This document shows, piece after piece, positions 1-64,000 of a DNA stretch of 64,000 nt. Positions within the stretch are counted from its first letter, which is position 1. Each line of letters opens with the position of its first letter. The translations under genes were made by a program, and so were the position numbers. The notes beneath the pieces were generated by a model, which saw nothing but the letters and a program-made list of their open reading frames with translations, did no database searches and was not told the DNA's origin. The DNA lies in assembly GCA_903813345.2 (NCBI GenBank), contig CAIIXF020000009.1, positions 18,563,759 to 18,627,758 of the forward strand, given 5' to 3'. Origin of the DNA: Owenia fusiformis (Eukaryota; Annelida; Polychaeta; Sabellida; Oweniidae).

Positions 1-2086
1 GTGGTATATTTTGCATTGGTTGTCTGGTATAAAGTTTCATGTTTCTTACTTTAGCCTCAGAGATAACAGTATAAACATGCAAGCTTCTTCAAAGGTATAG
101 CTCCACCCAAATAAACCCGAACTTTTCAACCTAATTCTGTTGCTTTACATTTGACCAACATGCCATGGAAGGAAAGAGGGAACAAGCATTATTTAATCAT
201 TTAACTGCTTTAGAAAAGCAAATGTGCAAATTATTTTCAATCGATGTATGAATCAGATTTCACTGCCATAAAAACATCATTGTTAACTTTTGGAAAACAA
301 CTAAGATACTCGTTTTATATGTATTTACAGCCTCTAGTTAAGATTTTGTGTAGCATTGAAAAATGGGTTGCCCCATCCAAAATAATCTATCAGCCCCTAC
401 AAACTGTACCAGTTTTTCCCTCAATAAGTCATTTGCTATACATACTGTTAGATTGTTTCATAGTCATACTCATTTATCACATGAATTTCTAGTTCTTTCA
501 ATTCATTTCTTTTATTATTACATCAAGAAAAGACTACTTCCTGATATTTTGTATGTGTTTTAGACGAACTGTATCTGTTTTAGTGCAGTGTTGAATAACA
601 CCTATGTACACCTGGCTGCAACTTATAACATGGTCATGCTCATAAATGAAATGTCCATCTGCCAAAACTTATTTTACTTTAGTTCTCTCTAAAATTTGAA
701 TAAACTGTTACAATTTTTGGCATTTCTGTATTATTTAGAGCACTTGCTTCATGCCTGTTTAGTTTAGCTCTTTCTTATTCCAGTATTTCAACTTGATTTT
801 TCATGTTCATTTAATCACCATGAAATCTCCAAAATATGAAATATATGCTGTAGTTTGTGCATAAACAGTTACATGGGTCTTGTTTTGACAGTCTAAATAC
901 TTTACCAGATTTTGTTCCTTGGTACTTGTATAAATTCCTCAAGTAAGAACAAATAAATATCAGTGTTTTGAAAGTGAAATATTCCTCATAAAAACAAATC
1001 ACAATTCTTGTTCAGCATTCAATAAATGGTGCCTATATTCTCATATTAGTCTTTATGAACCTTACTTTTTCAAAAATGATCGTCCCCGCTGGATATGAAG
1101 GGAATAATATGATTGGGGTCAGAGAGAGAAAGCTGCTCAAAAATCAGTCCCCACCTCTTACCTACAATGTGATATATCTGTATCCAAGAGAATCTGACTG
1201 TATTCATTTCATCTCTTTACATTCCAAGCTGTTTTCAATTTCTAAGACAAATACATACACATGTACTTCACGGGTGGTAAAGTTTTGGATCTTTAGGTGG
1301 AAATGAGGGCGGAATACAACATAGAACATAGAACACAACATAGAATGGACACAACATAGTACCCCACACAAGTTTTTGATAATAACTTTGACCCGTGATT
1401 TGAACACTCTATCCTTGACTATTTGTTATTAAATTTAGCATACATAAACTAGAGGAAATTTCCAACATTGGAAATTTTTTGTTTTTATTTTACTTCAATA
1501 ACAATAAAATTACAAGTAATCAAATCAAGGTTGTCATTAATGGGTTTTCACCAAATTGACGTCATAAAATCATTCTATGAATTGTTCATTTTAACAATTT
1601 TATTGACTTTTATCTCATTATCTTATCAATATTCATCTTATTGAATTTCATCTCAAAGCAGTCCTGTATTTATGGTACTTATGAATAGTTTATTACAAAT
1701 CCTACATTTGGAGATTGTATACTTGTCCTAGATCTATACTGTCTGATTGTAATTGTCTGACTATGGTCAAGGTTGTATGACTTACAGTTTCTTTGGCCAG
1801 TTGAAAATGTACTTGTTATGGGCCGATCTTTTTCTTTTCGATAATACTGTCTTAGCGACTCTCAGCATCTGTTTGTTAGAGAACTTTGATGATATATGCT
1901 GATTAGACATTTGTTTTACATATGGGGAATCCACTAATGAAATATTATCTTTGGTACAATAATACATAGTTTTCAATAACATTTTGCTATTTAATGTTGA
2001 CAGAATGGCTCTAGAAAGCCCATGGTTGATGCCTAAATCTGACAAGTATAATAATTATTTACAAGCATTTTGTGATTTATCTCCAG
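1..2086 (+). other. Intron of ankyrin gene (5' end of window)
   Basis: AT-rich sequence with no exon that I can support. It ends in a good acceptor (tttatctccag) before the exon at 2087. The preceding ankyrin-repeat exons must lie upstream of the window. Confidence 0.7.
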
Positions 2087-2185
2087 AATGGGCTCACTCC
2101 AATGCACTTGGCCGCCCAGGAAGACAAAGTCCCAGTGGCAGAGGTCCTTGTGAAATATGGTTCAGAGATTGACCCACGAACAAAG
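2087..2185 (+). CDS. ANK: Ankyrin exon: ankyrin repeat (about repeat 21 of 24)
   Basis: This 99-bp, phase 0-0 exon encodes exactly one 33-residue ankyrin repeat: [13 protein letters not shown], then [17 protein letters not shown]. It matches the ankyrin repeat that reads GLTPLHLAAQED in other ankyrins, so it is the fourth from last. The acceptor is ctccag and the donor is AAAG|gtatgt. The 3' half of the exon together with its donor and part of the intron is tandemly triplicated immediately downstream. Confidence 0.95.
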
Positions 2186-5100
2186 GTATGTAAAGGTCCA
2201 ATATGACATTACTAAAAGTCCAATATAACAATGTTAAAAGCAGAGGTCCTTGTGAAATATGGTTCAGAGATTGACCCACGAACAAAGGTATGTAAAGGTC
2301 CAATATGACATTACTAAAAGTCCAATATAACAATGTTAAAAGCAGAGGTCCTTGTGAAATATGGTTCAGAGATTGACCCACGGACAAAGGTATGTAAAGG
2401 TCCAACATTACTAAAAGTCCAATATAACAATATTAAAAGTCCATTGTAACAATACTAAAAGTCCATTATAACAATACTAATGGAGGTCCAATATTTCATG
2501 GCAATCAACAAATTTTTTAATGCAGATTTTTTTTAATCTTTTTTTGATTTTGGCCTTACCTGATTTGACCAAAGAAATAAGGTGATGTCAGAACTAGAAG
2601 TATTGGTATATTTTCATGTATCAGGCCATAATGAGCAGCCAGCTGCTAAGACATATAGCTCTGGTAGAAAAACGTTGGATATCCATCAGTAGATGCATCC
2701 TTAAATTCCATCCCTAGATACTCTTACATGTTTATGATATGCTATCTAATTATACCTGCTTAGAGCTCTAATGTACCAGTTGAAAATTCCAACATGGAGT
2801 TTCCTTACAAAAGTTTATTTTAAAAATGTGAATTATATGTGAGTATATGACATCTAGTATGTCGTTTATATACTGTACTTTGAATGTATAGAAATGCAAA
2901 AATATTTAGGTTTATTAAGTACATCTTTCCTTTGATATATATTTGAGATAAGCGACATATTATTGATGATTTGTGATATTTTGGGCTGGTAGGCATGGAT
3001 TCCCTCACCTGGTTCAAGGCTGATTACCAAGGATAAGAATGTCCATCCTCTCATGCCTATTCCATGACGTTCATCTTTAAATTTTGTGAGAAGCTCCTGA
3101 TTTTATTGCATTTTCATACAATTTGGGGATTTTACTGCGCACCTATTTACTTTGTTCTATTGTAACCCTTCTACAATATTTAAATTGAAAACGTATGATA
3201 TTGTTGATAGATTCCATCCATTATCAAATAATGTAATGCCAAAACCTGGTTCTTTACTCAATCCTTCATCTGGCCTAATCATTGGGGCTGATGCTCAGTA
3301 TAAAGTAAAGTAAAATCAAACTAAAATGCATACTCCTGAGACCAGCTTAAGTGTTCATAAAAGGGATTTGATTGCACTCATTGTGATATCCCAGTGAGGT
3401 GTTCTTTGATGTTTTCTTTACAGGTCTTGCTCTAAAGAATTAACATAAGATGTATTTCTAGATTGATTTGAGAGCCCTTGACTCATCCCAATCCACTGTG
3501 CATCCTTTCTGTTCATTTCTTATACCTAATGAAGTGATGATACGATACTTCACTGAAATTATTCAGAGTATTTTCATGAATCCAGTTGGCATTTTACCCA
3601 AAACAGGAAGTAAAACATTTTACATTTCTGTCAACAAGACATTCTGTTGAAATTCAAGCTGAACTTGTCAATCTGGCTTTAGTTTTTTCTCTTCATTTCT
3701 CTAAGATTTACCTCATTTTCTCTTGTTATATTTTAAAAGTCAAGATACTGATTTTCTGGTCCTTAATTTAAAGTTTTCAACAACCCTAGCAAATTCTGTT
3801 TTATTTTTCAGTACAGTGTCAAAATATGATGTCATATCATGTTTCTATTATGATGTCATATCATGTTTCTAATATGATGTAAACAGAAGAAAAGTTTCTG
3901 TTAAATATGGTTAAATATTTGGTATGAAACAGTCCTAAATAGGAAAATTTCATTTTAAGTTTTTAAATACAAAACAAAGTAGAAAGAGTGGCATTTTGAA
4001 GCTGAACTGTATGTTTATTTTAATGCACCTTATATCTAATTGAGTAAAACGAGAAAAACAGGCATTCTATAGTTAAAAGACAAAAAAAGAATAGAATCAC
4101 ATTCATGATATCTTGATATTTTATTGATTTACATGTGCCATAAGTTACACTTAACTACTAGAAACAGTTTCTGCTATTGATCTTACTATTGTATGTGGCA
4201 AACTTCCGGCTCACTCTACCAGTATTGTGAAGAGTTCTAGTATTTCCAAGTTGCATAAAGATGTCACATTTACTATATACAGTATAACATATCATCACTT
4301 TTTGCAATGTGGAAGTAAAGCAGAATTTAATAAGTGATAATTGGAAATGAAGATATCAAAAGTTATAATTAGATAGTAAAGCTTGTAGCTACTTGATCTT
4401 ATGTTAGTGATTTTCCCTGGAAAAAGTGAAATCATTTAAAATGACCACATTCTCTCATAAACGTAGTGTATTTCAATTTTTAAACTTAAAAAGATAGTTT
4501 ACAAGAAGCATTTTAGTTAGGTATTATTTTGTTAGTATTAATGATGAAGCCGTTTGTCTATGATTATATGCTAACTTTAAATGAGAAAAATCTCAGTATC
4601 AATAAAAAAGACCTATTCTAAAATATCTGTATTTTATGGCCAGGAAAGATTTTTATCCCATCGAACGAAGTTCGGAGGGATATAGGGAACGCCTCCGTCC
4701 GTCCGTACGTACGTACGTACGTCCGTCCGTCCGTACGTACGTACGTACGTCCGTCCGTCCGTCTGTCCGTCCGTCCGGGCAATAACTCAAATACCGTTGG
4801 CCCGATTTTGTACACATATACCTTATGAGGGTAGAAGTTCTGCTCGAAAGCTGATTTTCAAAATGGCCGCTCATTCCAAAATGGCGGCCATTTTAGTGCC
4901 GATTTTACAGTAATTTAGGTGCAATATGTAAAACTGTTATATCAATATGTTTTAAATGTAAAAAAATTATAAAGGACATTAATAATGCTACAAATGTAGA
5001 TATTAAAGAAGCACATGGCAGCCATCTTGAAAAATGGCGGCCTTTACTTGTCATTTTACGATTTTTGCTATAACTCAAAAAATAGTGGAGCGATTTTGTT

Positions 5101-8100
5101 CATATTTGGTATGTGAATACTATAAGCATTGTACACTGTCTAAAGACACTTTTGGTAGAAGGCAGCCATTTTGAAAATTTTTTTGAAAAATGGCCGCCAT
5201 TTTAACGTATTTTACTATAACTCGAAAAGTAGTGGAGCGATTTTGTTCATATTTGGTATGTGAATACTATAAGCATGGCACACTGTCTAAAGACACTTTT
5301 GGTAGAAGGCGGCCATTTTGAAAATTTTTTTGAAAAATGGCCTCCATTTTAACGTATTTTACTATAACTCGAAAAGTAGTGGAGCAATTTTGTTCATATT
5401 TGATGTGTGAATACTTTAAGCATGGCACATTGTCTAATAAAACTTTGGGGAGTAGTCGGCCATTTTGAAAAATGGCCACCATTTTTATGTGTGTTATTTT
5501 ACAAGTACGTGTGCGATTTTTCAAAAATTTTAGAGGTGGCTACTGAAAAGCATATTATTTCTTCTGATGACAACTTGGCTAGTGAGCAACCATTTTGAAA
5601 ATGGTGGCCTTTCTGGTGTGTTGTTTTATGATATTTGCTATTCGTTTGTAAAAATGCCAGCCATTTCTGTTCGATGGGATTCGCTACGCTTTGGCGTTGC
5701 CGTTGTTCTGGTTGCTTTTTTCAACTGATCTTTTAGACCTACATGCCAATTCCAATATTATAGTACTGAAGGTATTATATGATAGTGCTACATGTATCTT
5801 TTTTCATATTTTGTAATTATTATATCTTTAAATAAAATAAATGTAATTCAATGTTTTGTTGTTTTATTATAGGCTGGCTATACTCCACTGCACACAGCAT
5901 GTCATTTTGGACAGATCAATATGATTCGTTTCCTATTGGAACATGAAGCTGATGTCAACGCTGTTACCAAGGTAACAGACATTATTCCTTATTTCTTCAA
6001 TAACAAAGATGGTCACTTTCCTTAAACTTACAATTCTAAGCTAATAACTAGAATATGATATTTTGGCAGTGTGAAAAGACACCGTCCCAATTGTTCTTAA
6101 ACACAATTCATAAGAATTTATTTTCTAATATTGCTTCTTAGGCTTTAAACCTCAAGTTCATTTATGTTCATTTTATGTTGTAATCTTGGCATATACAAGA
6201 GGCTTTATCCTAAAAATAAATGAGAATAGGTCTGATTTAACCTAACGTCTTACTTAAGAGCTTATTTTATGTATTATTTTTTATTTGCTTCATAATTTTG
6301 CTCCAGCATGAGGTATGAATTGTCGTGTTGGTTATGATTGAAACTTAGTTGTTACCAGCTGGTTGTTACCATGGTTTCCAAATTCCATAGTTGCACTGTA
6401 TTGACCTTCAATAAAACAGTGTTTCTTAATGATATTATTTTTGTTACCATTGTAACACTTTAGTCTAACTATACCGTGTCCATAGCAACACTCTTATAAA
6501 CAGTATATCTATCCCCATACTCTCTCCATAGTAACACAGTTTCCAGATGTTTATTTGTGTTTAAACTTCTCCTCATAAGATATTTCCTACTAACATTCTT
6601 TCTGTGTCCACACTTTTCGTTCAACCCATATTGTTTCCGGAGTATATTTTAGAGTAACACAGTTTCCTTTAGTAACCATAACGCTGATATCTGTTTTTAG
6701 CTTGGCTATACCCACTTCACCAACTTTTGTGGCATTCTATTATTGTTTCCTTAGCAACGCATTTAGTAGTCACACTGTTTCCCTAGTAACCAGAATATGT
6801 ATCTGTGTTTTAGCTGGGCTATACCCCACTTCACCAAGCCGCACAACAAGGACACGTCCTCGTGATAAATCTCCTTCTCAAATATGGCGCCAACCCTGAT
6901 GCCCTCACAAATGTGAGTATAATGATGCACTATGGGATATATAATGATGTTTAAGATTCTATAGTAGTACTAATCAAGAGAATTACATGAAAATGGAATT
7001 TAAAGGTTGATTTACAGTTAGTTGTCGTTGTTGTTAAACTAAAAGTTTGTTCTATTGTAAATGTCTGTTGTTTGTAGACTGGGCAAACAGCTCTATCTAT
7101 TGCCGATCGTCTAGGCTACATTTCGGTGGTAGAGGTGTTGAAGAACATTACCACAGTCTCCGTGACAACAACCACAACAACAGAGGAAAAATACAAAGTG
7201 GTTGCCCCAGAAACGATGCAGGAAACTCTTCTAACAGATTCTGAGGATGAGGGAGGTGGGTGGATCAATATACTTGTTTTGAACAAAAATAAAATTTATT
7301 ATTTTATATTTTTGCACGCTTTTTAGTATCACTTAATCCAGATACAATAGACTGGATCAAATGATTCTCACACAAGTGTTATATTGAAAACATTTAGTTT
7401 AGTCTAATAATTTATTTTTAATTTCTTTATATTATTAGAACATGGCGTAGGTAGAAGAGGTATTTAAACATTCACATATTGTGGGAACTAAGTGGTTGAA
7501 TGAGGTGGAAAATTTACTGAAACTGAAAATGGAAAACACTTTTACACATTTACTAAATGTTATAATTCATTAAATGTTTGTGTCGTCATGGTAACCGATT
7601 CATAAGTTGGTAACAGTTCCTAATGTCTATAGTAACCACTCAAACATCAAGCATGCAGCTGAAAGACTAAAATTAAGCTTTGGATTAAGTTTGCACAGAT
7701 CTCATTGAAATCTACATTGAGCTTGCTAATGCATTTGTTTTTCTCAAGCTCACCTATGTCATAATTCAGATGGGTGGGTGTTAATACAATATTTAATTTT
7801 CTATGATAATAAGATATTTTGCAATGCATGGGGCTCTTATGGGTTAATATAAAGGCAACTTAATGTATATGTATATTTGTTATTCAATTCACATTATATT
7901 TTACCATTATTATTATCATTATCATTATTATTTTTAAACATGTTGTTATGATAAATGTCTACTGCATGTATGTACTAAATCTATAAAGTTGTGTTACAAC
8001 CAACCTGTACTTAAAGGATATTGTAAACATGTTAAAGTTTAATTTTGCATGTTGAGGCGTAACTGTATTATTTTAGGCATTTAATTAAGTAATATCAGCC

Positions 8101-11100
8101 TTCTGATCATACCTAGAAAAGCTAACATTAATATGTAGATCATTAAATAGTAAAATTCAACATAGAATGATCCTTTACTAATTCCTTAATGTTTATAACC
8201 AAACTACCCAAATTCAGAAGGTTTATATTGCTTTTCAAATATTTTCTTTATTTGACTGTTTGGTTTTATGTGTTTTTGTTCAGAAAAAAGTCCCAAGAGA
8301 TTAACTATGACACGGCTCAGTTCACTCTTCAGCCCAATGCATGGTATGTCAAAAGCAGACGGCTTCTGTATTCAGCATTGCATTATGGGTAGTCATGACA
8401 AGGTCATTCATACCCTATAATGTAATCCATAGCATGCTTTGAATTGTTCAGATTGGCACAGATAGTAATTTTCTATCATCATTTAAGTGTGCTTTGCATT
8501 GTGCCAAAATCCTTTCCTTTGTTTATAGTGTATTGTTTATTATATGTCTTGTTTGTTAGCATGATAGGGTATTCGATTGGGACTAATTTGCTTGCTTGGG
8601 TGTAAGCAGCATTTCAGGACTTCATGGAAAACAATCAATTGAATAGCCTGTGTTTGTTATCATGCTATTTTGTCTCATTGCCTAAGGACTTTAGGAATGC
8701 ATATTTAATTTCTGCCCACCTTTTGATTAAAAGTTAAGCTCCATCTATAGTTTCTTTCCTTTATTCTCTAAAGATATCATGATGGTTATGTTTCATATCA
8801 CAAAGTAGAGGAAAGAGAGGAATTTCAAAGAAATAAAGATATTGTGGGTCGGTTTTTCATATGAATCGAATAAGTTATGCATAGCTTACATAAGGTTCAC
8901 TTCAACAGCCGCCTCTCGGCCGATTGAGTGTTTTGTTAAAAATTTAATGTCATTCTGACCAAAATACTCAATTGGCCAGGTGCGGTCCAAAATATAATTA
9001 AATAGAGAAATGAGGTGAAATAAGCAAGACCATTGTGATATCTTAGATGAGGAAATTCCTATGTGTTAAGATGCTTATTAAGATGTTACTGCTTAGAAAT
9101 AAAAATGTAACTGCATTGTTATGCTTAGGGGTAGCTCTAAATATTATTGTTACTTACATAATTTGTATTATCCTCTAGATAATAACTAAATTGAATGCGC
9201 TTGTAGTAGTTCGGGCCCACCCTGTACATTTATTTTAGTGAATTTGTAATATTTTTTCCTAACATTAACACTAAGTTAATATCTCAGGTTTTCTCATAGC
9301 TTTTCATTTTATCTACCAGGCAATGCCGAGGAAGCCCCGCTTTCTGAACAACACGTATATGTAAAGCATTACGAGCCGAAACAGGTTGTAGGTCAAAGTA
9401 ATGCGACAATGGAGGCCCTAGTTGGCCCTCTAGAGAGTAAGACAATTGTTCATCCTCCCCCTGATGTTTTGCAAATTTTAACATTGTCATAAACTTACTA
9501 AATACCGTACTTACCAAGTCTCATGTTCAATGAGTTTTTGAACATCAGATGTGAGACTGTTTTAACTTTCTCCAAATGATTATACTAATGAAGTTAAGAT
9601 TATTTGATGCAGTATGATATTCCATGACGTACCATTAATTTAAAAAATTCAGAGGTGCTAACAATGATTCTGATGTATAGAATGTTATCGTGATCATGCT
9701 TAAAACACAGCAGCCTTGAAAAAGACGGATAATATGAGAGAAATTCTGTGAACTAGGCATGGCCTCAGGCATTTGATATATGCAGATGAGCTGAGTGTAG
9801 AGTATAGCTTTTACTAACTTCAACATATAGTTAAATCACTGCCCCAGGTATTGAATATTCACGCTTTCAGTAGGTTACGTTATCAGAAATGGCTGACAAA
9901 AGTACAACTTGTTGCATAATTGGAATTAATCACTCTTGATTGATACCAGTAGACCAGAAGGCAGCACAGTATGAAGTAAGAGGTGTCTAATTGTGATTAG
10001 CATTTACGCAAGACACATCTTTTAGTTCCTGTGACTTCCTTTTTATCTGCCATTTTTATGAAGGTAACTGCAGTTACTGTCATTCACCTGGTGGGTACAG
10101 TGATCATGTGATTTTATGAAAATTGTTTATTTGATATAAACAGTAATAACAATATATACATGAATTAAGATATATGAAATTAACCAGTTTTTGAAGAATG
10201 CATGCTCATTGAAGCTTTCTCCTCATGAATTTCAATTTTTGATATGCAATAAACAGAATCGGAAATATATTGAATCACATGTTTAGGAGCTAGACAATTT
10301 AGTTATATGTTTATTATAAAGCAGTAACAAACTAAAAAATAGGTGTTAATATTTTATGCGCTCGAGTTATGTTGAAAATATAATTTTCAAAATTGTATGA
10401 ATTTTAGATAAAATAGATTTTTAGAGATATAATGTATCTGTCATAGGTTCTATGACTCTACCTTAGCTTCCCTTAAAAGCTTTTTCATTTGTGATTTACT
10501 TACAAATTCAAATTCTTGAGATCCCACGGATAAAAATTTAACATAGAAAGCTGAAAAAGTGAAAAATAGGAATAACTGTTGTAGTTCTAAAATATAATTT
10601 TGAAAATTATATCTGCTTTCCTTGTTTAGCTTGCTTATGTTTATTCTAGCTTTTGTTCTTTACATTTTCTTTTAAAAATGTTATCATAGTTAAATAAAAA
10701 TTAGGGTTAATTATCCATATTATCAACATGGCATTTACACAATAAGGAGTATGGGGTTAACTTTACTATTGCTTGCACCATGTAAAAGGTTAAGAAGCCA
10801 GATTTAATTCAGTTTAAACAGTAACACATTAAAGGACCTCAGAAAGTAACTTATTTTGCTACCTTCTATATAAAAATGAAATTTTCTCTGAGGGAATCTG
10901 AGATCACAAAATATCAAAATGAAATGAACAGACTATAAACTTACTTATTACTTGATAAAATTTATTTATGAGGAATGCGATAAAATTTCAAATTTTGATA
11001 TAAGTAAACAGATTTAGAAATGAAGAAGACAAAGAAACCTTATCAAGCAATGAGTTAGTTTCTTATACCTTTAATGTGGGACTGATATCTGGCAGAAATT

Positions 11101-14100
11101 CTAGTGGTTACTATGGTTACTATAAAATACTAGTGGTTACTATGGTTATTATAAAGATACCACTTTTTCTTGAATTCTATATATTGCAGGATAATATGTA
11201 TGTCAAAGGTACTTTTATGATATGGATATTTAGGAGTTGATTTGAAGATTTAGAAATCCAGAAATCCTCATAATTTTGGAGAGTTATGAATATTGTATTG
11301 TACACCATTCTTTGATTTTTATGATCACTTTCAATTTATTTAATAAACAGTACAGTACAATTATCACATAATTATTATCATTATTATTGTTATACTTGGG
11401 GATGATCATTTTATACATAATAAGCAGGGTTAGTTTTGAGGGATAGTATCTTGAAATGTTCTGATCTGATTTTTAATCTTTTTGATATTCTCTGCAATTT
11501 TAGGTGAAGATCACACACTAAGTGAGACGTCATACAACTACATGACGGAGAAGGAGATGAAGTACATGGCAGATGACAGCATGTCACCATCTGGCCTTAA
11601 GGTAATGTTTGATATTTCGGATGCTTTGGCACTATGGTCTCTACTATGGTGCATCTTCACTCTGGATCTGACACCAATGGTTGCTGCAAACCATAGATAT
11701 GGGTTAGGGTCAGATTATGCATGAAATGTTGTAAATCTTCATTTTTAAGGTTCTAGAAATGATTCAATTTCTTCAATTTCTGATTATTATAAGTTGCATG
11801 TTTTGTATAATTTGAAAATACAAAAGGAATGTATATTTATCACCTCCCACTGAATTGTGTATTGCTGTATTATCGTATGTAAACACGGATTATTCTTCAC
11901 TTTCTTCTTTGAGCCTATGAGATATAAATGGTCCAGTGGTCAATATGGATGAACCATAGTACCTTTGTATCTTACAGGTTTCTTTGTATATGATGTCCCA
12001 GTAGTTGAATGTTGTAGATGTGATTTGTTGTATAAGAGGCTTAAATTAAATGCCATTGTGGTTGCTTCAAGACAACTAATGTGAAAATATGGAGTTCTTT
12101 CCTCTTTGAATTTAAAGCAAAACCACCATGGCATTTCACCAAGTATAGTACACTACTACATGCAGATCCTTCTTATCATTGTACCAGGCATAATTTCTCA
12201 AAAGATTTCTTAAAAGAGATTGAATCAAAATTTTCAAAAATCACAGATGAGCACATTTCTGAAAAAAAATTTATTGCTACTGAAAAAGTACAGTATATAT
12301 AACGAAAAAAGTTTTATGATAACAGTATAATCCATCCCAAATCACCTAGAAGGATCCGCTATTGATAGGAGGCATTGAAGGTTCAGTGTTGTAGAATATT
12401 GTGTGTTGTTTTAGCCCCCTGGGGAGAGGGGTTACAGCATGACTGATGGTTTCACACCAAGCATAGCCACAGCAGGCCTAGCAAGTATGGAAACCTCACA
12501 CTTCCAATATCCAGATGAGAGTTTCAATTACAGCTACCAGGTATAGAATGGTGTCACGAAATGAGGTCATTATGCCTCTGTCTGATATAACTCTTTATTT
12601 TTATCTATTTTTCTGTTTATATTGTTGTTTTTTTATCATTATGTATGTTTTGAGTTTATATAATACAATATGTTAATTTTTACATTGATTTAATATTGTA
12701 GTATTTTTGTATCCAAACATTTACATTTATTACATCTCACTGTTCCCCATAATGAGGTGTTAGTTGATTGATGCTGAGATCTATTTAGACTCGATTATCT
12801 AAAAACATGTTCAAAGTCTATTTTAACTAAGATGATGTTTTCACTTGTACATGTTCCTCTCTCCTGACTAGAAAGTTGAGCTTAAAGATTAGGCCTTAAA
12901 GAGAGAATCAGATATAGCGAGCAGGCTTAACAAAAAATTGTTTCAATTTTAGAATATTTTTGGCTCATGACATTCCTTGTCATGTCTATTTTCTAAAAAT
13001 CACAAAAGTGCATACTTTATTCCAGGAAAACTAAAGCTTTTTACAATAATGTATTATTTTCTATAAGAATGGTTACCATTCTTATTATTTGGGAGAATTT
13101 AAACATTTTTCACTCATTTTTGCACTTTGAATCATTAATAACTTCACCAATTTATAACATATTGTGAATCTTTTGGCAGATATTGTATTTGATATTGTAA
13201 GGAATAGATTGGTAGGTCAATTATACATGTTGCTTGTAATTTTGTCACCCCCTATAGATCAGATTCTGCCTTTAACAATTAAATGTTTGTTTATACTTTT
13301 GAAGAGACAAATTGTAAAATTCAATGTCTTCTGCATATTGATATAAAATTTACACTCATAATGATAATGAATGAAGAGACTTCTTTAGATGTGTTTTTGA
13401 TGCCAAAAGTCGGAAATTGAATGAGAATATATGATCTTCTAATTATGTGCTAGAGTTTCTATTTGTGTCAGTTGTTCCTAATCTTTAACGATAATCAGTT
13501 GTGTTACCTTAAACCTCAACTCCTAAGAAACAACACAACATGATTGTATGAAAGTGAGTAAATGACTAAAGGATATGTTATGAGTAACTATAATTGAAAA
13601 TTGGAAGTAATGTTAAATAAACAAATGTATCGTAGAACATTTACAGGAATATAACAAAGCTATACTTTCACTCTTTAGGGAGAGGACGCTATCATACCAG
13701 CAAGCATGTCTGCATCATATGCTTCATACAAAGGCCAATCACCAGGACCAGATGCTTACGACAAGGACACCATGAGAATTACATCTGATGCCGTTAATGA
13801 GGGATACAGACGTCGTGCCGAAAGCTCCTACAGTGGACATTCTTTCGCCTCATCTTTTGATCCAGATAATGTCCTCGTAGACAAAACTCCAGCTTCTTCA
13901 GGGTATGTGTTGCTTTTATGAATACTAGAGTGATTATAAAAGGGGTAGGGGTGAAAATTGAGTGGTTTGGATTTGCGTTTTGTTCAATGATTGAAAAAAG
14001 GCTTTGGGAATAACTATATGTATTTTCTGGTTATTTTAGGGCAAAATAAAAGAGATGTAAATTCACTAAAAAATGCCTAAATTACTGATATACAACTTTG

Positions 14101-17100
14101 AGTATTGAATGTCATTGAATTATAATTGAATTTATTGAAATCCAAAGATTTTGCTTCTCATTAAATCATGAATATAATCAAATACAGGGTGGGCCAAAAA
14201 ATTTTGCAACTTTTTTAAAAGGCTAGAAAAGTATCAAAACATAAGGGTATTGCCATAAAAAATTATTTACAGAAACTTAAGGATAGGCATATATTACCAT
14301 TTAAATACTAAAGCTAAACTGGACTTCAATCTTTTTTATCAGATCTTTGAATATCAATGGTCTATTGTTCATGTGTCCGAGAATTACTGTTTTTCCTAGA
14401 AAATGTTTCATTTATGTGATCAACAATAACACATTCATTATGTTCACTAAATCTGTTACAATCTTGGATAACTGTTCAACCAATGTCTAGTACAGTTTAT
14501 ATCAGTATCTAGTCACTATGATATTATGTATCTATTGATTATTTATTAAACAAATTTTATGCATCAACCTTTCACCTTCTCTACAAGGAGACATGGGCAG
14601 AACTGGTGAATGGCGCGATCCAGCGATTCTTGTGGTAGTTCTCTCCACTTCTCCTGCTTCTCCTTCTCCTCCAACTTCTTTTAGTTTAACAATAGTTTGT
14701 GGGGGATTACCATTAACTGCAATAAGCTGCTCCAGGTGCCCCGAATGGTGATAGTCACAGGAGTTTGCATCTGGGGTATTTGGCAGCCATTCATCAGGAC
14801 TAATGAATCAAGGCTTATTCTCCTCCAGATATTCCAAAGTGACTTTTGCCCGATGGCTGGGAACGATACGGAAGGTGAAAGGGGATGCATAGAACATTTG
14901 TTTAATAGATGATTAATAAATACAATATAACATAATACCATAGTGACTAGATACTGATATAAACTAGACATTGAGGTAGACATTGTTTAAACAGTTATCC
15001 AAGATTGTAGCAGATTTAGTGAACATTATGAATGTGTTATTGTTGATCACATAAAATCATAGAAAGTCACATTTTCTAGGAAAAATGGTAAATCTCGGAC
15101 ACATGAACAATTGACCATTGATATTCAAAGATCTGACAAAAAAAATTGAAGCCAGTTTTAGCTTTAGCATTCAACTGGTAAAATATGCCTATCCTTAAGT
15201 TTCTGTAAATAATTTTTTATGGCAATATCCTTATGTTTTGATACCTTTTTAGCCTTTTAAAAAAGTTGCAAAATTTTTTGGCCCACCCTGTACATGCATA
15301 GTACAACAATGGGCGAATAGAGTTGAGAAACTTCCTGTATTCTTGCATATACCTTTATTCTGAAATATCTACAGACTACTAGACTTATGTGCAATGTAAA
15401 TAATATTTAGTGATAATTGTATAGAATTTATCTCTAAGTAATTAATATAACACCTTACAATTTACTATGTGCATGTTAAATGTAGTTTTGTGAAACATTA
15501 TAGTGCACACTATTTTTATTAAACACCAAAAACCAAGCAACTTGAAATACATGTAGCTTGCAATTGCATGGATGAGAAAAATTAATTAAAACAATTATTT
15601 TATTTTTCTGATTATCAAATCTAGCTTTCATGTAGAAAATGTTTATGATTTTCCTCAAGTCATGACTATTACCATTTATTTAAGTTACACATAATATAAG
15701 AGTTAAATTGTTCACTTATTTTACTTATTGGTTATTTTTCATTTGTTGTGTATAAATATATGTCATTGTGTTTTGGTTCAGTTATAAATATAGGAGTTAC
15801 AGTGTCAAGTATTTTATCTTTTATTTAATTTTATTTTTTTATGGTATATGTATACAAATTAAAGTTTTATGTTTAGTAATGATGAAATTGTCTTTTACTC
15901 ATTGATATTATAAAGGCCATTTCAACATTCATTTGGCATATATTTTTACTAGAAGATATTTTTGCATGAGTGGCATATAGTGTGTGAAAAATATATAGTG
16001 TGTGATTGATTGAGTGTGCAGTAAAACAAAACTAATATATACTTTGTATTTTCCTGGCATCATATAGAAGTAAACTCAAATGGAAAAGGTATGGTATTCA
16101 ACCTGTCGTATCTTGAAAAGGAAATCCTAATTTTGTTATATTTTCGTTTTGAAGCATTTGTCGATTCTAAAATGTAACCATGTGCACGATAACTAGTCTA
16201 CCTGTAATGTGCTACATTTGTAGACAATGGTTATGGCTATTGTAACAATTTTTAATCTATTTTCTCTGTCTCTGTAGTGTGTTATTCAAAACCAAGCACT
16301 TTAATCGGTTTAAGTATGTTCAACCATATAATCATCTTACAGTATATGGCATAGATATGAAATATGGCATAAGTACGGTCTCAGGTAGAATATATCAGGC
16401 ATGTCAAATGTTGCTATAATAATGGTACTGGTCATTTCACCTTGTCTCCCTGTAAATTTTGAACAATGTATCTGATTTTCTTGCATCTGTTCTTGCAAAA
16501 TGTCATGCTAATATAGTCCATGTTGATACCTCTTTTTGCACCATTGCATTTTCAAATAATATGGCAAACTTGATATTGAACTCTTTCAACCAGGAATTAA
16601 ATCATGTCAATATTTCAGAGCATGGATTGTTTATAGATTATACTTTATAATATTTTAGCATGTTGGATGAAATACTAGAATTACATCCATGTTTGAAAGT
16701 AGTTTTGTCATTTTTGAGGTGTGCATTTATGGCAGATAGGAGCCCATTCCGAGATAACATAACACATGTGATGCTTTGTACTAATATAAAAATATTAACA
16801 TTGCAGTACTGTATATTTTTGGAAAGCATTTGCATTACATTTTTTGTATCAGATACTAGCTAGATTTTAACATGGCATTTCTGCTGACTTCTTAAAACAC
16901 TGAATGTCTATGATACAACTTTTGCTCGAAAAAAGATACATCACAGCACTGTCGCTTGATTTCAGTTTCCTGGTAAGCTTCATGGTTGATGCTCGAGGAG
17001 GAGCTATGAGAGGTTGCCGTCACAGCGGGGTGCGTTTGATCATCCCACCACGCAAGGCATCCATGCCAACACGTGTTACATGCAAGCTGGTGAAGAAAGA

Positions 17101-20100
17101 GAAGTTGTTGCACCCACCCCCTCTGATGGAAGGAGAGGCACTGGCCAGCAGAATCCTGGAGATGGGACCTCATGGAGCACAATTCTTGGGGTAACTTCAG
17201 TTTTGAATGTTGCAGCTCAGAAAATATATTTGGCTGAAATCATGTTCAAAGATGAGTGTCATAGCATAACAATAAATATAAGAATAATATATTTTTGTGG
17301 AAAATTTAAATTCATTTTGTGAAGTTACATCTAAATTGTTCATGTGCATACATGTACATACTAACATTGAATGCCATTTTGTTACAGCCCTGTGATCATT
17401 GAGGTGCCTCACTACGCCTCTCTTAGAGGACGTGAGCGTGAAATTGTCATCTTACGCAGTGACAATGGCGAAACATGGAAAGAACATACAATGGAGGCAA
17501 CTGATGATGCAATCCACTCGACCTTGAATGGGTCATTTGAAGGTGAAGGTGATTGTTAAGCATGTGGTGCCACCTATAGGGCCCTGGGTAGCATGCTGGT
17601 GGTTTGTAAGCTTTATCCGCTTGTCACAGCAAACAGTTCAGTGATCGGGAGAATCCAGATTTATTTGTTGAATTATAAAGAGTTTGCATATTTCTGGGGG
17701 AAATTTGCATACCGTTTGTCTTATCTTTTTACTAAGATAACATGAAATATGTACATTACATATATGGGTCAAAAAGATGGTTAGGTTTTTATTCCATTTA
17801 TGAATGAGATGGTTTTTTGCTGGGACAAGTGGAATATAATTTCTTTTATCTTTGTTGATTTATACTATCATAAAATCTCATGGATAAAATGTCACAATTA
17901 CGTCTAAAACTACAAATCGTGACGGAGAAGAGAGGAATAACCCGACTCATGCTACTATAGCAACCATAAGTTTTTTCTTCATGGACGTTTTCATTATTAT
18001 TTGAGATTTCAATGTATGTATAGTGTAGGTATACTGAGTGAAAATTTCAGTCAGATTGACTCAGAAACAAAAAAATTAGAGTACTTTTGCTCAAGCTTTT
18101 TGAATGCCCTGCACATGTACATGATTATAGTGACATTTTACACATGAGTGCTACCTATTTTTATAATTAATAATCATTACATAATCAGCCTAAATATTTG
18201 ATTGTTCTTCATTATTGTTGAGTAAAATTGTCTTTTATTCAACCAAATCATTTTCTATTCGAAGAATTTCATGATAGACTGTTGTGTTTTCAAAATGTAT
18301 AGCAGGAAAAGATAAATTGGAAAATGACTGTCATGAAATTCTTTGAGCCATCAACTCATAACATACATTATAATTGTTGTTGTTTGTAAGATAGAGCCAG
18401 ACAAATGAGACTTGGAGTTCTGCAGTAGTGGAATGATAAGTTATCTCCTGTTTTCATGTCTTTGTTATTGCTATTCAAACATGACATATGTAATACTCAC
18501 AAAAAAATTTACATTTCTTAGGCATTTTATATTTTGACAATGCAATATTGAATGATAATGCATTGCAAACAAGCCATCTTATTGGCCCATTTGAGTTAGT
18601 GTCATGTTTGAATTTGTATTCCACCAAATGGCACTTAATAAGTCCACATAAGACTACCCTGTGGTGTTCTAATTTCTATCACACCTTCTATTTATATATC
18701 TCTATTTATATATATTTAAAACTACCTATTACCTCAGAATATTTTCTGGCACATATTTCCACCTTTTATTAAAATCACAACCTGTTGGTGCCATTTAGTT
18801 AAATACATTATGATTTTTCATGTTGCTTTTAGAATTAGGCTTTTTATTATAATTTATCTGATAACTAGCTATATTTGGTTTGGGACTAGTATAATGTTTT
18901 ATAATTATTTTGATGGTTAATAGATAAAACTATGTCAATATTTGTATTTGCTTTGTTACTTTTAGTTCTAAGATTATTTACTGTTACTGTGGAACCAAAT
19001 CATATTTCCATAAAATTATGTTACATACTGTAAGATTTAACAGAATTTAATTTTCACAGAATATTTTACTGCAATTAACATTTAAAGTTAAAAAGCTTAG
19101 CATTAACACTAACACACAGATATATACAGATAAATATACATAAATAAATGGATTATTTTATTACAATTTACAGGTTACCAGAAAGCAAGTTGAAATGATG
19201 CTGTACACGTTTAAAATCAAATTGGGGTTTTTCTTACACATTTACTATGATCTAGGTTTCATATTAATATGTCGCATTGTAGATCTAGAGACTGCAGAGG
19301 ATCTTTTCAAGAGCCGAACAACACGCATTCTGACCACAGACTTCCCACAATACTTTGCTATTGTGACACGTGTAAGACGGGAGACTAACACTATTGGTGT
19401 TGAGGGTGGTATGTTAAGCTCCACTGTTGTACCACAAGTACAGCTAGTTTTCCCAGAGAGAGCACTCAAGAAAGAGATCAAGATTGGTCTGCAGGTATGA
19501 AATCATTGCACTTAAAGAAACCTATAAATCTTTACCCATTGAAATTAGCTCTTTCAAAATTATTTTGAATTTCAGAAAGAGTAGAATTAACTGTTAGTTT
19601 TTTGTTTTGCACATTGGCTCAAAATTGATCCATGTACCATTACTTTTTTTCTTGACTTACAGGCCCAGCCATTGCCTCCCGAGATGGTCTCCAAGTTGCT
19701 AGGGAACCGTGTTGCAGTGAGCCCCATAGTGACAGTTGAGCCAAGACGTCGCAAGTTCCATATGCCATTCACACTGACCATTCCTGTGCCGAAAGCCTCT
19801 CAGAAGGGTATGATTAACCAATATGGCGGAGATGCTCCTACACTACGATTGTTGTTCAGTATACCAGGTAAGACCCATCATTAGAAGCATCACCTACTCC
19901 TCCTGTTCTTACATCCCCTATTCCTGGAGAGGTTTGTCTCAGAGTTGTTATGCCATGGTTCACAATTCATAGATGTTCTCCATTGAAATTTCAATCTTAT
20001 ATGATTCATGAACCAGGGTATGGGCGGTCATAGGCATTCAAGAAAGAAAGCCCATGGAATGGTATAGAAATCCATAGTGAAGCATGAACTAATCTAGTGT

Positions 20101-23100
20101 GATATCATAATGGATAAACCTCTCCCCATGACAATTGTTAGCACCCTCCACAATGAGTTTTGAAAATTGCTATGAACATTTTTCACTAAATCTTGTACTA
20201 ATTCTAAAGTCGATAAATAGTAAGAAAGAAAGAATTGTTCATGTTATTTGTAGTTGATATTAACAATACCATAACAGAGCAACACCAGATCCCCTCTGAC
20301 TGACTCTTTCTTCATTATTCATTTTATTTAGTTGTTGTTGAGTGAATCTAAACTTATTTTTAGTTAACTTAATTGACCACAGAATCATATACCTTATATT
20401 TGACCTTGACCTTACGGCCATCTTAGATTGGTTGATACTGTTGCTGCCCTCTATATATACTAATAATGATTTAGTTGGTTCTCGTGGCATGTTGCAGTAT
20501 TGTAGTACATGTATGTGTATCAGTATGTCTTCATTCATTCATGGCCAACATTTTAAAAGCTACATGTAACAAATTATTCGATTGAAAAATTATGTTTTAT
20601 GTAAAAAAATCGAAACAATAAAAAAATTAATATCATCTTTTGAAAAAAAACAATGCAAAAATTAAATAGAAACAAATTGCTTGGCTATGTATGTTTGGTG
20701 TTGAATGTGTCGTGTGCTGATGTTTGCCATTGATTTGCTTACCAATTTTTTGCAGGAGGGAGCAGCCAATCAAAATTAGGTATTGCATTCACTTCTCTAA
20801 TATTCACCTTCAAAAACAGTTATTGTCACCAGATATAGATCACAATATATTATGACATGAAAAGTCAGTTGCGACTCTCTTTGGATGTATGATGTCAAAG
20901 CAAGACTCATGATATGTTTAAAGTGCCTGTAAAACATGCTTATTTCACAAAGTTTCTCTCTTTGAATAAAGTCTGAGAGTTTTAGTTGTTTTGATGCAAA
21001 TTAGAATAGAAAAACTGATCTTGTGCCAATCGGCCCATAAAATTGATGCAACTGATTTTCCACTTCAGATCAACATTTTATTATTATTTCGAAGTGAGAA
21101 ATGCTTGTTTCAAGCAATCACAATCTGTCAATGATAAAAAGATGATTTTTGATTATATTTTTTAATTTATGAATGAGTCACATTCGAAATCTATCTCTTG
21201 ACAATCACTTACTTTCCCTTCCAAAGACCTGCACTGCTTTTGCAAAATATCCAATCATATATTATTCACACACCTGCTTTAATCTTTACTTCTTCAATTT
21301 ATAATTTCATCTTTCTTTCAGCATTGACATCTTTCTATATACAGTTTATATTTTCAATGTTCATAATTTGAACCTCACAATTGTCTCTGTATATCATTAG
21401 TGTTTGATTGTCACATTTAGCGCACCTGATATAGCATAGAATGGAGAGGTTAAGCTACCGTATAAAATCCAAAACGCAACTTAAACGTATCAATAGGCCC
21501 TATACAAATACATGTAGAGTTCACACATAAATAGCCGTTCAGCTCTAGTGTTTGTTTAGACTACACCATAGCTTGTAATGATTACATAGTATCCCACTGA
21601 TGAAGTTCAATAGCTGGTTTTCTAATACATATTTTAAACGAGCTCGTTTCGTAAGATTATTGGAGTTAAATCATGCGTAACATACATCATCTTCTTCAGA
21701 AAGAATTATACTCTGCATCGAAATCAAAATTGCAAGGATAGTATTCAACAGACATGAGTATAATGATTCCCGTTGATAGCAACGTGAAAATTTAAAATCT
21801 CCCGTTCTAAACACGCAACTTTGAAGTTGAACGGGTATCTGAAGTAGACTAAAGCGATACAAGCCTATGTTGATTCAATGTACTTTGCGTTTACGTATAC
21901 GTTTTGAAAAACCGTATTTGCTTAACCTCTCTAATATCATAGGCTGTTACTGGAGTGACTAAGTGGTATTTTATGAACAATATGGTGATGTGTTTGTCAC
22001 TGATGAGTCTTGAAATTGTTCACAATGTTCAGTCATTTCAAGCCGAATTGAGTTATTGATATCAGCAATATTAATATCACTTTACTATTTCAAGGTTTGT
22101 TTTACATAACTTGAAGCAGGAAATGTTAATTTTGCTCATTTATAGTAAAAAGTCTTCAATTGATACTGGGTAAGGCAAAAAAAATTAATTAAATTTGATT
22201 TTTTAAGTGAGCATTTAAGGTCATTAAAATTGAATTTAAGTTTAATGAAATTGAATTTAAGGTCATTGAAATTAAATCTAAGCTTTTGAAATCATCATTT
22301 CATGCATTTTATTTTACACTTGCTAAATTGCTAAAACATGTGCTTGACATTAACTGGGCCTAATTCAGCCAGAGCACATTCATGCAAGGAAATGTGTTAC
22401 ATTCATCAAACTTCAAATCATTACTTTCCAAAAACAAATAGATTACTTTAATACGAAAATCATCATTTTTTATCTGCTTAGCTTTTAATCTATTATAATT
22501 ATTGATGTTTTCTATTTTAAAATTGTTTATATGGTATTGTATATGTATATAAGTTTTCTTTTTATTTAAGTTAGTTATTCTGACTTTACCTCCTCACCCC
22601 ATATATGACATTACCCTAATCACAGTTTTTAAATGTTAAAACAAACCTCTTATCTCTGTATTTCCATCATATTATTCATTTCCTAAAGAATACAGTAGTG
22701 ATTTAAATGTGAGGTTTGCCTTAACAGAATTAAAGCACTTTTCGAGGTATAGGGTCATACTAGATTTTAACTCTTATAATATTGATATATTACCATTAAA
22801 ATGTCATGGTAGTCATTATTTTATTATAGAAAATAAAGTGTAAAAGAGAGAAATAAGCAAGGAATAAATCAGTTAACATGAAGTTACATATTTCCTGTTA
22901 TACCAAAACTTTTTTGACTTAACTTGATCACAAATATTCAACAAACACATTTCTGCCATTTGTATATAACTTCATTTGTGTTTATATTCAACTCTTTTAT
23001 CTCTTATAGTCTCACATCTAGTTCTAATTGTTGTTCAGGGGAATTTGAACATGAAATGAAGTTACTATAGGCTTCTTAAGTCAGTGTCATCATGATTTTC

Positions 23101-26100
23101 TGACTTTGTATTCTTATTTAAGAGTATAAGTGAAGGCGACTTTTTGCAAAGGGTAATTTAAAATATGACCACCATGGTGTTTTACTTATAGAAAGAAGAA
23201 AAGAATTTTAGTACAAATGCATTAATTGATTCTGTTTGTTGCTTATAGGTGGCACCTCTCCTGCCGAATGGGAAGACATTACTGGAAAAACCCCATTGAC
23301 TTTTGTCAATGATTGTGTGTCTTTTGCTACAAATTTTTCGGCAAGGTATGTGCCTTATTACAAGTTTTATCGATGTTTTATGATAACTGATATTTTGAGC
23401 TACACAAGCCGAGATGATCTAGTCTTGTAAATGAGGCATTTGTTTTTTAATAATGTAAAAAAGTATTTTTATTCTGCCTTCTGAATTTATACACCTTATA
23501 AATGTTATATCATTATTTCGATACCGCACATAGGTTTAGTTTCTAAAAATCCTTCAAATTCTTTCTCATTATTTAATCTAATTACAAGAATTTGCTGAGT
23601 TGCACTACCATACCCTACCATACCCTACTGGTTAAAAATTATTTTCGCATGATTCTTAATATTTTCAGATATTGGTTGATGGACTGTCAAAATGTCAATG
23701 ATTCAACCAAGATGGCGACTGAACTTTATAAAGAGGCAATCCACGTGCCATTCATGTCCAAATTTGTCGTGTTTTCCAAACATACTGAACCTCAAGAAGG
23801 ACGGCTACGCGTTTTCTGTATGACAGATGACAAAATGGATAAAACTCTGGAAACCCAGGAGCATTTTACAGAAGTGGCCAGGAGTAAGGAAGTTGAGGTA
23901 TGAAATGTTGCATGATGGGATACAAAATGGCTGATTCGTTGAAGCTTTTGGACCTAATTTCCAAATATGATTTGCAATGTTGGATAATGCTTCCTCTGAA
24001 TGCTTTATAACGAATAAGGTGGGGAATAGAGTGGTATTTTTGATGCGGGGTATAATATGGTATTCAAATCACAAAAAATTTTAAATGCCAAAAATATAAA
24101 ATTGATCAAAACAAACAGGAGGAATATGAAATCCATTAAAATATTGGAAAAATGCAAATTATAACCAGTTCATCTATTCCATGACATACAAGATTGTTAT
24201 TATTTGTCCAATTAAAATGATGAATTAGTAAGATAGATAGAAGTACGTTGGCATGACATTAACACTTCATCATACAAATACAGTATGCACATTTTTTATT
24301 AGGAATAATCATTGAACGTGAAGTCTTGTGGCAGCTGGGGGGATTAAGCCTGTAAAATACACTCTATATCTCGCCTTGAACTTCAATCTAACCAAACAAA
24401 ACTATGCTGATAGCTGGATGTCTCACATTTAGTTCAAAAGATTTCTCATAGAATTTTGTTGGATTTTTTCATGCTAGCAGAAGAAGGATCAAAATCACTG
24501 CACGCAAGTTTCGAATGCCAAACAGCTTAATAAAGTGGCCCCTAAGCGTCGTACTAGTCAAAATGGGTTTCATAATCATTTGGGAATCATTATGGAAGTG
24601 TTATTAATGTTTTTATGGACAGTGTTAGTGGGGATTGCAACCCAGGCTTTTACATATGGGTGCTGGATTTGAGTTGTGTTCTTGTGCATGGTGTTGCCTG
24701 CCTGTGGTGAAATGTCAGTCTGGTCATGTTTTTAAAAAGTAAAATACAATTAAAAAGAGTGGAATTAGCGAGGAATAAATTGAATAGGCATGTAGTTCAA
24801 AGTCTAAATTGTAGAGAAATGAAAAATTAGACACTTTATTCAAATTTAAGAAAGAAAATATAGAAAGCATGAGCAGACAACATTTAAAGCAAGACCAGTC
24901 CTTATGTAAATAACTATTTTGGCCAGGCTTCACAGATATAATTTATAACATGAAAGTAAAGAATAAAGTAGAAATCATTCACGTTTGAAAATACAACATT
25001 TATTCAAATGATTTTCATGAAATGAAAGTGCAAGTGAAATGCCCCATATACACGTAAAAGCAGGAACACTATGATAAATTTGAATGGACAATTTAAATTT
25101 GAATGGACACTTTCAATTTTAAGATTGAAAAAATTGAGCCACTTTATCACTTTTGAAAAAGCATGAACCTGAGAGTGAATTCATTATTTTCTATCTACTA
25201 GTTGTGCATCGCCATCTATATCTTTGCCACCTATCCTCAGCAATTGTTCTTTTATTAAGCAGCTTTTAAATTGTAAATTTAATGTTTGCTTGAAATTCTT
25301 AACAATTTATGAAATTAATATAATGATATAATATATTAAACTTTTCCTTATTACCTTGTAAATATTTGTGAAAACTTGATTTACAGTCAAAGCAGGTGCA
25401 TGCATAACGACTAACTCAAACAAGTTTGAATATTAATCATAACTTAATTATAGTAGTTGGCAGGCAATACAGTACATAGGCAGGCAACACTAATATAAGA
25501 TTCCACTGTATTACAACTTATTTTGGTTTCAAAAATCTTAATTAAATATGCATAGCTTATTATGTGTCTCTTTCAGTACATTATGTTTTAATAATTCTAA
25601 TTATGACTTATTTTGTGTTGTATGACATACCTTTCATTTTGGCATCACATTCATGTCAGCATCACATTCTTTGCTATCATGTAACCATACACATGCTTTA
25701 TTGGGTGTTTTTTAAAAGAGCATTACATATACTAAAATATTAGTAATTAATTTGAAATTTGAAGAATTGAACCCTGTGCTCGGGGCTTATGTGAGTCACT
25801 CCACTCCAGTGTCTTGTGACACGAACCCACAACTACATATTATAATGTGTATGTGTATATAGTAATATATTTGGGGTGGTCATATATTATTTAAAATCAA
25901 AATGTACAAAACATATTCTGATTATCAAGTAACCCCGAACAGCTAATAATAATGGTGTTAGGCTTTTATAGGAAGCAAGTATATTTTATCATACAGTACT
26001 ACATGCATTATGGTTGAAAGGGTAACACAATCTAATGCTTATTCTGATTTTCACCTCAATGGAACTGAAAGCAAAATAGTGCAGTATTTGTTTTGATTTG

Positions 26101-29100
26101 AATGTCACATAATATTATAAAGTTCTGTACATATTACTTATGAGCAGACTCAATTGAATTCATTCATAAATAATTAAATATTGATCAACATTAACTATTT
26201 TACACATAACATATAGTGAAAGAATAGAAATTTAGAATAAAAAATGAAAACATAACATGTGGTGTAAATAATGGGGTGAATTCATTCATAAGGAATAACT
26301 TTTTTGAATAAAAAGTGACTGCTTTACATATAGTGTAAATACAGCCAATATGAAAAATGGGGGAAATTTATTCATGAAAAATAACAATTTGAATTAGAAT
26401 AAATATTGTATAGTAAAGATAAAGCCTGTATGAAAAGTTGTGGGAATTCATTCATAAAAAAATAATAATTTTAATTAAAAAAAGAAAGATAACATATAAT
26501 GTAGATATAGCAAGTATAATACAGGTATAGTCAGGTGTATATGTTAAGGGCTTAAAATTATCTTATAGACCAATATAACAAGAAATCAAAATAATAGTAT
26601 AATAACAGAACATTAAGAGAACAGAGAAGTATTTATCCTGGTATATAAATAGCGCTATCAACTTATCATTTCTCACATTGATTCATTATCATTATATGCT
26701 ATATGCACAATAATTTGTTGGGCACATAGGCATGAGTCAGCAATGGTGCATGGCTTTACCCCGTACACTGCAGTCTGTGCCTGATGCTTGGTGTACAGAA
26801 TATAGTTAGCTTAGGGATGGGGTAAATTATAACAGGTGTCACATCAATGATTTTAAATAAAAAAAAAAGTAATTAAAAAAGTTTGTGTATTTTATGATAT
26901 TTTACATAAGGGATTGATATTACTTGCATGTCAAGCATTTTATTATCACGCAACATTCACTTAGTCTTGTCTAAGAATAATGCAGAAAAATGAAGCATGT
27001 AAGATTAAGAATCATTTTTTCATATTGGGTTTAATTCTCACTAACGCATCACCCATAAACTCAAAACCTCAAAATTTTGAATTTTCGATAAATTTTATCC
27101 GAGAGATTTGAAAGACTCTCGACTGATAGAAACCTTTCGTTTGAGGTAAGCCTGCAAAAGGATGAATAATTATCATGCATATTTATTTGATATACTCCCC
27201 AAGATGCAATATTCAAAATGGCTGTCTTCTTTACAGGTTCTTGAAGGAAAACCACAATGGGTTGAAATGGCTGGAAATCTCGTACCCGTCACGAAATCAG
27301 GCGAACAACTCCATATTAATTTCCATGCATTTAGAGAAAATCGTCTACCGTTTACGGTTCGTGTTCGCGATACAAACCAGGAGGCTCAAGGCCGTATTGC
27401 ATTTATGAAAGATCCCCGTGTTGGGCGTGACCAACCTTCACAAACCCCTATATGTAACCTGAATGTATCACTGCCAGATGAGATAAAGGTAATATATATA
27501 TGTTATTATCACGCAACATTTAGTTAGTCTTTTATATACATAGTATAGAGACTCATGATAGTTAGCAAAAAGTTGAAGTGGTTATGTTTATGTATATTAA
27601 GCAAAGTGGAAAAGAAACGACTTACCAAGCAACTGATGAGAACTGACTTGTGTCTTACTAAATGTAGAAACCTGGTAAAAAAAAGTTGAATAAGTTAGAA
27701 AAAAAGTGAGAAGGCATGGAGCTTACAATTTTAATTTTGTCAAAATGTGCTGAATGAGCAGATAAAGTGCCTCATTAACATATAATGTGATTAGACCCTT
27801 GTCATTATACTCAAAAGTCTGCTTTAATATTCTGGAAAACAATTTTTTTTTTTACTATAGGAAGAGAGTCTTACTCTAAGAGAGGAAGAAGCCAAGGAAC
27901 TCAAGGATAAATTTGACCAAGTAAAAGGTATAGTTATCACAGATACTGTTACAAGAGCTGACCTCCACCTTGCTGATATTGCCGAGGCTGTTGGTGATGA
28001 CTGGGTTATCCTGGCTAGGGAACTACAAATCACTGAGTATGAAACAACAACTATTCAGACTGAAACTACAGTGGTTAAAGACCAGGGTCTGGCTATGTTA
28101 CAACTCTGGGTACAAAAAGAAGGAGATAAGGCAACTGGTATGACCATATTTTATTATTTTTTCTTTGGCCATTATATGACATTACATATTTGAAAATCAA
28201 GGAACAAACCAAGGTCTAAATAACTTATGGAACAAACTCATAATACAAAGTTACAGATAACATTAATAAAAAAGTCAGTACTAAATAGAATTACAAAATT
28301 AAATTTTATTTTGTACATCCTTCTCATTAAATTGTTGAATTTATGAATATTAAAAATGATTTTGAAATGTATTGCTTTTTCAGGCAATGAGCTGGAAGGT
28401 GCTTTACGTAGAATTGGTCGTGATGATGTTGTTCGTAAATGTATGACAAACATCGAAACTGTAACAGAAACTACCACATCAGTTGACGTCATGACCAAAT
28501 CTGGAAACGATGATGAAGGTAGGAGACCGTAAAATAATTATATAGCTAAGGAGAGAACTTTGCCTTGATTTCTTCCCATGTATTTTCCAGATGTTTTCAG
28601 TAAAAATTAAATGTTTAATATATATCTTTTTGGCGATTTTAAAATATGCATCAGAAAGTGTTGTATTTGTAGGATTTGCCGCCTTCAAAGATGAACTTGG
28701 ACCATCACGAGATGCTTCAATGAAACGAGGCTTATCATTGGACGTTTCTTACGATGAACAAGATATAGTAAAAGTAAGTGTTTCCCATGTTAATTTTTGT
28801 TGTGAAACTGGGCCACTTTGCTGAATTCCATGCGCATTCAAGGCCTGTTCAAAAAGTATTTTGCTAACATGAGATGGTTCAATGAATTATAAGCAATATA
28901 AGCATTAAATAATAAGTTTCAATACTGCCTGTTCTGGCTTTAGTGTTCTTATAATTAGGAGGTATGTATTCAGAATTTAAAAGATGGGGCTAAAAAGATG
29001 GTTTCAAAGGAACAGAGTAATATACACTATTTTTCATCTCACCAAACTAATGGTAACTAGCATTCTATATAGCTATATGCTGCAGAATTGATTGAAACTT

Positions 29101-32100
29101 TTTGAGCAGGCCTTGAGTGTAATATGCTTACTAAATATTGAGGTCTAGTCGTAGAGGTATAAGATATGCTCAGTCACCTTTTAGACTGTGCAGTATTATG
29201 TGATGCATGTACTATAACTAACCATTGTTTGCATGGCAGTCAATATTTTCTTGCATACTTTTACTTTGAATCTTTACTACTCTATGAAAAAAATCAAAAA
29301 ATATAACATTTAAAGCTCAATGATTATAAATCTTTTTTGAATTCTGTAAAAATTCTATGAAGAGATAAGATTTGGGATGTTCAAATTTTGTTATTCCACT
29401 GTCAAGAATGATCTTTGAGTTAATTGACCTATGACTTTTTAGGCCTCTGCTAACTCAAATACTGGTTGTAAGATTTTGTTGACATTTGAAAAAAGGAATT
29501 CAGTCGTGTCAGTTTCTTAGGAATATTAGTCATGAAATATATTGCCAAAGACAGTCAAAATTCAGGAATTACAATTTATGAGAAAAAGGTTCCTGTTAGT
29601 TTTATTTGATCTCCTGAATTATTTCAAGGAAATAACTAAAATACATATACCGTAGTTAGAGCCTTTTAGAAATAAAACGTTTCATCCTCATAGTAAATGC
29701 ATGTTGCAACTTTTCCCTAAATATCATAACTCCAGTTGCTGCTTTCACTATTTCAATCATGCTTTTTTGCTCCATGTAGAACTTAGAGGATATAGGGGAG
29801 GTGAGAGTTCATTTAGAAATTTGTTGTAATTTATAAAATGATTTTTTAGATTCCTGAATTCAACAAATTAAATAGCACTGTTAATGTTACAGAACACAGT
29901 GTTGCTATGGTAACATCAGCAATGTCATATATATTGTTATGCTTTTATGGTAGCATACTATGCTGATACTTTATTTATGATAGCATTTATACAGTAGATA
30001 CCATATTAAATTCTGGTTACTATGGCAACAAGTGTTGCTGTCACAAAACCATAATTTTGGTTTACAGTTAGTCCTGCATTTGTGTGATTGACCCCTACCA
30101 ATCCAATTTAATACACTTTAATCCATATGCATAACAACTATTGGGCTGAATTTAGCACAACACCAATATATTGTACATGTTGAATGTTGCGATTCAAAAT
30201 CCATCTGCTTGTTTTTCAATGTTTTGTCTGTTTGTATTTTGTGTTTTCTCTGTTCTAGTCTGATATGTTTTACTGATTTTATATTTTGGAAACAATGACT
30301 TTTCAGATATTATTAGAAGAATTGTCCATGTCCTGTAAGTTTTAGTTAGCTAGCTACATGTACTCAGCAATGTTATGTTTTTTGTTCATCAAATTAATTT
30401 CGATAAGTTTATTTGCATAATATTGCTATCTAGAAATTTTCTTATTCAATGTTTATATGGATGATGTATAATTCAAATAACAGTAAAAAATCTTCTATAT
30501 GTTCCATTATTTTCCTTTTTATTATGATAGTGGGGGATCCCTGAATTTTGTTCACCTTTGTTCTAATGTGTTCATTATTACATAGTGTTCAATATTCTGT
30601 GATATTTATTATTCCATAGTATTCCTTATTCCAAGGTGTTCTATATTCTACTTCTGGCATTTCTAATTCTATTAATGTCTCTCATTCCATAGTATTCCAT
30701 ATTCCATAATGTTATTCAATCCCTAGTTCTCCTTATTTCATATTGTTCCATATTTTAGAATGTTCCTTATATCAAAGTTTCTAATTTATTTACCAGGAAT
30801 CTGAATCTGCAGAGGAATCCAGTGAAGCTGGGTCTGTCGTTGAAAAAATACCAGGTGAGAGAAATTACATAATATATAATTTACTCAATGATCAAATAGA
30901 ATTATATTGGCCCATTATATGTAGAATGATACAGCAGAATGGGGATAATAATGTGTGAGATTTTGTGGAGAAATCATTCTGAGAAGTCAACTGCAAATAA
31001 ATCAGAGTAGAAAAGTATTATATAGAGTATAAGGGTAATCAATGCATTAGCAGTGAATCTCTTTGTATTTCTCCTCCAAATCTCTTTGTATTTCTCCTCC
31101 AAATCTCTGTGTATTTCTCCTCCAAATCTCTTTGTATTTCTCCTCCAAATCTCAATTTTCCATACATTCAACTTATATGTAGTTGTATAGGGTTGTATGA
31201 ATAGGTGATAGAATGAATACCATCATATTGGTGTGAAGTGGTGAGAGTATGTTTTGTGTCTGCTTATTGCGTGTCCTCATTTGGAATAAATCATGTATTT
31301 GTCATTTATTCATGTGTGTAATTTATTCATGTATGTGTAATTTATTCAGGGATTTATGTGAGACAACTGACTAATTGTGTGACCCATAACAAAATATGGT
31401 GCATTTTTGTGTGAAAATGTTTATCATCGCATAATTTGTCGTTCATATCAAAAGTTGTTTCAACTCATCCATCCAATAATGATAAGGACTGAATAATTGC
31501 TATTTGCTGATTGGATGCCCAGCTTATCCAAGATATTTACAACATCTTCTATTCTTAACCAGAGTTTATTCCAGCATGTAGATAGGTGTTTGAATGCCAG
31601 CACCTTACGTCTTGAGCAAAACAGAAATTTGAAGAATTTCTGCAACATGGCACTTGGATGAATTGTTTATGTGGGATATGTGCTGTTTGCTTACATGCTC
31701 TAAAAATGAATTATAATACCAATTTTGTACATTTTAGAGATTTTGGTTGCTTTATGAGCATTTGATACAGAAAAATTGTATGTAGCGTGTTGCCTATAAC
31801 TGTGCTGTAAAAAGAGGGGGAATGGGCTGGGTTTTTGATAAGGTAAAAGTCATTCTTGAATCTGGGCACTTGGATTCACTTAATGAGAAACTTGAAATTG
31901 AATTTGAACATATTCAAGTACATATTCCAAGTGTTATGCCAATTTAGATCACCACTTGTACATAAAACACCAATTTTGAGCTGTTGGGAAATAACAAAAT
32001 ACATACACCCCCCTTTTGGCACATATTGCTTCATACAGATTTTCAGTCTTAAGTATAACAGGTGTTCACATGTTACGTCATACTAATGCTTTGCTTACCA

Positions 32101-35100
32101 ACCCTGCTGCTATAGCGACAGAAAGGCCTCCGGATAGTTTCGGATCGCAAGAAATAACCCCACAATATGATGATCGTCGTCCAACCATAAAATCACCTTC
32201 AGCTGAAGAAGAAGCAGAAATATCGGCTAAGAAAAAAGCTGCTTATTTAACCCTTATAGACTCTCTCACTGACCAAATGGGTGGAGACGTTGAATATAAA
32301 GTTGAGACCGAAGATGACCATCAAGGTACCCACACTGCACTATATAGGGAATGACTCCTAACCTTGACCTTGTTTGCTTGTTTGTTTGTTTTATTTAATT
32401 GTTTGTTCATTTGTTTGTTTAACCAATTAATAAAATGCCGTTAATGTCATGATGTACTTTTTGAAATTTAGGGAAAAAACCTAAAGCCTCGATACCTAGA
32501 CGATTTAATTCAAGGAGAGAAAGGGATAGAAAGACAATATGGCATTTTATATACAGAACCTTAGATAACTTTTGTTGACCTCTAGAGGTCACTAACAGTC
32601 CATTATTCTTATTAACAGCCTGTTATTGAAGTGTCACTGAGGTCATGTTTTAAACATTAAACATTTGAGGAAAGTGAAGTAAAGTGTCCCGGACATGATA
32701 TTGAGTAAACAGTGTAATCTATGTATAAAGCAATATTGAGCAGTGATACAACCAAAACTTTTTCGCCACTCATTTTTAAAACAATGTGGGAAGCATTCTT
32801 ATGAAGTTCATTGTTTTGTTTTTTTAACATTAAGAAGTAGAATTCATAAACATGACCGAGTGGCACTTTAAATATGGCTTATTAACAGAGCATGTTGGAA
32901 TGCTTGTTTCGTTCCAATCAATAAGAATAAGTGAAATTCAAAATTGTTTATCTTCAGATGATCAAACTATATACTCAGCTTGAGCCAAATTCACACCGGA
33001 AGAGCCTGACTACGGTTAAGTCAGGGTTGAAATTAGAAATCTGAAAATATATTTATCAGAAATACCAAAAATACGAGCCTATTGAAAAAATCAAAAAGCA
33101 GTGCTTTGTTATCATGAATACAACTAAGAATCATATTACAACCTACAACTTACCATGTAAAAATGTTTAAGCCAAAAACTTCATCAGTTTTATAATAGAG
33201 ATTGAACAAAAGAAACATCAGGAAAACAATGAAGACACCTGAATAGATGAAACACAACAAGGATATTTGTAAATGTTTTAAAATGTCTCAAATGAATATG
33301 AGTTCTGGTCAGAATCATATCCTTAAAATTTAAGGGCCATTAACATACCATGCTTACAAAAAGTTTTGTTCCGGAAATTATGAAACAATGTTTTATATTG
33401 TAACAACAAATTACTGTCTTTCTCCATTTAATTATCATATGATATTGCTGTTGTAGATATAGTCTAACATTCTCACATATTTCTGTTCATGATTTGTGTC
33501 TTGTTTGTGCTTGTTATTTTAGCTATCACTGACTGCCATAGGATTTCATTCACAACTCATGGAAGATTATGCTACAATCATCATGTTTTAAAACATAAAG
33601 AAGAAAAGAGGGCAATTTGCGAGAAATAAACCAAACAGCAGTTAAAACTCCAAATCGTATAGAAATGTCAGAATATTAGATACTTACTCAACGTTTAGGG
33701 AAAATGAAATAGAATAAACGTTACCGTACTTCTCAGTGACAGATGCACCATATGTTTTAAGATATGATACAGCATGGGCTTTCAACATTCCCTTGAAAGC
33801 CCATGGATAAAGTGATATCGGATAATAGAAATGGGTGTGAATGAACAGAAGCATGAAATGCTAACTGAAAGAATTATTGGTTGCATTAACTGAGTTATAT
33901 TTTTTGCATGTTTATATTGAGAATGTTATGTTATGCTTTATTTTCAAGCTGTACTCTATGAAAGCTGTACATGTCTGTATAAAGCTGCATATTTCAGTAT
34001 AAAGCCGTACATGTCAGTATAAAGCTGTACATGTCAGTATAAAGCTGCACATTTTAGTATAAAGCTGCACATGTCAGTATAAAGCTGCACATTTTAGTAT
34101 AAAGCTGTACATGTCAGTATAAAGCTGCACTTTTTAGTATAAAGCTGTACATGTCAGTATAAAGCTGCACTTTTCAGTATAAAGCTGTACATGTCAGTAT
34201 AAAGCTGCACATTTAAGTATAAAGCTGTACATGTCAGTATAAAGCTGCACTTTTCAGTATAAAGCTGTACATGTCAGTGTAAAACTGCACATATCAGCAT
34301 GAAACTGAAAAATACAAGGGTTGTACTTATACATACTAACATATAAGATTTAACAGCCAATGTCTCAGATTATTGTAATTCCACATGAATGTTCTTATAC
34401 ATCCCATCTCATGATTATTATGACCATGTTACCATAGTATTTCCTCACCTAGTAACCTAGCAACAGTTCATTGTGTTACATTCATCAGTAATACTATGAA
34501 ATTCTTATATAACTGTTCTGACCCATAACAAGTGTTGGTTTATGTACATTACAGAGCAATGATTTTCCTGTTTTATCTGTTTTATTGCTCTTAGCAACCA
34601 TTATCAAATACACCCATCGTAATAACCCTTAATTCAATGTATCCCACAGTTCTCAGGCTTTGTTGCCATAGCAACTGACACCAGTTTTGCAGTGTGTTCT
34701 GCATCACATTTTACTAACTCGCATGGTTGTGTTTTACAGAGACCATTCCTGAAGAGGAACCAATTTCGAAATCTGAAAAAGAAGCCGCTCAGGAAGATTT
34801 TATTGAAAAAGTTGAGGGCATGGATGTTTCGATGGGCATGGATGACCGCATGCCCTCTTCAAGCAGTGAAGATTCATTACATGACAAAGGTACATAATTG
34901 ACCAATAGGTGGCCAACACATTGTGATGTCACTGGTGATGCATGATGCGCCTCTGTCTAACCCAAGCTGCATGTTACTCTCGTTTTAATACACTGAATAC
35001 TATGTCATTAATAAACCTAACAAGTTTGTTCTGTTTTAGCATGCTAGTATATGTATATCAATAATTTATCTTTTGGTTTCAGTAGTTCTATAAATCTAAC

Positions 35101-38100
35101 ATGTGCTTTGTATGTCCTGTAGTATTTCATATTTTTGTTTGTTTGTTTTATGTTTAACCATGGGCTTTCAACTAGTTGAAAGCCCATGGTTTAACAATGT
35201 CATTTCTATAAACTAATCCAAATTATTGATTTTTTAGTAATTATTAATATTTCGTATGATCTTCAAAAGAGAAATTAGAAAAGTGAACAGACTTGACTCT
35301 AAATTGTGTAGAAATGCAATTAGACCCTTCATTTAGAATTAAGTGACACATTGATATGCTTAGGAGACACATTAACACCATTAAAAGACACATTAACACC
35401 ACTAATGCATGTAGAGTTACAAGTAGGACTATGGAGATGTTTAGCATTTAATATTTGTGTACTTAGTTATACCCAGTGATGTGTTTTCTTTAAATTTAAT
35501 TTATGTAATCAAACAAAAAATAATTAACATCTTATTCTGAGTGGAGCATTTATTTTGAGTGAAGTCTATTCTGAGTGAAGGCCTTTATTTCACTTGAAGC
35601 CTTTAATCTGAGTGAGACCTAGATTTTGTGTGAAGATTTTATTCTGAGTGTGTTTAGTTCGTTTGTTTTGTTATAACATGTATTGTATTCCACATTGTTT
35701 GTGCTGTGTTCACCACCTCATCAAATGGCTACCTATTGTTGAAATGAACATTTGAATATACACAATAATCTCATAACAGCGAATTTTGTAACAATTTAAA
35801 AGTGAGACTATCAATCAGAGGCAAGAATTGGCTCATTAAAGTGTCAACATATCCGGATGAAATAGATCCATTCCGGATTTGGAAATTATAAAAATGGAAT
35901 TAAAGTTACCTATTTATTACATTTTTAGCAGCATGCTTTTGCTTTATGTATACCAAATATGGTCATATTGCCATATATGGTCGGAGTGTTCCTATCCATT
36001 TGCATGCATGGAGTTTTCTAAGCATGTTACGTGTTACTAACTGATGTGTTACAGACAAACAAGGAAGAGACCGTGGTGCTAGAGCTACTACTAAGACTCC
36101 TCCCCCCTCCCCATCAGCTGTTGAAGGTACATCCCTTAGGCAATTATATATCCTTAGTTTTAGGAGCTCACATATACATGTGTAGTTCCTAAAAGTTAGG
36201 AAATCATTGTTCAGCCACTATCCATGAATTTGATGAATTTGAAAAATCATGTTTGGATGTGACTAAATGGTAAAGAAAGAAACTTCACATTAAGGAACTG
36301 TAGTTACACCAAGTTCCAAGATATGTATTATTAAGAACATATTAAGGTTTTTCACCAATGACTTGGATAGTGTCTCACTCAGTAATTAGTAATCGCCAAA
36401 TTAATATTCCATGTCTAATACTAACGTTTGTAGCTTGAACACATTCCATGGCCAAAATGTCAAGATGGTGGTATTATAACAAGGAAAATACAGTGAAAAA
36501 TGATGAAATTAGTAAGGAACGAAATAAACAGGAGTGAAGTGAAACTGAAAACTGAAAACGGAAAAATCATGGCCGACATTTTAGACATGAATGTTGTTAT
36601 ATTAACCCGTCCTAACAAAACTGAATATGTATGGCAATTCTGCAACTAATCCATTATTAGTGTACAACATACTTAGTATAGCTGTTTTTCTCCTACCAGA
36701 ACTGTAATGATTTAATCCATGTTAAACATTATGTGGAACTAGTTATATTATGACTAAAATAGAGTGGGATATCCTTGTCATGGTCAAATTAGCATAGGAT
36801 GATTCATGTTATTACTAGGTTTCCAAAGTGTGTGTGAAAGATGTGTGAGTGAAATGGAAGTGCAATTTTAGCAGACTTGTTAATTTTTTTCTCTTAGTCT
36901 GTATTAAATATTTTTATATATATTATGTACATGTATGTAGCAGACAAATATCTCGAAATTCTGTTACAATCTGCAATGTTTATGATATCTGTAAAACCAT
37001 TAATGTTTCTTTTGTATGTCACATTTCATATCATATCTATCCAAATATTATTGGATTACCTCAAAAGTATTACCTCATACTTTGAGTATTACCTTATACT
37101 TTGAGTATTACCTTATACTTTGAGTATTACCTTATACTTATCATGGCATGCAAATTGCATCATCACTTTAAACTTGTCATGTCATTTTCAAATTGAGTTC
37201 AAGCCAATGCACTGTTTGCCAATGAGCAGAACTGAGCTATTTTACTTTTGAAAATTTGACTTCTGTTCTGTTGCAGTGCAAACATTTCACTTTGATTCGC
37301 TTTGATTTGAAATGAATAATGTTGTAGAAATTCCAAAACCACTTCGCATACTTACAATTCACAATATACATTTCACAATAATATCAGGCATTCTATGTTA
37401 TATAAGGAAATGCATATCATATCAATGCATGTCATTTGTTTGTTTGGGCCACATGTAACAAATTATATATCTTGAATTTCAAGTACATGTATGCTCTAAC
37501 AGACATCTTACTGCAATATACCAGTTATTGTACGGTCAGCTTTGGATATAGGGCTCATCCTTTCTGTCCATTGGTAGATATAGATATTTTGACTTCTGGA
37601 ATATAAGCCCTCTATACCAAACCTTCCAGTACAGTACCTTTATGTTTTAGCACTGATTCTTGTATGTATTTGAGTCACAATTTGTTTGTTTGTTTATCTC
37701 CTACCCGCACATATAAGGAGCTAGCCCCGAATCTGAAACATCCGAAGAACAAGAAGTTGAAGAAATATTTGACGGAGAAAAATGGGTGACCATCCGTAAA
37801 GTTACTCATAAAATCAAAAAAGTTAAAACTACCACTAAAGTTGTAGAAGGTATAAACTACCACAATATGCATGATGATATGTCCATGTGTGTCAGCATTT
37901 TTGATATTTCAGTTCTACTTGTATATATGTAAATTTATATATTAATGTCTTTTGTCATTAATATTATATATCTAAGCCATCTCAAAATAACTTTTGACTG
38001 CTACTGTCAGGGATATTACTGACTGATTTTTCAGTACAGTTTTATTCTTTGCATAAAAATAACAAAAATATTTTTGAGTTGGCTGATTTATTTTATTTTT

Positions 38101-41100
38101 TCTGTCTTCTGCTTCTTTTTCAGATGTAACACCGGCTTTTGTAACTGTAACCACATTTATTTTGTAACATTTATTGTGTGACTCACTTGTAGTGTGACCT
38201 CACATATTCTACTATCATTTTTTGGTAATTCATAACCAAGATGTTGTATATTTCAGTAAATATTTTATACTAGATTGTATATTTGTGTTGTTTTGGCAAC
38301 TGATTTTAGATTTTTCATTTCATTCGAGAATTTTTGTAAATTGCAACACAGAACCTTGGACAAAATGTTATCAAGCATTAACTAAAACTAATTAATCAGC
38401 TTGCTCATCTCCGATTCTCACTTTTTGAGATTAAGTCTGAACATTGGCACCTTTTAAATTTAACTCATTTTATACAAAACGTTTTAACAAAGTATTTTTA
38501 TTTACAAAAAAGTGTTGTAGTTTCATAATTCTCCATCAATCAGGAAGCAGTGTGAGTGAATTTTCTGAGAACTGCATTAGAGTGAAAAAATTCTAGAAAA
38601 AACTGAAATCCATGGAGTACAAATAATTGGGAAGATACATGTATGCAGTCATAATTGGAAAGAAACCAAACATTTTTTAATGTGATAACGACAGAGAAAG
38701 CTTGATATGGTTTTAGATGTTTTCATAATGGTGCTTTAGATGTGTGTGTGAGTGTATAATCAGTGTAATCCCATAGTAGTACCAGTAGTAGACCATAGGT
38801 GTTGTTATAACCAATATTTTACAAAGTGTGCCTCATGATATCACATGCATACTTCATGATATTATACCTGTGCTTCATGATGTCACTTTTGTATTTCAAT
38901 CATGATGCCACATTTGTGTATCATAATGTCACATTTGTATTTCATGATCTGTATTTCATGATGTCACTCATGTACTTCATGATGTTACATCTGTGCTTCA
39001 TGATGTCACATTTGTATTTCATGATGTCACTCATGTACTTCATGATGTTACATCTGTGCTTCATGATGTCACATTTGTATTTCATGATATTTATTTCATG
39101 ATGTCACTCATGTACTTCATGATGTTACATTTGTGCTTCATGATGTAACATTTGTATTTCATGATCAGTATTTATACTAGAACTAGTGGGGTGTGTTGTA
39201 TCATTATTGATAATTGGAAAATACCAGAACATATTGTTTGACATTATCATATATATAGAGACCATGTATTTGAAATGAGATTGTTTGATAAAATCTTTTA
39301 TATAATACAGTTCATCTCAAATAATTACATCTCATCTCTGTAAATGCTATCATACAATTAGTTTATATTTTAGTCACCGGTAATAAGGTTATTGTTTATT
39401 CATTAGTATGTAGTTTGTTCTTACATGGGTGTCAATGTTGTTGTACTTCTAGAAGTGTCTGAGCCAAAGGTGGAGGAAGTGGTCGCTAAATTAGCAGAGT
39501 CAGAGGCCTGGCAATCCAGCGAGGAACTCGATGAACGACCACCCATCATCAAAGGTACACAATGAGCATGTTAACATTGTTCACATTGTGTACAAAATTA
39601 TATACACTCACTTTGAGTAGGTTGAGTAGCAAAAGTTAGCCCACTTGTCCAGGGTTGAGTAATTCGTTTCATCTCTATTTTATTCTACAAGGCTCTGAAT
39701 TCTCGGGTAAAATTGTTGTGTTTTTCAACTTATTGTAGACGATATAAAATTTTAGTCGAAGAATCATATATAAGACTTTAAAAGATGAAACTACAATTTT
39801 TCTGAATTCGAAGCCTAGAATATACATAGAACAGCTTGGACCATGGGATATACACTGTAGCAGTATATTGTTTTAGTTTTTAGTACACAGATGTTAATTT
39901 CATATTTCACATTGTGGGCTAACTTGGGCTTTTGGCTAAAGCATCAACCTTGGATGTATTGGAACTGAACCTAGCTGAATCTATCAGAAAATCTGATATT
40001 TGGACTCTTCTTTTAACAAACTTTATGTTTGATCCTTCTATGATACATTTTGTTGAAACCATTAATTTAAATCAATTATACCAATTCATTTATGATAAAT
40101 TAATATCTATATTGTTTTATTTCTTGTCTCGTTCGTTTGATTATTTTCATTTGTTAATTTTGTCTGTAACTGTGTATTAAGTTTATATTGTAAGTGTCAC
40201 TTTATTACATGTATGCCAAAAAAGATAGAAATCCACCTATGTGTTTGTAGAAACTCAATGTCAAAACATCATCATATGTATCTTAGATATTATATAGCAA
40301 TGCATGATGCAAAATATATTAGATGTTCATTCAAATTTTCGTTTTTTGGTTTTTGGTTTTAATAGCATGTATAGGTACAGCATTTTTGGGGCTATTTATT
40401 GAAGTTATGGTTCTTCATTCTATGAAATTCAATTGTGCTTCCATATTGTAAAATCACAAAACAAATCAGATGAATTTAGGAAATTTGAAGAATGTTACTT
40501 CATAGCAGCCCCATACTAAGCTTAAACCTTGTACAAAATATTGCAAGTAGGATATTCTAATTTGGAGGGAGCAAATTTTCAACTGCTGCTCATTATGCAG
40601 AGATACATTGTATCAATTTTGATTTGAGGGATCATAGTCTCCTAAAGGAGTTCATCCTTCATTGTCAAACCCTGTGGAACTTTGTTGAGTTCTTCAAAAT
40701 TAATTTACATTGCAATATTTGGTATTTTAATATGAGCATGCCCCGCAAATAGAAATATAAACCCTGCTGCATTCTTCATTAATAAGCTAAAGCTACCAAC
40801 TTGAATATCCCACAAAAGAGTCCTACCCTTTTACTCAATTGATTACTGACAGTATTCAAGGAATCAAGAGAAATTAACAAGATAAAAGCATGAAATTAAC
40901 ACTTGATTATACTGAAATAGTCCTTCAAACCCCTCTTACTATTAACAACCTGTTTTTTTGTTGGTTGATAAGGAGCTAGTAAATAGAATCTGTTCAATTT
41001 CTGGGATACATGAATGAACAGACAGTAACTTCAACATTATCATGAAGCCATTTCAATGCACAATTTACAAATGCAACAAATTCATTGGGTCTTCTTTTTG

Positions 41101-44100
41101 ATTTTTTGTAAATATTCAGTATTTCCAAACTCTCTCAGTGAAATTGTAAAATTAGAATGGCTTCATGGAAGTGTTGATTGTTTTTGTTCCTTTTTTGATT
41201 ATATGGCGTCATTTTTTGGTTTTGGTTTCCATCAAGCAGCTTTAGCAATATGCATGATATTTCATTTGGCAGCACAACATTATTTGAGTTCAAGCCATAC
41301 AGGGTGTCTAATGATTTATGAGACTGGACTCTGTGACACTAACCATTTCAGTTACAGCACTTTTCTCATTCTTTATGGGACACTCTGTATATACTCGTGC
41401 ATCCACATTTTATTTAGGGTTAGGTATCTTACATTTGAAACAGTATATTTTCTCTAATATTTGCATTTCGGACACAGACAATTTCTGCAATCATAATTTA
41501 TGTTAAATGTAATTCCAATCATTTTTAAGCAGTTATGCAATTTCATTTTTATGGAATTCCATGGCTTATCACAAAATACTTCAAATTATTGGGCTTTATC
41601 AGTCATTCTTCTGACTCGAGATTACATAATTTTTGGAGATGAACGAATGAACAAGTATTTTCATTTTCTTATTGCATATTAAGTTCTTGCATAGTTAAGT
41701 TATATCAGCATGCAACTGCATACTGTTACTATAAACCAAGTGAAGTTCAAGGAAAATGAATTCAGTGTTTTCAACAAGAACCACTTGGATTTTACAAACC
41801 TTGAATTTTGCTGTTTTAGGTTATAATTATTGCAGCTTTGTTTTTAAAGATTCTGTTATGTACATTATATTATGATTTAGTTAGATTTAATGTACACTGA
41901 CTGATTTTAAGATATTCACTGCAAATATGCTTGGATCTGATGCTTTCAAAGTTGCGTAAAGGTCGTTTACTCATCTTATAGTATGTCCTTGTTGAGGAAA
42001 TGGTCTCATGTCTGGTATGAGTAGAGATACTCATATCTTGGTTGAGTATAGATACTCATGTCTAGTATGAGTATAGAGTATAAAAACATATCCCAGCTTC
42101 CTTGATTCATGTGTTAAAAGGTTAGAGGTTTTACACTGCGCAAGCCAAGAAATCGTTGATGCCACATGACCACATTTAACCAAATATGGTCATGTGATCT
42201 TGGTTTGCAGTAAGTGGACATGCTGTGAAAACATTTTAGATTTAACAGATAAAGATTTTTGGAAGATACACTAAACTAGTGTGTGTGCAAGGAACTGATA
42301 TAAAAATTTCCTAAATCAGTTTTTTCATAGATGAAAAGGCTTGATGTTGAAAAAGACCTGCTTATATTGGTTCTTACTAATAAAATGCTTATATTGAATG
42401 CTTATTATAAAAAGATGCCATGAAAAGTTGATTTAGGCTTACTTCACAAATGCAAACCGCTGAGTTTACCTATACATGATTTATTTATAATTAAAAAGTG
42501 TTATTTGTATATCGCTTCGGCTTATAAAAAACGAAGTACTGATTTGAATTTATCTTTGAGTTGCTTGTAATCAGTACAGGTCTGTAGTGTATAACATAAC
42601 TCTATTTACAGTAATTAAGTAATCCTTCTCTTGGCTTTGGCATGTCTTGGATTTTCACTAGCTCACAGGCACCTTTTGCATACATACATAACCTGAAGAT
42701 CCTGAAATAGGTGGTAGCAACTAACACAAGGGAAGATGTATGTCTTCACTGGATTTTGGCATGATCTTCATTGAAATAGGGGTCTATTGAGCATTATCAT
42801 AAAGGCCTAGGTGGATTGCTATCATAATATGATATATAAGTGCTTCAAGAGCATTTTGTCCATGTCTTGTATGTATGTGATAATTAACAGTATGTGCCAT
42901 ACTCTTAGCCTTCACTTGGTATATGATTTACAGAAGAACCTATGTCTGTCCCTGAACCAGATGAAGTTGATATTCACACAGAAAGAACAGTTGGAGAGCC
43001 TGAAACTGAAACCTATGAAGATGAGGTAGAAGAAACTCTGCCTGATGGTACTGTTGTGAAACGTAAAATTATTAGAACTAGGACCGTGACTCGTGTTACT
43101 GAAAGGACCACCATTGAAGGTGTTGACACTGATATTACACGACCTGATGAGCCTGATAGCACAGATGCTGGTGAACCTGAGCCAGTTGTTATTGAGGAGG
43201 TTCCAACTGAACAGTTCGAAGCACCACCATCTGCTCCTTCTACTGAGGAAGCATATCAAGAACAACAACCTGAACCTGAACAATTTGAAGAACCAGCAGC
43301 TCTTGAGTTGTCTTATGAGCGGCCAGAGCCCGAACCTGAACAGTTTGAAGAACCACCAGCTCTTGAGTTATCTTATGAGCGACCAGAGCCCAAACCTGAA
43401 CAGTTTGAAGAACCACCAGCTCCTGAGGTGTCTTATGAGGAACCAGAGCCTGAACCTGAACGAATCACTGAAGATATCATCATGGGAGAACCAGAGGAAG
43501 ATGTGGATGTTGAAGAGATTGAAGAAACTCTTCCTGATGGCACTATTGTTCGACGTAAAATAATCCGTAAAAAGGTGACCCAACTTGTCACTAAAAGAAC
43601 AATTATAGAAGGTGGGGAAGCTCCAGAGATTCCTGATGATATGGAGCCTGAGAGCCAAGAGGAGTTCAATGAGACCCTGGATGATGGCACAGTTGTCCTT
43701 ACTAAAGTCTTTGTGTACAGATTTGACAACATGATAATTAAGAAGATCTTACGTACCTACCCAGATGGACAACAAACTGAGGACATCATGGTTGAAGAAC
43801 TACCAGGTGAACCAGAAATAATTGAAGTAGAAGAACCTGCTCAGGAGACTGAACCTTCTGAACCACCATCAGAGGTCACTGACTCTGGCTTGAATGTTCA
43901 ACGTACTGGCGATCTAAGAATCTACTCTGATGTTATTGAAGGTGAACCAACAGAAGATGTTGAGGTTGAAGAGTTCACAGAAGAGCTCCCAGATGGCACT
44001 CTTGTCAAGCGTAAAGTGACCAAAACCAAACAGCGTCAGCTGGTTACTAAAAGGACAGTGATCGAGGGCCATGAAGGTGAGGTTCTAGCTGGTGACTTCC

Positions 44101-47100
44101 CAGAAGGCATGTTCCCCGAAGGTGATGTCAAGGTCTACACATCAACAGAGGCTAGCGAACCCCAGACTGACCAAGACTATGAGGAATATGAGGAGACCTT
44201 ACCCGATGGCACGGTCGTCAAACGCCGTGTGGTCACCAGTAGATCACAACAGATGGTGAAACATCGCATCTTAATGGATGGCTCAGATCTTCAATACCCA
44301 GAAGGCAGTGAACCTGTGGAATATGAAGACACCCAGCAGAAAGGTAGTAAAGAATCAGAAGTGTGAAGTATTCACGGCGCATGGCCACTGGCGGCAGATC
44401 CACCTGCTTCTTATTATGAATTATGAGTTATAACATCACTGGACTATACCACATACAAACTGTAGCAGCTATATATGTGTATTTTGTTGCTTGGCAAGCT
44501 TGATGTTGTGCAGAATCGTGGCATATGAACTATATAGACATTGTTGATTGATCTTTGTTTGAAAACACCATGGGCTGATGATGGTGCACAGAAGTTTGCT
44601 TTGATGCATGGGATGTTGTTAGACTGAGAATGTGTTCACGCCCCCAAGCTCATTAAATGAGTATCCCTTTGTTAGAATATCATAGTGGTCATTGCTTAGA
44701 TTATAAGATAGAGTATAAAAGCGAGGAATAAGCTTCAAATGAAGTAAACAGGCATGTAGCCAAAATTCTGAATTATACTGAAATGGTAAAATATCTGGTG
44801 CTTTCTGAAAATATTAATGAGAAGTTGATTGGAATAAGCATGACTATAGTGAGATTTTAATCAAGGGATTACTTATTATATCACATTGATACCTTCGTTG
44901 TTTCAACATGTCTCATAATTTCCTTACATTTCATATACTTCATAATATTATTTTCAAATTTTACATTTGCTATATAGAGTAGATTTTGTTTCCCATTTAA
45001 GGCTATTACTACATTTGAAGCTTTATTCCTTTCAATGGATGTTAACATCCCAGGAAATATTTTTCGCAAATAGCAAAGTGCAAACTCCGAGGATGATCTT
45101 GTTTTGAAAAATTTAGATATTTAAACTATGAAATGTTTAATATGAACCCTTACTTGTAGTAGGCTATTTGATGGTATTTGATTACCCTATCTTTAATTTT
45201 GATTCATAAATTTTTCAAATTCAAACAAGGAAAAACTTGACCATCATGAGGAGTCTAAATGAATTTTTGATTTTGATCAATGTAGAAATGAAATGTAGAT
45301 GTTGTCGTTTTTCTTGTCTGTTCTATTATAATGTATTATTATCAGTTAATATTTTACATCATTTTTAGTTTGCCTTTAATATTAGATCTTATGCCAATTA
45401 TACCAATGTTATCATTTCAAAAGTTATTAAAAGGTGAATGGTAAGAAAATAATAATAAAATTATATTATACAAACATAAACAATTTTATTTGTGTTAAAT
45501 ATACCAAGTATATCAAAGAAAGTTGAATTAGAGTAATGCTAACTATGCATCTTTAGATATGAATGGCCATGCATAGCTGTAGTGGTAAAATAAATGGTAA
45601 GTTTTGTGGACCAACTCTGATCCCTTCACCCTATACAGTTAGTTTAACATGAAAGACCATCATAATAAAATTGACATTGGCTTTGGAATTCAGTAAAGAC
45701 GTTATTAATGATTATTTTTATTTTAATTCCACTAAATGTCCACAAAACTATCATATGGAGATACACTGTATAGTAGTCATGCTTCTTGCTGAAAAAGCAT
45801 GAGATTCTGAGGTAATAATAACCAAGGTTTTATAAACTAAATTACATCAGATAAAGATAAAATTGTGTATTGCTGTTTTGTAATATAGCCACAGAGGCTG
45901 ACCAGATCGTTCCTGCTTTTGATGAGCCACGGCAGACACCTGTTGAGGAAGCCATTCCAGTTGATGAGCAAATGGTCCAGGAAACTGCCCCACAGCCTGA
46001 AGAAGACGCACCACGTGAGGACATACCATTGGAGGAAGAACGACCTGTTGAAGTTGAGGAAGTTCAGAAACCAACTGAGGAACAAGAACAAGTTGTTCCT
46101 GAACCACAAGAGCCATTTATTGAAACAGAAACTATCACTGGTGAACCAGAAACTGAAACATTTGAAGATGAATTTGAAGAAACATTACCTGATGGAACAG
46201 TAGTAACTCGAAAAGTCACACGCACAAGGACAGTGACTAAAGTAACGCAACGAACCACAATGGAAGGATTTGAAGATCAGTTTGAACCAGAAAGACCAGT
46301 TGAGGAACAGTTTGAACCTGAACAAATTCCTGAACAGGAAAGTCAACCAATCATTGATGAACAATTTGAACCTGAACAAATCCCTGAACAGGAAAGTCGA
46401 CCAGTTGTTGATGAACAATTCGAATCTGAACAAATCCCCTCGAGAGAATCTGAACCATTGGAAGAATATCCAACAGAGCCAGAATTAACAACAGAAACTA
46501 TTACTGGTGAACCAGAAACTGAAACATTTGAAGATGAATTTGAAGAAACTCTTCCTGATGGAACAGTAGTAACTCGAAAAGTCACACGTACAAGAACAGT
46601 GACTAAAGTAACGCAACGAACCACAATGGAAGGATTTGAAGACGAGTTTGAACCTGAAAGACAAGTTGAGGAACAATTTGAACCTGAACAAATTCCTGAA
46701 CAGGAAAGTCAACCAATCATTGATGAACAATTTGAACCTGAACAAATTCCTGAACAGGAAAGTCAACCAATCGTTGATGAACAATTTGAACCTGAACAAA
46801 TCCCTGAACAGGAAAGTCGACCAGTTGTTGATGAACAATTCGAATCTGAACAAATCCCCTTGAGAGAATCTGAACCATTGGAAGAATATCCAACAGAGTC
46901 AGAATTAACAACAGAAACTATTACTGGTGAACCAGAAACTGAAACATTTGAAGATGAATTTGAAGAAACTCTTCCTGATGGAACAGTAGTAACTCGAAAA
47001 GTCACACGTACAAGAACAGTGACTAAAGTAACGCAACGAACCACAATGGAAGGATTTGAAGACGAGTTTGAACCTGAAAGACAAGTTGAGGAACAATTTG

Positions 47101-49649
47101 AACCTGAACAAATTCCTGAACAGGAAAGTCAACCAATCGTTGATGAACAATTTGAATCTGAACAAATCCCAGAGCAGGAAAGGGAACCAGTTGTTCAGGA
47201 ACAATTTGAACCTGAACAAATTCCTGAGCAAGAAAGGGAACCAATTTTTGATGAACAATTTGAACCTGAACAAATCCCAGAACAGGAAAGTCGATCAATT
47301 GTTGATGAACAGATTGAGGCTGAACAAATTCCTGTGAAAGAGTCTGAACCATTTGTAGAATATCCATCAGAGCCAGAAATAACAACTGAAACTATCACTG
47401 GTGAACCAGAAACTGAAACATTTGAAGATGAATTTGAAGAAACTCTTCCTGATGGAACAGTAGTTACTCGAAAAGTCACACGTACAAGAACAGTGACTAA
47501 AGTAACCCAAAGAACCACAATGGAAGGATTTGAAGATGAATTTGAACCAGAAAGACCAGTTGAGGAACAGTTTGAACCTGAACAAATCACTGAACAGGAA
47601 AGTCGACCAATAGTTGAGGAACAGTTTGAACCTGAACAAATTCCTGAACAGGAAAGTCAACCAATCGTTGAGGAACAATTTGAGCCTGAACAAATTCCAG
47701 AGCAAGAAGGGGAACCAATTGTTGATGAACAATTTGAACCTGAACAAATCCCTAAACAGGAAAGTCAACCAATTGTTGAGGAACAATTTGAACCAGAGCA
47801 AATGCCTGAACAGGAAAGTCGACCAGTAGTTGAGGAACAATTTGAACCTGAACAAATTCCCGAGCAGGAAAGTCAACCAATTGTTGAGGAACAATTTGAA
47901 TCTGAACAAATCCCTGTTAGAGAAACTGAACCATTTGTAGAATATCCATCAGAGCCAGAAATTACAACAGAAACTATCACTGGTGAACCAGAAACTGAAA
48001 CATTTGAAGATGAATTTGAAGAAACATTACCTGATGGAACAGTAGTAACTCGAAAAGTCACACGCACAAGGACAGTGACTAAAGTAACTCAACGAACCAC
48101 AATGGAGGGACCTGAAGATGAGTTTGAACCAGAAAGACCAGTTGAGGAACAGTTTGAATCTGAACAAATTCCTGAGCAGGGAAGTCAACCAATAGTTGAT
48201 GAACAATTTGAACCTGAACAAATTCCCCAGCAAGAAAGGGAACCAGTTCTTGAGGAACAGTTTGAACCTGAGCAAATTCCTGAACAAGAAAGAGAACCAA
48301 TTGTTGATGAACAATTTGAATCTGAACGAATTCTTGAACAGGAAAGTCAACCTATTGTTGATGAAAAATTTGAATCTGAACAAATCCCTGAACAGGAAAG
48401 TCGACCAGTTGTTGATGAACAATTTGAATCTGAACAAATCCCCTTGAGAGAATCTGAACCATTGGAAGAATATCCATCAGAGCCAGAATTAACAACAGAA
48501 ACTATTACTGGTGAACCAGAAACTGAAACATTTGAAGATGAATTTGAAGAAACTCTTCCTGATGGAACAGTAGTAACTCGAAAAGTCACACGTACAAGAA
48601 CAGTGACTAAAGTAACGCAACGAACCACAATGGAAGGATTTGAAGACGAGTTTGAACCTGAAAGACAAGTTGAGGAACAATTTGAACCTGAACAAATTCC
48701 TGAACAGGAAAGTCAACCAATCGTTGATGAACAATTTGAACCTGAACAAATCCCTGAACAGGAAAGTCGACCAGTTGTTGAGGAACAATTCGAATCTGAA
48801 CAAATCCCCTTGAGAGAATCTGAACCATTGGAAGAATATCCAACAGAGCCAGAATTAACAACAGAAACTATTACTGGTGAACCAGAAACTGAAACATTTG
48901 AAGATGAATTTGAAGAAACTCTTCCTGATGGAACAGTAGTAACTCGAAAAGTCACACGTACAAGAACAGTGACTAAAGTAACGCAACGAACCACAATGGA
49001 AGGATTTGAAGACGAGTTTGAACCTGAAAGACAAGTTGAGGAACAATTTGAACCTGAACAAATTCCTGAACAGGAAAGTCAACCAATAATTGAGGAACAA
49101 TTTGAACCTGAACAAATGCCTGAACAGGAAAGTCAACCAATTATTGATGAACAATTTGAATCTGAACAAATCCCAAAGCAGGAAAGTCGACCAATAGTTG
49201 AGGAACAATTTGAATCTGAACAAATCCCAGAGCAGGAAAGTCAGCCAAAAGTTGATGAACAATTTGAGCCAGAGATAAAAACAGAAATAATCACTGGTGA
49301 ACCAGAAACTGAAACATTTGAAGATGAATTTGAAGAAACTCTTCCTGATGGCACAGTAGTAACTCGTAAGGTTACACGTACCAGAACAGTCACTAAAGTT
49401 ACAGAGCATACAACTGTAGAAGGCTTTGAAGATCAGTTTGAAAGTGAGAAAGAACAACCCATCGATGAGCAGTTGGAACTGACAGAGGTTCCTGCCGAGG
49501 AGAGCCAGCCTGTTGTTGAGGAGGAGGTTGCACCAGAAGCTGTTAAAGAAGAAGAGCTGTCTCCATATGCTGTTGAGCAAGTGCTAGACAATGAAGGCCT
49601 TGAAGAGGTTGTTAAAGATGCTCCGGAAGAAGGTATTAAGCATCATTAA
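2087..49649 (+). CDS. ANK: Ankyrin gene, 3' portion (multi-exon; spans introns)
   Basis: Overall gene model. Ankyrins are membrane-skeleton adaptors: ankyrin repeats bind membrane proteins, the first ZU5 domain binds beta-spectrin, and a UPA domain, death domain and variable tail follow. Here the order is four ankyrin repeats (the last of the usual 24), linker, ZU5-1 with the DAR motif ([10 protein letters not shown]), ZU5-2, UPA, death domain, then a very long repetitive tail. Every exon in the model has AG/GT borders and splice phases compatible with its neighbours (0,0,0,1,1,1,1,0,0,2,2,1,0,1,1,2,0,0,1,1,0,0,1 and then phase 1 throughout). Joined exons give about 2,980 residues. The first ~20 ankyrin repeats and the promoter lie upstream of the window. 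Invertebrate ankyrin-2/UNC-44-like genes also have giant tail exons. Exact boundaries and isoforms are inferred without transcripts. Confidence 0.93.
2138..2443 (+). repeat. Tandem triplication (102 bp) of exon 3' half plus splice donor
   Basis: The 102-bp unit starts at GCAGAGGTCC inside the ankyrin-repeat exon, crosses the donor, and continues about 54 bp into the intron. Copies start at 2138, 2240 and 2342. The second is essentially identical; the third has CGGACAAAG instead of CGAACAAAG and diverges at its 3' end. Potential donors therefore lie after 2185, 2287 and 2389. Reading on past the first donor meets an in-frame TGA within the intron part, so only the first donor gives a normal product. 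Confidence 0.92.
2444..4654 (+). other. Intron, no feature identified
   Basis: Continuation of the intron between ankyrin-repeat exons. Short degenerate repeats (agtccaatataacaat type) continue to about 2490, and there is a small duplication of 'atgatgtcatatcatgtttct' type sequence near 3826-3870. I see no coding or RNA gene. Confidence 0.6.
4655..5680 (+). mobile_element. Composite non-autonomous element (family X) with 12-bp TIRs
   Basis: It is bounded by perfect 12-bp terminal inverted repeats, ATCCCATCGAAC at 4655-4666 and GTTCGATGGGAT at 5669-5680. After the left end comes a CCGT/ACGT microsatellite (about 4696-4778). This is followed by at least three copies of a ~148-bp core (period from 'tagtggagcgattttg' at 5082, 5230 and 5377) containing AAAATGGCCGCC and its complement. 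There is no coding capacity. This architecture resembles the 'pearl'/CvE-type elements of bivalves, thought to be Helentron-related. An inverted relative is at 57360-57650. Confidence 0.72.
4696..4778. repeat. CCGT/ACGT microsatellite inside element X
   Basis: Interrupted runs of cgtc and cgta tetranucleotides, for example ccgtccgtccgtacgtacg. The run belongs to the composite element. Confidence 0.9.
5873..5971 (+). CDS. ANK: Ankyrin exon: ankyrin repeat (about repeat 22)
   Basis: This 99-bp, phase 0-0 exon encodes one repeat, [20 protein letters not shown] followed by [13 protein letters not shown]. The acceptor is ttattatag and the donor is CAAG|gtaaca. It corresponds to the repeat that reads GYTPLHVGCHYGN in vertebrate ankyrins. 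Confidence 0.95.
6340..6800 (+). repeat. Intronic degenerate repeats with a decayed duplicate of the next exon's 5' end
   Basis: This intron is filled with degenerate 'gtaacacagtttcc' and 'ccatagtaac' motifs. A block at about 6656-6724 duplicates the region at 6771-6840. It includes a splice acceptor (ctgtttttag ending at 6700) and the start of an ankyrin exon (cttggctatacccacttcac). The duplicate has lost one base (ACCCAC for ACCCCAC), so the repeat frame is broken after a few codons. Confidence 0.75.
6814..6912 (+). CDS. ANK: Ankyrin exon: ankyrin repeat (about repeat 23)
   Basis: This 99-bp, phase 0-0 exon encodes [14 protein letters not shown], then [19 protein letters not shown]. It is strongly matched to the [13 protein letters not shown] repeat of ankyrins. 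The acceptor is gtgttttag and the donor is AAT|gtgagt. Confidence 0.95.
7078..7255 (+). CDS. ANK: Ankyrin exon: last ankyrin repeat and start of linker
   Basis: This 178-bp exon (phase 0 to 1) encodes [20 protein letters not shown], which is the capping ankyrin repeat. A threonine run and the linker [17 protein letters not shown] and TDSEDEG follow, as in other ankyrins (VPETMNEVLDMSDDE in vertebrates). The acceptor is gtttgtag and the donor is GGAG|gtgggt. Confidence 0.95.
7439..7450 (+). CDS. ANK: Possible 12-nt microexon in ankyrin linker
   Basis: A T-rich tract ending in tattattag is followed by 12 bases (aacatggcgtag) and gtagaa. The length keeps phase 1 on both sides and would add four residues reading EHGV after the preceding split codon. 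It lies in the linker that is alternatively spliced in other ankyrins. The donor is weak and the exon is too short to judge by coding content. Confidence 0.3.
   Translation, partial: NMA
8284..8343 (+). CDS. ANK: Ankyrin cassette exon, 60 nt (linker)
   Basis: A 60-bp, phase 1-1 segment between tttttgttcag and gtatgt is open in the required frame and encodes [20 protein letters not shown], a basic, serine-rich stretch. It can be included or skipped without changing frame, so it is likely a cassette exon. I recognise no domain. The borders are good but the support is only phase and openness. Confidence 0.6.
9320..9436 (+). CDS. ANK: Ankyrin cassette exon, 117 nt (linker)
   Basis: This 117-bp, phase 1-1 exon (acceptor atctaccag, donor GAGA|gtaaga) encodes [20 protein letters not shown] followed by [19 protein letters not shown]. 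Its codon use looks coding and it is GC-richer than the flanking intron. It sits between the ankyrin repeats and the ZU5 domain. No domain is recognised. Confidence 0.75.
9437..11503 (+). other. Intron, no feature identified
   Basis: AT-rich intron. There is a short duplication of 'actagtggttactatggtta' near 11101-11155. No exon or RNA gene was seen. Confidence 0.6.
11504..11601 (+). CDS. ANK: Ankyrin exon: linker (GEDxxL..MADDS)
   Basis: This 98-bp exon (phase 1 to 0) encodes [20 protein letters not shown], then [13 protein letters not shown]. It matches the conserved linker pattern GEDxMTGDxxKYL...LGDDSL of ankyrins. The acceptor is caattttag and the donor is TAAG|gtaatg. Confidence 0.9.
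12415..12540 (+). CDS. ANK: Ankyrin exon: linker before ZU5
   Basis: This 126-bp, phase 0-0 exon encodes [20 protein letters not shown], followed by [20 protein letters not shown] and YQ. It has good borders (ttgttttag, CCAG|gtatag). It is serine/tyrosine-rich and probably disordered. It could be skipped without a frame change. Confidence 0.85.
12965..13175 (+). repeat. Dispersed repeat (family R), copy 1
   Basis: This segment is clearly related, in the same orientation, to 63681-64000: 'ttctaaaaatcac', 'ggaaaactaaag', 'ttgggagaatttaaac' and 'tttataacatat.gtgaatctt' recur in order. It carries an extra 'aagaatggttaccattctta' palindrome that the distal copies lack. Confidence 0.8.
13679..13902 (+). 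CDS. ANK: Ankyrin exon: linker leading into ZU5-1
   Basis: This 224-bp exon (phase 0 to 2) encodes [20 protein letters not shown] through [16 protein letters not shown]. The end matches the stretch just before [13 protein letters not shown] in ankyrins. The middle contains [17 protein letters not shown], a possible basic phosphorylation site (RRRAESS), which is inference. Confidence 0.92.
14185..15290 (-). mobile_element. Degenerate Tc1/mariner-type element with ~390-bp TIRs
   Basis: The ends are CAGGGTGGGCC at 14185 and GGCCCACCCTG ending at 15290, flanked by TA on both sides (TA target duplication). The left ~390 bp (to about 14570) is an inverted copy of the right ~400 bp (from about 14885), with mismatches. 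The centre, read on the - strand, resembles the C-terminal part of a Tc1/mariner-like transposase: [22 protein letters not shown] and HLEQL (compare PNSPDLNPCDY-type motifs). It is interrupted by stops, so it is a dead or MITE-like copy inside the ankyrin intron. Confidence 0.8.
15293..16965 (+). other. Intron, no feature identified
   Basis: AT-rich remainder of the intron ahead of ZU5-1. No exon is recognised. The open frame at 16459-16650 lacks coding character. Confidence 0.6.
16966..17190 (+). CDS. ANK: Ankyrin exon: ZU5-1 (spectrin-binding), N-terminal part
   Basis: This 225-bp, phase 2-2 exon encodes [20 protein letters not shown], then [36 protein letters not shown] and HGAQFLG. This is the start of the first ZU5 domain. 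The DAR triplet, which in vertebrate ankyrins is required for beta-spectrin binding, is present. The acceptor is gatttcag and the donor is TTGG|gtaact. Confidence 0.97.
17388..17542 (+). CDS. ANK: Ankyrin exon: ZU5-1, C-terminal part
   Basis: This 155-bp exon (phase 2 to 1) encodes [37 protein letters not shown] and then [15 protein letters not shown], closing ZU5-1. Two donors 6 bp apart (GAAG|gtgaag and GAAG|gtgatt) both leave phase 1. Use of the second would end the exon at 17548 and insert two residues (GE). Confidence 0.96.
17549..19282 (+). other. Intron, no feature identified
   Basis: AT-rich intron. A pseudo-acceptor (aatttacag at about 19172) leads to an immediate in-frame stop and is probably unused. 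Nothing else was recognised. Confidence 0.6.
19283..19494 (+). CDS. ANK: Ankyrin exon: ZU5-2, N-terminal part
   Basis: This 212-bp exon (phase 1 to 0) encodes [59 protein letters not shown] and [12 protein letters not shown]. The FPQYFA..SR and EGG.LSST motifs identify the second ZU5 domain of ankyrins. The acceptor is gcattgtag and the donor is GCAG|gtatga. Confidence 0.97.
19663..19867 (+). CDS. ANK: Ankyrin exon: ZU5-2, middle part
   Basis: This 205-bp exon (phase 0 to 1) encodes [59 protein letters not shown] and [10 protein letters not shown]. It is typical of ZU5-2. The [17 protein letters not shown] wording is what I associate with lophotrochozoan ankyrins. Confidence 0.97.
20756..20779 (+). 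CDS. ANK: Ankyrin 24-nt microexon in ZU5-2
   Basis: A strong polypyrimidine acceptor (ccaattttttgcag) is followed by 24 bases and gtattg. The exon is phase 1-1 and inserts GGSSQSKL between SIPG and GGTSPAEW. At this position vertebrate ankyrins read directly from SITG into GTSPAQW. Removing it keeps the frame, so it is probably an alternatively spliced microexon. Support is phase, open frame, splice quality and exact placement at the domain loop. Confidence 0.72.
   Translation, partial: EGAANQN
20780..23248 (+). other. Intron with a MITE-like element
   Basis: AT-rich intron. Besides the inverted-repeat element at 21445-21930 and part of a dispersed repeat (gagaaataagcaaggaataaa near 22845), I see no exon. 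A direct 'taaggtcattaaaattgaattt' triplication lies near 22213-22280. Confidence 0.6.
21445..21930. mobile_element. MITE-like inverted-repeat element
   Basis: AGAGGTTAAG at 21445-21454 is mirrored by CTTAACCTCT at 21921-21930. Imperfect inverted repeats continue inward for about 50 bp (accgta, caaaacg, aacgtat). The interior has no coding capacity. Its local composition is slightly GC-richer than the surrounding intron. The superfamily and target duplication are unclear. Confidence 0.6.
23249..23345 (+). CDS. ANK: Ankyrin exon: ZU5-2, C-terminal part
   Basis: This 97-bp exon (phase 1 to 2) encodes [20 protein letters not shown] and [13 protein letters not shown], which ends ZU5-2. The acceptor is gcttatag and the donor is CAAG|gtatgt. 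Confidence 0.97.
23669..23897 (+). CDS. ANK: Ankyrin exon: UPA domain, N-terminal part
   Basis: This 229-bp exon (phase 2 to 0) encodes [60 protein letters not shown] and [10 protein letters not shown]. These are the hallmark UPA residues found in ankyrins, with relatives in UNC5 and PIDD. The junction with the previous exon splits an arginine codon. Confidence 0.97.
24760..24860 (+). repeat. Dispersed repeat family S (copy)
   Basis: Contains 'attagcgaggaataaa', 'ggcatgtag', 'aaattgtagagaaatg' and 'attagacactttattcaaattt' in that order. Related degraded copies lie near 22840, 33600, 35260, 36490, 44700 and 50380. This may be a SINE-like or other short repeat. I saw no tRNA-like promoter boxes. 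Confidence 0.55.
26150..26520. repeat. Degenerate tandem repeat
   Basis: 'gaattcattcataa.gaataac' recurs about every 80-125 bp, beginning near 26155, 26279, 26364 and 26444, interspersed with 'taacatatagtgtaaata'. It is not coding. Confidence 0.6.
27237..27488 (+). CDS. ANK: Ankyrin exon: UPA domain, C-terminal part
   Basis: This 252-bp, phase 0-0 exon encodes [60 protein letters not shown] and [15 protein letters not shown]. The family motifs LEGKPxxVxxxGNLxPxTKxG, FRENRLPF and PxxxICNLNxxLP are intact. Confidence 0.97.
27861..28137 (+). CDS. ANK: Ankyrin exon: acidic linker and death domain start
   Basis: This 277-bp exon (phase 0 to 1) begins with the charged helical linker [20 protein letters not shown]. 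It continues into the death domain: [36 protein letters not shown] and [18 protein letters not shown]. The W-x-x-LAREL and LQLWVQKEG motifs are diagnostic of the ankyrin death domain. Confidence 0.96.
28384..28518 (+). CDS. ANK: Ankyrin exon: death domain end
   Basis: This 135-bp, phase 1-1 exon encodes [20 protein letters not shown] and then [20 protein letters not shown]. The first half is the last death-domain helix region (compare DALTSVLTKINRIDIV in vertebrates). The remainder starts the variable tail. Confidence 0.93.
28673..28773 (+). CDS. ANK: Ankyrin exon: tail
   Basis: This 101-bp exon (phase 1 to 0) encodes [20 protein letters not shown], then [14 protein letters not shown]. It has a strong donor, AAA|gtaagt. 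No domain; it is the beginning of the isoform-variable tail. Confidence 0.85.
29780..29800 (+). CDS. ANK: Ankyrin 21-nt microexon
   Basis: A long pyrimidine tract (gcttttttgctccatgtag) precedes 21 bases, followed by the good donor GGAG|gtgaga. Phase 0-0; it encodes NLEDIGE. It fits between flanking phase-0 exon ends, so it can be skipped without changing frame. Confidence 0.7.
29801..30796 (+). other. Intron with X-box-like sites and ATTCCATAG repeats
   Basis: Contains GTTGCTATGGTAAC (29901-29914) and GTTACTATGGCAAC (30016-30029), which match the RFX X-box pattern. Degenerate repeats of 'attccatagtattcc' run from about 30560 to 30790. A possible 28-bp exon at 30307-30334 breaks the frame. 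Confidence 0.6.
30560..30790. repeat. Degenerate 'attccatagt(g/a)ttcc' tandem repeat
   Basis: Short units of about 15-30 bp containing ttccata, tgttcc and ccttatt recur irregularly across the segment. Confidence 0.6.
30797..30854 (+). CDS. ANK: Ankyrin exon: acidic tail
   Basis: This 58-bp exon (phase 0 to 1) encodes [20 protein letters not shown]. It is acidic and serine-rich. The acceptor is tttaccag and the donor is CCAG|gtgaga. Confidence 0.85.
31056..31147. repeat. 23-bp minisatellite, 4 copies
   Basis: The unit starting AATCTCTTTGTATTTCTC repeats four times with a 23-bp period, with one T-to-G change in the third copy. The antisense open frame over it is a repeat artefact. Confidence 0.92.
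31148..32115 (+). other. Intron, no feature identified
   Basis: AT-rich intron with short 'tttattcatgtatgtgtaa' repeats near 31300. No exon was recognised before 32116. Confidence 0.6.
32116..32325 (+). CDS. ANK: Ankyrin exon: tail with amphipathic segment
   Basis: This 210-bp, phase 1-1 exon encodes [40 protein letters not shown] and [20 protein letters not shown]. The [21 protein letters not shown] part resembles the conserved ankyrin tail segment VIDYLTNDIGSSSLTNLKYKFE of vertebrate ankyrins, so it is probably functional. The donor gtaccc is weak but in phase. Confidence 0.88.
32472..32578 (+). CDS. ANK: Candidate alternative terminal exon (basic C-terminus)
   Basis: After an acceptor (gaaatttag), the phase-1 frame encodes [20 protein letters not shown] and [15 protein letters not shown], then TGA at 32576-32578. 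There is no usable donor before the stop. If used, it ends the protein with a short, very basic tail instead of the long acidic tail. AATAAA occurs only about 1 kb downstream (near 33625), so 3' end formation is uncertain. Confidence 0.35.
33773..33805. repeat. Hairpin, 13-bp stem CATGGGCTTTCAA
   Basis: CATGGGCTTTCAA and TTGAAAGCCCATG are separated by 7 nt. The same stem forms the palindrome at 35156-35191. Confidence 0.88.
33961..34300. repeat. 20-bp minisatellite, 17 copies
   Basis: The unit AAAGCTGTACATGTCAGTAT repeats with an exact 20-bp period. Copies tend to alternate between a 'GTACATGTCAG' form and a 'GCAC(A/T)TTTCAG' form, giving a loose 40-bp higher-order period. Confidence 0.95.
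34740..34889 (+). CDS. ANK: Ankyrin exon: acidic/methionine-rich tail
   Basis: This 150-bp, phase 1-1 exon encodes [40 protein letters not shown] and [11 protein letters not shown]. The acceptor is gttttacag and the donor is AAAG|gtacat. It is a disordered tail; MxMD repeats are visible. Confidence 0.87.
34890..36054 (+). other. Intron with palindrome and degenerate repeats
   Basis: Contains the perfect palindrome at 35156-35191 and degenerate 'tctgagtgaagcctttatt' repeats at about 35535-35650. No exon was seen. Confidence 0.6.
35156..35191. repeat. 36-bp perfect palindrome
   Basis: AACCATGGGCTTTCAACT is followed directly by its own reverse complement with no spacer. The pairing nearly extends further (GTTT/TAAC with one mismatch). 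Confidence 0.95.
36055..36126 (+). CDS. ANK: Ankyrin exon: basic, proline-rich tail
   Basis: This 72-bp, phase 1-1 exon encodes [20 protein letters not shown] and SAVEG. The acceptor is gtgttacag and the donor is GAAG|gtacat. The TPPPSP motif could be an SH3-like or proline-directed kinase site (inference). Confidence 0.85.
36127..37717 (+). other. Intron with small tandem repeat
   Basis: AT-rich. Contains a 19-bp tandem repeat (TTTGAGTATTACCTTATAC) at 37081-37138 and a degraded family-S repeat near 36470-36545. No exon was seen. Confidence 0.6.
37718..37849 (+). CDS. ANK: Ankyrin exon: single diverged charged module
   Basis: This 132-bp, phase 1-1 exon encodes [20 protein letters not shown] and [20 protein letters not shown], then KVVEG. 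It has the same layout as the modules in the large exons: acidic lead, xxDGxxV turn, then alternating basic/beta-branched RKVTxKxKKV, then VEG. It may therefore be a relic or founder of the amplified module. The acceptor (acatataag) is rather poor. Confidence 0.85.
38124..38167 (+). CDS. ANK: Candidate alternative terminal exon (short C-terminus)
   Basis: A very strong polypyrimidine acceptor (gtcttctgcttctttttcag) leads in phase 1 to [14 protein letters not shown] and then TAA (38165-38167). If used, it ends the protein just after the first charged module. No AATAAA was seen nearby, and the coding part is too short to judge from composition. Confidence 0.35.
38168..39452 (+). other. Intron with tcatgatgtcac minisatellite
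   Basis: AT-rich intron whose main feature is the repeat at 38830-39170. No exon was seen. Confidence 0.6.
38830..39170. repeat. ~20-bp 'ttcatgatgtcacatttgta' minisatellite
   Basis: Degenerate units of about 20-22 bp built on 'ttcatgatgt(c/t)ac' repeat across the segment. Part forms a larger unit of about 60-80 bp. The open frame through it is a consequence of the repeat. Confidence 0.88.
39453..39554 (+). CDS. ANK: Ankyrin exon: acidic tail
   Basis: This 102-bp, phase 1-1 exon encodes [20 protein letters not shown] and [15 protein letters not shown]. The acceptor is gtacttctag and the donor is AAAG|gtacac. It is acidic and helix-prone, with no recognised domain. Confidence 0.88.
39555..42933 (+). 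other. Intron, no supported exon
   Basis: AT-rich. An open frame of 133 codons at 41056-41457 is hydrophobic and lacks splice or family support. A short TIR-like pair (tacagggtgtc at about 41300, gacactctgta at about 41382) may be a tiny MITE. Small 'gtatgagtatagatactcat' inverted repeats lie near 42015-42075. Confidence 0.55.
42934..44343 (+). CDS. ANK: Ankyrin large exon 1: diverged charged modules
   Basis: This 1,410-bp, phase 1-1 exon (470 codons) starts after atttacag and ends at AAAG|gtagta. It is very acidic, E/P-rich and probably disordered. It contains about five diverged copies of the charged module: [75 protein letters not shown] and [18 protein letters not shown]. Between the first two are three to four ~22-residue units of [20 protein letters not shown] type. 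If the donor is ignored, the frame runs seven more codons to TGA at 44364-44366. The modules are much more diverged from each other than those of the next exon, so they are older. Function is inferred: a long flexible tail presenting multiple binding modules. Confidence 0.93.
44344..44366 (+). other. In-frame extension past donor to stop (possible alternative 3' end)
   Basis: If the intron after 44343 is retained, the protein ends KGSKESEV. The last residues, S-E-V, fit a class I PDZ ligand (S/T-x-hydrophobic). Whether transcripts end here is unknown. Confidence 0.3.
44367..45888 (+). other. Intron, family-S repeat copy, no exon
   Basis: AT-rich. A copy of the 'gcgaggaataa...aggcatgtag' repeat is at about 44700-44790. 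No coding sequence was seen. Confidence 0.6.
45889..49649 (+). CDS. ANK: Ankyrin large exon 2: eight charged modules and 32 acidic 18-mers
   Basis: Enters in phase 1 after taatatag. The frame stays open for 1,253 codons to TAA at 49647-49649. After a unique acidic lead it has eight copies of a ~57-residue module ([39 protein letters not shown], then [17 protein letters not shown]). They are separated by runs of an 18-residue unit ([18 protein letters not shown]) and an 11-residue spacer ([11 protein letters not shown]). The GEPETET codons start at 46140, 46506, 46926, 47400, 47982, 48510, 48876 and 49296. The spacings fit 366 + 54n bp (n = 0,1,2,4,3,0,1), so runs hold 3,4,5,7,6,3,4 units (32 full). 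Copies are nearly identical at DNA level. A unique acidic end follows ([20 protein letters not shown]). A weak in-phase donor at 49632 (GAAG|gtatta) could instead splice onward. Confidence 0.94.
46130..49430 (+). repeat. Two-tier coding tandem repeat (57-aa module plus 54-bp unit)
   Basis: Nested array inside the last ankyrin exon: module-to-module distances of 366, 420, 474, 582, 528, 366 and 420 bp, each differing by multiples of 54 bp. Modules 2, 3, 6 and 7 are almost identical over more than 150 bp, which points to recent duplication or gene conversion. The outer modules (1 and especially 8) are more diverged. Confidence 0.95.
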
Positions 49650-50640
49650 GTGCATGTATATCCTGCTTACAATCAACCCAACATTTGACTCATCTGAACA
49701 TTTCTTAGACTTCCATTTGACCATCCTAGGAATGCTAACATTGACATCCTGCTTAACATTGACATCCATCTAATGTTGACATCTGTCTAACAGGTTCCTC
49801 TGTCATTTATTATCCAGGAAAAGAAACATCCCTGCTTTATCATACTAAGTGTATTTTCACCATCACACTGCCATACAAGGCTTCAGGAACATATTTATTT
49901 TGCTTATATATTTTTTATTTATTTTGTATTTTTGACTGCGGAAAAATAACTGAACACTCATCATATCGTGTTGAAATGTTGGAGTGTTACAGAAAAGCTC
50001 ATAGAAGTGGGGTTATTTATTGAAAAATATCTTGTTTCAAAAATTTATAATGATGTTTTTGCAACAACTTTTGGTTCTATAGAAATCAGCTATTTCCATA
50101 TTTCTTACTATCAAAAATGATATTTAAATTATGATCGTTGTAAAATTTTGAACAAGATTGCTTATTTTATGCTTAACATAAAATCTTCATATTTTTGTGA
50201 CATGGTTTCCAGAAATAAATTAGTAACCATCACTTAATTTCTGGACAGCCTGTATTGCATCATACAGACACAATTATGATAACAATCAAAACGTAATACA
50301 TGTATAACAGAGCCATCTACATTAATACATTAACAAAGTGTCACTTGGTCAACTTTAGAAATCCAAAATAGAATGGACATCAGAATAAATAAGCAAGGAC
50401 TAAGAGTAAACAACATGGATTTGATTCTCTAATTTGAAGAAATAAATCTTAAAATCATATATACAGGGTGTCACAGATAAATACCAAGAATTAAACATGA
50501 CCAAATGCCATTTTAATTACTGAATTTCACCTAAAATCATATTTTTTATAAACAGATACTATTATTTATTATAGATGAGTTATGCATGGCTTTCATAGAT
50601 ATGTTCATCAAACTAAACATCATTTGTTACTTTTAAATCT
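49650..50640 (+). other. Presumed 3' UTR and convergent intergenic DNA
   Basis: AT-rich and non-coding. Includes 'acattgacatcc' short repeats near 49730-49790 and a family-S fragment near 50380. A 'tacagggtgtcac' MITE-end-like motif is at about 50463. Confidence 0.55.
50214..50219 (+). terminator. Putative polyadenylation signal of ankyrin gene
   Basis: An AATAAA hexamer about 565 bp downstream of the TAA at 49647. It is the first clear one after the stop; another AATAAA lies near 50382. It cannot be confirmed without transcripts. Confidence 0.35.
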
Positions 50641-50746
50641 GTTAATATATTTATTTATTTATGTGTATACACAATATGTTCATAGTTCTAACATGACTCT
50701 GCAATAGGAGTTAGCGTAAAACTTGCTGAAGATTTTTACCTACATC

Positions 50747-50862
50747 TCATTCTGTAATTTCTGGTAACAGGAGGTGATTACCCATGATTAAGTGTAGTGC
50801 ACCTCCTGTGCTGTACAATGTGATGTAGTCTTGCATGGTCATGTTAGAATATCTTCGAACAT
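50747..50862 (-). CDS. Candidate - strand terminal exon (gene unassigned, perhaps AP5Z1)
   Basis: On the - strand a good acceptor (gcaatttttcag) is followed by 116 bases that in phase 1 read DVRRYSNMTMQDYITLYSTG and GALHLIMGNHLLLPEITE, then TGA (50747-50749). An AATAAA on the same strand (TTTATT within about 50650-50659 on the + strand) lies about 90 bp beyond. The orientation and phase match the AP5Z1 exons upstream, but I cannot align the peptide to the AP5Z1 C-terminus. It may be that gene's last exon or belong to another gene. Confidence 0.45.
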
Positions 50863-51500
50863 CTGAAAAATTGCAGAATTTAAAATTAATAGTCATATAA
50901 TTTGACAATATCTATAAAAGTGTAAGGACTTAGTTTAAAATCGATTATATTGATTATAAAATTAATTGAAAAGTACATGATCTTAGCTAGGTTAAATGTA
51001 AAGAATACAAAGTTGTCTGATGGTTTTCTAAGTCATCATCCAAGCTGATTCTGTGTGCATGCAAATGATTGATTGAATGAATTCTCCACAAATACACATT
51101 ACTGAACCATATTAAATGCTTAAATGCAACACTTGTCATGTGTGTTCCATTCCCACAGTGCCTAAGCGTTACACACAAAACTAAATATATTGCCATATAA
51201 TGTCCACGCATATATCAACTTATTTTTTAGTTTTTTTATATATGCAATGCACATTCCTTGTTACTTCCAAATCATTTAAAAATCTCAGAAGTTTGTCTCT
51301 TCTGGATTATATAATGCTTATCCGCAGTGATTCCATTTTCAAATGATCAAAGTATCCGATTTTTGAGTCATTACCTGGTTTTAGGTAATCTTTAGGCCTA
51401 CAGTTTTAAGGATTTATTCCTTGCCAATTTGTCCTTTTTGCAATTTTGCACTTAAAAACATGATACTTGTTACATTTTAGGCATTTTGTACATAGATTGG

Positions 51501-52000
51501 NNNNNNNNNNNNNNNNNNNNNNNNNNNNNNNNNNNNNNNNNNNNNNNNNNNNNNNNNNNNNNNNNNNNNNNNNNNNNNNNNNNNNNNNNNNNNNNNNNNN
51601 NNNNNNNNNNNNNNNNNNNNNNNNNNNNNNNNNNNNNNNNNNNNNNNNNNNNNNNNNNNNNNNNNNNNNNNNNNNNNNNNNNNNNNNNNNNNNNNNNNNN
51701 NNNNNNNNNNNNNNNNNNNNNNNNNNNNNNNNNNNNNNNNNNNNNNNNNNNNNNNNNNNNNNNNNNNNNNNNNNNNNNNNNNNNNNNNNNNNNNNNNNNN
51801 NNNNNNNNNNNNNNNNNNNNNNNNNNNNNNNNNNNNNNNNNNNNNNNNNNNNNNNNNNNNNNNNNNNNNNNNNNNNNNNNNNNNNNNNNNNNNNNNNNNN
51901 NNNNNNNNNNNNNNNNNNNNNNNNNNNNNNNNNNNNNNNNNNNNNNNNNNNNNNNNNNNNNNNNNNNNNNNNNNNNNNNNNNNNNNNNNNNNNNNNNNNN
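51501..52000. other. Assembly gap, 500 N
   Basis: Exactly 500 Ns, probably a placeholder of unknown true size. Missing AP5Z1 exons could lie here. Confidence 0.99.
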
Positions 52001-52572
52001 CAAGAGCTTTGAAATCTTCAGAGAACATAAGTTGCACATACAGCAACTACTACAAATTATTTGAAAGTTCTACTTCAACAAAGTGTCTAGTAAATTTGCC
52101 TTTTTGACGTCAAAATCAGCAATTTATCGAAAACAGGGCAAACTTGGGAAATGGCGATGATAGGTCAAATAGGCATTATGGATATGCATAAAATTAATGT
52201 GGATATGACTCAATTCATATAGCAGTTTTAATTTGTGCGGCCAATTTTGACGGACGGACGGACCAATGGACGGATGGACGGACCAATGACGCCTGAAAAA
52301 TCCAAAAAGCTCACTGTGTTAGCCAAAGATAACTGATTACTGTACAGTATGTCAACAATCCCAGAAAAATTTCAGAGCTCGTCTCATGAGAGGTTGTAGC
52401 CATTTTGAGCACATTTTTATATGGGTAGAAAATGAGTAATATATAAGCCACAGTGATGAAACTTGCTCAACTCAAAGAATATTGAACCAAATCTATTTAT
52501 GCCAAAAAAGGATTTTTCAAGTGTTCTCCCTGTCATAGCCATTGGTACATAAAGCTATCATTTCACTATATA

Positions 52573-53138
52573 TAGGTTGGTCAAAAAATGGAAACTCTTA
52601 CACCATTTTCCTCATATCTTTGTCATTTTTAAAAATAACTCCCTGATATTTTACACATTTGTACATCATTCAATTTCCTACCAGTCCACTTTATCATGAC
52701 CATCAGATTGATAATTTCAATGTTACAGCACTTTAAAGAACATGCCCTAGTTGCCACTTTTGCGCTGTGGGGAAACCTGCATTTGTTGTCCAAAATGTCC
52801 CTACCTGGGGATATAGCATAGATAGAGTGTATAAGAATGACCTCAGGACAATTGCAAACATCAAAAGTGAGATCATCCGTGTCATTCAGGCCATACCTGC
52901 TGAGGAATGCATTCGGGTCATTGATACTTGTGCAGGTTTGCCTACAGTGCGAGGATGGCCAAACCTGAAGCATGTTATTCAAAGTGCTGTAAAATTATGA
53001 CTATAAGTCTGATGGTCATGAAATATGGTAGGGTGGTAGGAAATTGAATGAGGTACATATGTGTGAAATATCAGGGAGTAATTTTTTAAAATGACAAAGA
53101 TATAAGGAAAATGGGTTTCCATTTTTTGACCACCCTGT
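52573..53138 (+). mobile_element. Degenerate Tc1/mariner-type element
   Basis: The ends are inverted: 'ggttggtcaaaaaatggaaa' near 52576 and 'tttccattttttgaccaccc' ending near 53135, next to TATATA-like sequence. TIRs extend about 130 bp (the segment with 'ccctgatattttacac' mirrors 'gtgtgaaatatcaggg'). The centre on the + strand (about 52790-52990) encodes a transposase-like remnant: WGYSIDRVYKNDLRTIANIK and IRVIQAIPAEECIRVIDT. It is probably a non-autonomous, decayed copy. Confidence 0.72.
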
Positions 53139-55093
53139 ATATATGTATTACATCATAAGCTCAATCGTGAGCGATCACAATGAATATAAGCTTATATAAC
53201 AAAAGGGCTAGCCATATCTCTTACATCACAATAAATATTGACTAATTTCAGAATTTGTACACTCTATTTATTTATATCATGAACTTTAACTTTTCAGAAA
53301 GCCAACTTGATTAAAAAAACAGTTTATCTGCAAGACCTATGTTAACTGCGATAGACCAGGGAGTAGAACTCATATGAAAAAAAACACTTCAATATGAAGG
53401 TCCAAGCAATGACAATTGGCATGGCGCTTTATTTATGAATTTCTTTGAGTGCATCTATTCTCAGAGAATAGATGTGGATGCTCCACCAAGAGACATCATG
53501 ATAAACTTGTTCAAACTGGCGAAGGACAGTAACATTAATGCTACCAATAGCCTTATCTCAAGTCAACACACCAGATCAAATCAGAAATGAATTGCAAAAT
53601 GTGTTGAGACAGAGAATTGCAAAGTTTTGAATTTTAATCAAGAAACTTTGCATGTCAATTAGTAAATGGTGTTGTGAATAATGATAATTTATTCCGTAAT
53701 AACATGTTTTCCCCGGGAAATCAACAAGGAATATAACTGATATCCTAAAGATCCCATATCAGACAAAATAATCAGATCCCGTATTAGATCCCGTATCACC
53801 CAAAATCCTGTATCAGATCCTGTATCAGAATTATTCCTGGGGATTTCTCTTGATTTTTGCATTTTTTGTTCTATTTTCAACTACTTATACAATTTCAAAA
53901 TGTTATATGATATTAATCTTTGTATCATTCTATGTCATCGTCAGTGAATGGTGACAAATCAAACTTGAAAATGAATAACTTCAGAAAAATATTATGGAAT
54001 AATTAGGTTATTTATGGTCATGATGGAATATGACCATAAATAAACTCGGCTATCGCCCTCAGTCAATATCATATTTTCCCTTGAAAAAAAAAATAACATC
54101 CGGGAATATTTCTCTGGATAACAAGTCAAGAGCAAAGAATTTTAAAACATCACATGGGTTTAAATTCCACGACATTCTTAATATAAAAATATCGAATCTT
54201 ACATGATTTACGCAAAATGATACATGTATATGATAAAAGCTTTATGTTACACACATCCTAGTTTTCTGCGAAAATTGCAAATTCTGCGCAGAAATTCTGC
54301 ATGAAAAAGTCAAATTCTGTGCCAAATTCCCAAAATTCTGCAAGCAATGGCTTCATTTGAACTATCACGAAATTGCAGGGAATTCAAATTTCGTGACATA
54401 TTAGACGTAATCTTTAAGTGCAAAAGCCGAAAGTTGGAGAATTTCAAACATTTTTCACATTTCCCCTTTGAAATCCTATAACACCAGTTTTTGGTGACAT
54501 ATGACTGTGTAAGTTGTCAAAGTGAGTGACAAATATGAGATGAGATGAGGTGGTTCACTGGAAAAATCATGTTTTCTGCGGAATTCTGTGCAAAAAAATC
54601 AAATTCTGCAAAAATTTTGAAAACCAAAATTCTGCTGTTTTTCTGCGCGATGCGGAATCACAGAATTCTAGTATCTGTGTATGTTTAACACTTCTTCTGT
54701 TTCTTATAGACTTAATGTAAAATGAACCTCTGTAAGTGGAACACTATTTTGAGGTTCCAAAAACAACCCACTTTCATGTTTTCTTGTACCATTGAAATAA
54801 TTAAAGTGTCAAGATGTGGTGATATCTATTGCAATATTAACATTTAGAGTAATTTGCTCATTATACAAGAAGTATAACTCAATCAAAATGCAGTATCTAC
54901 ACCAAGAAAGGCTATTGAAGATTACAAATGTGTACCACCTATGTATTATATGAATCAATTTCGTTTGAACGTAAAAACATAAACATGTGCCATGAGGAAA
55001 AAGGATGCATTTATTTAAAATTCCCACCAGTTTTTTCTTCTGGCTTTTTTTCTTAGTGTTATAAGTTATTCTAAATATACAAATAAAACTCAC
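53139..55093. other. Intergenic or AP5Z1 intron sequence, no exon recognised
   Basis: AT-rich. Contains a short 'cagatcccgtatcag' repeat (53770-53830) and 'attctgcg(c)aaaatt' repeats (54260-54660). No AP5Z1 exon could be found despite being expected here. Confidence 0.55.
54255..54665. repeat. Degenerate 'ttctgcgcagaattctgc' repeats
   Basis: Clusters of 'aattctgc' and 'ttctgcg' words at both ends of the segment (about 54255-54345 and 54570-54665), partly in inverted orientation. This may be a small repeat element with inverted ends. Confidence 0.45.
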
Positions 55094-55255
55094 TTCTTTC
55101 ATATTGCTCTAGTACTCTGAAACAATAGTCAACCACCTTTTCGGCTAAGGCATCGCCATCTTTAGGTTGTCCAGGCAAACGTGACATAATGAGCCAGGGC
55201 TTGAGACTGTTGAATGCTTGGATATTAAGCAGCTGACTTTCTGTGTAGTATTGAC
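55094..55255 (-). CDS. AP5Z1: AP5Z1 exon: QAFNSLKPWL segment
   Basis: This 162-bp, phase 1-1 exon (acceptor tttattctag, donor AGAA|gtgagt, - strand) encodes GQYYTESQLLNIQAFNSLKP, WLIMSRLPGQPKDGDALAEK and VVDYCFRVLEQYER. It is the last AP5Z1 exon that I can identify in this window. Confidence 0.88.
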
Positions 55256-58200
55256 CTAGAATAAATATTACCATTGTCTACACTATGTTCTTTTCTCTGT
55301 TTACTGTGTTTAGAATAGTTTTCAGGACAGATAATCCAAAATGCCCAACCTAACATTTATCCAGACTGCCCAAAAACTAGTCAGTTCTATACTCTTATAC
55401 ATAGAAACATCCCTAAAATTTTAGGATGAATCCATGAAACCTTGAAACTTGTAGACAAGCCTCAACAGACAAGATTTAAGGATGGAAACATTTACCCAGA
55501 AAGCCCAAAAACTGATCAGTTCTAGACTATCATAGTAGAAACATCCCTGATTTCAGATGAATCCATGAAATGGTTTGGCTGGAGACCTGTAGACGAGCCT
55601 TGACAGACAATAATTGAGGACGGAAAATCCCAAATGGCCGCCTTAACATTTACCCAGAATGTAGAAAAACTAATCAGTTCTAAACTTTCATGTGTAGAAA
55701 CATCCCTGAAATTTCAGATGAATCCCGCAAACGGTCTGGCTGGAATCCTGTAGACAGGATTAATTGGGATGCACAATTATACAGGTTGTTAATTTTTCAC
55801 CAAATTCACGGTTATTTGTCAGCAAAATTATCTAAGACACAAAAAACAAATGTCACCACATGCACCAAACATCAACCGCCAACTACCTAATAGGCTAAAA
55901 TATTTCATAATTTGGCTGACTACTCAAAAAACTATTGATATGCGATGAAGTGCTAAAATGTATATTGTATAGCACTTCATTTTAAAGATAAAACAATATT
56001 TTTCAATCCACAATATTATTACCTAGATTTAAAACAGTAAACATATCTCTGCATGGGGAGCCATCTAATTCTGTTACATTTGGGGGCCGATCCTTGCCAA
56101 ATATGCTTTTACTGTATGGATTAGGGGCTTGGCTCAATCCTGCATGTATCAACCAGCTTACGAGTTGAGTGTCTATTAGGAGGATCTGATCTAGAATAAG
56201 ACATAAAAGCAATCCTCATTTTATTGAACATTTTATTTTATTTCTGTATTCCAGAATAATTGTCCCACAAGGGGATGTTTATTTATTTACCCCTGGTTTT
56301 ATCAAACTAGCACGTGTGTGTACTTTACTAAGGAGCAGCAATGCACAAACTACCCTTTGGACGGACTTGAGGATGAACAGATGACTGAGTGAGCAATTCC
56401 ATAAGTGCACCACTTGAGTCAAAAGCTCACCATGTGAGCAAAAATACATGTTAAAATGAATAAAAAAAAAACAGTAAAACACTTAAAGAAAAAGGTTTGA
56501 CCAGTCAAGAACTGACACAGACATTAAACTTGCTCATATTTTACCTGCAGTGAAGATTTCTGGATATTCTCTACTGAAAGCTGTGATTGATGCTAGTGCA
56601 GCACTTTTGGTTAAGAACTCACAGCCAACAGTGGTGGCCCATCTAAAATTAAAATATTTTTCATTTTTATTTTTATCATTTCTATACAAATATAGTTCCA
56701 AGAATATTGAATCAAGTATTCTTGAATTTTGGCAAGACATCTTTCACCTCAAACTCCTTTTGAACACTATTTTCAAATATGCAAGTAGTAGCTGATGCTA
56801 GACCATCACAAAAACTGACTACTAGTATGCATTTAATTTTTAACAAGACACACACTGATAAATATCACACTTTAAAATGCCAAGGCATTGTGAATCCCAT
56901 AGGCTGCCATTTCTGAAAATGACTGCCTATCAGCCAAATTGTCACTGACAGTGTAATATGCTTCGAAGTATTCACATATAAAAAGACACGTCTCGGTTGG
57001 AGAGCAGTCTACTGGGCTAATATTTTTTTGAATACAAATATTCAAAAGAGGACAATTAAATCTACAATATGTAAAATATCAAAATTGTCCGAAGCAGTCG
57101 TAACGTGCAGTAGACCAATTCAATAAAAGACAAGTTTCACTTTGGAGAACGAAGTGCATCAGTCTACTGCCCAAATAATTTTTTATTGAAAATTAGAAAT
57201 AAAACCCAAATTAAATTATGAATATTCAAAGGAGGACATTTAAAGCTACAATATGTAAAAATATCAAAATTGTCCAAAGCAGGCATAACGTGCAGTAGAC
57301 TGATGAACTTCTTTTTCCAAACTAAGACTAGTCTTTTCAACAAACTCACGTATCTACTTTTAAAGTTAAAGCAAGTAAAAATGGTGGTTATATATCAAAA
57401 TGGCCGCTCACTGGAAAATTGTCATCAGAACATGTAATATGTTTTCAAGAAGTCACATATAAAATTTTAACAAAATTGCTCCATTACTTTTTAAGTTATA
57501 CCAAAACACGTAAAATAACACTTGTAAAAATGGTGGGCATTTTGAAAAATGGCCTAATAAGCAAATCGGACAGACTGATGGACGTATTGAAGGACAGATG
57601 GAGCTGTTCTCTTTATCCCCCTGAACTTCGTTTGATTGGGTAAAAATCCTACTAATTGGCCCAGCAGCACAAATATTAATTCACAACATTCCCCACTTTT
57701 AAAACCAAGATTACAAGTAACTTATGCCTCAGTCACGTTTGCTATGGTGGCCGTTGCATTCACTAAAGCATGCATAATTGCTAGAGCGAACCAAGAAATG
57801 GAACAAGGCACAGACGTGAACAATATCGTACCTAAAACACAGCATTGTGGTTTTGTTGACCAAGAAAGCAAGATGGCCGCAGAAAAGTTAATCAGCTCTA
57901 GAACTTATCACTGTGTAACATATGTAAAAATTTGAACGGTTTGGCTGGAAACCCGTAGACAAGCCTCGATAGACAAGATTTTAGGACGGAAAATCTAAAA
58001 TGGCAGCCTTAACATTTACCCAGAATGCCCAAAAACTAATCAGTCCTTGACATTGATACGTAGAAACATCCCTGAAAATTTCAGATGAATCCCTTAAATG
58101 GTTTGGCTGAAAATCTGTAGAGAAGTCTTGAAAGTGAAGACTCTAGGACGGAAAATCCAAAATGGCCACCTTAAAATTTACCCACAATGCCCAAAAACCA

Positions 58201-59648
58201 ATCAGTTCTTGTTGTTGATATGTAGAAACATCCCTGAAAATTTCAGATGAATCCCTCAAATGGTTTGGCTGAAAATCTGTTGACAAGTCTTGAAAGTGAA
58301 GATTTTAGGACGGAAAATCCAAAATGGCCACCTTAAAATTTACTCACAATGGCCAAAAACTAATCAGTTCTTGACATTGATACGTAGAAACATCCCTGAA
58401 AATTTCAGATGAATTCCTCAAAAGGTTTGGCTGATAACCTGTAGACAAGTCTTGAAAGTGAAGATTTTAGGACGGAAAATCCAAAATGGCCACCTTAAAA
58501 TTTACCCAGAATGCCATAAAACCAATCAGTTCTTGACGTTGATAGAAACATCCCTGAAAATTTCAGATGAATCCCTCAAATGGTTTGGCTGAAAATCTGT
58601 AGACAAGTCTTAAAATTGAAGATTTTAGGACGGAAAATCCAAAATGGCCACCTTCAAATTTAACCAGAATGCCCAAAAACTAATCAGTTCTTGACGTTGA
58701 TATGTAGAAACATCCCTGAAAATTTCAGATGAATCCCTCAAAAGGTTTGGCTGGAAACCTGTAGACAAGTCTTGAAAGTAAAGATTTTAGGATGGAAAAT
58801 CCAAAATGACCACCTTAAAATTTACCCAGAATGCCCAAAAACTAATCAGTTCTTGACGTTGATATGTAGAAACATCCCTGAAAATGTCAGATGAATCCCT
58901 CAAATGGTTCGGCTGAAAACCTGTAGACAAGTCTTGAAAGTGAAGATTTTAGGACGGAAAATCCAAAATGGCCACCTTAAAATTTACCCAGAATGCCCAA
59001 AAACTAATCAGTTCTTGACGTTGATATGTAGAAACATCCCTGAAAATTTCAGATGAATCCCTCAAATGGTTTGGCTGGAAACCTGTTGACAAGCTGAAAA
59101 GAGAGACACCGCCCACCCGCCCACCGCCGCCCGTCAAGCTGACTACAATATCGTACCTCTTATAAGGTACGATAAAAACTCAATGTTAGAATTCCACAGT
59201 GACCTTTACAGTCTAAACAATCTTCTGCAGTTCTGTTTGGGGAACTATGGCTGCAGTATCCTATCCAAAGAGTAAATGTGACTAAGGCATAAAATTGATG
59301 ACACTTACACAGGGACTTATCTAGAGGAGGATGAAAGGATAAAAGTAATAGTGGAAAATATAGGGAGAGTTCAAAAGTGGTGGGTAATTACTAAGGTAAG
59401 GCAGTTATGGTGTTGAATATCCATGTGGAGGCAATAATGTTGTCCAAAATGAAGAAATATGGTAGAGAAGGAAAGATGACGAAAGTTTGGGGGTCATCCC
59501 TAGGTCAGGAGAGAGTAGGTATGTGACATCTGGCTGAGATTGAGGCTTCTCCTTCAGGAGAAAGTAGGTACATGTATAGTTGATATGGTAATTATACTTA
59601 CTTTATAATCTGAGGAAGTATCTCCTTCACATCATTTTTGCCAAGCTC
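55094..59648 (-). CDS. AP5Z1: AP5Z1, AP-5 adaptor zeta subunit (partial, spans introns)
   Basis: Four - strand exons (59602-59648, 56545-56642, 56023-56190, 55094-55255) join in phases 2, 1, 1 to give 158 residues. They correspond to roughly residues 150-310 of the ~800-residue AP-5 zeta subunit. Key matches from memory of the human protein: LLxxxLVxWLxxAxL, a VTE-DG---DxFTVL block (here NVTELDGSPCRDMFTVL), an LNxQAFxxLxxWL block (here LLNIQAFNSLKPWLI) and the EYCxRxxEQ helix (here VVDYCFRVLEQYER). AP-5 is an endosomal coat-like complex that works with SPG11 and SPG15; it is an alpha-solenoid subunit. The 5' exons lie beyond 64 kb. The later exons are missing from this assembly. AP-5 is absent from Drosophila and C. 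elegans. Confidence 0.85.
55325..55760. repeat. Family Y core repeats (3 degraded copies)
   Basis: About 165-bp units with 'catttacccag..gcccaaaaactaatcagttct', 'gtagaaacatccctga', 'tttcagatgaatcc' and 'tggaaacctgtagacaagcc'. They are older and more diverged than the array at 57935-59100. Confidence 0.8.
56023..56190 (-). CDS. AP5Z1: AP5Z1 exon: TELDGSPCRDMFTVL segment
   Basis: This 168-bp, phase 1-1 exon (acceptor tcttattctag, donor CTAG|gtaata) encodes DQILLIDTQLVSWLIHAGLS, QAPNPYSKSIFGKDRPPNVT and ELDGSPCRDMFTVLNLG. It is the best-conserved AP5Z1 block in the window. Confidence 0.9.
56545..56642 (-). CDS. AP5Z1: AP5Z1 exon: WATTVGCEFLTKS segment
   Basis: This 98-bp exon (phase 2 to 1; acceptor taattttag, donor GCAG|gtaaaa) encodes WATTVGCEFLTKSAALASIT and AFSREYPEIFTAG. 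It precedes the DQILLIDTQLVSWL helix, as in AP5Z1. Confidence 0.85.
57360..57650 (-). mobile_element. Inverted partial copy of element family X
   Basis: The end 'gaacttcgtttgattgggt' (57627-57645) is the reverse complement of a variant of the left end at 4655. 'aaaattgctccattactttttaagttat' mirrors the 'ataactcgaaaagtagtggagcgatttt' core. It is truncated and diverged, and lies in an AP5Z1 intron. Confidence 0.7.
57824..59176. mobile_element. Composite element family Y with 3' hairpin
   Basis: Begins near TATCGTACCT (57824-57833) and ends with the inverted match AGGTACGATA (59165-59174). Just before the end is a hairpin TCGTACCT-cttata-AGGTACGA (59151-59172), preceded by a CCGCC/CCACC-rich run (59107-59132). 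Inside are seven ~162-bp tandem copies (tagaaacatccctgaaaattt at 58061, 58222, 58385 and onward) with AAAATGGCCACC. No coding capacity. Confidence 0.68.
59602..59648 (-). CDS. AP5Z1: AP5Z1 exon: ELGKNDVKEILPQII segment
   Basis: This 47-bp exon (phase 0 to 2) between gtggctgtttcag and AAA|gtaagt encodes ELGKNDVKEILPQII plus a split lysine codon that completes at 56642. It is the most 5' AP5Z1 exon in the window. Confidence 0.82.
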
Positions 59649-59664
59649 CTGAAACAGCCACATA

Positions 59665-60650
59665 TTTAATGGATGTAATTATATGTTCCACATCAAACAA
59701 GAAGGAATTATGTCTTGGTAATCAAGTTATAGATGCAATGTAATTATATGTTAAACATCAAACAAGAAGGAATTATGTCTTGGTAATCAAGTTATAGATG
59801 CAATGTAATTATATGTTCCACATCAAACAAGAAGGAATTATGTCTTGGTAATCAAGTTATAGATGCAATGTAATTATATGTTAAACATCAAACAAGAAGG
59901 AATTATGTCTTGGTAATCAAGTTATAGATGCAATGTAATTATATGTTCCACATCAAACAAGAAGGAATTATGTCTTGGTAATCAAGTTATAGATGCAATG
60001 TAATTATATGTTAAACATCAAACAAGAAGGAATTATGTCTTGGTAATCAAGTTATAGATGCAATGTAATTATATGTTCCACGTCAAACAAGAAGGAATTA
60101 TGTCTTGGTAATCAAGTTATATATGCAATGTAATTATATGTTCCACATCAAACAAGAAGGAATTATGTCTTGGTAATCAAGTTATAGATGCAATGTAATT
60201 ATATGTTAAACATCAAACAAGAAGGAATTATGTCTTGATAATCAAGTTATAGATGCAATGTAATTTATGTTCCACATCAAACAAGAAGGAATTATGTCTT
60301 GGTAATCAAGTTATAGATGCAATGTAATTATATGTTAAACATCAAACAAGAAGGAATTATGTCTTGATAATCAAGTTATAGATGCAATGTAATTATATGT
60401 TAAACATCAAACAAGAAGGAATTATGTCTTGGTAATCAAGTTATAGATGCAATGTAATTATATGTTAAACATCAAACAAGAAGGAATTATGTCTTGGTAA
60501 TCAAGTTATAGATGCAATGTAATTATATGTTCCACATCAAACAAGAAGGAATTATGTCTTGGTAATCAAGTTATAGATGCAATATAATTATATGTTCCAC
60601 ATCAAACAAGAAGGAATAAGGTCTTGGTAATCAAGTTATAGATGCAAATA
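59665..60650. repeat. 65-bp satellite, ~15 copies, two alternating variants
   Basis: The 65-bp unit contains 'gatgcaatgtaattatatg', 'acatcaaacaagaagg' and 'cttggtaatcaagttata'. Copies carry either TTCCAC or TTAAAC after TATATG. In order the pattern is about C,A,C,A,C,A,C,C,A,C,A,A,A,C,C, so a 130-bp dimer dominates the first part. It is very homogeneous, hence recent. It lies in an AP5Z1 intron next to the exon at 59602. Confidence 0.95.
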
Positions 60651-60869
60651 GATTCTACGGCAAAAAAACTGGGATAAAGTCTACACTTCAATTTTCACAA
60701 CACTTTTTGCTCACATTATTCTTTGTCATGAATGACTGCATACCATATTATCTTATGGTTATTTTGTTAACATTCTGAAAAAGCAAATTAATTATCTTTG
60801 GGAACTACCAAAACTAAACAGAACAATTGAAACTTGGAACACTAATAAGAGGACACATCTCACTTGCAG

Positions 60870-61025
60870 ATCCAGAAGCTAACAAGCCCACATTTCAAAT
60901 CAGAAATTGGGCTCCTAGATCCAAATATTGCAGAAGCACTCGTTGCCATAAGTCGCGCCCTCAAAACCCGGGTTTGCCGTCATCCAAACCCGCCTTTGCA
61001 AAAAAACGAACGGTGCATTATTTGA
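60870..61025 (+). other. Unassigned coding-like segment (+ strand)
   Basis: After a possible acceptor (cacttgcag), an open frame of 51 codons reads IQKLTSPHFKSEIGLLDPNI, AEALVAISRALKTRVCRHPN and PPLQKNERCII, then TGA. The composition looks protein-like and GC-richer than the surroundings. I recognise no family. It may be a transposable-element remnant or a nested exon. Confidence 0.25.
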
Positions 61026-61199
61026 CTCGTTCGTGTTATTTTCGAGAGTTTTCAAACCAGAATTTTCATTGCTTTTATTAGAAGGGTTCCTCGTAATTAA
61101 CTCTTAACTATGGATATGTTGACTTAAATGCAACTGACTTTCAAAGAGATGTTTTGCGCATAGGGTTATGAATGAAGTAACTAGTATGATGAACAAGCT

Positions 61200-61625
61200 C
61201 ACTGGCGGATCTGGGGGGGGGGGAGACAGCCCCCCCTCCTTGGGTGGGCCCAGAAAAAATTAAGCCCCAAAAAGCCCAAAACGAGTGGGCCTTTTTGGGC
61301 ATTACTGGGCCTTTTTTACTGTTTTGTCAGCCTTGAAATTTGCACCCCCCCCCCTCCCCCTTTGTTGGTTTCTGGATCTGCCCCTGAAGGCAGTGGCCCT
61401 GAAGGCAAGGGGGGATTTTAGTCTGTAAAAAAATTTCTTAGCTTGCACCCTTAAAACCAAAAATTGGGTCCAATTTTTTAAACAAAGTTAATGCCCATTT
61501 TTGATAAATTGGCCAAAAATGCCCTATAAAGGCCAAATTATGCCCAAAATACCCATTTCTTAAGGCCTTCCCAAAAAATTTGGGTCCAAAAAGTTAAAAT
61601 AATCTAGGGGGGGCAGGTCCTAGTG
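61200..61625. repeat. G/C-run-rich segment, probable mobile-element fragment
   Basis: Starts 'cactggcggatctgggggg' with C-runs (61319-61362) and shows repeated 'aaaaagccc' and 'gggcctttttgggc' words. It looks like a dispersed element end, but no superfamily was assigned. Confidence 0.4.
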
Positions 61626-62173
61626 TTTTTTTAGTGCAATTAGTAAATACATTGCCAGGTTTGTGAAATGGATTAATTTTAGCAAAATGAAGTATATCTG
61701 TTGGCACAAACAAGCACAATTGTCACAATCAATCTCTATCTAAAATCACTATATCATGTCATGCCATATCATGATCAAATCCCTTCAAGAGATCTTTTTA
61801 TTGGATCTAGTAATGCAAATCAGGAGTTGTACATTTAAAATTGAATCATGTTTAATCATGTTAATGGGAATGAATTGAAGAGATGAAGAGAACATTAACA
61901 AGTAAATACAATATCAAGTCATTTGGGAGTTGAACCCAAACCAAAGAATATTACTTCCTTGGTGAAGCCCACACAACTTTGAACAATATTGTAAAAACAC
62001 ATTTATGTTCATTTTTGACAAACTTGCCCTCTGCTTTTACAAGGACTTGGGACCTTCTAGCTAGGCTAGGTAGCATTACAAGTTTGTCGGTCTTCACTCT
62101 TCACTAAACTTGGACACTCTATCGCTTAGTGGCTTTGCCGTCCATCTTGTTCTTCTCCACTCTTTTCCTATAG

Positions 62174-62332
62174 GATTTTGTACTCCTGGGTATCGCGACT
62201 TTAGGAACAAAGGCCAGATTAACCAGGACACAGCTAGTCCCTGGAGTAGGAGCAATCATAACATACCTTGGAGCAGGAGCTGGAGGAGCACTTGCACTGG
62301 AGGTGAATGAAATCAAGTTGGAAGTTGGTTGA
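62174..62332 (+). other. Unassigned coding-like segment (+ strand)
   Basis: After an acceptor-like cttttcctatag, 52 codons read DFVLLGIATLGTKARLTRTQ, LVPGVGAIITYLGAGAGGAL and ALEVNEIKLEVG, then TGA. Alternatively it ends at the donor CTGGAG|gtgaat after 62302 (43 codons, phase 0-0). A second coding-like frame, 62307-62528, contains RDIPSPAVFLGRSNMWGSST and SYGKGSADEALALDRGILS. Both may belong to an unknown mobile element. No function is assigned. Confidence 0.25.
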
Positions 62333-62559
62333 GGTTGAAAGGCAAGAGTATCAGGAAGAATCCTCCTGTTTGTTCACTCGTGACATTCCTTCACCAGCTG
62401 TGTTCTTGGGAAGATCGAACATGTGGGGATCATCCACGTTGGCTGAGGGCAATGCTGCCACCTTCTTGTCCTACGGGAAGGGATCTGCTGATGAAGCACT
62501 TGCACTTGACAGGGGTATCCTATCCTAGAGTGTTTCACCAGTTTCAACTAATTTTTCAA

Positions 62560-62660
62560 ATCAAGATGGAGTTTTGCCTAGTTGGTCTCCTGGTAAGGAG
62601 ACAATTTTTGTGCTTGCTTTCCTCCACAAGGAGATCAACTGGGCAAAACTCCATCTTGAT
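62560..62660. repeat. Long hairpin, ~32-bp stem, 37-nt loop
   Basis: ATCAAGATGGAGTTTTGCC... (62560-62591) is mirrored at 62629-62660 with only a few mismatches. It lies directly 5' of element family Z. Confidence 0.85.
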
Positions 62661-62694
62661 CTGAAAAAAACGTTAACAAGACACACAGTGATAA

Positions 62695-63650
62695 ATATCG
62701 CACTTTGAAGAGCAAACTGGCCACCATGCAATTTACCCAGCATGGCCAAAACCTAATCAGACCTTGGCACTAGTCTGCTCTTGCATCTGTTAACATTTCA
62801 AGTTGACAAGGTTAGCGGTTTTCCTGCAATTTTGATGACAAGAATTTATTTGTAGTCTTGAACTTTGGGAAAATTTAGATAACATTGTTTGTGACCTAAT
62901 TTGATGACCTTCGACCTTCAAAATTTCCTAAATTTAAATCCAAAATATCAATTTAGAAAATCAACTTTTTTGACCTTTTCAAGGTCACTGAAGGTGAATG
63001 AAAGGTCAAATCTGTTACCTAGTTTAATGACCTTCACCTTCGACCTTGAAAATTTCACTTTTTCAGACCTCAGTAGGTGTTTTGTAATTAAGCTGACCTA
63101 AATTTAAATCCAAAATATCAATTTAGAAAATCAACTTTTTTGACCTTTTCAAGGTCACTGAAGGTGAATGAAAGGTCAAATCTGAAATCTAAGGTCAGAT
63201 TTGAACTTCTGAGAACTTGTAGATGTTTTTAAAAAAAATTTGGTCAATTTGGAGCAAGTTGAAAAATTCAAAATGGCCGCCAAATTGAAAAATTCAAAAT
63301 GGCCACCATGTAATTCAGCCAGCATACCCAAAACCTAATCAGATCTTGGCAATAGCCTGCTCTTGCATCTGTAAAAATTTCAAGTTGAACGGATAAGTGG
63401 TTTTCCTGGAATTTTGATGACAAGATTTGTTGAAAAATTCAAAATGGCCGCCACGTAGTTTACCCAGCATGCCCTTAACCTAATCAGATCTTGGTACTAG
63501 TCTGGTCTTGCATCTGTAAAAATTTCAAGTTGAACAGGTAAGCAGTTATCCTGGAAATTTGATGACAAGATTTGGTTTATGTGCCGCCCGCCCGCCCGCC
63601 CAACAGCACAAGACGACGACAATATAGCACTTTTTCAAAGTGCAATAAAA
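62695..63650. mobile_element. Composite element family Z with 3' hairpin
   Basis: The start ATATCGCACTTTGAA (62695-62709) is mirrored by TTCAAAGTGCAATA near the end (63634-63647). The 3' end has a hairpin GCACTTT-ttc-AAAGTGC (63627-63643) after a CCGCC run (63584-63600). Inside are ~160-170-bp repeats with AAAATGGCCGCC and 'tttcaagttgaac', plus a duplicated 'tgaccttttcaaggtcactg' block at 62970-63000 and 63140-63170. No coding capacity. Confidence 0.68.
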
Positions 63651-63680
63651 AGGGAAACACTCTAGGGTATCCCCTGTTCT

Positions 63681-64000
63681 GTCCTATGTCATTCCTTTCG
63701 TGTCTATTTTCTAAAAATCCACAAAGTGTACACTTTATTTCAGGAAAACTAAAGATATTTAAAATAATCTATTATTTGGGAGAATTTAAACATTTTTCAC
63801 TCGTTTTTGCATTTTGAATCTGTCCTATGTCATTCCTTTCATGTCTATTTTCTAAAAATCCACAAAGTGTACACTTTATTTCAGGAAAACTAAAGATATT
63901 TAAAATAATCTATTATTTGGGAGAATTTAAACATTTTTCACTCATTTTTGCATTTTGAATCCATTTTAACTTCACCAATTTATAACATATCGTGAATCTT
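63681..64000 (+). repeat. Dispersed repeat family R, two tandem copies (141-bp period)
   Basis: 'gtcctatgtcattccttt' starts at 63681 and again at 63822. Both copies and the tail (tttataacatatcgtgaatctt) match the intronic copy at 12965-13175. The array continues past the window end. Confidence 0.88.

Follow-up and report, generated by a model that had tools for sequence, protein, structure and literature searches.

Downstream of its death domain, the canonical ankyrin of the annelid Owenia fusiformis carries a long acidic tail in which a module of about 46 residues is repeated, with eight near-identical copies encoded by the last long exon and a total of 14 (1 + 5 + 8) over three exons. The tail is likely to be the post-death-domain, long-exon part of a giant-type ankyrin of the protostome kind, serving as a flexible docking tether with multiple sites. 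Repeat-bearing tails of giant ankyrins are of a known kind, the interesting part here being a strongly constrained, foldable-looking module present 14 times. Such repetitive tails have previously been proposed to be spacers; a module under selection in 14 copies is a concrete unit that can be traced across phyla.

All feature coordinates given below are positions in the window, that is, the whole stretch of 64,000 nucleotides of Owenia fusiformis DNA analyzed (contig CAIIXF020000009.1, assembly GCA_903813345.2). Pfam analysis showed the domain order of a canonical ankyrin—ankyrin repeats (Ank_2, 5.5e-28), two ZU5 domains (9.2e-41, in two stretches), a UPA domain (UPA_2, 2.1e-53), and a death domain (5e-18)—and the tail is thus part of an ankyrin of the spectrin-binding type, as the initial annotation, made from the DNA letters alone, had held. 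The domains are located as follows.

2087–7200, forward strand: last ankyrin repeats (Pfam), with further repeats upstream of the window
16904–19881, forward strand: exons of the tandem ZU5 domains (PF00791, two stretches)
23230–27524, forward strand: exons of the UPA domain (PF17809), the sole UPA_2 matches in the genome
27861–28529, forward strand: death domain, in two exons (PF00531, E 5e-18)

Searching of the whole genome (498 Mb in 525 contigs) found matches to UPA_2, the module, and the spacer unit confined to this one gene, which is therefore the only canonical ankyrin gene found in the genome. Within the ankyrin-repeat region, a 102-bp unit occurs three times at 2138–2439, each copy comprising the 3′ half of an ankyrin-repeat exon plus the splice-donor region; the triplication yields three tandem candidate donors.

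The repeated tail is encoded by the following features.

37718–37849, forward strand: small exon of 132 nt, phase 1-1, with one diverged module
42934–44343, forward strand: preceding long exon of 1410 nt, phase 1-1, with five diverged modules
45889–49649, forward strand: long exon containing eight modules and acidic spacers; either the last coding exon or, with its end at 49632, an optional one
46125–46268, forward strand: module 1
46491–46634, forward strand: module 2, its core DNA identical to that of modules 3, 6, and 7
46911–47054, forward strand: module 3
47385–47528, forward strand: module 4, with eight synonymous and no non-synonymous codon differences from module 1
47967–48110, forward strand: module 5
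48495–48638, forward strand: module 6
48861–49004, forward strand: module 7
49281–49424, forward strand: module 8, the most diverged, with 75–80% DNA identity to the others
46302–49253, forward strand: spacers, made of an acidic 18-residue unit that is present 32 times, in seven blocks of 3–7

The last exon follows an acceptor AG at 45887–45888 and has a single open frame of 1252 residues that ends with a TAA stop codon at 49647–49649; the net charge of its product is −307. The open frame and the module positions confirm the eight near-identical modules described in the initial annotation, and the strings quoted there for the acidic lead and the basic strand are found exactly in copies 1–7 and in variant form in copy 8. 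No two of modules 1–7 differ at more than one residue within a 49-residue core, and module 8 is 91% identical to the other copies over the aligned module. The claim of amplification was likewise upheld, with a genome search using the module returning 12 matches (best E 1.8e-22), all of them in the ankyrin gene—a score and a confinement that exclude chance. In a repeat analysis of the window, the spacer unit appeared as a tandem period of 54 bp, and module and spacer together as a higher-order tandem unit of 366–582 bp with a variable number of 54-bp sub-repeats.

More detailed comparisons of the repeats at the codon level point to strong purifying selection on the module cores, stronger than on the spacers, and thus to a sequence kept for a reason. 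Mean dN/dS was 0.077 for the module cores and 0.24 for the spacer units, these values being means of pairwise Nei-Gojobori estimates over non-independent pairs and hence descriptive. Summed over all pairs of cores, 179 codon differences are synonymous and 35 non-synonymous, and comparisons of module 8 with the rest gave a dS of 0.6–0.9 and a dN of about 0.05–0.08. The sameness of the modules is therefore not the result of recent copying alone, since the core differences are mainly synonymous; recent copying also occurs, as indicated by the identical DNA of modules 2, 3, 6, and 7. These values bear on the proposal that the array is a mere length spacer grown by replication slippage, as has been put forward for the repeats of Drosophila Ank2 XL. 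Tandem units of variable sub-repeat number would fit such growth, and some ankyrin long exons are known to contain repeat arrays (PMC5135030). However, with the constraint on the module cores three times that on the spacer units, and with the modules predicted to fold, a role as spacer only is quite unlikely.

The remaining modules lie in the two exons upstream, those of exon 42934–44343 having their turns near 43032, 43524, 43671, 43980, and 44193. Exons 37718–37849, 42934–44343, and 45889–49632 are symmetrical (phase 1-1), with lengths that are multiples of three, and the join from 44343 to 45889 is in frame through GCC, giving 1722 open residues. A donor-like GT is present at 44343|GTAGTA, where read-through would give an alternative stop at 44364–44366, and a possible donor at 49632 (GAAG|GTATTA) preserves phase 1-1. 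Since in each case the donor-like GT is followed by a stop within a few codons, each of the two long exons (42934–44343 and 45889–49649) could be either internal or terminal, exon use and the full-length isoform here being deduced from splice signals and frame.

Structure prediction was consistent with a compact module in an otherwise flexible chain. For one module, with six rows from the window as the alignment, AlphaFold2 gave a β-hairpin with strands at residues 9–20 and 26–37 and a pLDDT of about 90–93; for a two-module construct, both modules had a pLDDT of 92–97 and the spacer a value below 50, which predicts disorder. The input alignments held 6–7 closely related rows, and repeats can lead to over-predicted hairpins. 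Each module is thus predicted to fold as an acidic strand (charge about −8), an LPDG turn, and a basic strand (about +4) in a β-hairpin, with the rest of the chain disordered.

Another possibility is that the modules bind each other, with neighboring or separate tails pairing into larger β-sheets and thereby cross-linking ankyrin molecules. The complementary charge of the two strands would suit such pairing; furthermore, the basic strands are longer in the two-module model (26–43 and 166–187), its pTM of 0.45, reached with nearly half of the chain disordered, gives a weak indication of packing between the two modules, and structural matches to this model span strands of both modules. However, identical repeats within one construct can pair artificially, and comparison of the models by Foldseek and VIA-align yielded no convincing solved fold (Foldseek probabilities low; best Z 4.7). 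Self-pairing is therefore regarded as unlikely. Pores, secretins, and Ig domains, which formed the top structural rows, were dismissed at Z ≤ 4.7.

Giant ankyrins whose long exons follow the death domain are regarded as the ancestral state in bilaterians, and their long-exon sequences have been described as evolving too fast for visible homology (PMC5135030). Giant transcripts of this type are typically neuronal. The criteria for such exons are a size of more than 3 kb, a position downstream of the UPA domain and after the death domain, and a composition of about 25% S+E and more than 55% S/E/T/D/K/P (PMC5135030). Exon 45889–49649 measures 3,761 nt, with the death domain upstream at 27861–28529, and its product contains 29.4% S+E and 58.2% S/E/T/D/K/P, serine alone accounting for 3.7%. 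The likeness to bilaterian giant ankyrins thus extends to size, position as in protostomes, composition, and the repeat arrays that some of their long exons carry. Unlike those arrays, whose units measure 36–228 bp (Jegla et al., 2016; PMC5135030), the Owenia array is built on two levels—a conserved, folded-looking module and an 18-residue spacer repeat—with a higher unit of 366–582 bp, and is distributed over two long exons and one small exon. Drosophila Ank2 XL similarly has a long, repetitive post-death-domain tail, for which a spacer role has been proposed, but that tail consists of 93 copies of a 76-residue repeat, and no alternation of module and spacer is reported in the portion of the description consulted.

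A closer parallel, by description and not by sequence, is UNC-44 AO13 of Caenorhabditis elegans, in which six S/T/E/P-rich blocks are separated by seven "hydrophobic domains" (PMC7159925), an alternation of acidic or polar repeat blocks with short segments like that of the Owenia tail. The C-terminus of UNC-44 binds UNC-119 and through it UNC-33/CRMP and microtubules, and the long isoforms of both UNC-44 and Drosophila Ank2 link to microtubules (PMC7159925). The Owenia tail might accordingly connect the cortex to microtubules, either directly or via UNC-119/CRMP-like adaptors for which the hairpins would be the sites, and genes of the UNC-119/PDE-delta family are present in the genome. However, the binding of UNC-119 was demonstrated for the extreme C-terminus of UNC-44 alone, not for its repeated hydrophobic domains, and the very acidic charge of the Owenia tail (−307) argues against direct bulk-charge binding to microtubules, which are themselves acidic. 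The microtubule link is thus a possible explanation, though not the expected one.

With respect to the reading of the tail as part of a giant-type ankyrin, the tail probably works as a flexible, multivalent tether. The ankyrin core would anchor the protein at spectrin and at membrane proteins, and the tail would extend from there into the cytoplasm, where its hairpins may together provide avid docking for a cytoskeletal partner. Which of the three in-frame exons are spliced in might determine how many sites the tail offers, 14 at most.

Obscurin has also been considered as the partner. The initial annotation had proposed that the module may be akin to the obscurin-binding motif of vertebrate small ankyrin-1; of this proposal, a compact and constrained module in multiple copies stands, and the link to the obscurin-binding site was not established. 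The motif TRKVIRKVVRQ, given there for ANK1, reads VTKKIIRKVVRQ in the actual ANK1 sequence. The Owenia array and the obscurin/titin-binding-related domain (OTBD) of vertebrate ankyrins share a place at the C-terminus of an ankyrin—the Owenia modules lie C-terminal to the death domain, the position expected of an OTBD—as well as an acidic lead, a turn, a basic β-branched strand, and a description as β-sheet, in the vertebrate case from PMC12812942. Unlike the 2 or 3 modules of vertebrates, however, Owenia has 14, and the resemblance between the sequences is at about the 1% level by shuffling.

The sequence of human small ankyrin-1 used for these comparisons was confirmed over residues 71–156 by their match to PDB chain 7tw3_G (full-length ankyrin-1). 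Comparison of profiles, which the initial annotation had suggested, gave a divided result: module profiles searched against PDB sequences at E ≤ 10 did not reach full-length human ankyrin-1 (7tw3_G, present in the set), whereas a focused hhalign comparison placed the best alignment of the module on the known ANK1 segment QGNIVTKKIIRKVVRQ, with a probability of 11.9%. The hhalign score was reached by 2–7 of 400 local shuffles and by none of 400 full shuffles, and the reversed tail scored lower. In hmmsearch, the best domain fell on residues 81–109 of small ankyrin-1 with 9.1 bits, a score reached by 24–51 of 3000 local shuffles, and the reversed ankyrin-1 tail scored 8.0–11.3, about equal to the real tail; this match, apparently significant against full shuffles, was dropped after the local-shuffle and reversed controls. 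PDB sequence searches with one module and two alignments returned nothing relevant, and ANK2 segments scored no better against the module than did ANK1. An ANK2 segment itself matches ANK1 weakly (E 0.09), and the database negative for the module is therefore not strong contrary evidence. Overall, the similarity to the ANK1 segment, although it falls where it should, amounts to a hint and not to proof of homology.

Were the modules true relatives of the OTBD of ankyrins 1–3, the tail would be a multivalent obscurin ligand that ties the M-line to the membrane or to the sarcoplasmic reticulum. The common gene family and region, the hhalign placement, and the shared β-sheet description are consistent with such kinship, and the weak match between ANK2 and ANK1 suggests that the module may evolve faster than scores at the database level can follow. 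Furthermore, the genome contains an obscurin/UNC-89-type gene (contig C7, 15.69–15.73 Mb) with SH3, RhoGEF, I-set, a FN3-like frame, and two kinases. An open frame of 2331 residues of FN3-like repeats is found within this gene at C7:15706137. Against kinship stand the failure to reach full-length ANK1 in the PDB, the tie of real and reversed tails in hmmsearch, the reported vertebrate-specific occurrence of the OTBD (Hopitzan 2006, as cited in PMC2942773), and the report that UNC-89 and Drosophila obscurin are without the ankyrin-binding region (PMC12812942). It is unlikely that the modules are relatives of the OTBD. Equally doubtful is the wider proposal of an ankyrin β-hairpin module (OTBD) as old as the bilaterian ancestor, amplified to 14 copies in a protostome lineage as a multivalent link from spectrin and membrane to obscurin or another giant partner; if the module is related to the OTBD, the gain of the domain in vertebrates would need revision.

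Binding to the non-modular C-terminus of obscurin is among the defining features of an OTBD. Since this stretch is the ankyrin-binding one, modeling a module with the Ig domains of obscurin, as had been suggested, would address the wrong surface. Judged by analogy to the giant ankyrins of protostomes, a microtubule-linked partner is slightly more likely than obscurin.

No relative of the module was found in collections of viral contigs and genome contigs, a literature search for the module peptide strings found no occurrence, and inspection of the repeats by eye for LC8 and EB (SxIP) motifs revealed no canonical motif. Pfam matches of the two long exons to DUF1599 and GFP were judged spurious, as they fall on low-complexity stretches. 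Just downstream of the gene is a run of 500 N bases (51501–52000), and farther on are satellite-like arrays of a 162-bp unit in seven copies and a 65-bp unit in 15 copies (57938–59101 and 59673–60647, respectively).
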